The translations under genes were made by a program, and so were the position numbers. The notes under the pieces are model-generated. The model was not told where the DNA came from. It saw nothing but the letters and a program-made list of their open reading frames with translations, and made no database searches. A stretch of 64,000 nt of DNA, from assembly GCA_000702685.1 (NCBI GenBank), contig JNJD01000006.1, forward strand, positions 124,001 through 188,000, in the 5' to 3' direction. Shown here in pieces: positions 1-64,000 of this stretch. This DNA comes from Lachnospiraceae bacterium AC2028. GTDB lineage: Bacteria; Bacillota; Clostridia; Lachnospirales; Lachnospiraceae. Numbering within the stretch: position 1 is the stretch's first letter; every line of letters begins with the position of its first letter.

Positions 1-129
1 AACGGTAATTGCCTGTGCGCCGGAATCCACGGAATTTTCAACCAGTTCCTTGACAACATTAAAGGGACGTTCAACAACTTCGCCCGCAGATATCCTGTCT
101 ATGGTTTCTTTGTTCAGAACCCTGATCAT
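1..129 (-). CDS. mutL: DNA mismatch repair protein MutL, N-terminal fragment (cut by window edge)
   Basis: Only the first 43 codons are inside the window. They read [20 protein letters not shown] and continue into [11 protein letters not shown], the opening strand and first ATP-binding helix (with the catalytic Glu and metal-binding Asn) of the GHKL ATPase of MutL. MutL is the matchmaker that couples MutS mismatch recognition to strand incision; in Firmicutes lacking MutH it carries its own endonuclease domain, which would lie outside the window. The ATG overlaps the TGA of mutS by four bases (ATGA), so the two are translationally coupled. The rest of the gene continues beyond position 1. Confidence 0.95.
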
Positions 130-2792
130 ATCCTGTACCTGTTCTTAACTTTATTCTGCAGCCTGTAAAGCGTATTAAGCGCATCGAGCGGGGTAAGATT
201 CGAAATATCGATATCTTCGATCTCCTTAAGCACATCCTCATCCGATACAAGATCAAAGAATGAAAGCTGACCTGAATCAACTTCATCAGGCTTTGTGACC
301 TTTTTAGACTTTGTACTTCCCTGATCACCCACAGCAATGGATTCAACCACGGATGAGATATCCTGAAGAGCAAGAGAAGAAGCAATCTCCCCGGCCCTGT
401 CAATGACCATATCGGGAACTCCCGCAAGCCTTGCGACCTGAATTCCGTAGCTTCTGTCTGCGCCGCCTTTTACGATCTTTCTCAGAAATACGATATCATC
501 TCCGCTTTCCTTAACCGCAATGCAGTAATTATGTACATTGTCGATCTTACCCTCAAGCTCGGTAAGTTCATGATAATGCGTAGCAAATAAAGTCTTTGCT
601 CCGAGAAGTTTTTTGTTGGCAATATGCTCGGTCACTGCCCACGCAATTGCAAGTCCGTCAAATGTGGAAGTGCCCCTGCCTATCTCATCAAGAATAAGCA
701 GACTCTTTGAAGTGGCGTTTCTGAGTATATTGGAAACCTCATTCATCTCGATCATGAAAGTGGACTGTCCGCTTGCCAGATCATCGGATGCTCCGACTCT
801 GGTAAAGATCCTGTCGACCACACAGATATCCGCACTCGTAGCTGGAACAAAACAGCCTATCTGAGCCATGAGCACGATAAGTGCAGTCTGTCTCATATAG
901 GTGGATTTGCCTGCCATATTGGGTCCTGTGATAATGCTTACAAGATTGCTCTGGTTATCCAGGTATGTATCATTTGAAACAAAGAGTTCTCCACCGAGCA
1001 TTTTCTCGACTACGGGATGTCTTCCTTCCTTGATATTGATGATGCCCTTTGAATTGATATGGGGCCTTACATATCTGTTAACTTCCGATACATATGCAAG
1101 ATCGGAAAGAACATCAAGATAAGCAACGCTCCTTGCGGTCTTGAGAATTCTTTCACTTTCGGCTGATATTGAATTTCTGATATTTACAAAAACATCATAT
1201 TCAAGATTTCTTATCTTTTCTTCTGCGTTAAGAACGGTATCTTCGAGTTCCTTAAGAGCTGCGGAAGTAAATCTTTCGCAGTTAGTAAGAGTCTGTCTTC
1301 TGATATAGTCATCGGGTATCTTATCAAGGAATGAATTGGTTATCTCAAAATAATATCCGAAAGCCTTATGATACTTTATCTTAAGACCTTTGATACCCGT
1401 TCTTTCTTTTTCGGATTCTTCAAGCTGTGCGAGCCATTTCTTGCCTTCGGTCTTGGCCACCCTGAGCTTATCTATTTCTTCATCGAATCCGTCCTTGATG
1501 ATATCTCCGTCTCTGATGGTAAGCGGAGGTTCATCCTTTATTGAGGCGGTAATGAGTGATTCGATATCGGCTAAAGGATCAAAATCCGACCTGATCTCAT
1601 CGATCATGGCGGAATGCATATCTGATATAGCTGTGATCATATGAGGAAGCATCCGAAGCGAGGATGCAAGGCTTATAAGGTCCCTGGGATTGGCACTTCC
1701 GAAGCTGACTCTGGCAAGAAGTCTTTCAAGGTCATATACGGGATTAAGATATTCCCTGAGTTCATCCCTGCAGATTGCATTCTTAAAAAACTCTTCTATC
1801 GCATCCTGTCTTTTTATGATCTCAGCATCGTCGATAAGAGGCTCTTCAAGGAATGTTCTCAAAAGTCTTCCGCCCATTGCTGTCTTGGTCCTGTCAAGAA
1901 CACCGAGAAGGGAACCTTTTTTCTGTTTATCACGTATTGTTTCGGTAAGCTCGAGATTTCTTCTGGAACAAGAATCGAGCATCATGAATTTCTTGGCGAT
2001 ATAAGGATGGATCTGCGTGATATTATTCAGACTTGTCTTCTGTGTATCATGAAGATAAAGGAGCGTCGCTCCCGCTGCAAGAACCCCGGGGATCATGGAA
2101 TCAAGTCCAAGGCCGATAAGACTCTTTACCTTGAACTGAAGAAGAACTTCACCGACAGCGGTCTTTTCATCAAAAAGCGCATTATCAAGAACGGTTACGG
2201 GGATCTGATATCTTTCCTTTATCGAATTAAGAAGATCGCTCTGGACGGAAAATGCATTGTTACATATAAGTTCAGAAGGTGAAAACCTGCTGAGATAATC
2301 ATTTATCTCACCGGGATGAGAAAGTTCGGATACAAGAAACTCTCCCGTCGAGATATCAACTACGCTCACACCGGTTCCGTTATCCTGGTAACATATGCAC
2401 ATAAGATAATTGTTTCTTCCGGAATCAAGAGCAAGCATATTCATATTGGTTCCGGGAGTAACAACCTTAATGACCTCACGCTTTACAAGTCCCTTTGCAA
2501 GCTTGGGATCTTCAACCTGTTCGCATATCGCTACTTTATAACCCTTTGATACAAGTCTGGATATATAAGAATCTGCGGCATGAAAAGGAACACCGCACAT
2601 AGGCGCTCTCTCTTCGAGACCGCATGCTTTACCGGTAAGAGTCAGTTCAAGTTCCTTCGATACGAGAACCGCATCGTCAAAGAACATCTCGTAAAAATCC
2701 CCGATGCGGTAGAAAAGAAGGCAGTCGGAATACTGCTTCTTCGTTTCGAGATAATTTTGCATCATGGGGGATACGTCGTTAATGTCAGGCAT
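126..2792 (-). CDS. mutS: DNA mismatch repair protein MutS
   Basis: Full-length MutS (888 aa; family usually 850-900). The N-terminal mismatch-binding domain carries the wedge motif in GDFYEMF near residue 32; connector, lever (with the [11 protein letters not shown] clamp segment) and ATPase domains follow. The ABC-type ATPase has Walker [11 protein letters not shown] near residue 620, Walker [14 protein letters not shown] and the FATHYHEL switch. It recognises base mismatches after replication as a dimer and recruits MutL. The start ATG has an AAAGGA ribosome site just upstream. It is the canonical MutS1; a second, unrelated-role MutS-like ATPase is encoded at 10031-11728. It lies between miaB (180 bases upstream) and mutL (four-base overlap). 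Confidence 0.97.
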
Positions 2793-2814
2793 ATTCTAAA
2801 TCCTTTAAAAGTGA

Positions 2815-2970
2815 CGCTGTGCCTAGCGTTGCATATAACTTTTCGGGATGCGCTTATCGCCCTGTCCTCGCGTAGCGGATACTAAGCTCATTCTTGCTTC
2901 GCTTCGAATTCGCTAAGTACCGACGCTCGGGAGGTCCCGAAAAGTTATATACATCGCTCTCACAGCTGTT
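2815..2970. repeat. Large imperfect palindromic intergenic element between miaB and mutS
   Basis: The 180-base gap is dominated by an inverted repeat. A perfect 16-base arm at 2833-2848 (atataacttttcggga) is mirrored at 2935-2950. Weaker complementarity continues outward (gctgtg near both outer ends, agcg on both sides) and inward (gatactaagc near 2877-2887 against the complement of gctaagtacc near 2912-2921). The element is richer in CG/TCG steps than the flanking genes. It has the size and shape of a non-autonomous palindromic intergenic repeat that can fold in RNA inside the degV-miaB-mutS transcript. I see no second copy in the window and no transposase. Confidence 0.7.
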
Positions 2971-2972
2971 TA

Positions 2973-4394
2973 TTACAATTTATCAGCAATACTTCCCATA
3001 TAGTAGAATCCTCGGCATTCGTCCAGGCGGACATTAACGATCTGTCCGATCATATCGAGAGAGCCCGGGAAGTGGACGATCATGTTGTTGGAAAGACGTC
3101 CGGTCACATAGCCTTCAAGCGAAGTATTGGGTTCTTCGACCAGCGCGGGAAGTGTTTGTCCCTGCCAGCGGAGGCTTTGTTTTTTTGCATTTTCCTGAAC
3201 GCATTTAAGAACTCTGTCAAAGGATTCCTTTACAAGCGCATCGGGGACCTGGTCCTCTCTGGATGCAGCCGGAGTTCCCATTCTCTTGGAATAGATGAAT
3301 GTAAATGCATTATCATATTCGACTTTATTGATTACGTCTATGGTGTCATCCACATCGGCGGAGGTTTCACCCGGAAATCCGACCATGATATCCGTCGAAA
3401 GAGCTATATCGGGTATCTCATCCTTGATATGAAGAGCAAGATCGAGATATTTCTCTTTGGTATATCTTCTGTTCATCTCCTTAAGAACCCTTGTCGAACC
3501 GGACTGAAGAGGAAGATGAAGATGTCTGCAGATTTTTTCGTTTCCCTTAATTGTCTGAATGAGTTCCTCGGAAAGGTCCTTGGGATGTGAAGTCATGAAC
3601 CTGACTCTTTCTATACCGTCTATATCGCATACCCGCTTAAGAAGCTCGGGGAAAGAAATCTCTCCGTCAATTCCGTTTCCGTAAGAATTGACATTCTGTC
3701 CGAGGAGCATTACTTCCTTTACACCGCTCTTTTGAAGCTTTACGATCTCTTCAAGGATATCAGCGCTTTCCCTCGATCTTTCCCTGCCGCGGACATGGGG
3801 AACGATACAGTAAGTGCAGAAATTATTGCATCCGAACATGATATTGACCCCGGATTTAAAGGGGTATTTTCTTATAACGGGAAGATCTTCAACGATATTA
3901 TCCGAATGATCGACGATCTCACATATATGCCTTTCACCGGAAAGCAGTCTGTTAAGATATTCGGGAAATGCATAGAGATTATGAGTTCCGAAAATAAGGT
4001 CAACGAATGAATAAGATTTTTTGATCTTTTCAAGTGCCGAAGGTTCCTGAGGAAGGCATCCGCAGATTCCGACAAGCATATCGGGATTTTTCTTTTTTCT
4101 GTACAATGCTTCACCGAGATGTCCGTAAAGCTTCTGGTTGGCATTATCCCTGACGGTGCAGGTATTATACAAAACAAAGTCGGCATCCTCGGTGTCTTCC
4201 AGAAGTTCAAATCCGGAAGCCGCAAGAATACCGGCCAGTTTCTCCGAATCACGCGCATTCATCTGACATCCGAAGGTAATAACGGATGCAGTAAGCCTTT
4301 TGCCCGATTCGCTTTCTTTATTAAGTGTCAGATTGAGAGATTTATTTATAAATTCTCTCTGGGTAAGTGTTGCTGTTACATCTGTCTGTTTCAT
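2973..4394 (-). CDS. miaB: tRNA-2-methylthio-N6-dimethylallyladenosine synthase MiaB
   Basis: Radical-SAM methylthiotransferase that adds a methylthio group to i6A37 of tRNAs reading UNN codons. The N-terminal UPF0004 domain (FGCQMNARDSE, then NTCTVRDNA and GICGCLPQ) supplies the three cysteines of the auxiliary 4Fe-4S cluster; the radical-SAM motif is CNNFCTYCIVPHVRGRERSR, and a TRAM-like tail closes the protein. The open frame extends to 4436, but I choose the ATG at 4394 (473 aa), which follows an AGGGCG site and sits after the degV stop at 4405, avoiding a 30-base overlap. The extra upstream residues lack any family similarity. It lies ahead of mutS-mutL, a common Firmicutes arrangement. 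Confidence 0.94.
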   Translation of the reverse strand: MKQTDVTATLTQREFINKSLNLTLNKESESGKRLTASVITFGCQMNARDSEKLAGILAASGFELLEDTEDADFVLYNTCTVRDNANQKLYGHLGEALYRKKKNPDMLVGICGCLPQEPSALEKIKKSYSFVDLIFGTHNLYAFPEYLNRLLSGERHICEIVDHSDNIVEDLPVIRKYPFKSGVNIMFGCNNFCTYCIVPHVRGRERSRESADILEEIVKLQKSGVKEVMLLGQNVNSYGNGIDGEISFPELLKRVCDIDGIERVRFMTSHPKDLSEELIQTIKGNEKICRHLHLPLQSGSTRVLKEMNRRYTKEKYLDLALHIKDEIPDIALSTDIMVGFPGETSADVDDTIDVINKVEYDNAFTFIYSKRMGTPAASREDQVPDALVKESFDRVLKCVQENAKKQSLRWQGQTLPALVEEPNTSLEGYVTGRLSNNMIVHFPGSLDMIGQIVNVRLDECRGFYYMGSIADKL

Positions 4395-4404
4395 AACGCC
4401 CTTT

Positions 4405-5271
4405 TCAGGAGCGTGTTTCTCCGAAATAACCGGCAAGGCAGATGGTAGGTCCCGTATGAGTTCCTATCATAGGTCCTATCTGATTGACCATAAATTTCTT
4501 GAAGCCTAAACGCTCCTCTATCTTATTTTTCAGATACTCAGCATCCTCGGGACAATTGCCGTGAGCGATCATAATGATCTCATTCATGTCACGGTAAGAA
4601 CCCATATGCTCTTCCATATAATCAACTATATGATCAAGGCTCTTTTTACGGCCTCTGATCTTACCGCCGGCATCAAGGGTACCTTCATTATTTACGGTAA
4701 TGAAAGGCTTGATCGCAGCGATCGTTCCGATGATCGCACTGGTCTTGGATACTCTTCCGCCTCTCCAAAGATCCATGAGATTATCAACAGTTATTGCAAG
4801 GCAGCCGTGAACGGCATTTTCTCTCGCAAACGCAACAACCTCATCAAAACTTTTTCCGGCCTGTCTCATAGCAGCGGCTTTATAGATCAAAAGCATCTCT
4901 CCGAGTGAACCGGTAAGTGTATCTACAACCTCAATCCTCTTGCCGGGATATTTTTCCATCACTTCTCTTGCACCAACAACAAGACTCTGGTAAGTTCCCG
5001 AAAGACCGGATGATATGCAGATGAAAAGAAATTCATCCGCATCGGAGATTCTTTCTTCAAAGAAAGCTTTTGCCTGATCGGGATTGATCTGTGATGTAGT
5101 CGGCTTGGCACCGGCAGCGAGCATTTCGTAGAACTTATCCTTCTTAAGCTCGACTCCCTGATTATACACCACACCATCTATAATAGTGGCAAGGTTTAAT
5201 GTTTCGATATTATATTCCCTGGCAAACTCCTCAGGAATATCCGAGCCGTTATCCGTATATATCTTAAACAT
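4405..5271 (-). CDS. DegV family fatty-acid-binding protein
   Basis: 288 aa, typical for the DegV/EDD fold. The N-terminal signature (DNGSDIPEEFAREYNI) and the TTSQINPDQ loop, whose Thr-Ser contact the carboxylate of a bound fatty acid, are visible; the C-terminal lobe has a glycine-rich INNEGTLDAGGKIRG segment (read VNNEGTLDAGGKIRGR). Family members such as FakB bind fatty acids for phosphorylation by FakA, but many DegV paralogues in clostridia have no assigned partner and no fakA lies nearby, so the substrate is inferred only at family level. The ATG follows CCGGAGGTATGAT, a strong ribosome site. Confidence 0.88.
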   Translation of the reverse strand: MFKIYTDNGSDIPEEFAREYNIETLNLATIIDGVVYNQGVELKKDKFYEMLAAGAKPTTSQINPDQAKAFFEERISDADEFLFICISSGLSGTYQSLVVGAREVMEKYPGKRIEVVDTLTGSLGEMLLIYKAAAMRQAGKSFDEVVAFARENAVHGCLAITVDNLMDLWRGGRVSKTSAIIGTIAAIKPFITVNNEGTLDAGGKIRGRKKSLDHIVDYMEEHMGSYRDMNEIIMIAHGNCPEDAEYLKNKIEERLGFKKFMVNQIGPMIGTHTGPTICLAGYFGETRS

Positions 5272-5399
5272 ATCATACCTCCGGAAAAATTAGGTTTTAC
5301 CCCAAAATACACCGTAAGATATAATACATCAAACAGATATCAAAAAACAATTAAAATATTATAAAATATCATGTTACATAGTTTGGAATTCTATGTTTG
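5272..5399 (-). promoter_or_regulatory. degV upstream region with a probable promoter and a weak dut 3' hairpin
   Basis: This AT-rich gap separates dut from degV. Reading the minus strand, a small stem (acatag/ctatgt, 5376-5396) follows dut and precedes a T-rich stretch, a weak terminator at best. Closer to degV a TATTAT box with a TTGTTT about 18 bases upstream is a plausible promoter; TATATC just after it is an alternative -10. Neither hexamer pair is strong, so the promoter is a suggestion from position and composition. Confidence 0.4.
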
Positions 5400-5906
5400 T
5401 TATTTTCCTGTGCTTCCGAAACCACCGTTCCTTACGCCCTCGCATTCATCATCCTCGGTGATTCCGTAGGGTATGAATATAGCCTGGGCAAAGGCATCTC
5501 CTTCTTTAAGCGAAACACTCTTGCCTTCTTTGGAATCGTTGGTCATCTTAACAAAGATATGCCCTTCGTTATCGGAAAAATAATAGTCACTGTCGATGAT
5601 CCCGACCGTGTTGTTGAGCTGCAATCTGAATTTAAATCCAAGCCCGCTTCTCGGAAAAACACACAGCATCCAGTCTTCAAGCATGCTGGCTCTGATACCG
5701 GTTGGAATCTTAACGGTTTCACCGGGAGCAAGATCAAAATCAAGAGTGGACTTTATATCATATCCCGCACTTCCCTTTGTGGCTCTCGTGGGAAGCTGGA
5801 TGCGGTCATATTTTTCTTTAAGCATGAGTTCATCATCACAGATGCCTTCCATGCCCGCCTTAAACTGTTCAAAACTTACTTTTTCAAATTTTCCGACTCT
5901 GGTCAT
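5400..5906 (-). CDS. dut: dUTP diphosphatase (trimeric dUTPase)
   Basis: Hydrolyses dUTP to dUMP and pyrophosphate, keeping uracil out of DNA and feeding dTMP synthesis. The five trimeric-dUTPase motifs are present in order: GSAGYDIKS, PRSGLGFK, GIIDSDYYFSDNEGH (motif III with an extra turn, as in several Firmicutes enzymes), GDAFAQAIFIP and the C-terminal lid NGGFGSTGK. The protein is 168 aa from the ATG at 5906, which follows AAAGGAGAACAAA; the frame is open to 5996 but that part overlaps nrdG and is not family-like. It is 11 bases after nrdG, forming a dNTP-supply operon with nrdD and nrdG. Confidence 0.93.
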   Translation of the reverse strand: MTRVGKFEKVSFEQFKAGMEGICDDELMLKEKYDRIQLPTRATKGSAGYDIKSTLDFDLAPGETVKIPTGIRASMLEDWMLCVFPRSGLGFKFRLQLNNTVGIIDSDYYFSDNEGHIFVKMTNDSKEGKSVSLKEGDAFAQAIFIPYGITEDDECEGVRNGGFGSTGK

Positions 5907-5917
5907 TTTGTTCTCCT

Positions 5918-6478
5918 TTAATACATACAGGGTACGCCGGATCTTGAGCTTCCGTGTACGGAATCCGGATCGAGCACCGAATAATGATCGGGACAATGAA
6001 TCTTTACTTCTCCTGTTTCAAGCGATTCCTTAACATCGATAACGCGCTGATTGGAACTGCCTTTCCAGCATAGAGTTACATCCTTGAGATTTTTATCGAA
6101 TGGTCCGTCAACAACAACATCGACATATTTCATAAGGGTAAGATGCTTTATATCTTCCCAGAGATCACCGGTATAAAGCCATACAGTCTTACCGGGAAAC
6201 TCATCTTTAAAAGACTTGAGAAGCTGTTCGACATCAGCAATATTTCCGGGATAAAGAGGATCGCCTCCGCTTAATGTAAGACCGGAAATATAATCTCTCG
6301 AAAGAAGATCGAAAAGCTCTTTCCTGGCTTCATCATCAAAATATATGCCGCTGTCGGGTTCCCAGGTCTGGGGATTCTGGCAGCCGCTGCACATATGGCT
6401 GCATCCGCTGACCCACAGAACGACTCTGAGACCGTCACCGTTCTTCATATCATCTTTTGTAATATCATGATATCTCAT
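5918..6478 (-). CDS. nrdG: Anaerobic ribonucleoside-triphosphate reductase activating protein
   Basis: Radical-SAM activase that installs the glycyl radical on NrdD. The cluster motif CSHMCSGCQNPQTW (C-x3-C-x2-C) is at about residues 27-40, followed by the SAM-binding LSGGDPL. From the ATG at 6478 the protein is 186 aa, slightly longer than the usual 155-180. That ATG overlaps the nrdD stop by one base (TAATG), so translation is coupled. The open frame runs on to 6604 but the additional residues are the nrdD tail in another frame. dut follows 11 bases downstream. Confidence 0.95.
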   Translation of the reverse strand: MRYHDITKDDMKNGDGLRVVLWVSGCSHMCSGCQNPQTWEPDSGIYFDDEARKELFDLLSRDYISGLTLSGGDPLYPGNIADVEQLLKSFKDEFPGKTVWLYTGDLWEDIKHLTLMKYVDVVVDGPFDKNLKDVTLCWKGSSNQRVIDVKESLETGEVKIHCPDHYSVLDPDSVHGSSRSGVPCMY

Positions 6479-8646
6479 TACATTGATCTTCTTTCCGAAA
6501 TCTCGATCATCTTGGCATCGTTTAGCCTTGTATCTCCGTGCGTCCTTGAATATGAAAGATATCCGTTCATCCTGTCGATCTTGGTCAGGTTCCTGCTTCC
6601 GCATACGGGACAGACATCCATGGAAAGCTCTTCATGACCGCAATCATCACAATATGAAAGTGACAGATTGACTCCTTCATAGAATCCCATCTTCATTGCA
6701 CGTCTGATCAGAGTCTTGATGGCATCCAGATTATAATCGACGGGATACTTTACATACTGTATCTTGCCTCCGTTGAAAAGATCCCAGAATCTCTTCTCGT
6801 AATCCTGTTTCTCGATCGGAGTGATATTTTCGGTAACATGGCAGTGAAAAGAATTCGATACATATTCCCTGTCGGATACGCCTTCTATGATACCGAATTT
6901 CTTGCGGAACTGTTTGACCTGAAGTCCGCAGAGATTTTCAGCGGGAGTTCCGTAGATTGCATAAAGCCTGTGGTCTTCTTTCTTGAACTGAGCAATTTTT
7001 TCATTTATATGTCTCATGACCTCAAGAGAAAACTCCGCATCTTCGGTAAGGGATTTACCGTTATAAAGTCTCTGCAGTTCATTGAGTGCGGTAATGCCGA
7101 ATGAAGCGGTTGCGGAATCAAGAAGAGGTTTGATCTTATCCGACAGCCGGAGATTGCCGCCTCTGAAACCTCCCATGCAATATGCGAGCGGATTGGTTGA
7201 AGCCTTCATCTCACCAAGATAAGAATATGTTCTCTGATGAAGATTTCTTATGAGCTCCAGATAATAATCCAGGATCTCATAGAAATCCCTGTTTTCTTTT
7301 CTGCTGCGCGCAAGTATCATCGGAAGATGAAGCGATACGACACCGATATTGAAACGTCCGACGTATACGGGAGTATCGTTTTCATCCGCAGGTTCTATGC
7401 CGCCTCTTTCGAACCAGGGTGAGAGAAAAGCCCTGCATCCCATGGGGGATATAATCTTGCCGTACTTTTTATATATCGAAGGAACATATCCTTCACCCGT
7501 TAGCGAAAGATAATCGGGATACATTGTCTTGGAAGAACACCTGACCGCAAGCTCGAATATATCCTCGAGTTCTCCTCCCTCACCGTGAAGTTTTTCATCA
7601 TATAGGAAAACTATCTTAGGGAAAAGAACGGGTTTCTTCCTGCCCTTCTTTCCCTGTCCTTCCATATGAACCTTGAGAAGTGCTCTGGTAGCCATCTTCT
7701 GGAAATCGGACGTTCCCGTTCCGGCAGTGACAGTTATGAAAGGATAGTCTCCGCGGCTGGATGCTACAGTATTGAATTTATATTCCCAGCCCTGGAAACC
7801 CTGTTCGAATTCTCTTTCAACATCCGCAAGTGCAGCATCGGCCGCTTTCTTTTCGTCGACTCCGAGATCGATATACTTTTTGTATTTCTTGTCATAAGAA
7901 AGCTTTGCGTAAGGTTCGAGAGTATATTCGACGGAAGGAATGGTGAATCCTCCGTACTGCTGGCTGGCAGCGGAAAGAACAATGTCACCCATAACGTCAA
8001 AAGCGGTATCGAGAGACTTGGGCTGGTTATACCAGATATTTCCCATCTCAAAGCCGTCCTTAAGTACCGAAGCGATATCAAAAAGACAGCAGTTCATGGT
8101 ATCTCTTCTTGATGACATATCGTGTATGTATATATATCCGTCACGGCATGCCTGAATCTCTTCCGTGGTAAGGAAGAATTTCATATAAAGCTCTTTATTG
8201 AGCTGATTGAATATAAGACTTCTTTTGGTGGAGACAAGCGCGGAATCGGTGTTGGAATTTTCCTTGTCACCGATGTACATGATGGACTGGGACTTTTTAT
8301 ATACATCATCGAGCATGCGGACAAAGTCCTGCTTATAATTACGGTAATCGCGATAGCTTTTTGCAACTATGGGCTTTACCTGTTCGAGGACTTCCTCGAC
8401 GATATTGTGCATTCTGGGAATGGGGATCTCGTTTTCACCGAGTTCATCCACTTTGGAAATTATAAGAGTACAGATCTTTCTGTTTTCATCATCGGAAAAT
8501 TCGGTAAGGGCTCTGTAAGCACTTTTGCTGACTGCATTAATAACCTTCTGAACATTGAACGCTTCGCGCGAACCGTCCTTCTTGATCACATACACTTCAG
8601 CGGAAGGTTTATAGATCTTACCGTAATCGATGCTTTGTTCAGACAT
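6478..8646 (-). CDS. nrdD: Anaerobic (class III) ribonucleoside-triphosphate reductase
   Basis: Reduces NTPs to dNTPs under anoxia using a glycyl radical. Order of parts in 722 aa: an N-terminal ATP-cone (KKDGSREAFNVQKVINAV) for allosteric control, the ten-stranded barrel with catalytic cysteines in MNCCLF and GCRAFLSPW, a C-terminal zinc site built from CDDCG and CPVCG, and the glycyl-radical loop RMNGYLSYSR. The usual Cys/Thr/Val before the Gly-Tyr-Leu is Asn here. It begins 17 bases after the WYL regulator gene and overlaps nrdG. It is the only ribonucleotide reductase in the window and supports an obligately anaerobic lifestyle. Confidence 0.96.
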   Translation of the reverse strand: MSEQSIDYGKIYKPSAEVYVIKKDGSREAFNVQKVINAVSKSAYRALTEFSDDENRKICTLIISKVDELGENEIPIPRMHNIVEEVLEQVKPIVAKSYRDYRNYKQDFVRMLDDVYKKSQSIMYIGDKENSNTDSALVSTKRSLIFNQLNKELYMKFFLTTEEIQACRDGYIYIHDMSSRRDTMNCCLFDIASVLKDGFEMGNIWYNQPKSLDTAFDVMGDIVLSAASQQYGGFTIPSVEYTLEPYAKLSYDKKYKKYIDLGVDEKKAADAALADVEREFEQGFQGWEYKFNTVASSRGDYPFITVTAGTGTSDFQKMATRALLKVHMEGQGKKGRKKPVLFPKIVFLYDEKLHGEGGELEDIFELAVRCSSKTMYPDYLSLTGEGYVPSIYKKYGKIISPMGCRAFLSPWFERGGIEPADENDTPVYVGRFNIGVVSLHLPMILARSRKENRDFYEILDYYLELIRNLHQRTYSYLGEMKASTNPLAYCMGGFRGGNLRLSDKIKPLLDSATASFGITALNELQRLYNGKSLTEDAEFSLEVMRHINEKIAQFKKEDHRLYAIYGTPAENLCGLQVKQFRKKFGIIEGVSDREYVSNSFHCHVTENITPIEKQDYEKRFWDLFNGGKIQYVKYPVDYNLDAIKTLIRRAMKMGFYEGVNLSLSYCDDCGHEELSMDVCPVCGSRNLTKIDRMNGYLSYSRTHGDTRLNDAKMIEISERRSM

Positions 8647-8663
8647 TTTCTCTCTCCGAAATA

Positions 8664-9632
8664 TTAATATAATTTGATCAGATCTTTTAAAAACGATCTG
8701 TATGAACTGACAACGGAATCAGGTGAAACAAGCTTTACGTCACCGCCGAGCCCCGAAAGCCATCCGTAGAACTGATTGCTGACATAGCATTTGGTCCTGA
8801 CAAGAATACGTCCTTTATCACCCGGGCGCTGTTTGACATCCGTACCGAATCTGTCATAAGCGATACCGATAAGTTCCTCGGGAAAATCAAGAGTAACAGT
8901 CTCCTGTTTTCCTCCGTACATTGAAAAAGTGCTTTCCAGATATTCGGACATATCCAGACTTTCAAATTCTTCCCTGCCGTTTCTCAAAGAATCCGTGACG
9001 GAAACATTTCTCATCTTGTCGACTCTGAAATGCTTCATCTTGCCGGCTGCATCATCGTAAGCCATAAGATAATAATTCTGATCCTGCCAGATAAGTGCCC
9101 AGGGGCTTAAGATCCTGATCTTATCTCCCTTTGTCACAAGCTTTTTATTTGCACCCCAGACAAGATATTCAAAGCTTACCTGTTTATTATCCTGTATCGC
9201 CCTCGAAAGAGAATCAACGTTATAAAGCACATCTTCATTGGGCGTTTTTGAATCGGATGAATAAATCTGTCTGGTTATCGATGAAGCCTGACTTTCACTG
9301 GTCAGAGTTTTAAGCTTTCCCGCCAGGACTTTGGTCTTTTGAGATGAAATGAATTTTGAAGAATAAACGGCATCAACAAGGAGCCTGATCTCAACATCTT
9401 CAAAATCACGTGACAAGAGCTTATATCCGCCGCCCGGTTCATGAATGATATCAACACCGGCATCCGTAAGGGAATTAATATCATCATAAAGAGTCTTTCT
9501 GTCGCACTTTAATCCTTCCGCAGAAATACGCTCAAGGATATCGGCAGCTTTCAGTGCATGATCTTCATCGGTATTCTTTTTCAGGATATCAAGAATAAGA
9601 AGTATCCTGGTCTTATTGTTATATGTGTTCAA
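8664..9632 (-). CDS. WYL-domain transcriptional regulator (YafY type)
   Basis: 322 aa with an N-terminal DeoR-like winged helix (ADILERISAEGLKCDRKTLYDDI, about residues 24-60) and a WYL ligand-sensing domain (residues about 140-220, SPWALIWQDQNYYLMAYD), then a WCX-like C-terminus. WYL proteins bind nucleic-acid-type ligands or nucleotides and control defence, DNA repair or metabolic genes. The start codon is TTG at 9632 behind AGGTGTGC; no in-frame ATG is near. A terminator lies just upstream at 9653-9690. nrdD starts 17 bases downstream, so this regulator may control the nrdD-nrdG-dut operon; that is inference from position. Confidence 0.88.
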   Translation of the reverse strand: MNTYNNKTRILLILDILKKNTDEDHALKAADILERISAEGLKCDRKTLYDDINSLTDAGVDIIHEPGGGYKLLSRDFEDVEIRLLVDAVYSSKFISSQKTKVLAGKLKTLTSESQASSITRQIYSSDSKTPNEDVLYNVDSLSRAIQDNKQVSFEYLVWGANKKLVTKGDKIRILSPWALIWQDQNYYLMAYDDAAGKMKHFRVDKMRNVSVTDSLRNGREEFESLDMSEYLESTFSMYGGKQETVTLDFPEELIGIAYDRFGTDVKQRPGDKGRILVRTKCYVSNQFYGWLSGLGGDVKLVSPDSVVSSYRSFLKDLIKLY

Positions 9633-9652
9633 AGCACACCTGTCCCATTAAA

Positions 9653-9690
9653 AAATATAAGGATACGGGTTTACACGTATCCTTAAAAAA
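9653..9690 (-). terminator. Intrinsic terminator downstream of the 63-aa membrane protein gene
   Basis: On the minus strand AAGGATACG pairs with CGTATCCTT around an eight-base loop (9658-9683 region), followed by ATATTTTTT. It ends transcripts of the small gene at 9695-9886 and leaves only about 20 bases before the TTG start of the WYL gene, so readthrough or a promoter inside that spacer would be needed for the regulator. Confidence 0.8.
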
Positions 9691-9694
9691 CACC

Positions 9695-9886
9695 TTAGGA
9701 ATTATCTGATGCCCCGGGTGAACTTTCAGAAACAGATTCTACGCTTTCGGCATTTCCGGTCTTGGAATCTTTCCTCTTCCTTAAAAATCTGCCGATGATA
9801 AAACCGAGTGCGGCTACACATACGATTATTATCATAAGAAGCAGGTAGCTCAGGAACGAATTTACAAATACTATTCCCTGACCCAT
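9695..9886 (-). CDS. Small single-span membrane protein, function unknown
   Basis: 63 aa. Residues about 12-34 form one strongly hydrophobic helix (SYLLLMIIIVCVAALGFIIG), followed by a basic stop-transfer cluster RFLRKRKD and a short Ser/Glu-rich cytoplasmic tail, giving an N-out/C-in topology. I recognise no family. It is likely real: the ATG follows AGGGAGGA at good spacing, a consensus-like promoter lies upstream (9960-9989), and a terminator follows the stop, so it is a monocistronic transcript. Its function cannot be stated from sequence. Confidence 0.75.
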   Translation of the reverse strand: MGQGIVFVNSFLSYLLLMIIIVCVAALGFIIGRFLRKRKDSKTGNAESVESVSESSPGASDNS

Positions 9887-9912
9887 ATCAAATCCTCCCT
9901 AATAAAGCAGGC

Positions 9913-10006
9913 ATATAGTGTGGAAAAAAAACTCCGAATGTCCTCAAAACACACTATATAGTATACATTTTATACATTACGAACGTCAAGAAATAACGGA
10001 CATTCG
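9913..10006 (-). promoter_or_regulatory. Promoter framed by two interlocking inverted repeats
   Basis: The minus strand has TTGACG (9984-9989) and TATACT (9960-9965) 18 bases apart, pointing at the 63-aa gene. A perfect 9-base inverted repeat, cgaatgtcc at 9935-9943 and ggacattcg at 9998-10006, brackets the whole promoter. A second perfect 10-base repeat, atatagtgtg at 9913-9922 and cacactatat at 9950-9959, lies just downstream of the -10 and would form a stem in the 5' leader. The arrangement suggests operator half-sites and/or a regulated leader; the regulator is unknown. Confidence 0.65.
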
Positions 10007-10030
10007 CAGAGGTTATGTAAACCAAAATCA

Positions 10031-11728
10031 TCAGATTCGGCTTCTTTTATCGAGTTCTCCGCAGAGTTTCTCACTAGCCTCCGTAACAGATGCCGGAAAA
10101 CCGGTCTTTTTAAGAAGTGCTATGGCATTTCTGCTGTTTGTGGGACCTTTTTCAAGGATATATGAAAATGTAACATCATCCTCGGTAATGTTCTCGCCGA
10201 AATGCACGTTTTCATATTTATCCGAGATCAGTGTAGTAAGCTCGATATCATGCGTCGCGGCAAAAGTGATGACATTCAGATCCGACAGATAATTTAAAAC
10301 TGCACAGGCCGCTGCGATCCTTTCGGAAGTATTTGTACCGCGAAGTATTTCATCGATAAAACAGATAACGGGCCTGCCATCTGCAGAAGCTGCATCCACT
10401 ATCCTCTTAAGGCTCTTTATCTCAGCCATGAAATAGCTTTCACCCTTGAGTATGCTGTCGTTTACAGCTATGGATGAATATATCCTGAAATGGGATGCTT
10501 TATACGCGGATGCGCAGCATGTAGCAACAGTCTGGGCAAGTATCGCATTAACGGCAATCATCCTCATATAAGTTGATTTACCGCTTGCATTGGAACCGGT
10601 AATGAGTACACCGCCGGATGAACCGGCATCGTTGGCTACCGGCTTTTCAATAAGAGGATTGAATCCGTCTTTAATGCTTATGACTGCTTTATCCGTAAAT
10701 TCAGGTGCGCAATACGCTCCCTTCGTCTCAAGGAAAGCCCTGTAGGACGCTACGGAAAGACACATATCGAGATATCCGGTCTTTTCATATGCATCAAGAA
10801 TCCTGTCCTTATCCTTTTTAATGCCTGTAAGAAGAAATGCACTTGCAATAAGATCAAAATGGAAAAAGAGATTGATGTATGTAAGAAGCATCGAAATCAG
10901 ACCGTTACCGGAATTGGGACCGGAACTGAGCACAAATGATGCCAGAGATCTTTTTCCGCTGATCGATCCGAGTTCATCAGCAAGATCATCTATAAGCCTG
11001 CCTGTTTCGGACGAAAGTCCCTTAGGAAGACTTTTCTCCATACAGCTCAGTCTCATTATCATAGTGACTCCGTTAAGTTTTTCCTCGGCAGATCTTCTGA
11101 GCGAAAAATATGATGATATCTGAACCAGTATCAGAACAGCAAGAAATACGGCTCCGACGACAGGCTTCAGGATCAGTATGATAATGATGGCTATATAATA
11201 TACATCCGCTAAGATATGGAACCACGGATTAATGAACTTATCGGAACCGACTATATGTTCCAGATATTCCGGAAGAGTCTTATCTTTGACAAAACCGAGT
11301 TCATGAAGTGAAGAACCGAGAGCTATTCTCAGCTCCTCATCCTTATAAAGCTCAGCAACATAAATATCCGTTTTCTTAAGTTCTTCTTCGGAAGTACCGA
11401 TATCATGAAGCTTATAATACAGATATTCTTCTCCCGCAGCGGACAGGCAATTATCCATCTGAAGGAATATATCCTCCATACCGGTATCGGACCATGTCAG
11501 ATCATCAATCCGGTCTTTCACAGGATCGTTTTCGGCTTTAAGCTCAATAAGCTTTTGAAGGGCATTTTTTCTGCCCTGTGAAAGCTTTCTTGCCGAAGAC
11601 TTACCGAATGAATCACGAATAAGGGATACTGTCTGTCTCTTCTCTTCCAAAGACAGACGATATCCGCTGATCGCAAGAAGTATTAAGATTATTACAACAA
11701 AAACAATTCCGTACATATTAAAATGCAA
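10031..11728 (-). CDS. Membrane-anchored MutS-family ATPase
   Basis: 565 aa. A first hydrophobic helix (residues about 6-22), a soluble stretch, two further hydrophobic helices near residues 170-205, then a MutS domain-V ATPase: Walker A TGSNASGKST, the YMRMIAVNAILAQ helix, the SYFMAEIKSL signature region, Walker B VICFIDEILRGTN and the AATHDIEL switch. It lacks the MutS mismatch-recognition and connector domains and the MutS2 Smr nuclease, so it is not a mismatch repair MutS. Related membrane MutS-like proteins are widespread in Firmicutes and Bacteroidetes with unclear function. The start is TTG at 11728 preceded by AGGG, which is the 3' arm of the preceding terminator; an in-frame ATG at 11716 lacks a good ribosome site. 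Confidence 0.85.
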   Translation of the reverse strand: MHFNMYGIVFVVIILILLAISGYRLSLEEKRQTVSLIRDSFGKSSARKLSQGRKNALQKLIELKAENDPVKDRIDDLTWSDTGMEDIFLQMDNCLSAAGEEYLYYKLHDIGTSEEELKKTDIYVAELYKDEELRIALGSSLHELGFVKDKTLPEYLEHIVGSDKFINPWFHILADVYYIAIIIILILKPVVGAVFLAVLILVQISSYFSLRRSAEEKLNGVTMIMRLSCMEKSLPKGLSSETGRLIDDLADELGSISGKRSLASFVLSSGPNSGNGLISMLLTYINLFFHFDLIASAFLLTGIKKDKDRILDAYEKTGYLDMCLSVASYRAFLETKGAYCAPEFTDKAVISIKDGFNPLIEKPVANDAGSSGGVLITGSNASGKSTYMRMIAVNAILAQTVATCCASAYKASHFRIYSSIAVNDSILKGESYFMAEIKSLKRIVDAASADGRPVICFIDEILRGTNTSERIAAACAVLNYLSDLNVITFAATHDIELTTLISDKYENVHFGENITEDDVTFSYILEKGPTNSRNAIALLKKTGFPASVTEASEKLCGELDKRSRI

Positions 11729-11761
11729 AAAATCCCTGCCGGAATAAAACTCCGGCAGGGA
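11728..11761 (-). terminator. Intrinsic terminator of the NCS2 permease operon
   Basis: CCCTGCCGG pairs with CCGGCAGGG (11735-11761) and is followed by ATTTTTT on the minus strand. It closes the long run of genes from prs to the permease. Its 3' arm (GGCAGGG) and T-run abut the TTG start of the MutS-like gene, so readthrough transcripts would use the same bases as a ribosome binding site. Confidence 0.9.
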
Positions 11762-11771
11762 AAATTTTATA

Positions 11772-13136
11772 TCAGAGCAAAATGTATTTCAGAACAAAGA
11801 GTATTGCAAGGATGTACATAAGGGGCTTGATCTTCTTAGCATTGCCGGTGCAGAGATTAATGACAACGTAAGAAATGACACCGATGCAGATACCGTCGGA
11901 AATACTGTAAACAAGGGGCATTACAAGGAAAGCAAGGAAAGCGGGAATAGCTTCGGTGGGATCCTTGAGATCGATACCGGTAATAGCACTCATCATAAGG
12001 AATCCTACGAATACAAGAGCGGGAGCTGTTGCAAATCCGGGGATCGATATGAACAGAGGCGAAAGGATGAGTGATACAAGGAAAAGAAGTCCGGTAACTA
12101 CAGAGGAAAGTCCGGTACGTCCGCCTGCGGATACACCTGCTGAAGACTCAACGAAGGTAGTTGTTGTGGAAGTTCCGAGAACAGCACCTGCGCTGGTAGC
12201 GATAGCGTCTGCAAGAAGAGCGGGACGGATGCGGGGAAGCTTACCTTCCTTATCAAGCATGTCAGCCTTATCCGCACATCCGATGAGAGTTCCGAGAGTA
12301 TCGAATACGTCAACAAAAAGGAATGCAAACATGATGACCATGAAGTCGATGATCTTGAAGTTCTCAAAAGCAGCTGCTGAGAAGCATGCTCCGAAAGTTT
12401 CTCCGATCGATGCAAATGAAAATGATGCAAATCCGGAGGGAATAGCCGAATAGAACTCAGCTTCCGCATTGGGAACATAGAATCCTACAAGTTCACAGAT
12501 GATTCCGAGGATCCATGTAGCAAAGATACCGATGAGGATCGCACCTTTAACCTTCTTGATGTGAAGGATCGCGATAATGAAAACACCGATAAGGGAAAGA
12601 AGTGCCCAGATACCGATGGTGGTGAAATTCTCTTTGAATTTAACGAGAGTGACGAGTGTAGCTCCGTCATCAACTACGAATTTAGCATTCTGAAGTCCGA
12701 TGAAAGCTACGAAAAGTCCGATACCGACGGAAACACCCTTCTTTAGCTGAAGAGGAATTGCATTGAAAATAGCTTCTCTTACGGGAGTTACGGAAAGGAC
12801 GATAAAGATAAGACCTTCAATAAATACGGCAAAGAGAGCAAACTGCCATGAATATCCCATACCAAGGCATACGGTATATGCAAAATATGCATTAAGTCCG
12901 AGACCGGGAGCTAAGGCGAAGGGATAATTTGCCATCAGACCCATACACATGGTTCCGATGAATGCGGCAAGAGCTGTGGCAATGGTGATAGCCTGGGGAT
13001 TCATTCCGGATGCGGAAAGAATACTGGGGTTAACAGCCAGGATATATGCCATGGCCATGAAGGTAGTTACGCCCGCGATGATCTCTGTTTTGACATCGGT
13101 GCCGTTCTCCTTCAGTTTAAAAGTTTTTTCAAGCAT
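11772..13136 (-). CDS. NCS2 family purine permease (AdeP/PbuG-like)
   Basis: 454 aa integral membrane transporter of the AzgA-like NCS2 branch, which imports hypoxanthine, guanine or adenine with protons. The N-terminal EIIAGVTTFMAMAYILAVNPSI and the LAPGLGLNAYFAYTV helix are diagnostic; ALLADAIATSAGAVLGTSTTTTFVESSAG is the other substrate-site helix region. About twelve to fourteen hydrophobic spans are visible. It is the last gene of the salvage cluster with the deaminases and PunA, fitting uptake of purine bases. Its leader (13137-13219) has no purine-riboswitch core that I can recognise, but can form two alternative small hairpins at the ribosome site. Confidence 0.93.
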   Translation of the reverse strand: MLEKTFKLKENGTDVKTEIIAGVTTFMAMAYILAVNPSILSASGMNPQAITIATALAAFIGTMCMGLMANYPFALAPGLGLNAYFAYTVCLGMGYSWQFALFAVFIEGLIFIVLSVTPVREAIFNAIPLQLKKGVSVGIGLFVAFIGLQNAKFVVDDGATLVTLVKFKENFTTIGIWALLSLIGVFIIAILHIKKVKGAILIGIFATWILGIICELVGFYVPNAEAEFYSAIPSGFASFSFASIGETFGACFSAAAFENFKIIDFMVIMFAFLFVDVFDTLGTLIGCADKADMLDKEGKLPRIRPALLADAIATSAGAVLGTSTTTTFVESSAGVSAGGRTGLSSVVTGLLFLVSLILSPLFISIPGFATAPALVFVGFLMMSAITGIDLKDPTEAIPAFLAFLVMPLVYSISDGICIGVISYVVINLCTGNAKKIKPLMYILAILFVLKYILL

Positions 13137-13219
13137 TTTTAATTCTCCTTTCTCATTTTATGAGAATTTCTAATAAAATACTTTTTATAGAGAACAGAAA
13201 ATAATTTCCGTCTGCTATC

Positions 13220-14503
13220 TTAGCCGGATACTATTTTGTTAGTTCTCTCCCCACACCTTCCGATAACTTCTTCCGGATCGAATCCAAGATCATATTCACC
13301 ATTGTAATACAATATCCGTCCGGAAACCATCGTCATCTTGATATTTGCGGTCTGACCCGAATATACAAGATTTTTGACTATATTATTGACAGGCTGCATA
13401 TTGGGCCTGTTCATATCGATCATTATAATATCTGCCGGCAGACCCGCACTTATAAGACCCGAATCCTCAAGTCCCATACATCCGGCTCCGCCTTTGACCG
13501 CCATATCAAGTATAACAGATGCGTCGATGCATGCGGCATCTTTTTCTCTGAGTTTACATAAAACTGCTGTAAGATACATTTCCCTGAACATATCGAGACA
13601 GTTATTGCTTGCGGGTCCGTCGGTACCTATAGCAAGCTTTATTCCTTTATCATAGAGCTTCTTAAGAGGGGCAATTCCGCTTGCGAGCTTGCAATTGGAT
13701 GCGGAATTAATGACCGTATAGACCTCTTTTTCCTTAAGGATTTCTATTTCTTCATCCGTTACGTGGACTCCGTGATAAATTCCGCCGCCAAAGTCAAATA
13801 ATCCGAGGGAAGCAAGGAATTTAACCGGAGGCAGCCCGTATCTTTCAATACAGCCGCCAACTTCGCTTTCGGTTTCGGAAGCATGGCAATATATACCGGT
13901 TTTCTTATCGTGAACAAAGGCCGAAAGCTTTTCGAGCTTATCGCGGGATGTGGTATATTCGGCGTGAATCCCGGCCTTAAAAGAAATAAGGGGGCTGCAG
14001 GAATTCAACCTGTCATACTGAACTTCCAGCTCGGAAAGCGATGAAGTGAAATCATTAAGTCCGGATACAATGACAGCTCTCATACCGGCATTTGCAAATA
14101 CTTCAGCCGTTACATCCGGACGCAGATACATATCCATAGCCGACACAATACCGCCGGATACATATTCCATTATGGCCAGCCTTTGAAAATCGGCTATATC
14201 ATCATCCGTGAGCTTAGCTTCGTGGGGGAAGATGTCCTCCTCAAGCCATTTGGGAGTGGGCTTGTCATCGGCAAGGGACCTTAAAAAGGTCATTGCGGAA
14301 TGGGTATGCGCATCGTTAAAGCCGCGCATAAGGAGATTTCCCTTACAGTCGATCTCCCTGTCGAATATCCGGTCCTCGGGTTTAATCTCACCGTCATAAA
14401 TGACCTCGGCAATCTTACCGTCCAAAACGCGCACCTCTCCGCTCCTCACCGTATGTGAAGCATCAAGATCCAATATTCTCGCGTTGTACAAGCGGATATT
14501 CAA
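13220..14503 (-). CDS. Amidohydrolase, MTA/SAH or adenosine deaminase type
   Basis: 427 aa metal-dependent amidohydrolase of the MtaD/SsnA family. Metal ligands are seen in GFNDAHTHSA (H-x-H near residue 65), GIHAEYT, YCHASETESE and IGTDGPASNN (catalytic Asp). The family deaminates 5'-methylthioadenosine, S-adenosylhomocysteine or related purines to the inosine analogue. Position between cdd and an NCS2 purine permease supports a nucleoside deaminase role; the exact substrate is not decidable from sequence. It begins 21 bases after cdd. Confidence 0.87.
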   Translation of the reverse strand: MNIRLYNARILDLDASHTVRSGEVRVLDGKIAEVIYDGEIKPEDRIFDREIDCKGNLLMRGFNDAHTHSAMTFLRSLADDKPTPKWLEEDIFPHEAKLTDDDIADFQRLAIMEYVSGGIVSAMDMYLRPDVTAEVFANAGMRAVIVSGLNDFTSSLSELEVQYDRLNSCSPLISFKAGIHAEYTTSRDKLEKLSAFVHDKKTGIYCHASETESEVGGCIERYGLPPVKFLASLGLFDFGGGIYHGVHVTDEEIEILKEKEVYTVINSASNCKLASGIAPLKKLYDKGIKLAIGTDGPASNNCLDMFREMYLTAVLCKLREKDAACIDASVILDMAVKGGAGCMGLEDSGLISAGLPADIIMIDMNRPNMQPVNNIVKNLVYSGQTANIKMTMVSGRILYYNGEYDLGFDPEEVIGRCGERTNKIVSG

Positions 14504-14524
14504 TATATAATCCTCAAGTTATAT

Positions 14525-14947
14525 TTATTTAATTGAATCAGCGGTAAATGCCTCGGGCAGAAGTTCCGAGAGCTTGTAGACCTTCTTATCATCGATGCTT
14601 CGTGCAACGATCACAGTCATGTCCGCTCCTCCGAATTCGGAAAGGAACTGCCTGCATATTCCGCAGGGATAGGCATAATCGGAAAGCTCCTTAGCATCCT
14701 TGAGACCGCCGACGATGGCAACGGCCTTGAACTGCTTATCTCCTTCACTGACAGCTTTGAGAGCGGCACATCTTTCGGCACATATGGTTGCACCGTAGGA
14801 TGAATTCTCAACGTTACAGCCTCTGTATATCTCTCCCGAAGATGTCAGGATTGCCGCACCTACCGCATATCCCGAGTAGGGGCAATAGGACTTGGTTCTT
14901 CCTTCAAAAGCATTAAGTATAAGATTCTGTATCTCTTCTTCATTCAT
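14525..14947 (-). CDS. cdd: Cytidine deaminase
   Basis: Converts cytidine and deoxycytidine to uridine forms. Of 140 aa, the zinc site is ENSSYGATICAERCAA (H replaced by Cys as in the tetrameric CDAs: C-A-E with catalytic Glu) and PCGICRQFLSEF (two further Cys). The N-terminal YCPYSGYAVGAA loop is typical. I choose the ATG at 14947, eight bases after GAGG; a GTG three codons upstream is also open but would place the ribosome site inside the gene. It lies 10 bases after punA. Confidence 0.95.
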   Translation of the reverse strand: MNEEEIQNLILNAFEGRTKSYCPYSGYAVGAAILTSSGEIYRGCNVENSSYGATICAERCAALKAVSEGDKQFKAVAIVGGLKDAKELSDYAYPCGICRQFLSEFGGADMTVIVARSIDDKKVYKLSELLPEAFTADSIK

Positions 14948-14957
14948 AACGCGCACC

Positions 14958-15779
14958 TCAAAAAGCGGCTATGGAAGCTCTTACGAGTTCTTCAAATCTC
15001 TTCGAAACGGAATCGGCTGCTTTCTGAACCTCTTCGTGATTAAGTTCTTCTCCGGTGATGCCGGCAGCCATATTGGAGATGACAGAGATGCCGCAGACTT
15101 TCATTCCGGCATGTCTTGCAGCAATTGCTTCAATAGCGGTACTCATACCTACAGCACTTCCTCCGAGAAGCCTGAGAGCCTTAACATCGGAAGGTGATTC
15201 ATAAGAAGGTCCGCTGAGCTGGACATAAACTCCCTTGAAAAGCTCGGAATTCTGTTCGGCAGCTTTATCTATGATGATCTGTGAAAGATCCTTGTCGTAG
15301 ATCCTGGTCATATCGGGGAATCTTGTGCCGAGTTCCTCAACATTGGGTCCGATAAGAGGATTCCTTACAAGAAATGAAATCTGGTCTTCTATGAGCATAA
15401 GACAGCCCGGATGGAAGCTTTCGTTGATACCGCCGGCAGCATTGGTAAGGAAGAGGATCTTTGCTCCCATCAGATACATCAGTCTGATGGGCATGACAAC
15501 ATCCGAAGGCTCATAGCCTTCATACATATGAACTCTTCCCTTCATGCAGACAATTTTCTTGTCTCCGTCATATCCGAATATGAACTTGCCGGAATGACCC
15601 TGTACGGTTGATACCGGGAAACCGGGAAGTTCGGAATAAGGGATCTCACATACGGTCTTAATGGAATCGGCATATGCACCGAGACCCGAACCGAGTACAA
15701 GTGCGATCTCGGGAACAAAATCAGTCTTTTCCCTTACGGCCTTTAATGCTGTCTGCAGTTTTTCGTAAGCTTCACTCAT
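14958..15779 (-). CDS. punA: Purine-nucleoside phosphorylase
   Basis: 273 aa trimeric PNP of the PNP/MTAP family, cleaving inosine/guanosine with phosphate to base plus ribose-1-phosphate. Seen: [12 protein letters not shown] phosphate loop, [34 protein letters not shown] base-pocket strand, and [10 protein letters not shown]. Its ATG overlaps the tyrS stop by four bases (ATGA). With cdd, the deaminase and the permease it forms a nucleoside salvage group. Confidence 0.95.
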
Positions 15780-16999
15780 GAGATCACCTTTTTGAACGCT
15801 TTCTTTCCGCGTCTGACAAGTTTTCCGTCCTTAAGATCTTCAGCGGAATATAATGTTTTAACATCGGTTACCTTCTCATCGTCAACGGTCACACCGCCCT
15901 GCTCAACGGCACGGCGTGCTTCGTTTCTTGTAGGGCAGAGACCGGCCTTTACGAGTATTCCGAGAATATCGATCTTGCCGTCCCTGTAATCTCCTTCCTC
16001 TATCTGAACGGTGGGGATATCCGCACCCGTGATATCACCGCCTCCGAAAAGAGCATTGGCTCCTGCTTCAGCCTTATCGGCTTCTTCCTTGCCGTGTACA
16101 AGCTCTGTGAGTTCGTGTGCAAGGATCTTCTTGGCTTCATTGATCTTGGAATCTTCCCATTTGCACATCTCCTCAATCTGTTCGATAGGAAGGAATGTGA
16201 GCATTCTCAGGCACTTGAAGACATCGGCATCACCGACATTTCTCCAGTACTGGTAGAACTCGTAAGGAGTGGTCTTATCGGCATCAAGCCATACAGCACC
16301 CTTTGCAGTCTTACCCATCTTCTTGCCTTCCGAATTGAGAAGAAGGGTTATGGTCATTGCATATGCATCCTTGCCGAGCTTCTTTCTGATGAGTTCGGTT
16401 CCGCCGAGCATGTTGCTCCACTGATCGTCACCGCCAAACTGCATATTGCAGCCGTATCTCTTGTAAAGCTCAAGGAAATCGTAGGACTGCATGAGCATAT
16501 AGTTGAACTCAAGGAAGCTGAGTCCCTTCTCCATGCGCTGCTTGTAGCACTCTGCCCGGAGCATATTGTTTACCGAGAAATGAGGACCGATATCCCTGAT
16601 GAACTCAACATAGTTAAGATCAAGGAGCCAGTCTGCATTATTGACGAGCTTAGCCTTGTCCTCTCCGAATTCGATGAATCTGGACATCTGCTTCTTGAAG
16701 CACTCTACATTGTGCTCAATGGTCTCTTTTGTCATCATAGTACGCATATCGCTTCTTCCGGTGGGGTCACCGATCATTCCGGTGCCGCCGCCGACAAGAG
16801 CTATGGGCTTATTGCCTGCCTGCTGAAGTCTCTTCATAAGGCAGAGCGCCATGAAATGTCCGACATGAAGTGAATCTGCGGTAGGATCGAATCCTATATA
16901 AAATGTAGCTTTGCCGTTGTTGACAAGCTCCCTTATCTCATTTTCGTCCGTAAGCTGTGCAAGAAGCTGTCTCTGCTGCAGCTCTTCAAAAATACCCAT
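15776..16999 (-). CDS. tyrS: Tyrosyl-tRNA synthetase
   Basis: 407 aa class I synthetase. The HIGH-type motif is HVGHF (residues about 45-49, [13 protein letters not shown]), the tyrosine/AMP pocket includes [22 protein letters not shown], and the KMSKS-type loop is [11 protein letters not shown]; an S4 RNA-binding domain closes the protein ([19 protein letters not shown]). The ATG follows AAAGGAGATTTTTAAG. Many Firmicutes tyrS genes have a T-box leader; here only 24 bases separate it from the VWA gene, so no T-box is present and expression depends on the upstream operon or an internal promoter. Confidence 0.97.
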
Positions 17000-17023
17000 C
17001 TTAAAAATCTCCTTTAAAAAAAT

Positions 17024-18232
17024 TTATCTTGTTTCCATGAGCTTGGTCATAGCCTGATCAAGACCTTTCACGGATAATTTATACATCGGAAACATCTGCT
17101 TTACTGCTGTCTCGGCTTCTCTCCACGGTGCGTTTCCGGGAGCCATCTTAGGATTGAGCCATACAACCTTCTTATAATGTCTCTTAATGGATTTAAGCCA
17201 TTCTTCGCCGCTCAGTCCGTCATTGGGGCCGCGGTAATTACCGGTATCCGAATACAGTTCTTCGGGAGCCATTGCCGCATCTCCCACTATTATAACCTTA
17301 TAATCGGAATCCGTGTTACGGAAAAGCCATTTTGTTTCAACCCAGTCACCGTTTTCGCATTCCGGAGTCTTATAAACGTGGGAATATATGCAGTTATGGA
17401 AATAATAACATTTTACTTCCTTGTAGTGATTACTTTTATTCACCGCCTGGAAAAGATCGTTAAGCAGTGTGGAATACGGAATCATCGTTCCTCCTGAATC
17501 CATAAGAAGAAGCAGCTTGACCGAATTCTTCCTCGGTTTTCTCATCTCGATCTTAAGAACCCCGCCCTGATTGCAGGTTTCATCCACAGTCTTATCAATA
17601 TCAAGCTCTCTTTCGGGAGTATCAAGCCTGGAAGAAAACTGTCTGAGCCTCCTGAACGCAAGCTGGAACTGCCTGTTGGTCATGACTCTGTCATCACGGA
17701 AATCCCGGTATTTCTTTGCGCCGATAACCGCAAATGCCGACTGATAACCGGTAGTTCCTCCGACTCTTACACCGCCGATATTACCTCCGGTATTACCGAA
17801 TGAAGTCTTACCCATTGTTCCGATCCAGAACGAACCGCCGTTATGCTCCGAATCCTGATCCTTGAGGCGCTGTTTGAATTTCTGCTCGACATCTTCTTTG
17901 TCGATAATGATACCTTCACCTTCCATCTTGTTCAGATGATCCCTTGCTTCCATCTCCGCAAGCTGCATCATATCGGATTTATCAAGCCACCTGAGCATTT
18001 CCTTACCGACTTCGGGATCACTCTTTATCTTGCCGAAGCATTCTTCAAATGCTTCATCATACTTGTCATAATCCGTTTCCGATTTAACAAGTATCATTCG
18101 AGCACAATGATAAAACCTTGAGAGCTGGCCGCCGATCAATGAAGAATCAAGTGCATTCTCCAGATCGAGCCATTCGCCCAAAGTAACGTTGATGCCGTGC
18201 TTTCTTAAACTTTCAAAAAAATTCAAAAACAT
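17024..18232 (-). CDS. VWA-domain protein, CoxE-like, partner of MoxR ATPase
   Basis: 402 aa. The N-terminal half is alpha-helical and acidic; the C-terminal third (about residues 225-400) is a von Willebrand factor A fold beginning KLLLLMDSGGTMIPYS. The MIDAS motif is D-S-G-G-T instead of D-x-S-x-S, a variant known in CoxE-type proteins. A Gly-rich segment (GGNIGGVRVGGTTG) precedes it. VWA/MoxR pairs act as ATP-driven chaperone or metal-insertion machines. Its start overlaps the moxR stop by one base, so the two are made together. Substrate unknown; the gene cluster links it to a phosphorelay. Confidence 0.85.
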   Translation of the reverse strand: MFLNFFESLRKHGINVTLGEWLDLENALDSSLIGGQLSRFYHCARMILVKSETDYDKYDEAFEECFGKIKSDPEVGKEMLRWLDKSDMMQLAEMEARDHLNKMEGEGIIIDKEDVEQKFKQRLKDQDSEHNGGSFWIGTMGKTSFGNTGGNIGGVRVGGTTGYQSAFAVIGAKKYRDFRDDRVMTNRQFQLAFRRLRQFSSRLDTPERELDIDKTVDETCNQGGVLKIEMRKPRKNSVKLLLLMDSGGTMIPYSTLLNDLFQAVNKSNHYKEVKCYYFHNCIYSHVYKTPECENGDWVETKWLFRNTDSDYKVIIVGDAAMAPEELYSDTGNYRGPNDGLSGEEWLKSIKRHYKKVVWLNPKMAPGNAPWREAETAVKQMFPMYKLSVKGLDQAMTKLMETR

Positions 18233-19044
18233 TATTCGAAATAATGATGAACCGTCTGTTCAAGGTCCTCGTCTTTTTTTACAACAACGCCGATGAATGG
18301 AAGTCTTGTCTTGATCTGTCCATAAGGAATACCACCGATCTGAAGAGCATTGATCCAGTCTATAAGTTCGGAGGTGGAAGGCTTCTTCCTTATATCCCTG
18401 ATATCACGGATCTGATAGAAAACATCCATAGCCTCTGCAAGGAGATGCTCTTCAACCTCGGGGAAGTGCACTCTGATGATCTCTTCCATGAGTTCCCTAC
18501 CGGGGAACTCGATATAATGGAAAATACATCTTCTGAGGAACGCATCGGGAAGTTCCTTTTCGGCATTTGATGTGATGATGACTATAGGTCTGTTCTTAGC
18601 CTTTACGGTTCTCTTGGTTTCATTTATATAGAACTCCATCTGATCGAGCTCCCAGAGAAGATCGTTCGGGAATTCCAGATCGGCTTTATCGATCTCATCT
18701 ATAAGAAGGACAACCTGGTCCTCGCTATCAAAGGCCTCACCGAGTTTTCCGAGCTTGATGTAATGAGCGATATCGTCAACTCCGCCTTCGCCGAACTGAC
18801 CGTCATAAAGTCTCTGGATCGTATCATACATATAGAGACCGTCCTGAGCCTTTGTTGTGGATTTGATATTCCATATGATAAGTTTCTTACCGAGCGCATC
18901 CGCAACGGACTGGGCAAGCATTGTCTTGCCGGTTCCGGGTTCACCCTTGATAAGAAGAGGCTTTTTGAGAGCAATTGCAATATTCACGGAATCCATAAGT
19001 TCCGGACTTGCAACATAACCTTTTGTTCCTTCAAACTTTTCCAT
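18232..19044 (-). CDS. MoxR-family AAA+ ATPase
   Basis: 270 aa, AAA+ core only. Walker A GEPGTGKTMLA near residue 36, Walker B VVLLIDEIDKAD near residue 110, sensor 1 IVITSNAEKE, arginine finger DAFLRRCIFHY. MoxR ATPases work as hexamers with VWA proteins to remodel or mature a target complex. The stop overlaps the VWA start and the start abuts the response-regulator stop with no gap, so the MoxR/VWA pair is locked into the signalling operon. Confidence 0.9.
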   Translation of the reverse strand: MEKFEGTKGYVASPELMDSVNIAIALKKPLLIKGEPGTGKTMLAQSVADALGKKLIIWNIKSTTKAQDGLYMYDTIQRLYDGQFGEGGVDDIAHYIKLGKLGEAFDSEDQVVLLIDEIDKADLEFPNDLLWELDQMEFYINETKRTVKAKNRPIVIITSNAEKELPDAFLRRCIFHYIEFPGRELMEEIIRVHFPEVEEHLLAEAMDVFYQIRDIRDIRKKPSTSELIDWINALQIGGIPYGQIKTRLPFIGVVVKKDEDLEQTVHHYFE

Positions 19045-19800
19045 TTAATTATCTCCGTTAAAAAATTTATCAAGTTCATTCCTGAGGACTTCCTTGCTTA
19101 TTGATTTAAGCAGATACCCCTGAGGATTAAGCTTCATTACCGTCTTGACGCTTTCCTTGTCAGACTTACCGGTTAGAAATATTACGGGAATATCCCTCGA
19201 AAACTCTTCGCTTCTGATCATCTCCAGTATCTCAAGTCCGGATGCAACCGGCATCATATAATCAAGAAGAACAAGATCCGCATGGTTTTTTGCAAGCCAT
19301 GTAAGAGCCTGAATTCCTGAATTGGCCATATAGACTTTATATTTATCCTTGAGCCAGTCCCTGACTGTACGCAGATAAGTTGTATCGTCATCTACGATCA
19401 GAACGCTCTTCTTGTCATTTTCTTCCTGGGCGGTTGACTGAACGCCTCTGATCAGACCGATAAGCTCCTGCATGTCGATCGGTCTCTCGAGCTTACCGGC
19501 AAGGAAATTATCGGATATGTAATCATTTACAACCGCAAAATCCGCAGGGGAACCGATCAATATAAGTTTCTTCTCATCATCATTGCATTTATCCTTGAGA
19601 TATATGAGAAGATCGGTCTTTTCAAGTATGGATTCATCAATATAAAGGATTATTATCTTCTTTTCATCGATCGAATTCCTTATGCCCGGTGATTCCGTGG
19701 ATGAAAAAGAACACAGAAATCCTTCTGCCTCAAGCTTATATTTTATGGCATTGACCATAAAACTGTCTATTTTACTCACCATAAGAACGGATTCACTCAT
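19045..19800 (-). CDS. Double-receiver protein (degenerate REC plus canonical REC)
   Basis: 251 aa, two receiver folds and no output domain. The N-terminal copy (residues 4-118) starts VLMVSKID instead of an Asp-Asp pair and has Asp55 in LYIDES; it looks non-phosphorylatable or atypical. The C-terminal copy (residues 132-250) is canonical: LIVDDDT acidic pair, phosphoacceptor Asp180 in LLDYMMP, Thr in FLTGKSD. The C-terminal switch Lys is present in YLLKS, without the usual following Pro. With no DNA-binding or enzymatic domain it must act by protein contact, plausibly on MoxR encoded with no gap downstream. Start ATGA overlaps the hybrid kinase-like gene by four bases. Confidence 0.88.
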   Translation of the reverse strand: MSESVLMVSKIDSFMVNAIKYKLEAEGFLCSFSSTESPGIRNSIDEKKIIILYIDESILEKTDLLIYLKDKCNDDEKKLILIGSPADFAVVNDYISDNFLAGKLERPIDMQELIGLIRGVQSTAQEENDKKSVLIVDDDTTYLRTVRDWLKDKYKVYMANSGIQALTWLAKNHADLVLLDYMMPVASGLEILEMIRSEEFSRDIPVIFLTGKSDKESVKTVMKLNPQGYLLKSISKEVLRNELDKFFNGDN

Positions 19801-22466
19801 AATGCCTCCTTCGCGATACCGAGAACGGTTTCCCAGTCAAGCGCTTCCATGGACTTTCGTATTCTTTCAAATCTTTCGGCGTCTTCGGACTTAAACTCAT
19901 ATTGACGAAGCGAATCAAAAATGATCTCTATGCTGTCATAATCCATCATCATGGCAAGCTCATAGATCGTCATATAAGCATCTTTTACAATTTCCGGTGT
20001 GGCGGGCGCTACAGAGACCGGTTCGTCTACTTTCATCTTATCGGATAGGGCTTTGGACAAAGCTCTGTATTCCGCGAGAAGATCCTGTGTTTTTTCTTTT
20101 ATAAACTCCGTATTATGATCCTTGCCGGCAGCTTCAAGAGCTCTGGCCAGCTCGGATAATTCAAGCGCACCGATGATCCTTGCGGAACTCTTTAAAGCAT
20201 GAACCCTGATGGTATAACCGTCAATATCACCTGCGGTATAAAGGGAATCTATCTCATCGGCTTTGACTTCCGTAGTGCCGATAAATATCTCAACAGCTCT
20301 TTTCAGCCCGTCTTCGGAACCGCAGTTATATACGCCCTGTTCGATATCAATCCCCTTGATCCCTTCAAGGAATGACAGTTCTCCGCTGAGATTGATTTCT
20401 TCGGAAGCACTCCCAGGTTTTGCGTTCTCAGTCTTTACAACCTCAACTCCGTCGGAAAGATTATATGATGAAGAAATATTTAAGGTGAACGCACGCTTCT
20501 CGTCCTTGGAACCGATCACGCTGACCTTATCCTTGGGAAGATAAAGAAGAAGCAATGCATCAATGACTTCGGAATCATCATCAATATTCATATAATCGGT
20601 ATAACTGTCATATATCACAGCAGGATCGATATCCGAATTCTTTTTGAGAATAAGTATCGTAGGAATATCAACGCTGTTCCAGATATATGTCTTGATCGAA
20701 CGGTTATCGCCGGAACGCAGTCCGTCTTCGACAAATACGATATCGTAATCGCCGCCGGACAGTCTTTCTATGCATTCATCACAGCCGTATACAACATCGA
20801 TCCTTGCCATTGTTGTAAGGAACAGCCTGGATAACCTGTTGATCTCCTCCCTTTCCCGGCCTGCAATTAGTATCTTGGCGCCGGGCGCTATAAGAGGTCT
20901 TGAAAAAGTCGAAGCGAGCATGAACCCGCTTATGCCCGAAACGGAATTGACTTTGACAACGGTCTCCATTGTGGCAAGAGGAAGGAATTTACCGACCGCC
21001 CTGAGAAGCGAACCGCCGGTAAAAGGCTTGGGAAGGAATGCATCAAAGCCTTCACTTAGATATTTTTCCCTTTCTCCCCTTACCGCATTTGCGGTAACAA
21101 CAACAATGGGAGTAAGATCGCAAAGAGAATTTTCCCTGAGATAATGCATTGCTTCAACGCCGTCCATAACCGGCATCATATGATCCATAAGTATAAGATC
21201 ATAATCATTTTTGGTCACCAGTTCGATAGCGGTCTTGCCGTCCTCAGCACCGTCAACCGAAAAGCCGAACTGCTTTACGGTACGGACAAGAAGTTCCATG
21301 TTGAGTTCGTTATCGTCTACACAGAGTATCCTGTACATTGACGAATCGGGAAAAGAATCCGGATCAGAAGTTCCCGGTGAATAATAACCGGATCTGGAGA
21401 TGAAATCCTTGGTGTTTTTTTTCTCATCAAGATCAAATCCGACGTTGAGATACAGCTCCTTTTCTATCTCATCAAGAGAAACAAGGGCACTGTTTCCGAA
21501 CTCACTGATGTCAGCCATGTTGTCTACAATATCGGTAAAGAACTGATCAAGCCTTCTTGCGCCTTTGAAGGCACTGGCCGCATTTTCTTTGACATCATCC
21601 GATACATTTGCCTTGATGATCTCTTCCGTGTATCCCATGATCGCATTGATCGGGGTTTTTATCTCATGAGACAGATGTGACAAAAACGTGCTCTTTGCTT
21701 CATCCGATCTCTTGATCCTCTCCAGAGCTCTTCTTTCATCATTACGTACTTTATCAAGCTCTTCCAGAGTATTGACAAGTTCCGTATATTCGGGAGTCTC
21801 CAGGGTAAGAAAGAGCATAAACAGACATATCCCGCTTACGAAATAAGCCATAAGAGCCTGCTCTTCCAGTATTATCTGAAGGATAAAGATAATAAGAACG
21901 ATAATGAATCCAATTGTAAGAAAGCATCTCTGCACCTTGCTGAATTTCTTTTTTTTGAAAAAAGAAAGAGAAACACCGAGTAAAATGTAATAAAGAGGGA
22001 ACAGATATCCGACGGTTCCGTATAAAAGACTTCTTACAAGCCCGACACCCGGAACATAAGAAAATGCAATGCCGGTAAAATAATTGATCACCAGTATGAT
22101 CACATAGATCACATTGATCGCATATGAGATCATATTCAGGATATGTTCGCTCTTCTGCAATCCGGCAAAAGCGACCATATATAAGTAAAATCCCATAGAG
22201 CTGCTCAGTCCCATAAGGAAGTTGAGCGAAAGGAATATAATATGGAATGAAGGTGAAAGCGTATCCCCCCACATAAACGTGATCGCAGTCACTATATCAA
22301 GCAGCGTACCTACTGTTGTAAGAAGCGCATAGATCTTAAATCTGTAATTGGTAGCTTTTGTGTCGCGGTCATCTTTATAATATCCGAACACAAAAATAAG
22401 CAGTATCAGCTCGATGGGCAATACCGACAGTTCAAAATATATGTTGTAGGTCTGTTCGAATACCAA
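19797..22466 (-). CDS. Hybrid histidine-kinase-like membrane protein with HPt but no ATPase domain
   Basis: 889 aa. About seven hydrophobic helices (residues 13-223) form a membrane sensor; then a coiled segment, a HisKA dimerisation domain with phosphoacceptor His267 (SHLSHEIKTP), a canonical receiver (residues 379-497; Asp428 in LMDHMMP, Lys480 in LPKPF), a second, degenerate receiver (about 530-640) lacking the acidic pair, and an HPt domain with His near residue 756 (VHALKSSARIIGA). Between HisKA and the first receiver there are only some 50-60 residues with no N, G1, F or G2 boxes, so the HATPase_c domain is absent. It cannot autophosphorylate alone; it may be a relay scaffold or phosphatase. 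Confidence 0.88.
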   Translation of the reverse strand: MVFEQTYNIYFELSVLPIELILLIFVFGYYKDDRDTKATNYRFKIYALLTTVGTLLDIVTAITFMWGDTLSPSFHIIFLSLNFLMGLSSSMGFYLYMVAFAGLQKSEHILNMISYAINVIYVIILVINYFTGIAFSYVPGVGLVRSLLYGTVGYLFPLYYILLGVSLSFFKKKKFSKVQRCFLTIGFIIVLIIFILQIILEEQALMAYFVSGICLFMLFLTLETPEYTELVNTLEELDKVRNDERRALERIKRSDEAKSTFLSHLSHEIKTPINAIMGYTEEIIKANVSDDVKENAASAFKGARRLDQFFTDIVDNMADISEFGNSALVSLDEIEKELYLNVGFDLDEKKNTKDFISRSGYYSPGTSDPDSFPDSSMYRILCVDDNELNMELLVRTVKQFGFSVDGAEDGKTAIELVTKNDYDLILMDHMMPVMDGVEAMHYLRENSLCDLTPIVVVTANAVRGEREKYLSEGFDAFLPKPFTGGSLLRAVGKFLPLATMETVVKVNSVSGISGFMLASTFSRPLIAPGAKILIAGREREEINRLSRLFLTTMARIDVVYGCDECIERLSGGDYDIVFVEDGLRSGDNRSIKTYIWNSVDIPTILILKKNSDIDPAVIYDSYTDYMNIDDDSEVIDALLLLYLPKDKVSVIGSKDEKRAFTLNISSSYNLSDGVEVVKTENAKPGSASEEINLSGELSFLEGIKGIDIEQGVYNCGSEDGLKRAVEIFIGTTEVKADEIDSLYTAGDIDGYTIRVHALKSSARIIGALELSELARALEAAGKDHNTEFIKEKTQDLLAEYRALSKALSDKMKVDEPVSVAPATPEIVKDAYMTIYELAMMMDYDSIEIIFDSLRQYEFKSEDAERFERIRKSMEALDWETVLGIAKEAL

Positions 22467-22480
22467 TATGCTCTACCCGT

Positions 22481-23944
22481 TTATCTGTAATTCTTGGCTC
22501 TCTTATAGATCCCGGCAGCGGCTTTATACAGATCGTCGTAACCTTCGGTGTATTTTCTGATATCCTGTTCGGATCTGATCCCGGGACAGAAGAAGGATTC
22601 ATCCGTTATGTCGACTTTGTCCGAAGGCAGATACTTAACAAGAAGCTCTTCAATGTTTTTCGGATTCACGGGTTTGGCGACAACGTCCGTAAACGCCCCC
22701 CTGCCGATATCGTCTTCCGTAACGGTTTCCGAATCTTCAACAATGGCTATGCAGGGCTTTCTGACATCCAGAATATTCGGCTCTCCGCTCCTGATATGAT
22801 TGATAAGCTTAATGCCTTTATCATCTTTCATAGACAGATCGGCAAATATAACATCATATTCATTGATTCGTAAAAGCGTGATCGCTTCTTCACAATTTGA
22901 GGCAAGATCGATAGTGACACCGGACGATTCGAGAAGACGACGGATGATCTCTATATTACATTTATCCTTATCGGCATAAAGGATCCTCGAAGCGGGTGAA
23001 TAAAACATTCGCTGCTCGCCATCATTCAGGAATGATCGCTTTCTGACAGTTTTCTTGATGTCACCTATTCCGGTTGCGTCCACAATCTCCGAATGGATCG
23101 TAAGGTCAAATGCGATCTCTTCATCGACCGTTTCGAAAGCTTTGAAATTCCCGCCGATGGCATTCAGGGTATTTCCCGCTATAAAGAATTCAAGAAGTCC
23201 TTTTTCACTGCCGGAGAATAAAAGCTTATTGTCCGATAATCCGTTCTCCAGTATATTCGAAAGCTTATCGGCAGAAGTCGACAGGGATTCACAGATGATC
23301 CTGAATGTGATATCGGTGAATCCTTCACAGCTTTCTTCATGAACGGAAGATAATTTTACATAGCCTTTTGAGGAATTTTTGCAGATAAAAGAAAACAGAT
23401 TAAGAAAACTCCGTCTCAGCTTTTCGTAGTCTCCCTTTATGATGCCGGGAGTATCCTTATCAAGGTCGATATCAAGAATAAGTCCCCTGTTCTTAAGCGA
23501 AGGACCGGACAGGCTGATGACATCTATCATAAGCGAAGCAAGATCGACATCATCTTTATAGACATCGATCAGGCCTCTTTCAAGTCTTATATAATCCGAA
23601 GTTCCCTGCATAAGAGCAATGACATCTTCTCCGGATGTTTTGATATGTGAAGCGTGATCCCTGATGTTATCATCATGACATTCCCGCATGATCAGTTCAT
23701 TCATACCGAGAACAGAGATCATTCCCATCTTCACTTCTCTGGTCAGATTACTGAGAAGAATATTTCTGTCATCGCCGATGTGTCTGACCATATCAATGAG
23801 TCTTTCGTTCTCAATGATGTATTTTTTCCGCACCCTGAAATAAAGCGTGGCGGATACAGCAAGAAACAGGACCGCCGCGATCAGAACAACGGACAATATT
23901 AGCATTTGAAAAGAGGCATCACCACTGAGTATCGGATACTTCAT
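22481..23944 (-). CDS. Pseudo-histidine kinase with receiver domain, membrane-anchored
   Basis: 487 aa. One N-terminal membrane helix (residues 13-36), then a HisKA-like helix pair in which the phosphoacceptor is Arg69 (LSNLTREVKMGM against the usual SHEIKTP), then a HATPase_c-like fold with eroded boxes (RRSFLNLFSFICKNSSKG lacks the key N-box Asn; no GxGxG G2 box), and a C-terminal receiver (about residues 330-460) with Asp in FADLSMKD. It resembles a kinase that has lost catalysis. Start ATG at 23944 overlaps gpsA by 26 bases and follows AGGGAAAAGAAGG; an ATG at 23905 is an alternative but would remove residues just before the membrane helix. Confidence 0.82.
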   Translation of the reverse strand: MKYPILSGDASFQMLILSVVLIAAVLFLAVSATLYFRVRKKYIIENERLIDMVRHIGDDRNILLSNLTREVKMGMISVLGMNELIMRECHDDNIRDHASHIKTSGEDVIALMQGTSDYIRLERGLIDVYKDDVDLASLMIDVISLSGPSLKNRGLILDIDLDKDTPGIIKGDYEKLRRSFLNLFSFICKNSSKGYVKLSSVHEESCEGFTDITFRIICESLSTSADKLSNILENGLSDNKLLFSGSEKGLLEFFIAGNTLNAIGGNFKAFETVDEEIAFDLTIHSEIVDATGIGDIKKTVRKRSFLNDGEQRMFYSPASRILYADKDKCNIEIIRRLLESSGVTIDLASNCEEAITLLRINEYDVIFADLSMKDDKGIKLINHIRSGEPNILDVRKPCIAIVEDSETVTEDDIGRGAFTDVVAKPVNPKNIEELLVKYLPSDKVDITDESFFCPGIRSEQDIRKYTEGYDDLYKAAAGIYKRAKNYR

Positions 23945-24923
23945 CCTTCTTTTCCCTGAGCATAAGCTCCTTTACAGCAACGCCGGCATCCTTGCCCTCG
24001 AAAAGGATAAGGTTGACCTGCTCGATTATAGGAAGGCTGACATCATATTTTCTTCCGAGTTCGATCGCAGCCTTTGCGGAATAGATTCCCTCAACGACCA
24101 TTCCGACTTCTTTCTGTGCTTCTTCAAGGCTCTTGCCTTCTCCGAGAAGTATGCCGCATCTTCTGTTGCGCGAATGCATACTTGCACAGGTAACGATAAG
24201 ATCGCCCATTCCGGTAAGTCCGCTGAATGTTTCGGGCCTGCATCCCATCTTTACACCGAGTCTGGAAATCTCGGCTATACCTCTGGTTATCAGGGCTGCC
24301 TTTGCATTATCACCGTATCCGAGTCCGTCAGCGATACCCGCGGCAAGAGCAACAACATTCTTAAGAGAACCTCCGAGTTCTACGCCCTTGACATCGGAAC
24401 TGGTATAGACTCTGAAAGTCTCGGTCATGAAAACATCCTGTACAAAAAGTGCAGTCTCTTTGTTGTGGGAAGCTACAACGATCGTCGTAGGCATAAGCCT
24501 GGAAACTTCCTCGGCATGAGTGGGACCCGAAAGTACACAAACATCGGCACACGGAATCTCATCGGAAATCTGCTCGGAAAGAGTTTTGAGAGTACCCTCT
24601 TCTATTCCCTTTGCAACATCGACGATTATCTGGCCGTCCTTTATAAGAGGTGCAAGTCTCTTTGCAGTCTTTCTGGTAAAAGAAGAAGCAACGGCCATTA
24701 CAAGGATATCCCTGTCGGTCACAGCCTCCTTATCATCAAGCGTATATCTGACGCTTTCGGGAATGGTCGCACCGGGAAGCATCTTATGAGCGTGAGTTGA
24801 GGAAAGCATCTCTATCTCCGATTCGACGGCAGACCAGACCATTACATCATGACCTGCGGTCGCAAGAAGTATGGTAAGACCTATTCCCCATGTACCTCCG
24901 CCGAGAACTGTTACCTTTGCCAT
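23919..24923 (-). CDS. gpsA: Glycerol-3-phosphate dehydrogenase [NAD(P)+]
   Basis: 334 aa. Reduces dihydroxyacetone phosphate to sn-glycerol-3-phosphate for phospholipid synthesis. N-terminal Rossmann motif VTVLGGGTWGIGLTILL, conserved VAKGIEEGT, LSGPTHAEEV, catalytic Lys in GVELGGSLKNVVALAAG, and GLTGMGDLIVTC. It lies two bases after plsY, which uses its product, a conserved Firmicutes pairing with der. The stop lies inside the start of the pseudo-kinase gene. Confidence 0.96.
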   Translation of the reverse strand: MAKVTVLGGGTWGIGLTILLATAGHDVMVWSAVESEIEMLSSTHAHKMLPGATIPESVRYTLDDKEAVTDRDILVMAVASSFTRKTAKRLAPLIKDGQIIVDVAKGIEEGTLKTLSEQISDEIPCADVCVLSGPTHAEEVSRLMPTTIVVASHNKETALFVQDVFMTETFRVYTSSDVKGVELGGSLKNVVALAAGIADGLGYGDNAKAALITRGIAEISRLGVKMGCRPETFSGLTGMGDLIVTCASMHSRNRRCGILLGEGKSLEEAQKEVGMVVEGIYSAKAAIELGRKYDVSLPIIEQVNLILFEGKDAGVAVKELMLREKKDEVSDTQW

Positions 24924-24925
24924 AT

Positions 24926-25603
24926 TTATCTCCTTTCGGGAACGTTTAAATCATTCTTTTTATTCAGATATGTCTTTCTTTCTTCACCCTTGATGAGTCT
25001 GACTATGTTGGCCCTGTGCTGCCAGTATGCAAGGATCATTAAAAATCCTGCGATGATATACATCTCATTAAGAGAAGCCTGTGAGATCCCGTCGTAGATC
25101 CCGAAAAGATTCATCTGGCCTGTAACAACAAGCTGGATAAAGAATCCGGCATAGAGAACGAGAGATCCTAAACTGACATAGTGTGTAAGCAGATAAGGCA
25201 CGAAGAAGTAAGCCAGTCCCGGAAAAAAGAATGAACCGTGAAACGCAAGGATCATACCTCCGGTAGCAGCAATGCCCTTTCCGCCTTTGAAATGCATATA
25301 GAATGGAAAATCATGAGCAAGAATGCATCCCGCTCCGCCGTAGATGATCAGCAGAAATCTGAGCTCGGGATACATCTGAGCGAATGTGAATCTGATAATG
25401 ATAGCAGTGATTATGGCTTTGAGCATATCACCCGCAAAAACGATAAGTCCCGCTTTGGTGCCGAGCACTCTGAGGGCATTTGTGGTACCGGAATTACCGC
25501 TGCCGTAATTCCTGATATCGATGCCTTTGCATTTACCGACTATATATGCGGTCTGGACAAGTCCCAGAGCGTATCCTATAAGAAAGCACCATAATCGTGC
25601 CAT
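24926..25603 (-). CDS. plsY: Acyl-phosphate:glycerol-3-phosphate acyltransferase PlsY
   Basis: 225 aa polytopic membrane enzyme that acylates sn-glycerol-3-phosphate from acyl phosphate made by PlsX. Family motifs: NYGSGNSGTTNALRVLG (motif 1), HFKGGKGIAAT (motif 2, phosphate loop) and HRANIVRLIKGEE near the C-terminus. Start at ATG 25603 behind AAGGTGA; the frame is open further upstream but overlaps der. One base separates it from der. Works with gpsA (adjacent) and plsX (50041-51057). Confidence 0.95.
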   Translation of the reverse strand: MARLWCFLIGYALGLVQTAYIVGKCKGIDIRNYGSGNSGTTNALRVLGTKAGLIVFAGDMLKAIITAIIIRFTFAQMYPELRFLLIIYGGAGCILAHDFPFYMHFKGGKGIAATGGMILAFHGSFFFPGLAYFFVPYLLTHYVSLGSLVLYAGFFIQLVVTGQMNLFGIYDGISQASLNEMYIIAGFLMILAYWQHRANIVRLIKGEERKTYLNKKNDLNVPERR

Positions 25604-25604
25604 A

Positions 25605-26930
25605 TCATTCACCTTTTCTTTCCCTGACAATGAATTTAAGGGGTGTACCCTTGAAGCCGAAATTCTCACGCACCTGATTCTCTATGTATCTGATGTATGA
25701 GAAATGTGCCAGTTCCTTGTCATTGACAAATATCACAAACGTCGGCGGCCTGCTTGAGACCTGCGTCATGTAATAAAGCTTGAGGAATTTGCCCTTGTCG
25801 TTGGGAGGCTGCTGCATCGCAACGGCTTCGGCAAGTATCTCGTTAAGAGCACCGGTACCGACTCTCTTGTCCTGGCTCTCCCTGACCATATCAATAGTCT
25901 CAAAAAGCTTGCCGAGTCTCTGTCCGGTTAGTGCGGATATGAAGATTATCTCCGCATACGGCATAAATGAAAGGATATTCCTTACATTTTCGGTAAATTT
26001 ATAAATGGTCTTGTCATCCTTATTGACGGCATCCCATTTATTGACCGCGATTATGACGGCTTTGCCACGGTCATGAGCTATGCCGGCAATCTTGGCATCC
26101 TGCTCGGTGACACCTTCCGTCGCATCTATAACAAGAACTGCGATATCGGCTCTTTCAACGGCACTGACGGTCCTGACGATCATATAATGCTCGAGATCGT
26201 CCTTGATCTTGTTCTTTCGTCTGAGCCCGGCCGTGTCGATGAATATATATTCCTTCTCACCGTACATGACCCTGGTATCTACAGCGTCCCTGGTGGTTCC
26301 GGCTATGTCGGATACGATCAGTCTGTTCTCGCCGAGGAGCTTATTGATCAGCGAAGATTTTCCTGTATTCGGCTTGCCGATGACGGCCACTTTCGGAGTA
26401 TCCCCATCTTCACGCTGATCGGTTTCTTCTTCAAAATAGCTTACAACCTTATCGAGAAGCTCACCGAATCCCAACATATTGGTAGCCGAAATCGGATAGG
26501 GTTCGCCAATTCCGAGATTATAGAACTCATATACATCGGATTGCTGCTTTTCAAATGAATCAACCTTATTTACGACAAGGATGACAGGCTTTCTGGACTT
26601 GCGGAGCATGGAACACACTCCCGCATCGGCATCCTGAAGTCCCGTCTTGGCATCGCAAACAAAAAGAATGACATCGGCGGTATCAATTGCGATCTGAGCC
26701 TGGTCTCTCATGGAGGATAAAAGAAGATCCTTGGATTCGGGCTCGATTCCACCGGTATCGATCATCGTAAAATTGTAATTAAGCCATGTAACGTCGGCAT
26801 AGATCCTGTCCCTGGTGATTCCGGGAGTATCCTTTACAATGGAAATCCTTTCACCGGCAAGGGCATTAAAAAGTGTCGATTTTCCGACATTCGGTCTTCC
26901 GACGACGGCAACAATAGGTCTGTAACTCAT
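25605..26930 (-). CDS. der: GTPase Der (EngA), 50S ribosome assembly
   Basis: 441 aa with two tandem GTPase domains and a KH-like C-terminus. First G domain: GRPNVGKST, DTPGITRD, DTGGIEP, NKVD; second: GKPNTGKSS, DIAGTTRD, DTAGLRRK, NKWD. Der is needed for late assembly of the 50S subunit. The start is the ATG at 26930 giving MSYRPIVAVVGRPN, the normal family N-terminus; a TTG at 26957 would add nine residues without a ribosome site. Conserved neighbours are plsY and DUF512. Confidence 0.96.
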   Translation of the reverse strand: MSYRPIVAVVGRPNVGKSTLFNALAGERISIVKDTPGITRDRIYADVTWLNYNFTMIDTGGIEPESKDLLLSSMRDQAQIAIDTADVILFVCDAKTGLQDADAGVCSMLRKSRKPVILVVNKVDSFEKQQSDVYEFYNLGIGEPYPISATNMLGFGELLDKVVSYFEEETDQREDGDTPKVAVIGKPNTGKSSLINKLLGENRLIVSDIAGTTRDAVDTRVMYGEKEYIFIDTAGLRRKNKIKDDLEHYMIVRTVSAVERADIAVLVIDATEGVTEQDAKIAGIAHDRGKAVIIAVNKWDAVNKDDKTIYKFTENVRNILSFMPYAEIIFISALTGQRLGKLFETIDMVRESQDKRVGTGALNEILAEAVAMQQPPNDKGKFLKLYYMTQVSSRPPTFVIFVNDKELAHFSYIRYIENQVRENFGFKGTPLKFIVRERKGE

Positions 26931-26962
26931 AAACAAAAAATACCTGTTTAAACACAAAAATA

Positions 26963-28291
26963 TCAGCTGATCCCCAAGCAGGAATCAACAAAGTCGTAAC
27001 CATTAGATTTTATCGTATATACGCGTACTTGTAAAGCATCCGAGACCTGTGAAACCGTGTAATCATCAAGGAAAACGTCGGTTCCGGCCCTCACTACGGA
27101 TTCGGGAAGGCGAACCTCCGTTCCCAGGTCCAGATCCTTTAACTGGGCTATTATATCCTGCCCCGTCAGAAGCCCCGAAACGGTTATCCTCTCACCGAAA
27201 AAGTCATTCCTGATTGCAATGACATCCAGCTTTATGCCCGGAGCTTTATTTTCAATCTTTTCGGCAGTCGATTTAATTATCGGATAAGCGAGCATTCCGG
27301 TAACAAGCGTGATATGCCTTGTGTGATCACAGGATTCAAAGCTACCGTCCAAAGTACGCTTTTCGATCTGTTCTTCGGTCTCATCGATAAAGGAACGCAT
27401 CATTCCGACGCCGTTTTCGATCTGCAGGTATCCGTCATATCTGTCGCTTTCGGGAATCTCCATTCCGGCATTCAGATACCACTCATCGCTTGCATGTACA
27501 AAATGAGTACCGTACTTTTCAAAAGCGATCTTCTGGTACTTCTCGATGATGCCGATAACCTCTATGCAGTCATCCTTTTCAAAAGGTTCAAGCTTAAATA
27601 GTCCGTCACGGTATTTGGAAAGCCCGACGGGAACAACGGAAAGGCTCCTGAATGAAGGTATATACTTCATAAGCTCGGAGATCGTAAATTCCAGTTCTTT
27701 GCCGTCATTGATCCCCTTACAGAGAACAATCTGGCCGTTCATTTCGATGCCCGCCTCCGCAAGAACATCAAGTTTTGAAAGGGACGAACCCGCAAATCTG
27801 TTACCCAGCATCATGCATCTGAGTTCGGGATTCATCGTATGTACGGAAACATTTACGGGAGAAAGATTATATCTGACGATCCTGTTTAAGTCCTTTTCGG
27901 ACAGATTGGTAAGGGTAATATAATTACCCTGAAGAAAAGAAAGCCTTGAATCATCATCCTTGAAATAAAGGGTATCCCTCATTCCGGGAGGCATCTGGTC
28001 TATGAAGCAGAAAATACAGTTATTGGAGCACCTTCTGTAGGTGTCCATAAGACCGTTTTCGAATACGATACCGAGATCCTCGTTCTCACCCTTTTCAATC
28101 TCGTATTCCCATTCCTCATCATCACGCAGAACTGTAAGAACAAGATTATCGGACATGGTAAAAAACTGATAATCAAAGATATCTTCTATCTCCTGGTCAT
28201 CTATCCTTATTACAATATCGCCGGGCATAATGCCCAGCGAATCTGCGATCGAACCTTTATTTACACTTTTTATTACATGACTTTTACTCAA
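26963..28291 (-). CDS. DUF512 family protein (PDZ, radical-SAM-like, DUF512)
   Basis: 442 aa. Order: a PDZ-like domain (residues about 5-65, NKGSIADSLGIMPGDIVIRI), a cysteine triplet YRRCSNNCIFCFIDQMPPGMR of radical-SAM form (C-x3-C-x2-C), a barrel region, and the C-terminal DUF512 domain (VTGMLAYP, FFGERITVSGLLTGQDI). This protein is conserved beside der in Firmicutes and cyanobacteria; its reaction is not known. The start codon is TTG at 28291 with GGAG six bases upstream, placed 13 bases after prs. Confidence 0.9.
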   Translation of the reverse strand: MSKSHVIKSVNKGSIADSLGIMPGDIVIRIDDQEIEDIFDYQFFTMSDNLVLTVLRDDEEWEYEIEKGENEDLGIVFENGLMDTYRRCSNNCIFCFIDQMPPGMRDTLYFKDDDSRLSFLQGNYITLTNLSEKDLNRIVRYNLSPVNVSVHTMNPELRCMMLGNRFAGSSLSKLDVLAEAGIEMNGQIVLCKGINDGKELEFTISELMKYIPSFRSLSVVPVGLSKYRDGLFKLEPFEKDDCIEVIGIIEKYQKIAFEKYGTHFVHASDEWYLNAGMEIPESDRYDGYLQIENGVGMMRSFIDETEEQIEKRTLDGSFESCDHTRHITLVTGMLAYPIIKSTAEKIENKAPGIKLDVIAIRNDFFGERITVSGLLTGQDIIAQLKDLDLGTEVRLPESVVRAGTDVFLDDYTVSQVSDALQVRVYTIKSNGYDFVDSCLGIS

Positions 28292-28304
28292 CTGCAGCTC
28301 CGGA

Positions 28305-29495
28305 TCAGATCTCGATATTCAGACGTGCATTGTAGTTTTCAAGAACGGCATGCATCTTCTGGGTATTGTCCATAACATTGGACATCGAAGAATCGTGGTT
28401 CATGAAATCTATGATCGAAGCGATGAATTTACACATATCGGCTTCGATAAAGTAAGGTCTGTCATATATCTCGGGAGGCAGATAGGTCAGGTTTGTGGTA
28501 ATGACCCTGTCAAAATATCCCTTTTCGTAAGCCTTATCGAAATTATCGAGTCCCTCGGTAAACAGTCCGAATGTTGTACATATGAACACTCTTCTGGCAT
28601 TCATTTCCTTAAGCTGCCTTGCGGTATCAACCATGGAACCGCCGGATGAGATCATATCATCGATGATTACAACATCCTTGCTGTCAATGTTATCTCCGAG
28701 GAATTCGTGGGCAACTATGGGATTCTTGCCGTTAACTATCCTGGAATAATCACGCCTCTTATAGAACGTACCGGTATTGAGTCCGAGAACGTTGGCAAAA
28801 TAGATTGCCCTTTCAAGAGCACCCTCATCGGGTGCGATGACGACCATATGCTCCTCATCGACAATAAGGTCATCCTCATTGGTAAGAAGAGCCTTGATGA
28901 ACTGGTAAGGAGGCATGAAATTATCGAATCCGCTTAAGGGGATTGAATTCTGAACCCTGGGATCATGGGCATCGAAGGTAATGAAATTGGCCATTCCCAT
29001 ATCACTGAGTTCCTTGAGCATATATGCACAGTCCATGGATTCACGTCCATGTCTTCTGTGCTGTCGTCCTTCATAGAGGAAAGGCATGATAACGTTGATC
29101 CTGTACGCTTTTCCGTCGATCGCGGCTATCATTCTCTTAAGATCCTGATAAATGTCATCGGGAGACATATGGTTCTCGAATCCGTTCATCTTATAAGTGA
29201 GCGAATGGTTTGTCACATCTACGAGAATAAACAGATCCTTGCCCCTTGTGGACTGCTGGATATGGCATTTTCCCTCTCCGCTACCGAATCTTGGGATAGA
29301 AAAAGGAACCCTGTAATCATCCATCTGATAACCCTGGAAAGCAGGATCGTTCTTAACAAGATCGTTATGTATATCCTTACGGAATGCGGCAAGGTATGAA
29401 TTGATCCTGTCGCCCTTCATCCCGAACGAAGGATGAACCAGAAGTCCGAGCTGTCCTACGGGCATAGAGTTTTCAAGTTCCAATACGTTAGGCAT
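28305..29495 (-). CDS. prs: Ribose-phosphate pyrophosphokinase (PRPP synthetase), long form
   Basis: 396 aa, longer than the usual 310-330 aa Prs. Makes PRPP from ribose-5-phosphate and ATP for nucleotide, His and Trp synthesis. The PRPP-binding loop is VVIIDDMISSGGSM (usual DDMIDTGGT), the pyrophosphate region is LYEGRQHRRHGRES, and the KNPIVAHEF loop is divergent, so this belongs to a variant class seen in clostridia. The start is the ATG at 29495 behind GGAAAAAATT; the TTG at 29507 has no ribosome site. It opens the long operon that runs to 11772, with an extended -10 promoter at 29535-29540. Confidence 0.9.
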   Translation of the reverse strand: MPNVLELENSMPVGQLGLLVHPSFGMKGDRINSYLAAFRKDIHNDLVKNDPAFQGYQMDDYRVPFSIPRFGSGEGKCHIQQSTRGKDLFILVDVTNHSLTYKMNGFENHMSPDDIYQDLKRMIAAIDGKAYRINVIMPFLYEGRQHRRHGRESMDCAYMLKELSDMGMANFITFDAHDPRVQNSIPLSGFDNFMPPYQFIKALLTNEDDLIVDEEHMVVIAPDEGALERAIYFANVLGLNTGTFYKRRDYSRIVNGKNPIVAHEFLGDNIDSKDVVIIDDMISSGGSMVDTARQLKEMNARRVFICTTFGLFTEGLDNFDKAYEKGYFDRVITTNLTYLPPEIYDRPYFIEADMCKFIASIIDFMNHDSSMSNVMDNTQKMHAVLENYNARLNIEI

Positions 29496-29534
29496 AATTT
29501 TTTCCAATCTATAAGCAAAAATTTTGGCAACCGT

Positions 29535-29543
29535 ATTATAGCA
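29535..29543 (-). promoter_or_regulatory. Probable promoter of prs and the long downstream operon
   Basis: TATAAT at 29535-29540 on the minus strand is preceded by TGC, giving an extended -10 (TGnTATAAT). No good -35 is seen 17 bases upstream (about AGATGT). It lies 40 bases ahead of the prs ATG, between the sensor-kinase stop and prs. The box sits within a small imperfect palindrome (CCGTA...TACGG). Confidence 0.6.
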
Positions 29544-29569
29544 TATTACGGGTTGTTACATCTTAGATA

Positions 29570-32257
29570 TCATTCTTCACGGAGAACACTTACATCATCA
29601 AGATCCGAGCTGAATTCGGGGATGGAAATGCTTGTAACGAACATATCTCCGTCCACAATGACCTTGAAGTTGCCTCCCTGAGCCTGGGTAAGGCTCTTGG
29701 CGATAAAAAGACCAAGTCCGCTTCCTTCGCCTGTCCTGCTCTCATCGCCCCTTATGAATCTCTCCGTAAGCTCATCCCCCTGGAATCTGGGCCTTACCGC
29801 GGAAACGTTCTTGATCTTGATATTGGCAACGCCATCCGATGCGGTATATTCCACATATACCCTGGTTCCGCCCATAGCATATTTACAGATATTCTCGAAA
29901 AGGTTGTCAAATATCCTCCATGTGCATCCGGGATCGGCATAGATGTAAGCCCTGGGAAAATCATTGGCAACAAGCTCAAGCTTTGAGCCGGCAAATCTGC
30001 CCTCATATTCACCGAGAGCCTGGTTCAGAAGTTCGGTAAGATCTGTCTTTTCCTTATGCAGCTCTATCTGTCCCGAAGAAAGCTTGGAAGCCTCAAGAAG
30101 ATCTTCAAGAAGCTTCTTGAGTTTGATCGACTTTTCTCCGATTATCGAAAGATATTCTTTTTTCTTTTCCTCGGTAAGGTTATCCCTCTTGAGAAGATCG
30201 GAATAGTTGATTATCGAAGTAAGCGGAGTCTTAAGATCATGGGATACATTCGTGATGAGTTCCGATCTTAACTGCTCTTCCATAAGCGAAGATTCAACCG
30301 CAGTTTTGATACCGTCACCGATATTATTGATACTCTCCGCCAGATTCTTATTTTCATAACGCAGATTAGAAACATCGATCTTATAATCGACATCACCGCC
30401 ACGGATCTTGGCAATGCCGTTCAGAAGTTCTTTCTTTTCCGCGGTAACGAGGAACAGCAGGATGCCGACAAAAATATCGACAAGAATAAGTACAGAGAAA
30501 ATGATAGCCGTAACTGCCGGGTTATTCCTGTTCAAAACTCCGTATATAGAACCGCCGACATTAATGGTGAGGAATGCCAGATACGGGAAGATAACGGTCC
30601 ATGATGCGGCTGATCCTCCGGAGAAAACAAGAGCGAACCAGTCAAAGAGCATCTTGATCCTCTTGAGCAGCGAATACTCAAAAAGAACACCGGCCCTGAT
30701 CCTTCTGACGATCGAATAGATTATGAATGCACCCGTAAGCGAAAGCAGGAATCCGAAGATGCCGAAGATAAGATAAGATGATATGCTTCCGTTCTTAAAA
30801 GGTCCGCCGTTTTCAAATGTGATCCTGCAATAATTCTCATTGATGAGTGTTTTCAGATAACCATAATAAAATCTTGCAATATAAAATGCAGCGACCGAAA
30901 TGACCAGAAGCACTTCGATCCAGATCTTATCCTGTGGAAATACCCTGAACTCCTCACCGTCGTCCGTGTATTCTACGCCGGTTATGAAAAGCAGGTACAC
31001 AAAGAGTGCAAGCCATATGAAGGTAAGGAATGCAATGACTATCGTAAAAAGTCCGGATACCTGCTTGACGGAATCATACCTGTATAAAAGATCATAATAG
31101 ATATCGTTTCCTCTTGAAGAGGTGTCATCAATATACATCCAGACATGAGTGTTGTTCGGGTATACATCGGGATAGATCATTATCGCGTCTGTAATGACAT
31201 TTTCATTTATATCCGAAAGAGTTGAATACTCAAGATCGTCATAATAACAGATCAGATAATGGAAATGGCTTGAAAAGATATCGGCCAGGGAAGCATCATC
31301 ATATTTCACGGAATCCGGATAGTTGGTATAAACCTTGGTGGTTCCGTCCGTGGTCTTGGTCCTTATGGTATAGACCAGATTGGAGCTGCTGTTTTCATAC
31401 AGCTTCTCACCTTCCCTGTAAACATCGTAAGCAGCGGAAAAAAGAGATGAAGTGACCTTAAGTTCATCTATGGCGGTAAAATATCCGTCCCAATTGCGGA
31501 TAGCTTCTTTATAGCTTAAAAACGAAGTGAAATCTTCATCATCAACGATCGGTTCCTTGAAGGTGACGTAGATCATGCCGTCATCCCAGCTCGACAGGGA
31601 AACAAGCTCGGGATATTCCCTTACACAGTACTGTGCAACAAGATTAAGAAGATCGGAAGGAAGGGTATCCCTTATCGCCCGGGACACATTGGGATCTTCT
31701 TCGCGCTCTGTTTCCTCCGATACATTGACCGTATATTTTTCGGAGAATTTATATCTGTTCAGGGTTTCAAATCCGACAAAATAAAGATTGCCGTACGGAT
31801 CTATATCAAAATTTTCCGAATAAAGAGGATCGCCGAAATAATAGACGAAATCCTGAAGTGTAAGACTTCTTTCGGTATAATCTATACCTCTCCTGCCAAG
31901 GTTTATCAGATCGGAAAGATACAGTTTAATGCCTACTTTGTTATTCCCGTGATAATAATCCGATATGTCGACAAGCCTGTTATCCTTGATGCCGTTCTGA
32001 GCACCGAGTATCTCCTTGGCTGCGGTATACTTCATGATATCGGAAGCCTGATGAGCAAATACATCGGTGATGATACCGTCTATCTCCTCGTTCTCTTCGG
32101 AAGGAAACGGATTGAGTGCATATCTCGAATCTCCTCCGAGATAGCTTACGGAAATATAACTGCAGAAAAAAATGTCCGCCAAAAAGAGTACGGAAATAAA
32201 TGCACATAAGTGCATTCCGAGATGGAGCATCAATTTTTTGGCTCTGGTCTTCTTCAT
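29570..32257 (-). CDS. Sensor histidine kinase with large extracytoplasmic domain and multi-span membrane core
   Basis: 895 aa. An N-terminal membrane helix (about 12-35), roughly 370 extracytoplasmic residues rich in acidic and Tyr residues, then about six membrane helices (400-600), a HAMP-like linker (AKIRGGDVDYKI), HisKA with phosphoacceptor His673 (TNVSHDLKTPLTS), and HATPase_c with N-box IFDNLFENICKYA and G2 box GEGSGLGLFIAK; the G1 DxGxG is replaced by KNVSAVRPRF, as in a known group of Firmicutes kinases with the LTERFIRGDESR box. Starts with ATGA overlap on its response regulator. Signal unknown; operon with cell-envelope and ribosome assembly genes. Confidence 0.92.
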   Translation of the reverse strand: MKKTRAKKLMLHLGMHLCAFISVLFLADIFFCSYISVSYLGGDSRYALNPFPSEENEEIDGIITDVFAHQASDIMKYTAAKEILGAQNGIKDNRLVDISDYYHGNNKVGIKLYLSDLINLGRRGIDYTERSLTLQDFVYYFGDPLYSENFDIDPYGNLYFVGFETLNRYKFSEKYTVNVSEETEREEDPNVSRAIRDTLPSDLLNLVAQYCVREYPELVSLSSWDDGMIYVTFKEPIVDDEDFTSFLSYKEAIRNWDGYFTAIDELKVTSSLFSAAYDVYREGEKLYENSSSNLVYTIRTKTTDGTTKVYTNYPDSVKYDDASLADIFSSHFHYLICYYDDLEYSTLSDINENVITDAIMIYPDVYPNNTHVWMYIDDTSSRGNDIYYDLLYRYDSVKQVSGLFTIVIAFLTFIWLALFVYLLFITGVEYTDDGEEFRVFPQDKIWIEVLLVISVAAFYIARFYYGYLKTLINENYCRITFENGGPFKNGSISSYLIFGIFGFLLSLTGAFIIYSIVRRIRAGVLFEYSLLKRIKMLFDWFALVFSGGSAASWTVIFPYLAFLTINVGGSIYGVLNRNNPAVTAIIFSVLILVDIFVGILLFLVTAEKKELLNGIAKIRGGDVDYKIDVSNLRYENKNLAESINNIGDGIKTAVESSLMEEQLRSELITNVSHDLKTPLTSIINYSDLLKRDNLTEEKKKEYLSIIGEKSIKLKKLLEDLLEASKLSSGQIELHKEKTDLTELLNQALGEYEGRFAGSKLELVANDFPRAYIYADPGCTWRIFDNLFENICKYAMGGTRVYVEYTASDGVANIKIKNVSAVRPRFQGDELTERFIRGDESRTGEGSGLGLFIAKSLTQAQGGNFKVIVDGDMFVTSISIPEFSSDLDDVSVLREE

Positions 32258-32952
32258 AGATCTTCTATCTTATATCCGACTCCCCACACAACCTTAAGGA
32301 ACTGAGGCTGTCCGGGATCGATCTCAATCTTTTCCCTGATATGCCTGATATGTACGGCAACGGTGTTATCGGTAGCAATGGGCGCTTCATTCCAGATGGA
32401 CTCATAGATCTTATCCGTTGAAAAAACGGTACCTTTATTCTTCAAAAGAAGTAAAAGGATATTATATTCAATGGGTGTGAGCTTTACCGGCTGTGAGTCA
32501 ACTGTAACAGTTTTGGTCTCATCATTGATGCTCAGTGCACCGCAGTTATAAATATGGGTATTACCCTCATTGATGCTTCCGAGAAGCGTATATCTTCTGA
32601 GATTGGATCTTACCCTTGCGGTCAGCTCGGCAGGTGAAAAAGGTTTGGTAATGTAGTCATCGGCTCCCGCGTTAAGCCCGGTGACCTTGTCGTTTTCTTC
32701 CGATTTTGCGGAAAGGAAGATAATTGGCAGAGTGCTTGACTCCCTGATCTTCTCCGCAACTTCTATTCCGTTCATGACGGGCATCATGATATCGAGAATG
32801 ACAAGCTGGATATCCTCTTTTCCGAGTATCTCAAGCGCATCGGCTCCGTTATAAGCTTTATAGATAATGTGCCCGTCATCTTTGAGATAAACCTCAATAG
32901 CCTCAACAATATCCTTATCGTCATCACAAACAAGTATATTTGCCATAGTCAC
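32254..32952 (-). CDS. OmpR-family response regulator
   Basis: 232 aa. Receiver (LVCDDDKDI acidic pair, phosphoacceptor Asp in LVILDIMMPVMNG, Thr/Ser in FLSAKSE, Lys in ITKPFSP) followed by a winged-helix DNA-binding domain (LTPIEYNILLLLLKNKG, then TVAVHIRHIREKI). It is the partner of the sensor kinase that overlaps its stop by four bases, and itself overlaps yraN by four bases. It probably acts as a transcription factor; the target sites are not evident here. Confidence 0.95.
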   Translation of the reverse strand: MTMANILVCDDDKDIVEAIEVYLKDDGHIIYKAYNGADALEILGKEDIQLVILDIMMPVMNGIEVAEKIRESSTLPIIFLSAKSEENDKVTGLNAGADDYITKPFSPAELTARVRSNLRRYTLLGSINEGNTHIYNCGALSINDETKTVTVDSQPVKLTPIEYNILLLLLKNKGTVFSTDKIYESIWNEAPIATDNTVAVHIRHIREKIEIDPGQPQFLKVVWGVGYKIEDL

Positions 32953-33308
32953 CCCACGTAATTAAATGCATTTTCTATATGTTTTATTTCATCACCGATA
33001 ATACCGATACAGTCATATCTTATCTGACGGTTCGAGTATTCACGGTGTGAGTTCAGATAATATGCGGAGGCTCTGCTAATCTTTCGCTGTTTTACGGCAT
33101 CGACAGCCTCCAGCGGATAACCCCTTCTCGCACTCTTCCTGTATTTTACCTCGGTAAAAACAAGCTTTCCGTCCGGTGAGATCGAGATGATATCTATCTC
33201 CCCGAATCTGTTGAGTTCGTTTCGGGCGATTATCCGGTAACCCTTATTCTTCAGATATTCTATTGCAATGGTCTCATGGAAAGACCCTTTTGAACGATTG
33301 TCGGTCAC
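32949..33308 (-). CDS. YraN family (UPF0102) nuclease-fold protein
   Basis: 119 aa, the usual length for YraN. Restriction-endonuclease-like core: GSFHETIAIEYLKNKGYRII, then NELNRFGEIDIIS and FTEVKYRKS giving the Glu, Asp, Glu-x-Lys metal site (E-x-D-(x)n-E-V-K). Family members are conserved next to rnhB across bacteria and have been proposed to process Holliday junctions or other DNA, but no function is firmly proven. Four-base overlaps join it to ylqH upstream and the response regulator downstream. Confidence 0.9.
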   Translation of the reverse strand: MTDNRSKGSFHETIAIEYLKNKGYRIIARNELNRFGEIDIISISPDGKLVFTEVKYRKSARRGYPLEAVDAVKQRKISRASAYYLNSHREYSNRQIRYDCIGIIGDEIKHIENAFNYVG

Positions 33309-33586
33309 TTCAGTTTGCTCTTGATCTTATCCATCGAATCAACAAAGATCAGTATTTCCGCAACAACCTCATAGAGCTCGGGAGGTATAAGATCTCCGAT
33401 CTCGAGCTTGGAAAGCGTGTTTGCGAGCTTATCATCTTCATGGATCGGGACATCGCTTTCCCTGGCTTTTTCGATTATCTTGTCAGCCAGAGCTCCTTTG
33501 CCGGATGCTATGACCCTGGGCGCCTCATCGGATGGATCGTATTCGAGGGCGACCGCTGTTTTTATCTTCTTTTTTTCTTCAGCCAT
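33305..33586 (-). CDS. ylqH: FlhB-like cytoplasmic-domain protein (YlqH/FhlB type)
   Basis: 93 aa. Corresponds to the C-terminal cytoplasmic domain of the flagellar export gate protein FlhB: AVALEYDPSDEAPRVIASG, where the NPTH autocleavage motif of FlhB is replaced by YDPSDEAP, then ALADKIIEKARESDVPI and LEIGDLIPPELYEVVAEIL. Known in Bacillus as YlqH beside YlqG and RnhB. Stand-alone copies may modulate export or have another role. No other flagellar gene is in the window. Confidence 0.88.
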   Translation of the reverse strand: MAEEKKKIKTAVALEYDPSDEAPRVIASGKGALADKIIEKARESDVPIHEDDKLANTLSKLEIGDLIPPELYEVVAEILIFVDSMDKIKSKLK

Positions 33587-35469
33587 TATGCCCTCACATC
33601 AAAAGATCTCATGCCGGCGGTAATGCCGCCGACACTCCCCGCATGCAAAAGAAGCAGATTTACGCCTCCGCCTTCAAGTGCATCTTCCTCAGGCGATTCT
33701 TCCGTGCCCTTAAGTGACATCTTACAGGAAAGATCATAACCTCTTTTATTCAGTCTCTCATTGAGGATGTGTATGTTCTCCTCAAGGAAAGACAGTATCT
33801 CATCATCCGCTACGGTGAAATTGGTCTGTACTTTTCCGCCCGATCTAAGATCCATTGCGACATATACATCAACGGGTCCCAGATGATCCATATCAAGATG
33901 CATGAACGCGGTAACGGACGAATCATCGGATGTCATATTCTTTCTGTTTGAATAGACATAGAGATCGCCGTGGGCATTTTCACCACCCGAAAGCTTTAGC
34001 GGAAGCTGTATATAGGCATACATCTGATTTATCTGGTTAAGAAAATCAAGATTCGAGCCCATATTGTCGGCAGCCTGGAATGCCGGAGTATTCTGTGCGT
34101 TAACGGAAGAAAGCCCTTCCTTGAGTATCGATATCTGATCGCCGAGTCTTTTATACAGAGCTTCAACCTTATCCTTATCGGCAACCTCGGACGGCGATAT
34201 GCTCCACTGATCCTTAAGAACGCCGAAAACCAGATCCCTGACAGACTTTGATGAAACCAGTTCCTTTAACCCTTCGGTATTTCCGTCAGCAAGTGCTTTA
34301 GCCTGAAAAGCTGAAATATCCTTTAAAAAGCTTTCCAGATCCGCGGGCTTATAACCGGCATTTCCCGATAACTGTCTGAACAGCGTTACAGACTGTTCAA
34401 AGCTTTCCGATAGTGAAATTCCGTTTGCGGCAGGATCGGTGATCCCGATGTTTTTATCAGCCCCGGAAGCGGCGCTCAAAGCGTCTCCCGAAGCGGTTTT
34501 ACCATCGCTTTGATTCGCAAGAGACTTTAGCAGTTCAAGAGCCTTCGAAGCGGGGGTTTCTGTTTTTAATGCATCTACGGCGGCCTGTTCACCGTTGCCT
34601 GCAGTCGTATTAACATTACCGTTAACGGCAGCATCGGTTTTAACATCAGCATTATCCGTTGCATTCTGTACGGCAGCGCCGGCCTCGGAAGGAAGCTCCG
34701 TTCCGGCTGCGGTGGCGGCCGCATCTGCAGGCAGACCCTCTGTAATGCCGTTCAATGCATTTTCAGTAGCAAGAGGATCCCCCGTTTCGGACATATATGA
34801 AGTAACGGACTCGATCAGTGAAGACATCACTTTGGACGCACTGACGGAATCTCCGCCCGATACAAGGTCCAGAAGTGCCTGATCTGTCTTTTCGGCAAGC
34901 GACTGCATCCCCTGATCTATCTGATAGGAAAGATTCTTGTAACTTTCAATATTGGCAAGATTTGATTCATTTACCGGAAGCCCGAGCTTTGCCAGATCAA
35001 CGGCATCACCGATCTTAGCACCGGGATTGTTCAGAATGCTTTCATACATACCGGCAAGGGACTGTCTGTCGATAGATAAACCCGCCTTCATCATTTGGGA
35101 CGTCATATCCACCGTAACATCGTTGACAGGAAGGGAAGCCTGACCGAGTGCTTTGAGAACACTGATATCGGCAGCGGTATTTGTAAGAAGAGGCGATATC
35201 TTTATGGAACTGCCGGTATTCCTTATTTCAAAAGAAACAGTCTGTCCCTCCGAGATATTCATATCCGAAGACAGCCTGGCATTTACAAGATTTCCGTTCG
35301 AAAGCCTGAGAGTTACATTTTCTCCGGAAGTATTTACCACTTTGGCGGAGAAGGTATCTCCGTTCTTCATTTTGGCCAAAGTCGCAGCACCTTCCCCCGT
35401 AACATCGGAGGCCGGTTTATCAGTGACATTCTTTATAGGATTAAAAAAGATATCACTTATAGCGTTCAT
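33586..35469 (-). CDS. YlqG-like protein with FliK hook-length domain
   Basis: 627 aa. An N-terminal OB/beta-rich segment (FSAKVVNTSGENVTLRLSNG, residues about 38-100), a long Ala/Asn/Thr-rich low-complexity middle (residues about 240-330), and a C-terminal Flg_hook-like domain (residues about 500-600, LPLKLSGGENAHGDLYVY; HLGPVDVYVAMDL; LNERLNKRGYDLSC). This is the domain plan of Bacillus YlqG, a FliK relative next to ylqH and rnhB. It overlaps rnhB by four bases and ylqH by one. Whether it serves flagellar export substrate switching here is unknown. Confidence 0.82.
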   Translation of the reverse strand: MNAISDIFFNPIKNVTDKPASDVTGEGAATLAKMKNGDTFSAKVVNTSGENVTLRLSNGNLVNARLSSDMNISEGQTVSFEIRNTGSSIKISPLLTNTAADISVLKALGQASLPVNDVTVDMTSQMMKAGLSIDRQSLAGMYESILNNPGAKIGDAVDLAKLGLPVNESNLANIESYKNLSYQIDQGMQSLAEKTDQALLDLVSGGDSVSASKVMSSLIESVTSYMSETGDPLATENALNGITEGLPADAAATAAGTELPSEAGAAVQNATDNADVKTDAAVNGNVNTTAGNGEQAAVDALKTETPASKALELLKSLANQSDGKTASGDALSAASGADKNIGITDPAANGISLSESFEQSVTLFRQLSGNAGYKPADLESFLKDISAFQAKALADGNTEGLKELVSSKSVRDLVFGVLKDQWSISPSEVADKDKVEALYKRLGDQISILKEGLSSVNAQNTPAFQAADNMGSNLDFLNQINQMYAYIQLPLKLSGGENAHGDLYVYSNRKNMTSDDSSVTAFMHLDMDHLGPVDVYVAMDLRSGGKVQTNFTVADDEILSFLEENIHILNERLNKRGYDLSCKMSLKGTEESPEEDALEGGGVNLLLLHAGSVGGITAGMRSFDVRA

Positions 35470-36221
35470 ACATAATCATGGATAAAACTTCTTCTGTGTA
35501 TCGGTGTAGGGCCGTACTTCTTCAGTGCTTCGATATGTTCCGCTGTGCCGTATCCCACATTCTTGGCAAAGCCGTATTCGGGATATCTGGCATCATATTC
35601 CATCATGAGCCTGTCTCTTGTAACCTTGGCGAAAATGCTTGCGGCTCCGATCGAAATGCTCTTGGCATCGCCCTTAATGATCGGAACCTGCTTGATATCG
35701 ACACCCGGTATCGTTACGGCATCGTTCAAAAGAAGGTCCGGTTTCGGATCAAGCTTGGAGATTGCAATCCTCATTGCCTCATATGTTGCCTGAAGGATAT
35801 TTATCTCATCGATCCTTGCGGGCTCCACAATGCCGACTGCGGCGGATACCGCTTTTTCCCTGATCTCGTCATAAAGCTTTTCTCTTACTTTTTCGGAGAG
35901 TTTCTTGGAATCGTTAATATAAAGGATGTCACAATCTTTGGGCAGTATGACCGCTCCCGCGACAACCGGTCCTGCGAAAGGTCCTCTTCCGACTTCGTCT
36001 ATGCCGCATATGAATCTGTGGTCGCAGTACTGCCTTTCATATGCCTGAAGATCATAGATCCTCTGTTTTTCGGCAAGGAGTTTATCATATCTCTTGCGTG
36101 CGTTTTCAAGAAGCTTTTGCACACCAGCTCTTTCATCACCGATGTACAGGCTCATTACAAGAGGTAATGATTCATCATCCGTTTCCGAAAGTTTATTTTT
36201 GATATCAGAAATACTTTCCAT
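35466..36221 (-). CDS. rnhB: Ribonuclease HII
   Basis: 251 aa. Removes RNA from RNA/DNA hybrids and single ribonucleotides in DNA. Catalytic acidic residues are in ICGIDEVGRGPFAGPVVAGAV (Asp-Glu), LLNDAVTIPG (Asp) and the KGDAKSISIGAASIFAKVTRD segment (Asp). An N-terminal helical extension of about 70 residues is as in Bacillus RnhB. ATG overlaps lepB stop by one base. Confidence 0.96.
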   Translation of the reverse strand: MESISDIKNKLSETDDESLPLVMSLYIGDERAGVQKLLENARKRYDKLLAEKQRIYDLQAYERQYCDHRFICGIDEVGRGPFAGPVVAGAVILPKDCDILYINDSKKLSEKVREKLYDEIREKAVSAAVGIVEPARIDEINILQATYEAMRIAISKLDPKPDLLLNDAVTIPGVDIKQVPIIKGDAKSISIGAASIFAKVTRDRLMMEYDARYPEYGFAKNVGYGTAEHIEALKKYGPTPIHRRSFIHDYV

Positions 36222-36778
36222 CAGTCGATACCGCCCATCTTGGTAACAGGGAATAATCTGAATACGGCTTTACCGATCATTTCTTCCTTGGTGATCGGAC
36301 CGACATTCGGATATCTGGAATCCATCGAATCATTCCTGTTATCACCCATCACGAAATATTCATCTTCACCGAGAGTCATAGGTTCGGCTGCCGTACCGAG
36401 CCTGTCGGACCTGATGACTTCTTTTCCGTAGTTTTCTTCGAGAACCTCACCGTTGATAAGAATGGTACCGTCTTCAAGAATCTGGACGGTCTCACCGGGA
36501 AGTCCGATAACTCTTTTGATGAAATATGTATCATCCGCATATTTATACGGAAAGACGATCACATCGAATCTCTGGGGATCGGAAAATCTGTATGTGAATT
36601 TGTTGACCCAGACACTTTCGCCGTCATAAAGGGTATCATTCATAGAACTTCCTTCAACAACGGATCTTTGTCCGACGAATTTAAGAACAAAGGCGGCAAG
36701 CGCAAATACCACAAGGAAATATATCGCGGTACTGAATGCCTCCTTCAGAAATTTATTGGTTTTAGCTTTACTGCTCAT
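36221..36778 (-). CDS. lepB: Signal peptidase I, canonical
   Basis: 185 aa. One N-terminal membrane helix (residues 16-36), catalytic Ser45 in VEGSSMNDTL, catalytic Lys88 in YFIKRVIGLPGE, and box E MGDNRNDSMDSR. Cleaves signal peptides on the outer face of the membrane. The full Ser/Lys dyad contrasts with the second homologue at 37631-38206. It lies three bases after rbgA and overlaps rnhB. Confidence 0.95.
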   Translation of the reverse strand: MSSKAKTNKFLKEAFSTAIYFLVVFALAAFVLKFVGQRSVVEGSSMNDTLYDGESVWVNKFTYRFSDPQRFDVIVFPYKYADDTYFIKRVIGLPGETVQILEDGTILINGEVLEENYGKEVIRSDRLGTAAEPMTLGEDEYFVMGDNRNDSMDSRYPNVGPITKEEMIGKAVFRLFPVTKMGGID

Positions 36779-36781
36779 AGA

Positions 36782-37630
36782 TCAGGGTTCCTCCAGGGTC
36801 ATTCTTCCGAGCTTGCCGCTTCTGAGTTCGGAAAGAAGTGTCTCGGCAGCTCTTCTTATATCGGGATCCGCTCCCTTAAGTAAAAGACCGTTTCTGACAG
36901 CCACGGCTTCCAGAACGTCTTCGGGTTTTTCGTTGCATGATATCTCATATTTCGGAACAGTCGCATCGGGATATATATCCCTGAGCAGAAGTATCGTTTC
37001 CGAAGCAAGAAGTATCGTATTGAGTATCTGGTCGTTAATACTGCCGATGGCGGCAAGCTTAAGGCCCACACTCCTGTCCTCAAATTTCGGCCAAAGAAGT
37101 CCGGGAGTATCCAGAAGCTCAATTCCCGCTCCCGTTTTGACCCACTGATTGCTCCTTGTAACACCGGGTTTGTTGCCGGTTTTTGCCGGAGCTTTTCCGG
37201 TTATGGAATTGATCAGTGTGGACTTTCCGACATTGGGAATTCCGCAGACCATTGCTCTGATGGGTCTTCCGACAATGCCTCTTTTCCTGTCCCGTTCTAT
37301 CTTTTCGGCACAGACTTTCGTTGCAAGCTTTTTAACGGCATCGGACGCTTTCTTTTCCTTGGCATTTAAAACAAGGCTTTCTATGCCTTTATCCTTAAAA
37401 TACGCAGTCCAGAGCACAGTCTTTCTCTCATCGGACAGATCCGCTTTATTGAGAACGACCATCCTGAATTTTCCCTTGGCGAGTTCATCGATATCGGGAT
37501 TTCTGCTCGACAAAGGGATCCTGGAATCCAGGACCTCAATGCACAGATCAACCAGTTTTAATTCTTCCCTGATAGCCCTGACCGATTTGGTCATATGTCC
37601 GGGATACCAGCCGTAATCATTACCTGCCAT
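36782..37630 (-). CDS. rbgA: Ribosome biogenesis GTPase RbgA (YlqF)
   Basis: 282 aa circularly permuted GTPase: G4 NKADL first, then G1 GIPNVGKST, G2 region NKPGVTRS and G3 DTPGLLWP, and a C-terminal ANTAR-like RNA-binding helical domain. Drives late maturation of the 50S subunit. The family N-terminus (NDYGWYPGHMTKS) is intact. Sits directly between two signal peptidase genes, abutting the upstream one with no gap. Confidence 0.96.
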   Translation of the reverse strand: MAGNDYGWYPGHMTKSVRAIREELKLVDLCIEVLDSRIPLSSRNPDIDELAKGKFRMVVLNKADLSDERKTVLWTAYFKDKGIESLVLNAKEKKASDAVKKLATKVCAEKIERDRKRGIVGRPIRAMVCGIPNVGKSTLINSITGKAPAKTGNKPGVTRSNQWVKTGAGIELLDTPGLLWPKFEDRSVGLKLAAIGSINDQILNTILLASETILLLRDIYPDATVPKYEISCNEKPEDVLEAVAVRNGLLLKGADPDIRRAAETLLSELRSGKLGRMTLEEP

Positions 37631-38206
37631 TCAATCCACCAGATGCATTTCGGAATCTTCCGCGGGAAATGCAAGCCATACCTTTCCCAGGATGTATTTA
37701 CTTTCAACAGGACCTATATTTGCACTTCTGGAATCATCGGAGTCACTCAGATCGTCACTTAAGACAAAATACATTCCCTGTTCAAGAGTGAGTTCATTGG
37801 ATGCAAGTCCCGCTTCGCCGACCTTTGAGGTTACAATATCTGACGGAACGCCGTTCACGTAAAGCACACCTTCTTCTATGAGAACCTTGTCTCCGGGAAC
37901 GCCGACAACCCTGCGGATGTAATAATGTGTATTAGGATTTCCGTTTGGAAGGAAAATGATGACATCTCCCTTTTTGGGCTGCGACAGTTTATATACAAAG
38001 CGGTTCACCAGTACTTTTTGTTCGTTAACCAGCCCGGGATTCATCGAATCACCCGATACGGTGGTATTCAATCCCAAAAAATAAACAAGTATGAATGCAA
38101 AAAGAAGACTGATCAGAATGCCTATGACCAGATGTGCCGAATCACGAAGAAAATCCTCGCTGAACCTGCGTCTTTTTTTGTAAAAATAGTATCCGTCCTG
38201 TCTCAC
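37631..38206 (-). CDS. Signal peptidase I homologue with Lys-to-Arg at the general base
   Basis: 191 aa, S26 family. One membrane helix (residues 26-46). The nucleophile region TVSGDSMNPG keeps Ser54-Met55, but box D reads YYIRRVVGVPGD, with Arg98 (CGC) where active enzymes have the catalytic Lys; box E is SDDLSDSDDSR instead of GDNxxxSxDSR. It is therefore probably inactive or of altered mechanism. Start is GTG at 38206 with a weak ribosome site; promoter TTGGGG-17-TATAAT lies upstream. It heads the rbgA-lepB-rnhB operon. Confidence 0.85.
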   Translation of the reverse strand: MRQDGYYFYKKRRRFSEDFLRDSAHLVIGILISLLFAFILVYFLGLNTTVSGDSMNPGLVNEQKVLVNRFVYKLSQPKKGDVIIFLPNGNPNTHYYIRRVVGVPGDKVLIEEGVLYVNGVPSDIVTSKVGEAGLASNELTLEQGMYFVLSDDLSDSDDSRSANIGPVESKYILGKVWLAFPAEDSEMHLVD

Positions 38207-38254
38207 TTTAAAACGCTTAAATCCAAGTTAAATCCTGTTTGCATAATCTCTAAT

Positions 38255-38283
38255 ATTATACCATAAACCTTGGATTTCCCCAA
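38255..38283 (-). promoter_or_regulatory. Promoter of the signal peptidase/rbgA/rnhB operon
   Basis: Minus strand TTGGGG at 38278-38283 and TATAAT at 38255-38260 with 17 bases between, the -10 extended by TGG. It lies between the rplS terminator and the GTG start at 38206, so the operon is independent of the ribosomal protein genes. Confidence 0.75.
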
Positions 38284-38293
38284 CAAAAAGGGT

Positions 38294-38325
38294 ACAAAAA
38301 AAGCCGGTGCCACAGCACCGGCTTT
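38294..38325 (-). terminator. Intrinsic terminator of rplS
   Basis: AAAGCCGGTGC and GCACCGGCTTT form a strong stem around a short loop (38300-38325), followed by seven T on the minus strand, right after the rplS stop at 38342. Confidence 0.93.
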
Positions 38326-38341
38326 AATGATCAAAAACCTG

Positions 38342-38689
38342 TTATTTAACAGCTTCCTTAACCTTAGCAGCCTTACCGACTCTGTCTCTGAGATAGTTAA
38401 GTCTTGCTCTGCGGACTTTACCCTTTCTGACAACTTCGATCTTCTCTACATTGGGAGAATGAAGGGGCCAGGTCTTCTCAACGCCAACGCCGTTGGAAAT
38501 CTTACGTACGGTAAATGTCTCACGGTTAGATCCGTTCTGTCTCTTGATAACGGTTCCCTCGAAGATCTGAATTCTGGACTTCTCGCCCTCTACGATGCGG
38601 TTATGAACCTTAACGGTATCACCCACATTAAACTCGGGAACTTCGCTCTTAAGCTGTTCGTTTTCAATTTCCTTAATGATGTCTGACAT
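38342..38689 (-). CDS. rplS: 50S ribosomal protein L19
   Basis: 115 aa, the standard length. Family motifs: [61 protein letters not shown] and [14 protein letters not shown]19 sits at the 30S/50S interface. AGGAGTATATT precedes the ATG. It has its own promoter and a structured leader, separate from the trmD operon upstream, and its own terminator. Confidence 0.98.
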
Positions 38690-38703
38690 AATATACTCCT
38701 CTC

Positions 38704-38773
38704 TTAGCTCTGTCTATAAGGCTTCTGCCCCATGACAGCTCCTACGGATGTTCATAATAGCTTAAAGAGCTAA
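38704..38773 (-). ncRNA. Structured rplS leader, candidate L19 autoregulatory element
   Basis: In the 5' UTR, TTAGCTCT (complement of 38766-38773) pairs perfectly with AGAGCTAA (complement of 38704-38711), closing a roughly 70-base domain that contains a second stem (TAGG..CCTTA with CTG/CAG inside). A competing small hairpin TAGCT/AGCTA overlaps the first arm. Firmicutes rplS genes often carry an L19-binding leader; this one fits by position, but the sequence match to the known family is not proven. Confidence 0.5.
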
Positions 38774-38804
38774 CAGCGGACCACCTTTTTAACGCAACAT
38801 TGGT

Positions 38805-38833
38805 AATTTATCATAAGTTACCATAAAATGCAA
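38805..38833 (-). promoter_or_regulatory. rplS promoter
   Basis: TTGCAT (38828-38833) and TAAATT (38805-38810), spaced 17 bases on the minus strand, just after the trmD stop and about 120 bases ahead of the rplS ATG, leaving room for the structured leader. Confidence 0.65.
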
Positions 38834-38859
38834 GCAGTTATTGTAAAAACCGGTATTAA

Positions 38860-40107
38860 TCAGTCCACAAGCGTCCTCATAAGTACTCTGGACGAATAAA
38901 AACCCATCCGGAGCGCATTATTGATGTTTTCCGAATCGGACGGATCACGGAATTCATAATACGTTCTTCCCTTTGAAAGGCTGTCTGCAACCTTTTCCTT
39001 CATCGCTTTGCCGAATTCACCGAAGGGCTTAACCCTCTGTGAAGAAAGGGGGCTCTTTTCCGTAAAAGCCAGCAATATCTTCTCGGTAAGCTTGCCGTCA
39101 TACATCGGATCGGGAGCATTGAGAAGAATGATATCCCTGACTTCCGGAAGATGATCCGATATGAGGTTTCTTACTATCTCGGAATCATATCCGTCGATTA
39201 TCGGATTTGATTTGGTAAAGCAACCCGCAAACATGGTCTTGCTGTCATGATCATAAAGCAGATAATAGGACACTCCCTCATAAAGGATATCCGTATCATC
39301 ATACAGAAGAGATTCTATTGCGGGTATGTTCTGGATCTTTGCATGCTTCATCTTATCCATGAGTTCTTCTTTTTCCCTGAAGATCTCATACAGATCGGGA
39401 CGTCCGGCCTTGGTCCTGTCTATGCTCTGCTCATATCTCCATTTTTCGATATCCGCATGATTACCTGTGGTAAGGACAAAAGGAACCGCTTTTTCATGCC
39501 ACACTTCGGGTCTTGAATACTGCGGATACTCAAGCAGATCCCTGTAAAAAGTCTCAACCTCCGGAGAAGCATCGTTGCCGAGAACTCCCGGTAAAAGTCT
39601 GGATACCGCATCCATAACGGTAAGTGCGGGCAGTTCTCCGCCCGTAAGGATATAATCGCCGGCAGATATATAATCGGTTACTATCTCTTCAAGAACTCTT
39701 TCATCAATCCCCTCATAATGACCGCAGAGGAAGATAAGCTCATCCTCGGAAGCAAGTTCCCTTGCCATTCTCTGGTCAAATCTTCTGCCCTGCGGGGACA
39801 GATAGATGCATCTGGGTCTTTTTTCGGGAAGAGCTGCATTTATCTCGGTATTCTTTTTGACCGGTTTTTCGGGAAGGATCCCCAGCGCATCAAGATAAGC
39901 CCTGTAGACGGGTTCTGCCTGTATCACCTGACCCGCGCCTCCGCCGTATGGATAATCATCCACCTGTGCGCGCTTATTGTCTGCATAGTCACGGATATTA
40001 AAGGTCTCAAGTGTCAGAGACCCTTCATTAAGCGCACGGCCTATTATGCCCGTTTCCATGACCGATCTGATCATTTCGGGAAAAAGTGTCAGAACCTTAT
40101 AGATCAA
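38860..40107 (-). CDS. trmD: tRNA (guanine-N1-)-methyltransferase TrmD with C-terminal extension
   Basis: 415 aa against about 240-250 for the family. Residues 1-245 are normal TrmD: TLFPEMIRSV, YPYGGGAGQVIQ, YLSPQGRRFDQ, CGHYEGIDERV, DYILTGGELPAL and RPEVWHEKAVPFVL, a knotted SPOUT enzyme that makes m1G37 in tRNA to prevent frameshifting. Residues about 250-415 form an additional domain with alternating beta/alpha pattern (SYYLLYDHDSKTMFAGCF; INNALRMGFYSSRVLM), weakly reminiscent of a GNAT fold; I cannot assign it. It overlaps rimM by 11 bases. Confidence 0.93.
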   Translation of the reverse strand: MIYKVLTLFPEMIRSVMETGIIGRALNEGSLTLETFNIRDYADNKRAQVDDYPYGGGAGQVIQAEPVYRAYLDALGILPEKPVKKNTEINAALPEKRPRCIYLSPQGRRFDQRMARELASEDELIFLCGHYEGIDERVLEEIVTDYISAGDYILTGGELPALTVMDAVSRLLPGVLGNDASPEVETFYRDLLEYPQYSRPEVWHEKAVPFVLTTGNHADIEKWRYEQSIDRTKAGRPDLYEIFREKEELMDKMKHAKIQNIPAIESLLYDDTDILYEGVSYYLLYDHDSKTMFAGCFTKSNPIIDGYDSEIVRNLISDHLPEVRDIILLNAPDPMYDGKLTEKILLAFTEKSPLSSQRVKPFGEFGKAMKEKVADSLSKGRTYYEFRDPSDSENINNALRMGFYSSRVLMRTLVD

Positions 40108-40609
40108 GTAACCCCTCCAGAATATGAATCTTCATTGTTCCGGCTTCAACATCTATATCAAGTATACACTGCTTTATGGCAGGAAGCAGAAAAGATTTTC
40201 CGTCATCTGCGGTGATCTCATACACATCATTGGCACCGGTCTCGATTATATCGGTAAGCTTGCCTCTGTAAACACCGGTATCATCGGTTACTTCCATTCC
40301 CAGAAGATCGGCATAATAATGTTCGCCTTCTTCGAGAGCGGGAGCATCCTTTCTGAGAACATACAGATCGGTCTGTCTGTACTTTCTGATCTCTTCGGGT
40401 GCTTCGATGCCCTTGAACTTGATTATAACAAGAGGAAGAGCCATACGGACGGATTCGATACCGAATTCCTCGTATGATCCTTCTATTTCAAAAAAAACTT
40501 TCTTAAGCTTTTTGAAATATGCGGGATCGTCGACATCGGGATAGACCTTGGTCTCTCCCTTGATCCCGAAAGGCTGTGTGATTGTACCTACTTTTATGTA
40601 TTCTTTCAT
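40097..40609 (-). CDS. rimM: 16S rRNA processing/maturation factor RimM
   Basis: 170 aa. N-terminal RimM domain (VGTITQPFGIKGETKVYPDVDDP) and C-terminal PRC-barrel (YYADLLGMEVTDDTGVYRGKL; DVYEITADDGKSFLLPAI). Assists 30S head assembly with S19. Between khpA and trmD as in most bacteria. A GC-rich hairpin lies between khpA and this gene. Confidence 0.96.
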   Translation of the reverse strand: MKEYIKVGTITQPFGIKGETKVYPDVDDPAYFKKLKKVFFEIEGSYEEFGIESVRMALPLVIIKFKGIEAPEEIRKYRQTDLYVLRKDAPALEEGEHYYADLLGMEVTDDTGVYRGKLTDIIETGANDVYEITADDGKSFLLPAIKQCILDIDVEAGTMKIHILEGLLDL

Positions 40610-40621
40610 AGATTTAAAATA

Positions 40622-40646
40622 CGGACCGCAGGAAATATGCGGTCCG
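40622..40646 (-). other. Intercistronic hairpin between khpA and rimM
   Basis: CGGACCGCA pairs with TGCGGTCCG around a seven-base loop, followed on the minus strand by TATTTTAAA. The stem is strong but the T-tract is interrupted, so it may be a partial terminator that lowers rimM-trmD expression relative to rpsP, or an mRNA stabiliser. Confidence 0.6.
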
Positions 40647-40652
40647 CTATGA

Positions 40653-40883
40653 TTAATCGGTTATTTCAACATCAGCTCTTGCATTTTCCCTTGATGCTGC
40701 AGCTTTTACAACGGAACGAAGGGACTTAGCGATCCTGCCCTGTTTTCCGATGACTTTACCCATATCGGAGCTTGCTACATGAAGCTCGATAAGGTAATCT
40801 GCTCCATCCTTTTTCTCGGTAACGACTACCTCTTCGGGATGATCTACGAGAGCCTTTGCAATAACTTCTACAAGTTCTTTCAT
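40653..40883 (-). CDS. khpA: KH-domain RNA-binding protein KhpA
   Basis: 76 aa single KH domain with the GxxG loop in VIGKQGRIAKSLRSVVKA. Usual length and position between rpsP and rimM. KhpA forms a heterodimer with KhpB/Jag to bind RNAs and affects cell elongation in pneumococcus. AGGAGGCC-like site precedes its ATG. Confidence 0.95.
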   Translation of the reverse strand: MKELVEVIAKALVDHPEEVVVTEKKDGADYLIELHVASSDMGKVIGKQGRIAKSLRSVVKAAASRENARADVEITD

Positions 40884-40908
40884 AAGGCCTCCTTGAAAAA
40901 ATGCAGGA

Positions 40909-41154
40909 TTATTTAATGATGCCGGCTACCTTGAAAAGCTTTCCGACAACCTCGGTAGGCTGTGCACCGTTAGCGATCCACTTCTTTGCTGCCTCTTCAT
41001 CGATATTGAAAGTTGAAGGATCGGTTGAAGGATCGTAGGTTCCGATCTCATCGATAAATCTTCCGTTTCTGGGGCTTCTTGAATCCGCAACAATGATGCG
41101 GTAAAAAGGAGCCTTCTTCTCTCCGATTCTTCTGAGTCTGATCTTAACTGCCAT
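40909..41154 (-). CDS. rpsP: 30S ribosomal protein S16
   Basis: 81 aa. Family start [20 protein letters not shown], then [21 protein letters not shown] and [14 protein letters not shown]-like segment ([16 protein letters not shown]). Binds 16S rRNA early in 30S assembly. GGAGGAATTTTAAA precedes ATG. It follows ffh by 75 bases and leads into khpA. Confidence 0.98.
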
Positions 41155-41229
41155 TTTAAAATTCCTCCGTAAAATAATTAATACGATTAGTTTTTATATG
41201 AAAACGGAATAATCCGGATTCAATCTTAC

Positions 41230-42612
41230 TTAAAAGGGAAAACCCTTCCTGCCGCCGAAACCGCCCATGCCGCCCATTCCGGGGAACATACCGCGTCCGC
41301 GCTTGCCCATGCCGCCCATCTGTTTCATCATCTTCTGGCTCTGTTCGAACTGCTTGATGAATCTGTTGACTTCGGCAATATCAAGTCCCGCTCCCTTTGC
41401 AATCCTGAATTTCCTTCTGGGATTCATGAGCTTGGGATTGCTTCTTTCCTCAGGTGTCATCGAAAGGATGATCGCTTCGGTCTGACGGAGCTTCTTTTCG
41501 TCTATCGCACCTTCGAGTTCCGATGCATTGATGCCCATACCGGGAAGCATTGAAAGAATGGATGCAAGTCCGCCCATGTTCTTCATCTGCTTCATGCTTT
41601 CAAGGTAATCGTTAAAATCAAACTTACCCTTCTGCATGCGGTTCATCATTCCGCGGCCTTCTTCTTCGGTCGTGGTGACGTTTGCCTGTGCCTTTTCGAT
41701 GAGGCTCAGCACATCTCCCATTCCGAGGATCCTGGAAGCCATACGGTCGGGATAGAACTGCTCGAGGTCGGTGAGTTTCTCACCCATTCCCACATAGAGG
41801 ATCGGTTTGCCCGTAACCGCTTTGATGGAAAGTGCGGCACCGCCTCTGGTATCACCGTCAAGCTTTGAAAGGATGACTCCTTCGATACCGATCTCTTCAT
41901 CAAAAGTCTTGGCAACATTGACCGCATTCTGACCGGTCATAGCATCGACAACAAGGATGGTCTGGAATACTCCAACCTTTTCCTTGATCTCCTTAAGCTC
42001 GTTCATAAGCTCTTCGTCGATCTGAAGACGTCCGGCTGTATCAAGGATAACTACGTTGTAGTTTTCCTTCTTTGCTTTCTCAAGGGCATTCTCTGCGATC
42101 ACCGGAGGCTTTACATCGGTACCCATATCGAATACATCGACGCCGACTTTGCTTCCGTTTACCTTCAGCTGTTCGATAGCTGCGGGTCTGTAGATATCGC
42201 AGGCAACAAGAAGTGATTTCTTGCCCTTTTTGATGAACTGTCCGGCCATCTTGGCAGATGCCGTTGTCTTACCTGCACCCTGAAGACCTACCATCATGAT
42301 TACGGTGATCTCTTTACCGGGCCTGAAAGCCACTTCGGTGGTCTCGCTTCCCATAAGGGAGGTAAGCTCATCATTAACAACCTTTATAACGGTCTGTGAG
42401 GGATTGAGTCCGTTAAGCACCTCTTCTCCGACACACTTTTCTTCAACGGTCTTGACGAAATTCTTTACAACCTTGAAATTAACATCCGCTTCAAGAAGCG
42501 CGACCTTGACTTCCTTGAGTGCTTCCTTTACGTCAGCCTCTGAAAGTTTTCCTTTGCCGCGAAGGTTCTTGAAAGCGTTCTGCAGTTTTTCACTGAGTCC
42601 TTCAAAAGCCAT
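41230..42612 (-). CDS. ffh: Signal recognition particle protein Ffh
   Basis: 460 aa. N and G domains (GLQGAGKTTASAKMA P-loop, DTAGRLQIDEELM, TKLD-equivalent LSKLDGDTRGGA) and a Met-rich M domain ending in a Gly/Met/Arg/Phe tail (MGGMGKRGRGMFPGMGG). Binds signal sequences and 4.5S RNA and docks to FtsY (44317-45390). The SRP RNA gene is not in the window. The start overlaps the ylxM stop by one base. Confidence 0.98.
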   Translation of the reverse strand: MAFEGLSEKLQNAFKNLRGKGKLSEADVKEALKEVKVALLEADVNFKVVKNFVKTVEEKCVGEEVLNGLNPSQTVIKVVNDELTSLMGSETTEVAFRPGKEITVIMMVGLQGAGKTTASAKMAGQFIKKGKKSLLVACDIYRPAAIEQLKVNGSKVGVDVFDMGTDVKPPVIAENALEKAKKENYNVVILDTAGRLQIDEELMNELKEIKEKVGVFQTILVVDAMTGQNAVNVAKTFDEEIGIEGVILSKLDGDTRGGAALSIKAVTGKPILYVGMGEKLTDLEQFYPDRMASRILGMGDVLSLIEKAQANVTTTEEEGRGMMNRMQKGKFDFNDYLESMKQMKNMGGLASILSMLPGMGINASELEGAIDEKKLRQTEAIILSMTPEERSNPKLMNPRRKFRIAKGAGLDIAEVNRFIKQFEQSQKMMKQMGGMGKRGRGMFPGMGGMGGFGGRKGFPF

Positions 42613-42950
42613 TAAAGCTCTCCCAACACGCTCGCCGCTATCCTGCCGATATCGGTGAGCCTCTGCTTTTCATCTCCCTCAAGAGAAGAAAGCTTTTCTA
42701 TCTCGGTAACCTCATCCTTGATCTTGAGGAATCTCTCGACAAGGTGAAGCTTTGATTCATAGTTCATAAGTGCTTTGTCACAATTCTTCAGGGTATCGTG
42801 TACTGCCTGTCTCGATATCCCTTCGGATTCGGCAATCTCGGAAAGAGAAAGATCTTCAAAAAGCGAAGCTTCATATACCTTTCTTCTGTGCTCGCTCAAA
42901 AGCTCGCCGTAGAAGTCATACAGAAGTGATTTTTCGAGGATCTCATTCAT
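42612..42950 (-). CDS. ylxM: YlxM family helix-turn-helix protein
   Basis: 112 aa sigma-70 region-4-like HTH protein: DFYGELLSEHRRKVYEASLFEDLSLSEIAESEGISRQAVHDTLKNC. Conserved upstream of ffh in Firmicutes; in streptococci it binds SRP components and tunes the SRP pathway. It heads the operon running to trmD; promoter at 42986-43014 with perfect TTGACA. Confidence 0.94.
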   Translation of the reverse strand: MNEILEKSLLYDFYGELLSEHRRKVYEASLFEDLSLSEIAESEGISRQAVHDTLKNCDKALMNYESKLHLVERFLKIKDEVTEIEKLSSLEGDEKQRLTDIGRIAASVLGEL

Positions 42951-42985
42951 ATAGCATTCGCCTCTCCCAAATGCGCACCTTGCAT

Positions 42986-43014
42986 ATAATAGTACATATG
43001 AAAAGAGGTGTCAA
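42986..43014 (-). promoter_or_regulatory. Strong promoter of the ylxM-ffh-rpsP operon, -35 inside the ilvA terminator
   Basis: TTGACA (43009-43014), 17 bases, TATTAT (42986-42991) on the minus strand. The -35 hexamer lies in the descending arm of the ilvA terminator stem (43003-43036), so one stretch serves both as terminator arm and promoter element. Confidence 0.85.
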
Positions 43015-43036
43015 GCTTTTTTGCTTGACACCTCTT
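43003..43036 (-). terminator. Terminator of ilvA overlapping the next promoter
   Basis: A perfect 14-base stem, AAGAGGTGTCAAGC with GCTTGACACCTCTT, around six A. The T-tract after it on the minus strand is short (CTCTTTTC), so termination may be partial. Placed ten bases after the ilvA stop. Confidence 0.8.
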
Positions 43037-43046
43037 GATTATTTTT

Positions 43047-44270
43047 TCAGATATTGGTCTTAACGACCTTGGGTCTGTAGCCTTCCTTTTCGAGAGCATC
43101 GATGATCTGTGTCTTGTGCTCGGTTCCGAATGCTTCGAGAGTGATACGGAGTTCAACCGCTGCATTTCTGTTGATGGAAATGAACTGGTTATGCTCGAGC
43201 TTGATGACGTTTCCGCCCTGCTCGGCAAGAATTCCGGAAACCTTGGCAAGCATTCCGGGCTTGTCGGGAAGAAGTACGGATACGGTAAAGATCCTGTCTC
43301 TTGCGATAAGACCGTTCTGAACAACGGAGCTCATGGTGATGACATCCATATTTCCGCCGGAAAGGATCGATACAACCTTCTTGCCTTCCGCCTTCATATG
43401 CTTAAGAGCCGCAACGGTAAGAAGTCCGGAATTTTCAACGATCATCTTATGGTTCTCGACCATATCGAGGAAGCATACGACAAGTTCGGAATCGGGTACG
43501 GTGATTATATCATCAAGATTCTTCCGGAGGTAAGGGAAAAGATTGCTTCCCGGAGTCTTGACCGCGGTACCGTCGGCAATGGTATTTACACCGTCGAGTG
43601 TAACGACCTTACCGGCATCGAATGAAGCCTTAAGGCAGGCAGCTCCTTCGGGTTCTACTCCTATGACCTTGATCTTGGGATTGAGCAGCTTTGCAAGTGT
43701 GGATACGCCTGTTGCAAGTCCGCCTCCTCCGATGGGAACGAGGATGTAATCGACAAGAGGAAGCTCACGGACTATTTCCATGGCGATGGATCCCTGACCG
43801 GTTGCTACCCTGAGATCGTCGAAAGGATGGATAAAGGTATATCCCTTCTCCTCCGCAAGTTCAAGAGCCTTTGCGCAGGCTTCATCATAAACATCACCGT
43901 AAAGAATCACCTCGGCACCGTAGCTCTTGGTCCTGTTGACTTTGATAAGAGGTGTTGTGGTGGGCATTACAATTACAGCCTTGGCTCCGTATTCCTTTGC
44001 CGCATATGCAACACCCTGGGCATGGTTACCTGCGGATGCGGTAATAAGTCCCTTTGCTCTCTCCTCATCGGAAAGAGTGCTTATCGTATAATATGCACCT
44101 CTAACCTTATATGCACCGGTAAGCTGCATGTTCTCGGGCTTGAGATATACTTTGTTTCCTGTCTGGTTCGAGAAGTATTCAGAATAGACCAGCTTTGTAT
44201 CCCTTACAACCTTCGATACCACTTCCGATGCTTCTTCAAAAGCATCAAGAGAAAGCATTTCCTTAGACAT
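43047..44270 (-). CDS. ilvA: Threonine dehydratase with C-terminal ACT domain (catabolic type)
   Basis: 407 aa PLP enzyme converting L-threonine to 2-oxobutanoate. PLP Lys in ENMQLTGAYKVRGA, phosphate loop IGGGGLATGVS, SAGNHAQGVA. A single C-terminal ACT domain (FTVSVLLPDKPGMLAKVSGILAEQGGNV) as in the 400-aa IlvA/TdcB class rather than the 510-aa biosynthetic form. Start ATG at 44270 behind GGAGGTTCTT; the frame is open to 44330 over ftsY but unlikely. The last gene of the plsX-smc-ftsY run; the choice between isoleucine synthesis and Thr catabolism is open. Confidence 0.93.
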   Translation of the reverse strand: MSKEMLSLDAFEEASEVVSKVVRDTKLVYSEYFSNQTGNKVYLKPENMQLTGAYKVRGAYYTISTLSDEERAKGLITASAGNHAQGVAYAAKEYGAKAVIVMPTTTPLIKVNRTKSYGAEVILYGDVYDEACAKALELAEEKGYTFIHPFDDLRVATGQGSIAMEIVRELPLVDYILVPIGGGGLATGVSTLAKLLNPKIKVIGVEPEGAACLKASFDAGKVVTLDGVNTIADGTAVKTPGSNLFPYLRKNLDDIITVPDSELVVCFLDMVENHKMIVENSGLLTVAALKHMKAEGKKVVSILSGGNMDVITMSSVVQNGLIARDRIFTVSVLLPDKPGMLAKVSGILAEQGGNVIKLEHNQFISINRNAAVELRITLEAFGTEHKTQIIDALEKEGYRPKVVKTNI

Positions 44271-44289
44271 AAGAACCTCCATAATCCAA

Positions 44290-44310
44290 GCGGGGAGACT
44301 CGCTCCCCGC
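44290..44310 (-). other. GC-rich hairpin between ftsY and ilvA
   Basis: GCGGGGAG and CTCCCCGC form an eight-base perfect stem with a five-base loop, with no T-tract after it on the minus strand. It may slow or attenuate transcription into ilvA, or protect the ftsY 3' end. Confidence 0.55.
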
Positions 44311-44316
44311 GTAAAA

Positions 44317-45390
44317 TCATTCAATATCAAATATAGCCTTTACGAATGAGTCCGCATCAAACTTCTGCAGATCCTCGATCTTCTCACCGACACCTATGTA
44401 TTTGACGGGAATACCCATCTGTGCCTGAATCGCGATGGCGATTCCGCCCTTTGCGGTTCCGTCCATCTTGGTAAGGATGATACCGGAAAGAGGTGCGGCT
44501 TCGTTAAATTCCCTTGCCTGGTTCAGAGCATTCTGACCTGTCGTCGCATCAAGAACAAGAAGGTTCTCTCTGTGTGCAGCCTCGAATTCACGGTCAATGA
44601 CACGGTTCATCTTGGCGAGCTCATCCATAAGGTTCTTCTTGTTATGAAGTCTTCCCGCGGTATCTATGATCAGCACATCGGCGTTTCTTGCACGTGCTGC
44701 GGTACAGGCATCAAATACAACGGATGCGGGATCCTGTCCGTCCTTGCCGGTAACTATCGATACTCCGCTTCTTTCGGCCCATATCTTAAGCTGGTCTTCC
44801 GCAGCGGCTCTGAATGTATCAGCTCCCGCAACGAGAACCTTTCTTCCCATCGCGGAAAGCTTGGATGAAAGTTTGCCGATGGTCGTGGTCTTGCCTACGC
44901 CGTTAACTCCGATGACAAATACCACAGAAGTCTTGTTCTCGAAATCGTAAGCATTCTCTCCGGCTTCCATACGGGTCCTTATGGATTCTATAAGAAGATC
45001 ACGGCTCTCTTCACGGTTCTTGAGATGCTTTTCTTTGATCTTATCGCGGAGCTCGTCAAGGATCTCTTCTGTAAGAATTGCGCCTACATCCGCACCGATA
45101 AGGAATTCCTCAAGTTCATCATAGAAATCGTCATCGATCTCCGATGCGGTGAAGATTGAAGAAAGTCCGGCTGAAAAGCTTTCCCTTGTACGGGTCATTC
45201 CGGTCTTAAGTCTTTCGAAAAGAGCTTCCTTATCTTCCCGGCCGTAAAGCCTTCCGTCCACAGGAGTCTCTTCATGAAGCTCCCTGGCTATCGGATCCTT
45301 TTCGGCTTCATCGGCAATAGCTGATAGCTTTGCCAGAGCCTCCGAAAAATCATTATCCTGTTGTTCTTTCTTTTTCCCGAATAATGCCAT
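44317..45390 (-). CDS. ftsY: Signal recognition particle receptor FtsY
   Basis: 357 aa. A short acidic N-terminus (residues 1-60), then N domain and G domain: GVNGVGKTTTIGKL, DTAGRLHNKKNLM, TKMDGTAKGGIAI and the closing KYIGVGEKIEDLQKFD. Docks the Ffh-ribosome complex at the membrane. Two bases after smc, a standard Firmicutes order. Confidence 0.97.
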   Translation of the reverse strand: MALFGKKKEQQDNDFSEALAKLSAIADEAEKDPIARELHEETPVDGRLYGREDKEALFERLKTGMTRTRESFSAGLSSIFTASEIDDDFYDELEEFLIGADVGAILTEEILDELRDKIKEKHLKNREESRDLLIESIRTRMEAGENAYDFENKTSVVFVIGVNGVGKTTTIGKLSSKLSAMGRKVLVAGADTFRAAAEDQLKIWAERSGVSIVTGKDGQDPASVVFDACTAARARNADVLIIDTAGRLHNKKNLMDELAKMNRVIDREFEAAHRENLLVLDATTGQNALNQAREFNEAAPLSGIILTKMDGTAKGGIAIAIQAQMGIPVKYIGVGEKIEDLQKFDADSFVKAIFDIE

Positions 45391-45392
45391 TA

Positions 45393-48300
45393 TCAGTTAT
45401 CCAGATCGGCTTCGATGAGGTTGACGGCTACCTGTGAGGATACGCCCTTCTCCTGCATCGTGATTCCGTAAAGTCTGTCTACCTCGTTCATGGTTCCTCT
45501 TCTGTGAGTGATGACAATGAACTGGGTATTCTTGGTAAGCTTATGCAGATACTTTGCAAATCTGCCTACATTGTTCTCGTCAAGAGCAGCCTCGATCTCG
45601 TCAAGGAGAGCGAAGGGGGAAGGCTTGAGATTCTGGATTGCAAAGAGAAGCGCGATCGCGGAAAGCGCCTTCTCACCGCCGGAAAGCTGCATCATGTTCT
45701 GAAGCTTCTTGCCGGGAGGCTGAGCCGAAATATTTATGCCGCATTCAAGGATATCCTCATCATCCTGAAGAGTAAGGGTTCCCTTACCTCCTCCGAAGAG
45801 TTCCCTGAATACCTTATCGTATTCTTCATTGATGAGAGCAAATTTTTCAGAGAACTGAGCTCTCATATTATCATCGAGTTCTTCGATTATCTTCTTAAGA
45901 GTATCGGCGGCTTCGATAAGATCGTCATGCTGGGTCTTCATGGATTCGTATCTCGCGGATACTTCCTTGAATTCCTCTATGGCACCAACGTTAACATCGC
46001 CGAGTTTCTTGATCTTGTCCCTTACCTCTGCGGCATCACGCTTGAGAACGGTAAGATCGTTCAGGGACTCATCCCTCATCTCCGCAGCCTGGCTGAGCGT
46101 TATCTCATACTCCTGCCACATGTAATTGATGCGGATCTCCATGGTCTCGTTAGCCTTATCCCTCTGTGTGGTAAGACGGTTGACTTCCTTGTCGAGAGAA
46201 GACATCTTCTCCTGGAGTTTTTCGGTAATATCGAAGAAGCCTTTCTGCTTATTGGAAAGCTCTTCCTTCTTGGACAGTGAGTTCTTAAGAAGCTCTGCCG
46301 ACTTTTCCTGTTCCTCATAGGAAGCTTCTATGGTCTTCTTGATCTCTTCGATCTGTACTTCCTTTTCGGAGATCGCGGTATTATTGGACTCGAGCGAAGT
46401 GTTGAGATTCTCGAGTTCGCTTCCCGCATTTTCGAGGGATTCCTCGACACGGGTAAGATTAGCCTGCTTGAAGTCCTTGGCCTGCTTCATCTTCTGGACT
46501 TCGACTTCCCACTCGTTGACACGGGCTGCGGCTTCGGATTCAACAGCCTGCTTCTCTTTGAGGATTTCATTGAGATCGGCTTCCTCTTCACGGAGTCTCT
46601 TCTCGTTCTTCTCGGATTCCTGAAGAATATCGGCAGCCTCATCCCTTGCATTTGCTGCATCAACTATCTCTTTTTCGATATCAGCCTGTTCCTGCTTAAG
46701 GGTTACCGCATTCTCGCTCTCTTCATTGAATCTGTCACGCTCGGACTGAAGCGAAAGTCTTGCGGTATTCTGCTCAATGACCTTATTCTGGATCTCAAGC
46801 TTTAACTTATCGAGTTCGGTTCTGGAGGTGTTTCTGTTCTCCCTGATCTCCTCGATATCCTTCTGTGCCTTTTCAATATCTGCGGAAAGCTTTGCAACCT
46901 TCTTCTTGAGGTCGCCGATCTCACGGCTCTTTCCGAGGAAGTTGGAATTGTTCTTGAACGCACCGCCGCTTATGGATCCGCCGGGCATAAGAAGCTCACC
47001 GTCGAGAGTTACGACTCTGAGGGTGTAATTGAACTTCCTTGCGGCCTTGGTCGCATTGTCCATATTGTCGGCAACAATGAATCTGCCGAGAAGGAACTTG
47101 ATGATATCTTCGTATTCCTTGTCAGTCTCGACAAGATCGCTGGCAAGACCGAGCATTCCCTTTTCGTTAAGAGCATCCTTGGCTTTAAGCTCTTCGGGCT
47201 TTCTGACACTGTCCATGGGAAGGAAGGTCGCTCTTCCGAGCTTGCCCTCTTTCAGGAAGGTGATCATCTTCTTGGCGGTTGCTTCGTCCTTGGTTACGAT
47301 ATTCTGGATATTTCCGCCAAGAGCCTGCTCGATGGCGGTCTCATATTTATTCTCAACCTTGATGATATCGGCAACAACACCGATAATGCCCGGATTGGAA
47401 GATTTCTGTTCCATGATCTTCTTGACGGAATTGCCGTAGCCTTCATATGCATCGGCAATATCCTGAAGAGCGCGGTATCTGGAATTCTCCTTATGGTACT
47501 CTTCCTGAAGGCTTCTTAATTCTTCATCCTTCTTGGTAAGCTTGGATCTGTAATCGCTTACCTTGAACTCAAGGTCGGATGCATTCTTGTTCATCTCGGC
47601 GATCTCAGCGCTTACTTTTTCGAATGCTTCCTCAAACTGCTTGATCGTATCCTCTCTGGCTTCCTCATCGGAACGAGCTCTGAGGAGCTTGCTCTGAAGT
47701 TCTGCCTTTCTGAGTTCGATCTGCTGCATGACCGCATCATAATGGCTGAGGCGTCCCTGAATCTCGGAACGCTTCTTGAGTTCATCCATTATACCCGCTG
47801 CATGCTCTTCTATCTTTGTATTAAGATCCTGTATCTCTTCCTGTGCTTTATCGAGAGCTTCTTTTCTCTGAGCTGCTTCGGTCTCTACCTTCTGTGCCTG
47901 CTCTTCCTCGCTCTCGGAATCGGCCAATATGGAATCCTTCTCGGCCTGATACTTTTCGATCTCGCCGAGGAGTGCTTCTTTTCTCTCGGTAAAATGGATG
48001 ATATTATCCTTGCTCGAATTGATCTGCTCTTTCAAAAGTTCAATGGAGCTTTCGAGTTTCTGTCTGTTGGAATCCGCACCTGTTACAAGATCTCTTGCTT
48101 TCTCGATGGCTTCTTCGAGATCTTCCATCTCAAGCTGTACGGAATTGTAATCGTCCTTGACCTTCTCGTATTCTCCGGTAGTTCCTTCAAGATCTGCCGA
48201 TGCAACATCAAGCCTTGCCTGAAGATCGGCAGCGGCTTTTCTTAATGATTCGTTTTCAAGAAGGAACGAATTGACATCGATTGTCTTTAATTCTTCCTTA

Positions 48301-48953
48301 TACTTAAGCCACTCTTTGGCCTTTGCGGACTGTCTTTCAAGAGGACCGATCTGGCGCTCGAGTTCTGCAAGAATATCGTTGACTCTGACAAGGTTGTTCT
48401 GTTCGTTATCAAGCTTTTTGAGAGCCGCATTCTTACGATACTTGAATTTAACGATGCCCGCAGCCTCATCGAAAAGCTCTCTTCTTTCCTCGGGCTTACC
48501 GGAAAGTATCTTATCTATCTGGCCCTGACCGATGATCGAATAGCCTTCCTTTCCGATACCGGTATCGAAAAAGAGCTCATTGACATCCTTGAGCCTGCAT
48601 GGAGAACCGTTTAACAGATATTCGCTTTCACCTGATCTGTAAAGCCTTCTTGCAACGGTTACTTCTTCATATGAAATATTTAATGCGTGATCGGAATTAT
48701 CGAGAGTGATCGCAACGTAAGCATAACTGAGCGGTTTTCTGGTCTGTGTACCGGAAAAGATGACATCCTGCATCGATCCGCCGCGCAGACTCTTTACGCT
48801 CTGCTCACCGAGAACCCATCTTACGGCATCGGCAATGTTACTCTTGCCGGAGCCGTTGGGACCTACGATACCCGTTACACCCTCATGGAACTGAAGAACA
48901 GTCTTTTGAGCAAAAGACTTGAATCCGTGAATTTCGATACTTTTAAGAAACAT
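45393..48953 (-). CDS. smc: Chromosome segregation/condensation ATPase SMC
   Basis: 1186 aa. N-terminal Walker A GPNGSGKSNIADA near residue 32, long coiled coils, hinge at about residues 510-680 (GVVADIIKVENKYETAIEQALGG; LLMPGGSISGGAF), returning coil, and C-terminal signature LSGGEKALSAIALLFA with Walker B FALLDEIEAALDENN and the D-loop. It forms the condensin ring with ScpA/ScpB, which are not in the window. The rnc stop overlaps its ATG by one base. Confidence 0.98.
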   Translation of the reverse strand: MFLKSIEIHGFKSFAQKTVLQFHEGVTGIVGPNGSGKSNIADAVRWVLGEQSVKSLRGGSMQDVIFSGTQTRKPLSYAYVAITLDNSDHALNISYEEVTVARRLYRSGESEYLLNGSPCRLKDVNELFFDTGIGKEGYSIIGQGQIDKILSGKPEERRELFDEAAGIVKFKYRKNAALKKLDNEQNNLVRVNDILAELERQIGPLERQSAKAKEWLKYKEELKTIDVNSFLLENESLRKAAADLQARLDVASADLEGTTGEYEKVKDDYNSVQLEMEDLEEAIEKARDLVTGADSNRQKLESSIELLKEQINSSKDNIIHFTERKEALLGEIEKYQAEKDSILADSESEEEQAQKVETEAAQRKEALDKAQEEIQDLNTKIEEHAAGIMDELKKRSEIQGRLSHYDAVMQQIELRKAELQSKLLRARSDEEAREDTIKQFEEAFEKVSAEIAEMNKNASDLEFKVSDYRSKLTKKDEELRSLQEEYHKENSRYRALQDIADAYEGYGNSVKKIMEQKSSNPGIIGVVADIIKVENKYETAIEQALGGNIQNIVTKDEATAKKMITFLKEGKLGRATFLPMDSVRKPEELKAKDALNEKGMLGLASDLVETDKEYEDIIKFLLGRFIVADNMDNATKAARKFNYTLRVVTLDGELLMPGGSISGGAFKNNSNFLGKSREIGDLKKKVAKLSADIEKAQKDIEEIRENRNTSRTELDKLKLEIQNKVIEQNTARLSLQSERDRFNEESENAVTLKQEQADIEKEIVDAANARDEAADILQESEKNEKRLREEEADLNEILKEKQAVESEAAARVNEWEVEVQKMKQAKDFKQANLTRVEESLENAGSELENLNTSLESNNTAISEKEVQIEEIKKTIEASYEEQEKSAELLKNSLSKKEELSNKQKGFFDITEKLQEKMSSLDKEVNRLTTQRDKANETMEIRINYMWQEYEITLSQAAEMRDESLNDLTVLKRDAAEVRDKIKKLGDVNVGAIEEFKEVSARYESMKTQHDDLIEAADTLKKIIEELDDNMRAQFSEKFALINEEYDKVFRELFGGGKGTLTLQDDEDILECGINISAQPPGKKLQNMMQLSGGEKALSAIALLFAIQNLKPSPFALLDEIEAALDENNVGRFAKYLHKLTKNTQFIVITHRRGTMNEVDRLYGITMQEKGVSSQVAVNLIEADLDN

Positions 48954-49642
48954 TAAAAACTCCTGACCTTAATCAATGCATTATATGCGGCTTCCTGCTG
49001 CGAAGCTTTCTTGCTGCGTCCGACACCTTCGGAAACCATCTCACCACCGATCAGGACTTTGGATCTGAAGATCTTTTCATTTCCCTCCCCCGTCTCTTCT
49101 TCGGTGATATATTCAAGTTCTTTTTTCAGATTCTTGGCAACATATTCCTGCAGGTTACTTTTAGAATCGAAAAAGAGCTGTTTGTTTTCAAGATCCGACA
49201 GAATGAATCTGTGGATAAAATCCCTGGCTTTATCAAATCCGCCGTCAAGGAAGATCGCTCCTATAGTGGCTTCCATAACATCCGAGATGATACTGTCCCT
49301 TTCTCTTCCTCCGGTTCTTTCCTCTCCCTTACCGAGTCTGATGAATGAACCGAGTCTGATATCCCTGGCGCAAAAAGCCAGAGAAGGCTCACATACCATG
49401 GAAGCCCTTATCTTGGATAATTCTCCTTCTTTCTTATCGGGATAACCCGAATACAAAAACTCACTGCTCACAGCCTCGAGAACCGCATCGCCGAGAAACT
49501 CGAGTCTCTCGTAATCCTGTGTTTTTCCGATAAGCTGTTCATTACAGAAAGACGAATGGGTCAGAGCCTGGATGAGCAGATCGGTATTTTGGAACTTATA
49601 GCCTATAAGGTCCTGTAGTTCCTTCAATACTGAATCGTCCAT
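48953..49642 (-). CDS. rnc: Ribonuclease III
   Basis: 229 aa. Catalytic domain signature ERLEFLGDAVLEAVSSEFL, second acidic site ISDVMEATIGAIFLDGG, and a C-terminal dsRNA-binding domain (residues about 155-225, SKKASQQEAAYNAL). Processes 16S/23S precursors and structured mRNAs. ATG at 49642. A long rod-like RNA structure lies 20 bases upstream (49663-49767), and may be an RNase III target as in autoregulated rnc genes elsewhere. acpP is upstream, smc overlaps downstream. Confidence 0.97.
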   Translation of the reverse strand: MDDSVLKELQDLIGYKFQNTDLLIQALTHSSFCNEQLIGKTQDYERLEFLGDAVLEAVSSEFLYSGYPDKKEGELSKIRASMVCEPSLAFCARDIRLGSFIRLGKGEERTGGRERDSIISDVMEATIGAIFLDGGFDKARDFIHRFILSDLENKQLFFDSKSNLQEYVAKNLKKELEYITEEETGEGNEKIFRSKVLIGGEMVSEGVGRSKKASQQEAAYNALIKVRSF

Positions 49643-49662
49643 ATTCTTTTCTCCATAAAATA

Positions 49663-49767
49663 TCCCGAGAGGTTAACGGCCGGAGTGGCAACCCTTTTCT
49701 CCCCATATAAGATGTGCACAGGGAAAAACAAGGTATTGCCCGCAAAGACAGGCTTCACCTTTCGGGA
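49663..49767 (-). ncRNA. Rod-like structured RNA between acpP and rnc (candidate RNase III site or small RNA)
   Basis: On the minus strand an 11-base outer arm (complement of 49757-49767) pairs with the complement of 49663-49673 (10 of 11). Inside, a long stem forms between 49721-49740 and 49687-49704: GGCAA/TTGCC followed by a 13-base stretch with twelve pairs including G-U. The two stems are joined by asymmetric internal loops of about 15 bases. Neither arm codes for protein. The total of about 105 bases fills most of the 146-base gap. Confidence 0.6.
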
Positions 49768-49788
49768 CGATTATTACAGATAATTCTA

Positions 49789-50028
49789 TCAGTCGTTGGA
49801 AGAAAGAGCGTTCTTGATCATCTCAACAGCTTCACCGACAGTTGTGATCTTCTCTGCGCTCTCTTCGGGGATCTTGATATCAAAAGCATCTTCAAGGCCC
49901 ATGATGATCTGATAAACATCAAGAGAATCAGCACCAAGATCATCGGTAAATGTAGACTGAAGAGTGATCTCCTCGGGATCTACATTGAGTACCTCTGCGA
50001 TGATTGTCTTTAATTTTTCGAATTCCAT
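49789..50028 (-). CDS. acpP: Acyl carrier protein
   Basis: 79 aa acidic four-helix protein. The phosphopantetheine attachment Ser is in [15 protein letters not shown]. Carries growing fatty acyl chains. Strong AAGGAGG site. Twelve bases after plsX; rnc follows after a structured gap. Confidence 0.97.
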
Positions 50029-50040
50029 AAAAAAGCCTCC

Positions 50041-51057
50041 TTAAATATCTGATGAAATACTGAACATTTCCTTAATGTCATTGTTGATATTCTGATCCGC
50101 AAACAGTTTACACTGTAAGATGGAATTGCAGATCGGAGCCGACTTGCTGGAACCGTGGGTTTTGACCAGCAGTCCGTTACAGCCGAGCAGGGGTGCTCCG
50201 CCGTACTGATCCGTATCATATGCAGCCAGCGTTTTCTTAAGAGCGGGCTTTGCAAGAAGTGCACCTATCTTGCTCTTGGTCGAAGACATAAAAGCTTTCT
50301 TCATCGACTTCATAAGAGCGGTTCCGACGCCTTCATACATCTTAAGGATGACATTGCCGACAAATGCTTCGCAGACAACAACATCTGCCGCACCGTATGC
50401 AATATCCCTCGCTTCAACGCTTCCGATAAAATTGATCTCGGGAGTCGCTTTCAAAAGAGGGAATGTTTCCTTAACAAGTGCATTACCCTTTTCTTCCTCG
50501 GCACCTATATTTACGATGCCGACTCTGGGATTATCAATTCCACAAGCCTTCTTTACATATGCGGAACCTATCTTTGCAAACTGGACAAGCTGAGAAGGCC
50601 TTGCGTCAACATTGGCTCCGCAATCAAGGAGCAGACATCTGCCTTCCAAGGTAGGAATGAACGGAGCAAGGGGAGGTCTCTCTACACCTTTGATCCTGCC
50701 AACGATGATCTGTCCTCCTACAAGAAAAGCTCCGGTGCTTCCCGCGGTAACAAGTGCATCGCACTTACCTTCCTTGACCATATACATGCATTTAACAAGC
50801 GAAGAATCCTTCTTGGTCCTGACAGCCATGACGGGAGGTTCAGCCATCTCGATGACTTCGGATGCATGTATCACTTCGATACGATCGGGATCGTATGTAT
50901 ATTTGGAAAGTTCGGCACGAACCTTATCTTCAATTCCGACAAGACTGATCTTGAAACCGGGTGCTTTTTCAAGAGCTTCGATACAGCCCTTAACAATTTC
51001 GGCAGGTGCATTATCACCGCCCATAGCATCTACAGCTATATTTACGATATCAGCCAT
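50041..51057 (-). CDS. plsX: Phosphate acyltransferase PlsX
   Basis: 338 aa. Makes acyl-phosphate from acyl-ACP for PlsY. Motifs: NIAVDAMGGDNAPAEIVKG at the N-terminus, ITAGSTGAFLVGG (read VTAGSTGAFLVGGQ), LLDCGANVDARP, FVGNVILKMYEGVG and GGAPLLGCNGLLVKTHG. Preceded by promoter TTGATT-17-TATATT; separated from rpmF by the rpmF terminator. Confidence 0.97.
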   Translation of the reverse strand: MADIVNIAVDAMGGDNAPAEIVKGCIEALEKAPGFKISLVGIEDKVRAELSKYTYDPDRIEVIHASEVIEMAEPPVMAVRTKKDSSLVKCMYMVKEGKCDALVTAGSTGAFLVGGQIIVGRIKGVERPPLAPFIPTLEGRCLLLDCGANVDARPSQLVQFAKIGSAYVKKACGIDNPRVGIVNIGAEEEKGNALVKETFPLLKATPEINFIGSVEARDIAYGAADVVVCEAFVGNVILKMYEGVGTALMKSMKKAFMSSTKSKIGALLAKPALKKTLAAYDTDQYGGAPLLGCNGLLVKTHGSSKSAPICNSILQCKLFADQNINNDIKEMFSISSDI

Positions 51058-51088
51058 AAACTCTCCTCAAATAAAAATACCAAGATTA

Positions 51089-51117
51089 AATATACTAGTA
51101 CGAAATACAAAAATCAA
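51089..51117 (-). promoter_or_regulatory. plsX promoter with palindrome at the -10
   Basis: TTGATT (51112-51117), 17 bases, TATATT (51089-51094) on the minus strand. The self-complementary TACTAGTA (51093-51100) overlaps the edge of the -10 and is a possible operator. Firmicutes control plsX with FapR or FabT-type repressors; this sequence does not clearly match either consensus. Confidence 0.65.
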
Positions 51118-51178
51118 CCGAATTTACATAGTATTCATAACCATTTCAAGTGTTTTTAAAGCCATATACAAAGCACAA

Positions 51179-51210
51179 CAAAAACAGAGCATTGCAAATG
51201 CAATGCCCTG
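51179..51210 (-). terminator. Terminator of rpmF
   Basis: CAGGGCATTGC and GCAATGCTCTG pair around a short loop (51185-51210) with TTTTTG following on the minus strand; located 28 bases after the rpmF stop. Confidence 0.88.
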
Positions 51211-51238
51211 TTAAAAATCGGCATGATTAATTAAGCGA

Positions 51239-51418
51239 TCAGTCGGTCTCTACGATCTGCTTCTTGTTGTAAGAACCGCAGTTCTTGCATACTCTGTGAG
51301 GAACCATAAGGCTTCCGCACTTGCTGCACTTTACGAGAGTGGGAGCAGTCATCTTCCAGTTAGCTCTTCTCTGATCTCTGTGACCTTTTGATGATTTATT
51401 CTTAGGGCAAATGGACAT
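51239..51418 (-). CDS. rpmF: 50S ribosomal protein L32
   Basis: 59 aa: MSICPKNKSSKGHRDQRRAN start, then a zinc ribbon CSKCG...CKNCG (four Cys), the zinc-binding C+ form. ATG at 51418 directly behind AAGGAGGTGTTTCAA; the seven further upstream codons of the open frame are not used. Unlike most Firmicutes there is no DUF177 (YceD) gene ahead of it; it has its own promoter. Confidence 0.97.
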   Translation of the reverse strand: MSICPKNKSSKGHRDQRRANWKMTAPTLVKCSKCGSLMVPHRVCKNCGSYNKKQIVETD

Positions 51419-51494
51419 TTGAAACACCTCCTTATCCATTGTATTTTCACATATAAAGGTGCATCACAAAATCTTGTGCGACACACAATTAGAG

Positions 51495-51523
51495 ATTATA
51501 TATATGTCTATAGTTTATGTCAA
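51495..51523 (-). promoter_or_regulatory. Consensus promoter of rpmF
   Basis: Perfect TTGACA (51518-51523), 17 bases, perfect TATAAT (51495-51500) on the minus strand; it is the strongest promoter in the window, fitting a ribosomal protein gene. It lies back to back with the lipoprotein promoter. Confidence 0.92.
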
Positions 51524-51542
51524 GTAAATATCCGAACTTTTT

Positions 51543-51571
51543 TTGACATTTATGAACTAAGTTGTTAGGAT
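51543..51571 (+). promoter_or_regulatory. Promoter of the plus-strand lipoprotein gene
   Basis: TTGACA (51543-51548), 17 bases, TAGGAT (51566-51571), about 30 bases ahead of the ATG. It is divergent from the rpmF promoter, with the two -35 boxes 19 bases apart. Confidence 0.8.
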
Positions 51572-51600
51572 GATAGAAATCCTTTATTTACGGAGCGATC

Positions 51601-52122
51601 ATGATGAAGATCCGAAACATAATCTTTACAATAATATTATCTTTAATAATGCTTGCCGGATGCGGTTCAGACCCTTCCGCCGACGCTGCTGCCGAGGAAT
51701 TAAAGCAGTTCAGGACTACGGTGGATGCCTTCTGTGAGACGATTTCGAATATGAATAACCTTATCAATTCCGTTGATACTTCTTCCGAAACGTATGCAAC
51801 GGATATCATGAATTACCTTAATACTCTGAATACCGCTTTTTCCGATTTCGCGGCAGTGGATTTCCCCGAAGAATATGACTACCTGGAGCATCTTGCGGAT
51901 GAAGCCGCAGTCTATATGTCGGAAGCCGTTACGGGTTACGGACAGGTCTATACCGACAATTCGCTTAATTCCCAGGCCATGCAGGAAAAATACAACGAAG
52001 CATCCACAGCTTATGCCAACGCATTCAAGAGGATCAAAGTCATAATGACATTCCTGAACGGTGAGGTTTCCCAGGATGCCAACGTATCGACGGAGGACTC
52101 GGGAACGCTTACCGGAAATTAA
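51601..52122 (+). CDS. Small lipoprotein, function unknown
   Basis: 173 aa. Signal peptide with lipobox (LIMLAGC, Cys at about residue 21), then an Ala/Glu/Thr-rich, probably all-helical mature domain of about 150 residues (repeated aromatic/hydrophobic spacing, SETYATDIMNYLNTLNTAFSDF). Anchored on the outer face of the membrane. I recognise no family. Either of two tandem ATGs (51601, 51604) can serve, with GGAG five or eight bases upstream. It is the only plus-strand gene in the window and overlaps the end of the DUF2752 gene by 14 bases. Confidence 0.85.
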   Translation: MMKIRNIIFTIILSLIMLAGCGSDPSADAAAEELKQFRTTVDAFCETISNMNNLINSVDTSSETYATDIMNYLNTLNTAFSDFAAVDFPEEYDYLEHLADEAAVYMSEAVTGYGQVYTDNSLNSQAMQEKYNEASTAYANAFKRIKVIMTFLNGEVSQDANVSTEDSGTLTGN

Positions 52123-52582
52123 TGACTAAAAGCAGTATGTTCTTTATTATCCAGTTCAGAAAGAGAATGCCAAGCCCGATCCACATATAAGCAGTCCTGA
52201 ATTTCATTCCCCTGATATGAGGAACATGAAGCATCTCCAGAAGATGGCTTCCCACATACATGATCCACATAATGATGCAATAAGGCACAAAGGGATGAAA
52301 TATGAACGCCTTGACGAAATGTCCCGAAAGAAGCGCATCTACCGCCCTGGTGCCACCGCACCCGGGACAATAAAATCCCGTGACTCGCTTAAAAGCACAT
52401 TCCCCGAGGGTGAGCGGTTCAAAAAATATCCTGTACACTATCCAGCCTGCGGCTAAAAGAAGACCCGCAGCAAGACCGATATAGAATATGCCTTTATCAC
52501 CGACAGGTTCAAAAAGCCATTTCCTTAACGGAAATGGCTTTTTTTCATTGGTTTTTTTACTGTTCCCGGATTTATCAGTCAT
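52109..52582 (-). CDS. DUF2752 family membrane protein
   Basis: 157 aa. A basic cytoplasmic N-terminus, then three hydrophobic helices (about residues 32-51, 93-112, 130-154). The hallmark GFYCPGCGGTRAVDALLSGHF is between helices one and two, with a conserved Cys pair. Function unknown. It overlaps the Gln/Asn-rich membrane protein by eight bases, a pairing seen for DUF2752 genes in Firmicutes. An intrinsic-terminator-like hairpin lies within codons 13-24. Confidence 0.88.
   Translation of the reverse strand: MTDKSGNSKKTNEKKPFPLRKWLFEPVGDKGIFYIGLAAGLLLAAGWIVYRIFFEPLTLGECAFKRVTGFYCPGCGGTRAVDALLSGHFVKAFIFHPFVPYCIIMWIMYVGSHLLEMLHVPHIRGMKFRTAYMWIGLGILFLNWIIKNILLLVINFR
52511..52545. terminator. 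Bidirectional terminator-like hairpin inside the DUF2752 coding sequence
   Basis: A perfect 14-base stem (aaaaagccatttcc with ggaaatggcttttt) and five-base loop, followed by seven T on the plus strand and five T on the minus strand. In coding terms it covers EKKPFPLRKWLFE. It could end plus-strand transcripts from the lipoprotein gene and attenuate minus-strand transcription into DUF2752. Confidence 0.75.
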
Positions 52583-53141
52583 ACATTTCTATGGTCTGGT
52601 AAAGATCTTCCATGGTTCTGGGGATCGTATATGATCCGAGAAGGCTCAGGCCGAGAATGATGAGTGCAAGAACAAGTCCTACGATCGAACATGCAAGTCC
52701 GGCGGTTCCCACTCCGTGCTTGTGATCCTTGTTACCGATTATAGCAAGAATAATTCCTACAACACCGAGGATGATCCCGATTATTCCAAAGCAGCAGCAG
52801 ATTATGGAAAGAATACCGCAGATAAGTGATATTATCTGGCAGGCATTGGGACCGGGCTTGACAGGTGCCTGAGCATAGGGGCTGTTAAACTGAGGCTGCT
52901 GATATCCCTGAGGATCGGAATATGCATTCTGCTGATTGTAAGCACCCTGCTGGCTGTACTGGCCCTGCTGGGAATACTGGTTCTGTCCCGAATAAGCGCC
53001 CTGCTGGCTGTACTGGTTCTGCTGGAAAGTGTTCTGAGATGAATAATGAGGCTGGGGAGCCGCACCCTGATTATAGGGCTGCTGCTGGCTCTGGAAACCT
53101 GCGTTCTGATTCTGATTCTGGTTATTGTTATTGTAATCCAT
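52575..53141 (-). CDS. Gln/Asn/Tyr-rich membrane protein (DUF4190-like)
   Basis: 188 aa. Residues 1-95 are low complexity, Gln/Asn/Tyr/Ser-rich with repeats of the QYSQQGAY type, a prion-like or intrinsically disordered tail. Residues 100-180 hold two hydrophobic hairpins (IISLICGILSIICCCFGIIG and AGLACSIVGLVLALIILGL) joined by a His/Lys loop, like DUF4190 proteins. Function unknown; likely a peripheral regulator or scaffold in the membrane. Own promoter upstream; overlaps DUF2752. Confidence 0.85.
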   Translation of the reverse strand: MDYNNNNQNQNQNAGFQSQQQPYNQGAAPQPHYSSQNTFQQNQYSQQGAYSGQNQYSQQGQYSQQGAYNQQNAYSDPQGYQQPQFNSPYAQAPVKPGPNACQIISLICGILSIICCCFGIIGIILGVVGIILAIIGNKDHKHGVGTAGLACSIVGLVLALIILGLSLLGSYTIPRTMEDLYQTIEMYD

Positions 53142-53184
53142 AATTACTCCTTTACCGGTTCACTTAAACGTTAAACCAAATAAT

Positions 53185-53213
53185 ATATTACAATATGATC
53201 GCTGATTCGTCAA
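53185..53213 (-). promoter_or_regulatory. Promoter of the Gln/Asn-rich membrane protein gene
   Basis: TTGACG (53208-53213), 17 bases, TAATAT (53185-53190) on the minus strand. The -35 starts three bases after the stop of the beta-helix gene. Confidence 0.75.
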
Positions 53214-53215
53214 AA

Positions 53216-53890
53216 TCACTCATCAGTATTTCTGGTACACACTTCACCGCTCTTCTTAAATATTGAATTTGCGGGAAGCACGCCCCTGAAACAGCTGGTG
53301 GGATAAACTATGCAGTCACGGCCTATGACCGATCCGGGATTGAGTACGGAATTGCATCCTATCTCCGCACGGTCACCGAGCATTGCACCGAATTTCTTAA
53401 GGCCGGTAACGTAGGAATCCTCTCCCTTTACGATCACATTCTTCTTATCGGACTTGACATTGGATGTGATGGAACCGGCTCCCATATGGGACTTATATCC
53501 GAGAATGCTGTCTCCGACATAATTGTAATGGGGAACCTGAACAGTATTGAAAAGAATGACATTCTTAAGTTCTGTGGAATTACCGACAACACTGTTCTTT
53601 CCGACAATGACGGAACCTCGGATGAATGCACAATGCCTTACCTCGGCATCCTCATCGATGATAAGAGGTCCGTTGAGGCATGCCGTGGGAGCAACCTTGG
53701 CACTCTTTGCAACCCAGATGTCTTCTCCTCTTTTTTCAAATCTGTCAGCCGGAAGGCTTTTGCCGAGTTCAAGAATAAATGCCTTGATGCCGGCTAGTGC
53801 CTGCCAGGGATATTCAAATCCCTTAAGATAATCGGAAGCTATTGTTTCGTTCAGATCGTAGAGATCCGTGATCTTTATAAGGTCGCTCAT
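53216..53890 (-). CDS. Left-handed beta-helix (hexapeptide-repeat) protein, sugar-nucleotide transferase-like
   Basis: 224 aa. N-terminal helical part (EYPWQALAGIKAFILELGKSL), then hexapeptide repeats forming a parallel beta helix (VAKSAKVAPTACLNGPLIIDEDAEV; FIRGSVIVGKNSVVGNSTELKNVILF; GAMLGDRAEIGCNSVLNPGSVIG). Resembles the acetyltransferase half of GlmU-like proteins without the pyrophosphorylase. Substrate unknown; a UDP-GlcNAc-related acyltransferase is one option. ATG overlaps the topB stop by four bases. Confidence 0.85.
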   Translation of the reverse strand: MSDLIKITDLYDLNETIASDYLKGFEYPWQALAGIKAFILELGKSLPADRFEKRGEDIWVAKSAKVAPTACLNGPLIIDEDAEVRHCAFIRGSVIVGKNSVVGNSTELKNVILFNTVQVPHYNYVGDSILGYKSHMGAGSITSNVKSDKKNVIVKGEDSYVTGLKKFGAMLGDRAEIGCNSVLNPGSVIGRDCIVYPTSCFRGVLPANSIFKKSGEVCTRNTDE

Positions 53891-55977
53891 TTCCTGCCCT
53901 TCCCGCTTTCGCTCTTTTTGTAATAACCGCTTATATGGTTATATACGGCATCGAGACCGTCGGCGTTATTCTTGGATTTGACCTCATTGGTCTTGTCCTT
54001 TACAAACCTGCCGAGCTTCTCTTTATAATCCGAAGAAGTGATGGAGCCGTCCGCAACACCGGACAGTCCTTTTTCCCAGCTTGCCGTAAGCTTGGCATCA
54101 AGAAGCGCCGGAATCGAACCGTTAACTATATAATATATCATCTCTCCCAGGATTGTGGGAGTTATGATCTGTGTCTTTTTATTCAGGTTGAGATACCCTA
54201 TCGTCTGAAGCTTGGTAAGTATCTCGGCCCTGGTCGCGGAAGTACCTATTCCGCTTCCCTTTATCTGTGCCCTGAGTTCTTCGTCTTCTATGAACTGGCC
54301 GGCATTTTCCATTGTAAGGATTATGCTTCCCGATGTGTATCTCTTGGGAGGTGCGGTCTCGCCTTCCTTGATCTCATGATTCAGAACGCTTATGGTGTCA
54401 CCTTTCTTCAGAGTTTCGAGTGCTTTCTTAAGTGCATCATCCGCAGTCTGATCTTCATCACCTTCTTCAGCGGTTTCCGGATTCTTAGCATTATCGGGAT
54501 TATCCCGGTTTTCGGAATCATCGGACTTTGTTCCGTTTTCTTCATCCTTATTCTGGAAGGAACAGGTAAAGGCCTTCATATAGCCTTCATCTTCAAGCAC
54601 CTTGTAGGATGCGGTAAATCCTTCTTTTCCCTGAAAGGCGGTAATAAGTGTTTTCTTATAGACCGCGGGCGGATAAAAAACTGAAAGGAATCTTCTGCAG
54701 ATGAGTTCATAAACATCGGCGGAAAGCTTGCTCAGACTGCCAAGATTTCCGAGGCCCTGGCCCGTGGGAATTATCGCATAGTGATCGGTGATCGCTTTAT
54801 CATTGCAATATTTTGTCTTGGCGATATTCTTCCATGCATCGCCGGCAAGAACTTCGGCTGCTTCCGCACTGACTTTTGAATATCCCTTTAATCCGTTTAT
54901 GTTCTTGCCTATCTCTTTACAAACGGCAGAGGACAATACCCTGGCATCGGTTCTGGGATAGGTGGTCAGTTTTTTCTCGTAAAGCTCCTGTGCAATATTC
55001 AGCGTATCCGAAGGAGATATCTTAAACAGCTTGGAGCATACGTTCTGAAGCTCCGCCAGATTGAAAAGCAGGGGAGGATTCTTTTTCTCGGTCTTTCTTG
55101 ATACTTCCCTGACTTCCGCGATCTGTTCGGGAAGAGCTTTAAGTTCTCCTATCAGCTTCTCCGCAGCCGCTCTTTCCTTAAATCCGTTATCCTTGTATAA
55201 AAGAGGGGAAGCGAAATAATCCGAGGAATCGAAAACCTTCCAGGTAAGATCTGCGGGGACATCGCCTATGCCTCCCTTCATGATTACTTTGTAGAAAGGA
55301 GTCTTGACGAAATTCCTTATCTCCTGTTCACGCCTGACAACTATGCCGAGTACGCAAGTCATAACGCGTCCTACGGTAACGGTAAGCCTGTCAAGTCCGA
55401 GAAGTCCGGCACATTTCCTGGAATATTTGAGAGTAAGCGCCCTTGTGAAATTGATACCCATAAGGTAATCTTCCTGGGCTCTTAAATATGCTGCATCAGA
55501 AAGATTATCATAGAATGACCAGTCCTTGGCTTCCCTGATGCCCCTGGCTATCTCTTCTTCGGTCTGGGAATCGATCCATACTCTCTTCCTGGGCTTGTCT
55601 GCGGGAACACCGGCTTCCATATCGACCAGTCTGTAGATATATTCTCCCTCACGTCCCGAGTCGGTACAGATATAGATGCATGCAACATCGTCCCGGTTAA
55701 GGAGATTTTTTACGATCCCGAACTGCTTTTTTACATTATCGATAACCTGATATTTGTATTCATCGGGAATAAAAGGTATGGTGTCATACCTCCATAATTT
55801 CAGGGCAGGATCATATTCTTCGGGGTAACTCATCGAAACCAGATGACCGACGCACCAGGTGATGACACTGTTTTCGCCCTCAAAGAAACCGTCTCCTTTA
55901 CGCATGTTTTCATGCAGAGCCTGGGAGAACTGGGCAGCAACACTTGGTTTTTCGGTTATGTAGAGATTCTTAGACAA
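53887..55977 (-). CDS. topB: DNA topoisomerase III
   Basis: 696 aa type IA topoisomerase. TOPRIM start YITEKPSVAAQF and acidic site TDSGREGEYIYR; cleavage domain with active Tyr in TTYPRTDARVLS; closing GSGIGTSATRAEILTKL and GYLNLNKKTQIITPT. An acidic low-complexity insert of about 40 residues (Asp/Glu/Asn-rich, residues 478-518) interrupts the late core. No C-terminal zinc fingers. Decatenates recombination intermediates. Eleven bases after the GGDEF/EAL gene. Confidence 0.93.
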   Translation of the reverse strand: MSKNLYITEKPSVAAQFSQALHENMRKGDGFFEGENSVITWCVGHLVSMSYPEEYDPALKLWRYDTIPFIPDEYKYQVIDNVKKQFGIVKNLLNRDDVACIYICTDSGREGEYIYRLVDMEAGVPADKPRKRVWIDSQTEEEIARGIREAKDWSFYDNLSDAAYLRAQEDYLMGINFTRALTLKYSRKCAGLLGLDRLTVTVGRVMTCVLGIVVRREQEIRNFVKTPFYKVIMKGGIGDVPADLTWKVFDSSDYFASPLLYKDNGFKERAAAEKLIGELKALPEQIAEVREVSRKTEKKNPPLLFNLAELQNVCSKLFKISPSDTLNIAQELYEKKLTTYPRTDARVLSSAVCKEIGKNINGLKGYSKVSAEAAEVLAGDAWKNIAKTKYCNDKAITDHYAIIPTGQGLGNLGSLSKLSADVYELICRRFLSVFYPPAVYKKTLITAFQGKEGFTASYKVLEDEGYMKAFTCSFQNKDEENGTKSDDSENRDNPDNAKNPETAEEGDEDQTADDALKKALETLKKGDTISVLNHEIKEGETAPPKRYTSGSIILTMENAGQFIEDEELRAQIKGSGIGTSATRAEILTKLQTIGYLNLNKKTQIITPTILGEMIYYIVNGSIPALLDAKLTASWEKGLSGVADGSITSSDYKEKLGRFVKDKTNEVKSKNNADGLDAVYNHISGYYKKSESGKGRK

Positions 55978-55988
55978 TTGAAGATCCT

Positions 55989-57707
55989 TTATCTTTTCAT
56001 ATGACAGAGAAGCTCATCCACCTTTTCGGCGGGAAGGGGCTTTCCGAGATAAAATCCCTGAATGACATCACAGCCCGCGCATGCAAGATAATTGAACTGT
56101 CTCTCATTCTCAACGCCTTCGGCAACGGTCTCAAATCCCATCGCATGTGACATATTGAGAATTGATTCGGTGATTATCCTGGTGGATGCGTCATCAAGAA
56201 TTGTATCTATGAAGCTCTTATCAACCTTAAGAGTATCGATGGGGAATTTCTTAAGGTAAGAAAGAGACGAATAGCCGGTTCCGAAATCATCAAGCGAAAT
56301 GCTTACACCGTGATTTCTGAGCGTAGTAAGCTTAGCGGTAACGGAATCAAAGTCATCGATGAGGATGCTCTCTGTGATCTCGAGTTCCACATCGGAAGGC
56401 TGGACATTGTTCTCAACAATAAGTTCCATGATCGTATCGACGAAATCTTCGCGCTTGTACTGAAGAGCCGATATGTTGATGGACAGTTTGAAATGGATGT
56501 CATAATAATCACACCATTTCTTGTACTGTCTGAGAGATTCTGATACTACAAATTTACCGATGGAGACAATGAGGCCGTTTCTCTCGGCAATGGGTATGAA
56601 AACGGAAGGAGGGATCATATTGCCGTCATCATCCTTCCATCTGATAAGAGATTCCACGCCTCTGAGCTTCCTTGTCTTGGCATGATACTGAGGCTGGAAA
56701 TACATAATGAAATTATTATTGAAAGCAGCTTCCTTGAGCTTGTTTTCAATATCTACATTCTTAAGGAAATCATCGAGGATAGGAGCCTCGAAATACTGAA
56801 GCGAATTCTTGCCGTTCTTTTTGCAGTTATATACAACGATATCCGCGCAGTTGATGAGATCGAGAGCGGAATTTCCGGCTTCGGGGAATTCGGCAACACC
56901 GACGCTCGCGGTAAGATCGATCTCTAGACCGGTACTCATGGTGAAGCCGTCTGCAAATCTCTTCTTCAATTCCCTGTAATACTTATCTACGGAAAAGCTT
57001 CCGGTGGAATCATAGATCGCAACGCAGAAGATATCATTGTTGATATGACAGCAGATGACACGGTCCTTGACCATGGTGCCTTTGAGATATGATCCGACCT
57101 GCTGAAGAAGTTCATCACCTATGATGATTCCCTGGACATCATTGATCTTCTTGAAATCATCTATGTCGATCATAAGGATGGAAACCTTGTATCCTTCCTT
57201 ATCCGCTCTGGTGAGAAATTCGGTAAGAAGCGATACGAAATAGTTACGGTTATAGATACCGGTCATCGTATCGTAATAAGCCATATAGAGAAGATCCGAA
57301 TTGGTAGCCTTCTCTTTGGTTATGTTCATGAATGTAACGATCTTATCGGATGATTCCTCGTTCTTTTCGATCCTGGTTATGATACGGTACCAGGTATGTT
57401 CATCCTCGGATCTGAATTCACATGTGGCAAATTTCTCGTTGTTCTTCTCGGGATATAAATTCTGGAGGAATGTATTCCTGTCCTCTTCACAGATCTTCTC
57501 AAGCAAAACATCCAAGTCCTTGACGCGATAGAGCTTCATACCGAACATGTTCTCAAAGGAACCGAAGGTAAGAAGATCATCGCTGTCAAGGGACTGGTAG
57601 ATAAATCCGTAATCGGAAGATTCGCATACCATCCTGTAGATATGCTCACTCTTCGCAAGGCTTTCGTTCTGAGCTTTTAAAAGATCGAGTTGAAAAGTGT
57701 TGTCCAT
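55989..57707 (-). CDS. PAS-GGDEF-EAL protein, probable c-di-GMP phosphodiesterase
   Basis: 572 aa. A PAS-like N-terminus (residues 15-130), a GGDEF-fold domain (150-300) whose active loop reads HINNDIFCV in place of GGDEF, so it is not a cyclase, and an EAL domain (315-565) with all metal/catalytic motifs: ESLIRW, NISALQY, ELEITES, SLDDFGTGYSS, KVDKSFI, AEGVEN. Expected to hydrolyse c-di-GMP, perhaps with GTP sensed by the degenerate GGDEF domain. No membrane segment. Between asd and topB. Confidence 0.92.
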   Translation of the reverse strand: MDNTFQLDLLKAQNESLAKSEHIYRMVCESSDYGFIYQSLDSDDLLTFGSFENMFGMKLYRVKDLDVLLEKICEEDRNTFLQNLYPEKNNEKFATCEFRSEDEHTWYRIITRIEKNEESSDKIVTFMNITKEKATNSDLLYMAYYDTMTGIYNRNYFVSLLTEFLTRADKEGYKVSILMIDIDDFKKINDVQGIIIGDELLQQVGSYLKGTMVKDRVICCHINNDIFCVAIYDSTGSFSVDKYYRELKKRFADGFTMSTGLEIDLTASVGVAEFPEAGNSALDLINCADIVVYNCKKNGKNSLQYFEAPILDDFLKNVDIENKLKEAAFNNNFIMYFQPQYHAKTRKLRGVESLIRWKDDDGNMIPPSVFIPIAERNGLIVSIGKFVVSESLRQYKKWCDYYDIHFKLSINISALQYKREDFVDTIMELIVENNVQPSDVELEITESILIDDFDSVTAKLTTLRNHGVSISLDDFGTGYSSLSYLKKFPIDTLKVDKSFIDTILDDASTRIITESILNMSHAMGFETVAEGVENERQFNYLACAGCDVIQGFYLGKPLPAEKVDELLCHMKR

Positions 57708-57730
57708 TATATCCTTTCAAGAACAAGTTA

Positions 57731-58816
57731 TTATTTTGAGCCGATATAGCCCTTAGCCTTAAGAAGCTCAGCGCAGAGAACCGCACCGCCGGCAGCGCCT
57801 CTTACGGTATTGTGTGAAAGTCCTACGAACTTCCAGTCGAAAATGGTATCTTCACGAAGTCTTCCGATGCTGATGCCCATTCCGTTCTCATAGTCAACAT
57901 CAAGCTTTACCTGAGGTCTGTTGTCCTCTTCAAGATACTGGATGAACTGCTTCGGAGCACTGGGAAGTCCGAGCTTCTGAGGCTCGCCGGAGAATGAGAC
58001 CATCTTCTCGATGAGCTCTTCCTTGGATACCTTCTTCGCAAGGTTTACGAATACGGAAGCGGTATGTCCGTTAAGTACAGGGACTCTTATGCACTGTGAA
58101 GTAATAAGGGGAGCCTTTGCGGGAACGATGACGCCGTTCTCTATATCACCCCAGAGTCTGAGGGGCTCCTTCTCACTCTTTTCCTCTTCTCCGCCGATAT
58201 AAGGGATTACATTCTCGATCATCTCGGGCCAGTCCTTGAAGGTCTTGCCGGCACCGGAGATAGCCTGATAGGTGGATACAACAACCTGCGTAGGCTCGAA
58301 TTCCTTCCATGCGGTAAGCACGGGAGCATAGGACTGGATCGAACAATTGGGCTTAACGGCGATGAATCCTCTGGAAGTTCCGAGTCTCTTCTTCTGATAT
58401 TCGATCACATCAATATGTGAAGCGTTGATCTCCGGAACGATCATGGGAACATCGGGCGTCCAGCGGTGTGCGCTGTTATTGGACACAACGGGGATCTCGG
58501 CCTTGGCGTACTTCTCTTCGATCGCCTTGATCTCATCCTTGGTCATATCGACCGCACTGAATACAAAGTCGATATCCTTAACGACCTCTTCTACGTTCGA
58601 AACGTCCTTTACAACGATATTCTTAACAGCTTCGGGCATGGGAGTCTGCATCTTCCATCTGTCACCGATAGCTTCTTCATAAGTCTTGCCTGCGCTGCGG
58701 GGTGATGCCGCGATCACCTTAACCTCAAACCAGGGATGGTTCTCGAGAAGAGAAATAAATCTCTGTCCTACCATGCCCGTTCCGCCAAGTATACCTACTC
58801 TTAATTTTTCGCTCAT
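57731..58816 (-). CDS. asd: Aspartate-semialdehyde dehydrogenase
   Basis: 361 aa, the archaeal/fungal-type ASADH that is also common in Lachnospiraceae. N-terminal NADP fold VGILGGTGMVGQRFISLLENHP, active Cys in VKPNCSIQSYAPVL, basic substrate loop SGAGKTFKDW and RVPVLNGHTASVFV. Makes aspartate semialdehyde for Lys/DAP, Met and Thr. 16 bases after argH. Confidence 0.96.
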   Translation of the reverse strand: MSEKLRVGILGGTGMVGQRFISLLENHPWFEVKVIAASPRSAGKTYEEAIGDRWKMQTPMPEAVKNIVVKDVSNVEEVVKDIDFVFSAVDMTKDEIKAIEEKYAKAEIPVVSNNSAHRWTPDVPMIVPEINASHIDVIEYQKKRLGTSRGFIAVKPNCSIQSYAPVLTAWKEFEPTQVVVSTYQAISGAGKTFKDWPEMIENVIPYIGGEEEKSEKEPLRLWGDIENGVIVPAKAPLITSQCIRVPVLNGHTASVFVNLAKKVSKEELIEKMVSFSGEPQKLGLPSAPKQFIQYLEEDNRPQVKLDVDYENGMGISIGRLREDTIFDWKFVGLSHNTVRGAAGGAVLCAELLKAKGYIGSK

Positions 58817-58832
58817 AATATCTCCTCCAAAA

Positions 58833-60248
58833 TCACTTCAAAAAATCATCAAGCGGATCATTTAAAACCGCGTTATCTTTAATGAATTTCTCACAAGAAA
58901 CGATCTCTTCTGCCATCGCATCGGGACCGGGCGCACCCTTTGTGGATCTTTTGAGCACACATGTCTTAATGCTTACGGCTTCGTAAAAGTCTTCTTCTAT
59001 CACATCGGACAGTTTCTTAAGATCTTCAAGACTCATCTCATCGATGGTGATTCCTTTATCGATGCATTCGAGCACCATCTTTCCGATAACCGTATGTGCA
59101 TCCCTGAAAGGCATTCCCTTGCCGACCAGATAATCTGCGGCATCGGTTGCATTGGTAAATCCGCCGGCGGCACTCTTTTCCATGATGTCCTCATTGAACT
59201 TCATGCTGCGGAGCATTCCCTCATACAGGTCGATACAGCTGCAAGCGGTATCCATTGCATCGAATGCACCTTCCTTGTCTTCCTGCATGTCCTTGTTATA
59301 TGCAAGAGGAAGTCCCTTCATGGTGGTAAGAAGTCCCATAAGACTTCCGTATACCCTTCCTGTCTTACCCCTGATGAGTTCCGCGATATCGGGATTCTTC
59401 TTCTGGGGCATTATGCTCGATCCGGTCGAATATGCATCGTCGATCTCTACAAACCTGTACTCATTGGTATTCCAGGTGATTATCTCTTCACACGATCTGG
59501 ACATATGCATCATGATGATCGAAAGAGCATCAAGGAATTCGATAAGATAATCCCTGTCGGATACGGAATCCATGGAATTTGCGGTCGCACGGTCGAATCC
59601 GAGCTTCTTAGCTGTAAATTCCCTGTCCAGGGGATATGTCGTACCGGCAAGCGCTCCTGCGCCGAGGGGACACTCATTCATCCTCTTATAGATGTCGGCA
59701 AGTCTCTTCCTGTCACGTGCGAACATCTCGAAATAGGCACCCATATGGTGAGCCAGTGTAACGGGCTGTGCCTTCTGAAGATGTGTGAATCCCGGCATGT
59801 ATGTCGAAACATTGGCCTTCATGATATCAAGGATGGTCTCCAAAAGCTTTTGAAGAAGCGCATCCGCCTGGCAAACCTCGCCTCTTACATACATCCTCAT
59901 ATCGAGGGCTACCTGATCGTTCCTGCTCCTTCCGGTATGCAGTCTTTTTCCGGCATCGCCGATCCTATCGGTGAGGACAGCTTCGCAAAAAGAATGAACG
60001 TCTTCGTATTTATCGCTTATCTCAAGAGCTCCGGAGCAGACATCCTCATAGATACCCTTAAGACCTTCTTCTATCTTCCTGCCGTCTTCGGCTGAAATGA
60101 TACCCTGAGCAGCAAGCATGGAGGCATGTGCGATGCTGCCGCACACATCCTGTTTAAGCATCCTTTTATCGAATCCGATGGATGCGTTAAAAGCATATAC
60201 TTTTTCGTCAGTAGGCTTGGTAAACCTGCCGCCCCATAACTGTGCCAT
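58833..60248 (-). CDS. argH: Argininosuccinate lyase
   Basis: 471 aa. Final step of arginine synthesis. Family start MAQLWGGRFTKPTDEKV, signature GSSIMPQKKNPDIAELIRGK, catalytic Ser loop within it, and HTHLQKAQPVTLAHH-type site (FTHLQKAQPVTLAHH). ATG at 60248 behind AAAGGGATATCT; five more upstream codons are open but not used. A TTGACA near 60310 suggests its own promoter after the tRNA terminator, though no good -10 is evident. Confidence 0.96.
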   Translation of the reverse strand: MAQLWGGRFTKPTDEKVYAFNASIGFDKRMLKQDVCGSIAHASMLAAQGIISAEDGRKIEEGLKGIYEDVCSGALEISDKYEDVHSFCEAVLTDRIGDAGKRLHTGRSRNDQVALDMRMYVRGEVCQADALLQKLLETILDIMKANVSTYMPGFTHLQKAQPVTLAHHMGAYFEMFARDRKRLADIYKRMNECPLGAGALAGTTYPLDREFTAKKLGFDRATANSMDSVSDRDYLIEFLDALSIIMMHMSRSCEEIITWNTNEYRFVEIDDAYSTGSSIMPQKKNPDIAELIRGKTGRVYGSLMGLLTTMKGLPLAYNKDMQEDKEGAFDAMDTACSCIDLYEGMLRSMKFNEDIMEKSAAGGFTNATDAADYLVGKGMPFRDAHTVIGKMVLECIDKGITIDEMSLEDLKKLSDVIEEDFYEAVSIKTCVLKRSTKGAPGPDAMAEEIVSCEKFIKDNAVLNDPLDDFLK

Positions 60249-60360
60249 AGATATCCCTTTCAAAAATATAATTATTCAATCTATTTTCTAAAAAATCTCC
60301 TCTATTGTCAACAAATATATAAACATAAATATGTTAAAATTTGCTAAATTATTTAAAAGC

Positions 60361-60395
60361 AAAAAAAGTCCGAGATCACATTCAGGATCTCGGAC
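60361..60395 (-). terminator. Terminator of tRNA-Thr
   Basis: GTCCGAGATC pairs with GATCTCGGAC around an eight-base loop (60368-60395), with seven T following on the minus strand. Six bases after the tRNA 3' end. Confidence 0.93.
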
Positions 60396-60400
60396 GTTAA

Positions 60401-60473
60401 AGCCGGAAAGGGGACTCGAACCCCTGACCTAGGCATTACGAATGCCTCGCTCTACCAACTGAGCCATTCCGGC
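60401..60473 (-). tRNA. tRNA-Thr (anticodon CGU)
   Basis: Cloverleaf on the minus strand: acceptor GCCGGAA with TTCCGGC, D arm GCTC/GAGC, anticodon stem AGGCA/TGCCT with loop TTCGTAA giving anticodon CGT, T arm AGGGG/CCCCT with TTCGAGT. Reads ACG. The 3' CCA is not encoded and must be added. Own promoter and terminator. Confidence 0.97.
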
Positions 60474-60522
60474 GAACGGGGGAAAACAATATGCTTTCCG
60501 CCCATATCAAGACGACTTTTTG

Positions 60523-60551
60523 ATTATATAGACTGAGTATTCAAAAATCAA
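60523..60551 (-). promoter_or_regulatory. Promoter of tRNA-Thr
   Basis: TTGATT (60546-60551), 17 bases, TATAAT (60523-60528) on the minus strand, about 50 bases ahead of the tRNA 5' end. Confidence 0.85.
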
Positions 60552-60552
60552 G

Positions 60553-62760
60553 TCACTTCTTACTCTTTTTGATCGGAGTATAATTCCTTATCCTCTGCTC
60601 GATCACCTTTTCAAGTTCGGCTTCCGTGTAAGGTATGAATTTCATGATGATCATGCTCAAGGGGCGGATCTTTACGGATATCGACTGAGTCCTTCCGTCA
60701 AGCCTCTTATCCGTTGCTTTCCTTACGGTCCTCGATACGGAAGAAGTTCCGCCGTAAGCCTTATCATCCGTAGTGAAGATCTCCTTGTATTTGCCCTCAT
60801 AAGGGACACCGGTCTGGAAATTCTGCTCAATTCCCGAGAAATTGGCGATAACGACAAGCATATCCTCGGGATCATCTGTCTTTCTCACATAAGCTATGCA
60901 GCACTGCTCTTCGTTCATATTGCTGAGCCATTCGAAACATTCGGGATCGGACTCGGCAGTCCTGAGGGCGGGTTCCGTCTCATAAAGCTTATTGAGGTCG
61001 GACAGGATCTTTGAATATGATGTATCGAACATATCACCGAGAAGCTTTTTGCCCGGATGGGTGTACAGATAACCGAGTGAAAGCCTGATCTGGGATTCTA
61101 CGGCGTCTTTATCTCCGGGAAGCAGTTCGCTGATCGGACCTACTTCAGCGGTTTTTTCTTTTCCCGCAAAGGGAAGGATATAGTCATCCACAAATGCGTA
61201 GGTAAAAGCATCGGCAATGCAGTGAAGATTGGGTCCTCTGAAAAGAGGATCCATTCCGATGAAGTTCCTGTAATCGTCAAAGAATACTTCGTTCCATTTA
61301 TAGTCAAAGCCGAATCCGTCCGCGGATACGGGATCGGTTATTCCGGGATGAAGTGAGGAATCCTCGGCAATAAGGAGGATGCCCGGGTACTTTTTTCGTA
61401 TCTCGCTGTTGAACTTCTTAATGAACGCAATGGCATCAATATTCTCATTGCCGCCGTAGATATTGGGAACCCATTCGCTCTTACTGTAATCAAGGTAAAG
61501 CATTCTTGCGATACCGATAAATCTGATGCCGTCTATACCGAAACGCTTTACAAGACCGAATCCGGATGACATCAGGAAATTACCGACAAAGCTGCTTGAA
61601 TAATTGAAAAGGCCCGCATCGATATCATAAGCGATGCCCTGTCTGGGATCAAAATGCTCAAAAAGACCGGTTCCGTCGAATCTGTACATACCTCCTTCTT
61701 CCAAAGCAAAATATGAAGGAACCCAGTCTAGAACAACGCCCACTCCGGCATCATGAAGAGTTTTAACAAGTCCCGCAAATTCATCCCCGGTTCCGAGACG
61801 GGGATCAACCGCAAAATATGAAATTGTCTTATCCGTAGATCTGACGGAGGAAGAAAGAATATTACCGATGCATACATGCGTATATCCGCATTCCTGACAG
61901 ATTGCGGAAAGCTCTCTGCTCATATTAACGAATGCCGAGGAATCGCCGGATATGAACTTATAAGGATCGGCCTGATAGATACTGAGGGCGGTATCCTTAT
62001 TGATCCCCTTAACAGGTAAGGGTTTGACAGATACGGATGACGCCTTTCCGACAACGGAAATAAATCCATTGTCGGCACTTATTTCCGCAGCAAAAGGATC
62101 GGATGATCTGTGAATCTCATAATTACGGAATTTTATCTCAAACTGATATCTGTCGCCTTCCCTGACACCCGGGATAAACAGCTCGAAAACACCGAGTTCG
62201 CCTCTTTTGCACATCTGATGGATGCGGCCGTCCCATGAATTGAAATCACCGATGACACTGATCCTCATTGCAGAGGGTGCATAAACGGCAAAAAGAGTAC
62301 CTTCCTCACCGTCAAGTGTCATGGGCTTTGCACCGAGGATATCGGAAGCATCCGTGCAGGTACCTTCGGTTATCTTACGGATATCTGATTCTTTGAGTAT
62401 ATCCTTATGTCTGTAAGGATCACCGCATCTTAAGACTTTCTTTTTGAGAGTGCGTCCGTCTTCCTGTCTCTTTTCATAGGTGACGATATATGTATAGGGG
62501 CCGGGATCCTTCGTGGGAAGAAGCTGTGCATAGAAGCCGTCGTCATCGGCAACTTCCATTTTGGTCTCACAGAAATCTCCGGTCTCGCCACGATCCTTCC
62601 ATCTTACGACAACAGAATCGGAACCCGGGAAATATGCCTGGAGAAGTGTTGTCTGTCCCTTGGCATGTGGTCCGAGAAGATCCTGAGGATGGGAACATTC
62701 GGAGTAAATGACCTCCTCTATGAACGCCCAGTCCATAAGCTTATATAATCTCTTGTTCAT
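60553..62760 (-). CDS. Catalytically degenerate glycogen branching enzyme homologue (GlgB-like)
   Basis: 735 aa, the size and order of GlgB: CBM48-like N-terminal modules (FAVYAPSAMRISVIGDFNSWDGR), a GH13 barrel (about 250-590) and a C-terminal beta domain. Alignment to GlgB is clear (GIDGIRFIGIARMLYLDYS; WVPNIYGGNENIDAI; GFDYKWNEVFFDDY; HPGKKLLGDMF), yet the nucleophile Asp of RVDAV is Ile (RFIGI, about residue 413), region I DWVPxHF is DWVPSYF and region IV SHDEVVHGK is AGKEKTAEV. Only the AED general-acid position survives. Likely a non-catalytic glucan-binding protein. Confidence 0.9.
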   Translation of the reverse strand: MNKRLYKLMDWAFIEEVIYSECSHPQDLLGPHAKGQTTLLQAYFPGSDSVVVRWKDRGETGDFCETKMEVADDDGFYAQLLPTKDPGPYTYIVTYEKRQEDGRTLKKKVLRCGDPYRHKDILKESDIRKITEGTCTDASDILGAKPMTLDGEEGTLFAVYAPSAMRISVIGDFNSWDGRIHQMCKRGELGVFELFIPGVREGDRYQFEIKFRNYEIHRSSDPFAAEISADNGFISVVGKASSVSVKPLPVKGINKDTALSIYQADPYKFISGDSSAFVNMSRELSAICQECGYTHVCIGNILSSSVRSTDKTISYFAVDPRLGTGDEFAGLVKTLHDAGVGVVLDWVPSYFALEEGGMYRFDGTGLFEHFDPRQGIAYDIDAGLFNYSSSFVGNFLMSSGFGLVKRFGIDGIRFIGIARMLYLDYSKSEWVPNIYGGNENIDAIAFIKKFNSEIRKKYPGILLIAEDSSLHPGITDPVSADGFGFDYKWNEVFFDDYRNFIGMDPLFRGPNLHCIADAFTYAFVDDYILPFAGKEKTAEVGPISELLPGDKDAVESQIRLSLGYLYTHPGKKLLGDMFDTSYSKILSDLNKLYETEPALRTAESDPECFEWLSNMNEEQCCIAYVRKTDDPEDMLVVIANFSGIEQNFQTGVPYEGKYKEIFTTDDKAYGGTSSVSRTVRKATDKRLDGRTQSISVKIRPLSMIIMKFIPYTEAELEKVIEQRIRNYTPIKKSKK

Positions 62761-62786
62761 TTAAAAATCCCCCTGAGAAAAAATGA

Positions 62787-64000
62787 TCAATCGATCTTGT
62801 GCAGGAAAAGACCGCTCCTGAGCTTTGGCTCGAACCATGTTGACTTCGGGGGCATTAAAAGTCCCTGATCCGCAACATTGAAAAGCTCTTCTATCGAAGT
62901 GGGGAACATCGAAAAAGCTACTTTCATATCTTCGTTGCATCTCTTTTCGAGTTCCTTAAGTCCGCGGATACCGCCGACAAAATCTATCCTCTTGTCGGTA
63001 CGGGGATCACCAATGCCGAGCACGGGTCCCAGCAATCCGTCCTGAAGCACCGAAACATCGAGTCCCTTTACGGGATCGTCGGACTTTATATCATGATGAG
63101 CACGGAGCTTATACCATTTTCCGTCAAAATACATGCCGAACAGGCCCTTATCCTCGGGAGAATAAAGCTTCTTCGCATCGCAGACCTCAAATCTTTCAAT
63201 GACCTCATTGAAGAACTGTACATCGGTAAGACCGTTAAGATCCTTTACCACTCTGTTATAATCAAGAATCTTAAGCTCATCGCCGGGGAAGATGACACTG
63301 AGGAAATAATTGAATTCCTCATCTCCGGTATATCCGGGATTTTCCTCTCTTCTCTTAAGACCGACTTTGACAGCGCTTGCACATCTGTGATGTCCGTCGG
63401 CGATATAGAGGGAGTCCATGTCGGAGAAAGCCAGTCTGATCGCTTCAACCTTTTCGCTGTCCTTTACGGAAAAGACTCTGTGTCTGATTCCGTCTTCGGA
63501 TGTAAAGTCACAATCGGGCTCACCCTTCTTTACGGCGGCTATTATCGCTGAAAGGATCTCGTTCTTCCTGTATGCCAGGAAGATGGGGCCGGTCTGGAAA
63601 CCTGTGACATCAACATGATTGATCCTGTCCTGCTCTTTGTCGGCACGGGTATTCTCATGCTTTTTGATGACACCGCTCTGATAATCATCGATCGAAGCAC
63701 AAGCAACAATACCGGTCTGAGAACGGCCGTCCATTGTAAGCTCATAAAGATAATATCCGGGATCTCCCGAATCCTCTACAAAGCGTCCGTCCGCGATCCT
63801 TTCGCGGATCATATCTGCGGCCTTTTGATATACTCTGGGATCATAGGTATCCACATCATCGGAAAACTGGGTTTCTGCCCTGTCGATGGCAAGAAAACTC
63901 TCCGGGTTTTCCTTAACTATCTCGCAGCTCTCACTGCGGTTATAAACATCATAGGGAAGTGCTGCGATAACGCTCTCCATACCTTTCTTGGGTCTGTACG
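62787..64000 (-). CDS. DUF1015 family protein (5' end cut by window edge)
   Basis: About 404 residues visible. The frame stays open past the ATG at 63980 to the window end, reading YRPKKGMESVIAALPYDVYN, which is the usual DUF1015 N-terminus, so the true start is outside. Motifs: ALPYDVYNRSE, HVDVTGFQTGPIFLAYR, YIADGHHRCASAVKVG, FLSVIFPGDELKILDYNR. Conserved HHR-type site suggests a kinase/ParB-like fold, but the function is unknown. It is often near serine biosynthesis genes; here 26 bases before the GlgB-like gene. Confidence 0.88.
   Translation of the reverse strand, partial: YRPKKGMESVIAALPYDVYNRSESCEIVKENPESFLAIDRAETQFSDDVDTYDPRVYQKAADMIRERIADGRFVEDSGDPGYYLYELTMDGRSQTGIVACASIDDYQSGVIKKHENTRADKEQDRINHVDVTGFQTGPIFLAYRKNEILSAIIAAVKKGEPDCDFTSEDGIRHRVFSVKDSEKVEAIRLAFSDMDSLYIADGHHRCASAVKVGLKRREENPGYTGDEEFNYFLSVIFPGDELKILDYNRVVKDLNGLTDVQFFNEVIERFEVCDAKKLYSPEDKGLFGMYFDGKWYKLRAHHDIKSDDPVKGLDVSVLQDGLLGPVLGIGDPRTDKRIDFVGGIRGLKELEKRCNEDMKVAFSMFPTSIEELFNVADQGLLMPPKSTWFEPKLRSGLFLHKID

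Follow-up and report, generated by a model that had tools for sequence, protein, structure and literature searches.

Phosphorelay genes beside a MoxR/VWA gene pair in rumen Lachnospiraceae: a candidate relay without a kinase of its own

The association of phosphorelay genes with MoxR/VWA gene pairs, seen in some gut and rumen Lachnospiraceae, is recurrent and not a one-off. The best reading of the data is that multistep phosphorelays have been repeatedly recruited to MoxR/VWA, here with a RetS-like pseudokinase next to a phosphotransfer protein that lacks a kinase domain and would receive its phosphate in trans. The DNA studied is a 64,000-nt stretch of Lachnospiraceae bacterium AC2028 (GCA_000702685.1, contig JNJD01000006.1, positions 124,001-188,000 of the forward strand), hereafter the window. 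This reading is built on domain content, conserved phospho-sites, loss of catalytic residues, gene order and recurrence.

Gene order and the MoxR/VWA pair

Five minus-strand open reading frames of the ORF list occupy positions 17024-23944 of the window (Table 1), and their description as co-directional genes with overlaps or near-zero gaps was confirmed. A 14-nt gap separates pHK from the membrane protein, which overlaps RECREC by 4 nt; RECREC and MoxR are separated by 0 nt, and MoxR and VWA overlap by 1 nt. The tight spacing is not peculiar to these genes, because they are embedded in a longer housekeeping block (der-plsY-gpsA-five genes-tyrS-punA) in which it continues to gpsA (26-nt overlap with pHK) and tyrS (24-nt gap after VWA). 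In many genomes without the signalling module, gpsA adjoins MoxR.

Table 1. Genes of the cluster and their immediate neighbours (positions in the window)
Feature	Position	Strand	Description
gpsA	23919..24923	-	5' neighbour of pHK
pHK	22481..23944	-	487 aa; single membrane helix; DHp with Arg at the phospho-acceptor site; ATP-binding domain degenerate and receiver decaying; predicted pseudokinase
Membrane HisKA-REC-REC-HPt protein (7TM)	19797..22466	-	889 aa; N-terminal multi-helix region; HisKA His267, REC1 Asp428, REC2 degenerate, HPt His756; C-terminal tail conserved; without HATPase_c
RECREC	19045..19800	-	251 aa; first receiver degenerate, second intact (Asp180); without output domain
MoxR-like AAA+ ATPase (AAA_5)	18232..19044	-	270 aa; GEPGTGKT at 34, LLIDEIDKAD at 113
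VWA protein, CoxE type	17024..18232	-	402 aa; DSGGT at 245
tyrS	15776..16999	-	3' neighbour of VWA

The last two genes of the cluster had been named a MoxR ATPase and a VWA protein. AAA_5 was among the Pfam models above cut-off in the ATPase (48.5 against 22 bits), and the VWA protein matched VWA_CoxE (PF05762; 29.9 against 26.4 bits), but AAA_3, the usual Pfam model for MoxR, stayed under its cut-off in the Pfam scan of the ATPase (17.6 against 27 bits). The bpMoxR score was 21.3 bits against a cut-off of 27. GEPGTGKT and LLIDEIDKAD are the Walker A and Walker B motifs of the MoxR-like ATPase, and DSGGT in the VWA protein is a MIDAS-like motif. In a search of solved structures by sequence, the ATPase profile matched midasin chains only (5 sequences, E 1e-5), and the VWA profile had no match at E 0.1. 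The NCBIfam cut-offs for MadB and MadC were not reached (118.7 against 475 bits and 21.8 against 600 bits), and nothing relevant to MadB/MadC was found in the open literature. By eye, no third component of a ternary conflict system was recognised among the ORFs at 10000-32000, and PADLOC, searched for defence genes, gave weak matches only (at most 27 bits). The MoxR-like ATPase and its VWA partner form a long-established chaperone pair within a housekeeping operon.

Domain content and conservation of the signalling genes

Response_reg alone was over the Pfam cut-off in pHK. HATPase_c gave no match to pHK in the Pfam scan or the genome-wide search, the ATP-binding boxes were not seen in the alignment, and the phospho-acceptor His site is Arg in all 14 ortholog rows (11 genomes). 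The protein is predicted to be a pseudokinase of the RetS/DivL kind without catalytic residues, and its earlier naming as a pseudo-histidine kinase was borne out by the Arg replacement and the unmatched HATPase_c. The receiver Asp of pHK is lost in 9 of the 14 rows, and by eye its C-terminal stretch looks like helix 1 of an HPt. The AlphaFold model is weak, with a mean pLDDT of 62.8 and with residues 41-127 (the DHp part) below 50; ShkA (E 5e-15) and RetS (E 3e-12) were its best Foldseek matches, and GacS and DivL were also found. A DHp plus ATPase-like hybrid-kinase fold is recognisable in this model. This qualifies the earlier description of pHK.

The 889-aa membrane protein contains HisKA, Response_reg and Hpt above the Pfam cut-offs (Hpt, 30.8 against 24.6 bits), and HATPase_c was absent from it in both the Pfam scan and the genome search. 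The proposed HisKA-REC-REC-HPt architecture without an ATPase domain was upheld by Pfam, but the second receiver is degenerate. By its domains, the protein would be classed as an HPt phosphotransferase and not as a hybrid histidine kinase. Seven helices had been claimed for it; hydropathy picked out 5 segments in the protein of the window and 6 in each of two orthologs, a number of them long, which is compatible with 6-7 helices but does not prove seven. The HisKA His and the REC1 Asp are each kept in 15 of 15 rows (12 genomes), and the HPt His in all 13 rows with letters (10 genomes). Among the genome's 13 Hpt matches, only the window's falls in an ORF that lacks HATPase_c, and the genome has 38 HATPase_c matches, of which pHK is not one. 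Since the other Hpt ORFs carry HATPase_c, and given these 38 matches, donor kinases exist in trans; intact hybrid kinases with HATPase_c lie, for example, at C11:62132 and C10:161987 of the genome (G000). The local genes have no working kinase; therefore, any phosphate signal would have to come from elsewhere.

RECREC matched one Response_reg above cut-off. Asp180 of its second receiver is kept in 12 of 12 rows (9 genomes), and the first receiver is degenerate, yet the Asp that closes its third strand is also kept in all 12. Its designation as an output-less double receiver therefore stands, with the first receiver degenerate.

All five genes are under purifying selection, with dN/dS far below 1 in 6 pairs, some of which have genomes in common: pHK gives 0.10-0.19 and the membrane protein 0.09-0.11, RECREC lies at 0.02-0.04, and MoxR and VWA are at 0.01-0.02. 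Among the module's signalling genes, RECREC evolves most slowly. This bears on a reading in which the kinase-less proteins act as a sink or insulator that drains other relays, pHK pairs with intact kinases in the way that RetS pairs with GacS, and MoxR/VWA is an unrelated or indirect target. The likeness of pHK to RetS and DivL in the fold search is consistent with such a role, as are the invariant HisKA, REC1 and HPt sites, which permit reverse flow, and the many HATPase_c proteins that could be partners. However, a sink would make RECREC needless, at odds with its slow evolution, and we consider this reading improbable.

Distribution and origin of the association

A VWA gene was called in 76 of 80 named loci, and hybrid-kinase or RECREC genes stand directly beside the pair in 5 of these 76, a count that could miss a few adjacent relays because some loci stop at contig ends. 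With one locus per genus, signalling neighbours were found beside MoxR/VWA in 3 of 36 scorable loci. These 36 loci have 514 junctions, of which at most 72 (about 2 of 14 per locus) belong to MoxR/VWA, and all three hybrid-kinase runs touch MoxR/VWA. The chance of this is 0.003 if placement is uniform and independent, a soft value because one of the three runs is the window's own and the remaining two are orthologs. Unrelated genes also occupy MoxR/VWA junctions.

Across the genus genomes, the pair stands without the module in 14 of 31, including G002 of the window's own clade (83% complete), where the module is lost; in G010 of the same clade it is reduced. Relatives of the relay genes also occur without MoxR/VWA: in G034, which has the nearest relative of the 889-aa membrane protein, and in G032, where another kinase-less HPt protein lies beside RECREC. 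The preliminary description had called the relay genetically locked to MoxR/VWA, a claim too strong for these counts. It had also named separate loci without co-conservation and a recognisable HATPase_c domain in the structure model as observations that would speak against it, and both were found in part. Its kinase-less relay as encoded stood, with invariant phospho-sites and purifying selection.

Losses within the clade could mean that the module is a relic in decay, as could the missing His (14 of 14 rows) and receiver Asp (9 of 14) of pHK. Against this, dN/dS is far below 1 throughout, the phospho-sites are invariant, and RECREC is kept on the same contig as the pair in 13 of 31 genus genomes, plus G023, in which they are split by a contig end; decay is thus very unlikely.

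In four other lineages VWA is followed immediately on its 3' side by a different phosphorelay (REC-HD, HK-REC, HK-REC-HPt), an arrangement found in 4 of 4 close orthologous REC-HD loci. Lineages of the REC-HD type are G226, G216, G296 and L117. In the sister species G022, an intact kinase and RECREC lie 5' of MoxR and another kinase directly 3' of VWA.

These placements bear on the possibility that pHK, the membrane protein and RECREC are a passenger relay with another output, inserted by chance and sharing only transcription with MoxR/VWA. RECREC belongs to a multicopy family, and only one of 20 fetched paralogous regions, that of G022, has a VWA gene; the other 19 are without MoxR or VWA, and these paralogs presumably have other outputs. 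The similar relay of G034, the relay-free state of most MoxR/VWA loci and the unrelated genes in the same junctions also favour a passenger. However, the few hybrid-kinase runs sit at MoxR/VWA junctions, and a second relay type is kept 3' of VWA in four lineages. Overall, a passenger relay is a serious but doubtful possibility.

The window's module resembles a cassette that is common in Lachnospiraceae and consists of an HPt-bearing hybrid kinase and a stand-alone double receiver. Derivation of its pHK and membrane protein from the 3' REC-HD relay was considered but not supported, their best outside matches being RECREC-cassette and G034 kinases. For the G022 kinase HK684, the best matches among the kinases collected were those of 3' REC-HD relays. 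A receiver tree, from which three very long rows had been dropped beforehand, was undecided on independent capture of the G022 module (AU p 0.137). One clade was rejected by a tree of joined module domains (AU p 0.0002), in a test done once an earlier tree was already known, on data that contained long branches and with 1 of 24 modules omitted for distance. Because G022 branches as sister to the window clade in the locus tree (99/98), its module could stem from one capture followed by fast divergence.

Proposed phosphate flow and related systems

In this clade of rumen Lachnospiraceae, a phosphorelay module lies immediately 5' of MoxR; in the preferred reading it lacks kinase activity of its own. 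pHK would probably pair with the membrane HisKA-REC-REC-HPt protein, the contact being made by the DHp helices of pHK. Phosphate would enter in trans, donated to REC1 or the HPt by an intact hybrid kinase encoded elsewhere in the genome, and pass to the second receiver of RECREC; RECREC, once phosphorylated, would change how active MoxR/VWA is or which partners it selects. That a kinase-less relay supplied in trans ends by altering MoxR/VWA through RECREC is held tentatively, at a little short of an even chance. The broader proposal, that Lachnospiraceae relays were recruited more than once to drive MoxR/VWA directly, in the window clade by a relay without its own kinase acting via a pseudokinase-HPt pair, is rather unlikely.

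How does this composition compare with known systems? In the Rcs phosphorelay (RcsC-RcsD-RcsB), another hybrid kinase feeds a phosphotransfer protein of the membrane that combines a kinase-like part and an HPt, and the 889-aa protein is likewise a membrane phosphotransfer protein with these parts. However, the best 25 of its 114 matches do not include RcsD, pHK scores 26.2 bits with the RcsD model (cut-off 634), and the cluster has no DNA-binding regulator. In Pseudomonas, LadS is described as acting on the HPt of GacS and RetS as pairing with GacS, a precedent for input in trans (PMC12189002). The likeness lies in a kinase-like hybrid protein (pHK, for which Foldseek ranks RetS chains right behind ShkA) beside an HPt relay protein; unlike in RetS/GacS, the HPt protein here has no ATPase domain, pHK has no His, and the MoxR/VWA pair follows in a cluster without a GacA-like output gene. 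As in CoxD/CoxE and other MoxR-VWA pairs, an AAA+ ATPase adjoins a CoxE-type VWA protein, but here with phosphorelay genes and with no CO dehydrogenase beside the pair among the genes read. MoxR-vWA ternary conflict systems share a MoxR-vWA core with extra partner genes (PMC7159879), whereas their third partner (VMAP, iSTAND, FtsH or propeller) was not recognised here; the authors of that eLife 2020 study state that vWA-associated effectors have no histidine kinase domains (PMC7159879). Work in Riemerella is reported to link the two-component system PhoPR and MoxR (PMC9603813, PMC11834572). No system of the present composition was found in titles and abstract openings of the open literature, subscription papers being outside this scope.

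Known phosphorelays mainly end in transcription factors or second-messenger enzymes. MoxR/VWA pairs are known as chaperones, but for most of them it is unclear which signal they respond to. The window clade, G022 and the REC-HD lineages offer natural comparisons that span intact kinases, a kinase-less relay and neither of these. If the preferred reading is true, an AAA+ remodelling machine would be the end point of a phosphorelay, and a relay ending in MoxR/VWA would explain how such a machine is switched on.

Composition and phospho-sites of the locus

The five co-directional genes of the preliminary description are real and had been well read from the raw sequence: ORF calls place all of them on the minus strand, with gpsA on one side and tyrS on the other. 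All six junctions, those with gpsA and tyrS included, are tight: no gap exceeds 24 nt and no overlap exceeds 26 nt. The source genome comprises 2.77 Mb in 14 contigs. By eye, a sensor-kinase-like gene lies upstream of the der-plsY-gpsA block, and many relatives have a kinase at a like place.

Features of the window and of the compared loci
Feature	Location	Strand	Size	Remark
Five-gene run	window 17024-23944	minus		
Pseudokinase (pHK)		minus	487 aa	first in reading order (high to low coordinate)
Membrane HisKA-REC-REC-HPt protein		minus	889 aa	second in reading order
Double receiver (RECREC)		minus	251 aa	third in reading order
MoxR-like ATPase		minus	270 aa	fourth in reading order
CoxE-type VWA protein		minus	402 aa	fifth in reading order
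C-terminal tail after HPt	window 19797-20000			
Sensor-kinase-like gene	window 29570-32257			
Relay row of G034	L258 (C13:22000-41000), 3611-11220			closest relative of the window's relay
DHp-REC-HPt-tail protein of G032	L198:5654-8762		770 aa	
Shortened membrane protein of G010	L040:7411-9282			
DegV-containing hybrid kinase of G022	L210:10434-13886		1150 aa	
REC-HD protein and two hybrid kinases	L225, L236, L252, L117			directly 3' of VWA; four lineages

Above cut-off, pHK matched no Pfam model but Response_reg, and RECREC had a single match to the same model. The membrane protein gave HisKA, a single Response_reg and Hpt, and the VWA protein gave VWA_CoxE. For the ATPase, AAA_5 and further AAA models exceeded their cut-offs; AAA_3 did not. 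The structure models of RECREC and pHK, built from five sequences each, are both weak (mean pLDDT 62.2 and 62.8, respectively). Against the PDB, the pHK model matched ShkA (E 5e-15), RetS (E 3e-12), GacS and DivL, and the RECREC model matched PleD and CheY-like receivers. The preliminary description counted a kinase domain recognisable in a structure model as evidence against its reading; the weak pHK model does show the fold, and the catalytic residues are lost.

Ortholog rows include duplicate genomes (L055, L056 and L058 repeat L041, L042 and L044), and the 14 rows of pHK, 15 of the membrane protein and 12 of RECREC represent 11, 12 and 9 genomes. The phospho-acceptor site of pHK is Arg in 14/14 clade rows, and its receiver Asp is retained in 5/14. 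In the membrane protein, the HisKA His and the Asp, Thr and Lys of REC1 are each retained in 15/15 rows and the HPt His in 13/13 rows with letters, and Glu replaces Asp in REC2 (14/14 rows with letters). The second-receiver site of RECREC is retained in 12/12 rows; its first receiver has Lys at an acidic first-strand position and retains an Asp after the third strand, each in 12/12. Across six pairs, some with a genome in common, dN/dS was lowest for MoxR and VWA (0.01-0.02), followed by RECREC (0.02-0.04), the membrane protein (0.09-0.11) and pHK (0.10-0.19); the ratios are rough because dS often exceeds 1. Judged by sequence, none of the five genes looks like a pseudogene.

Association of the module with MoxR/VWA

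The closest VWA genes in named records belong to Lachnospiraceae MAGs, several from rumen, and to isolate P6A3. A VWA gene was called in 76 of 80 named loci; scored with custom-built profiles, and with some loci stopping at contig ends, hybrid-kinase or RECREC genes directly adjoin the MoxR/VWA pair in five of the 76: L054, L055, L056 and L058 of the window clade (rumen Lachnospiraceae with the window-type module), and L117. Among 199 Lachnospiraceae genomes, one per genus, 37 have a VWA relative (E 1e-40), and hybrid kinases adjoin the pair in 3 of the 36 scorable loci. The proposal that the relay is genetically locked to MoxR/VWA therefore fails in the strict sense.

Within the genus (31 genomes, the window's own included), window-type RECREC and the pair share a contig in 13, but 14 have the pair without the module (pHK, membrane protein and RECREC). 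In 11 of those 14, gpsA is the first gene recognised upstream of MoxR; in the other three, metF lies between. As for the others, a contig end splits module and pair in G023, G022 has a different module at the pair, and G025 gave no VWA match. G010 keeps of the module only a shortened membrane protein; RECREC, REC2 and the C-terminal tail are all gone. That protein starts with a pHK-like leader, as if a deletion had fused both genes. In G002 (VWA fragments with 92 and 95% identity to the window's VWA), gpsA abuts MoxR and RECREC gave no match at E 1e-25 (genome 83% complete), so that the module was most likely lost, as judged from sequence.

Relatives and possible origin of the module

RECREC belongs to a multicopy family, with three further full-length matches in the genome, one flagged with a stop. 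In 20 regions around RECREC genes outside the window clade, an HPt-bearing hybrid kinase with HATPase_c lies within three genes of RECREC in 13 and is the next gene in nine; six have no HPt kinase or protein in view, and a VWA gene occurs in one, that of G022's second copy. In the remaining type (1/20, G032), the next gene encodes an HPt protein without HATPase_c, and MoxR/VWA was not found in the region. The window is thus not alone in having an HPt protein without kinase domain next to RECREC. An unannotated conserved C-terminal tail follows the HPt in the window and in HPt kinases of L050 and L194-L212; it is present in most RECREC-linked hybrid kinases examined.

Among outside relatives, the one nearest to the membrane protein comes from G034, whose genome gave no VWA match and whose fetched region has no MoxR/VWA in view. 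Three relay genes stand in a row there: one for an intact hybrid kinase, one for a membrane HisKA-REC protein with no kinase domain, and one for a separate REC-HPt-tail protein; two genes resembling binding proteins, by eye, stand in the same row. By eye, the window's membrane protein resembles the HisKA-REC and REC-HPt-tail proteins fused into one, and pHK resembles a decayed form of the hybrid kinase.

The window clade forms one group in the RECREC tree (100/100). In trees with long branches, joined module domains group the G022 module with another cassette of HPt-bearing hybrid kinase and RECREC (97/95). A common group with the window clade is rejected by the joined domains (AU p 0.0002) but not by the receivers alone (p 0.137), and the locus tree makes G022 sister of the window clade (99/98). 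On these trees, the genus may have acquired its modules in one capture or in two.

Recurrence beside MoxR/VWA and proposed function

On the 5' side of MoxR, G022 encodes a Reg_prop-HisKA-HATPase-REC-HPt kinase and RECREC; 3' of VWA it encodes a 684-aa hybrid kinase, the DegV-containing hybrid kinase, what by eye is a transporter, and a second RECREC copy. In the DegV-containing kinase, the DegV domain is sited between receiver and HPt. A different relay follows VWA in G226, G216 and L117: a REC-HD protein, then two kinases, the second cut by a contig end in L117. In G226 and G216, each of the two kinases has HisKA and HATPase_c over cut-off. A custom profile matches the HPt of the second kinase in both genomes, whereas Pfam scores it below cut-off in G216 and does not list it in G226. 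A search through 298 genomes with the REC-HD protein of G226 gave one further close ortholog, G296 (59%), with the same gene order beside MoxR/VWA; of 12 weaker matches (35-38%), the five loci fetched were not near MoxR/VWA. All four close orthologs lie 3' of VWA, which reflects common ancestry and does not amount to four separate events; three genera are represented by G226, G216 and G296, with L117's genus outside that comparison.

Over 514 junctions in the 36 loci, 3/3 hybrid-kinase runs fall at junctions touching the pair (at most 72), against 0/11 classical or other signalling runs. The probability of the 3/3 placement, if uniform and independent, is 0.003, or 0.02 with only two events, and is further weakened because the window is an ascertained locus. 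The weaker claim of a recurrent association of phosphorelays with MoxR/VWA, here in a kinase-less variant, stands.

The genome has 38 HATPase_c matches, pHK not among them, and 13 Hpt matches, one under cut-off. Comparison of the lists places HATPase_c in the same ORF as each of the other 12 Hpt matches and not with the window's, so that donor kinases are available in trans; one is needed if the window relay runs forward. RetS pairs with GacS, and LadS serves as an in-trans source of HPt phosphate, according to parts of one article (PMC12189002). By likeness to that system, pHK may pair with the membrane protein, and phosphate would enter the HPt in trans.

Titles and abstract openings in the open-access literature include no paper on a Lachnospiraceae phosphorelay beside a MoxR/VWA pair. 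Excerpts of a conflict-system survey describe receivers as sporadic, and histidine kinase domains as not found, among vWA-associated effectors (PMC7159879), and excerpts on Riemerella link the PhoPR two-component system to MoxR (PMC9603813, PMC11834572). In the best-supported mechanism, RECREC would be the last receiver of the relay and, lying directly before MoxR in the operon, the natural candidate for acting on MoxR/VWA.
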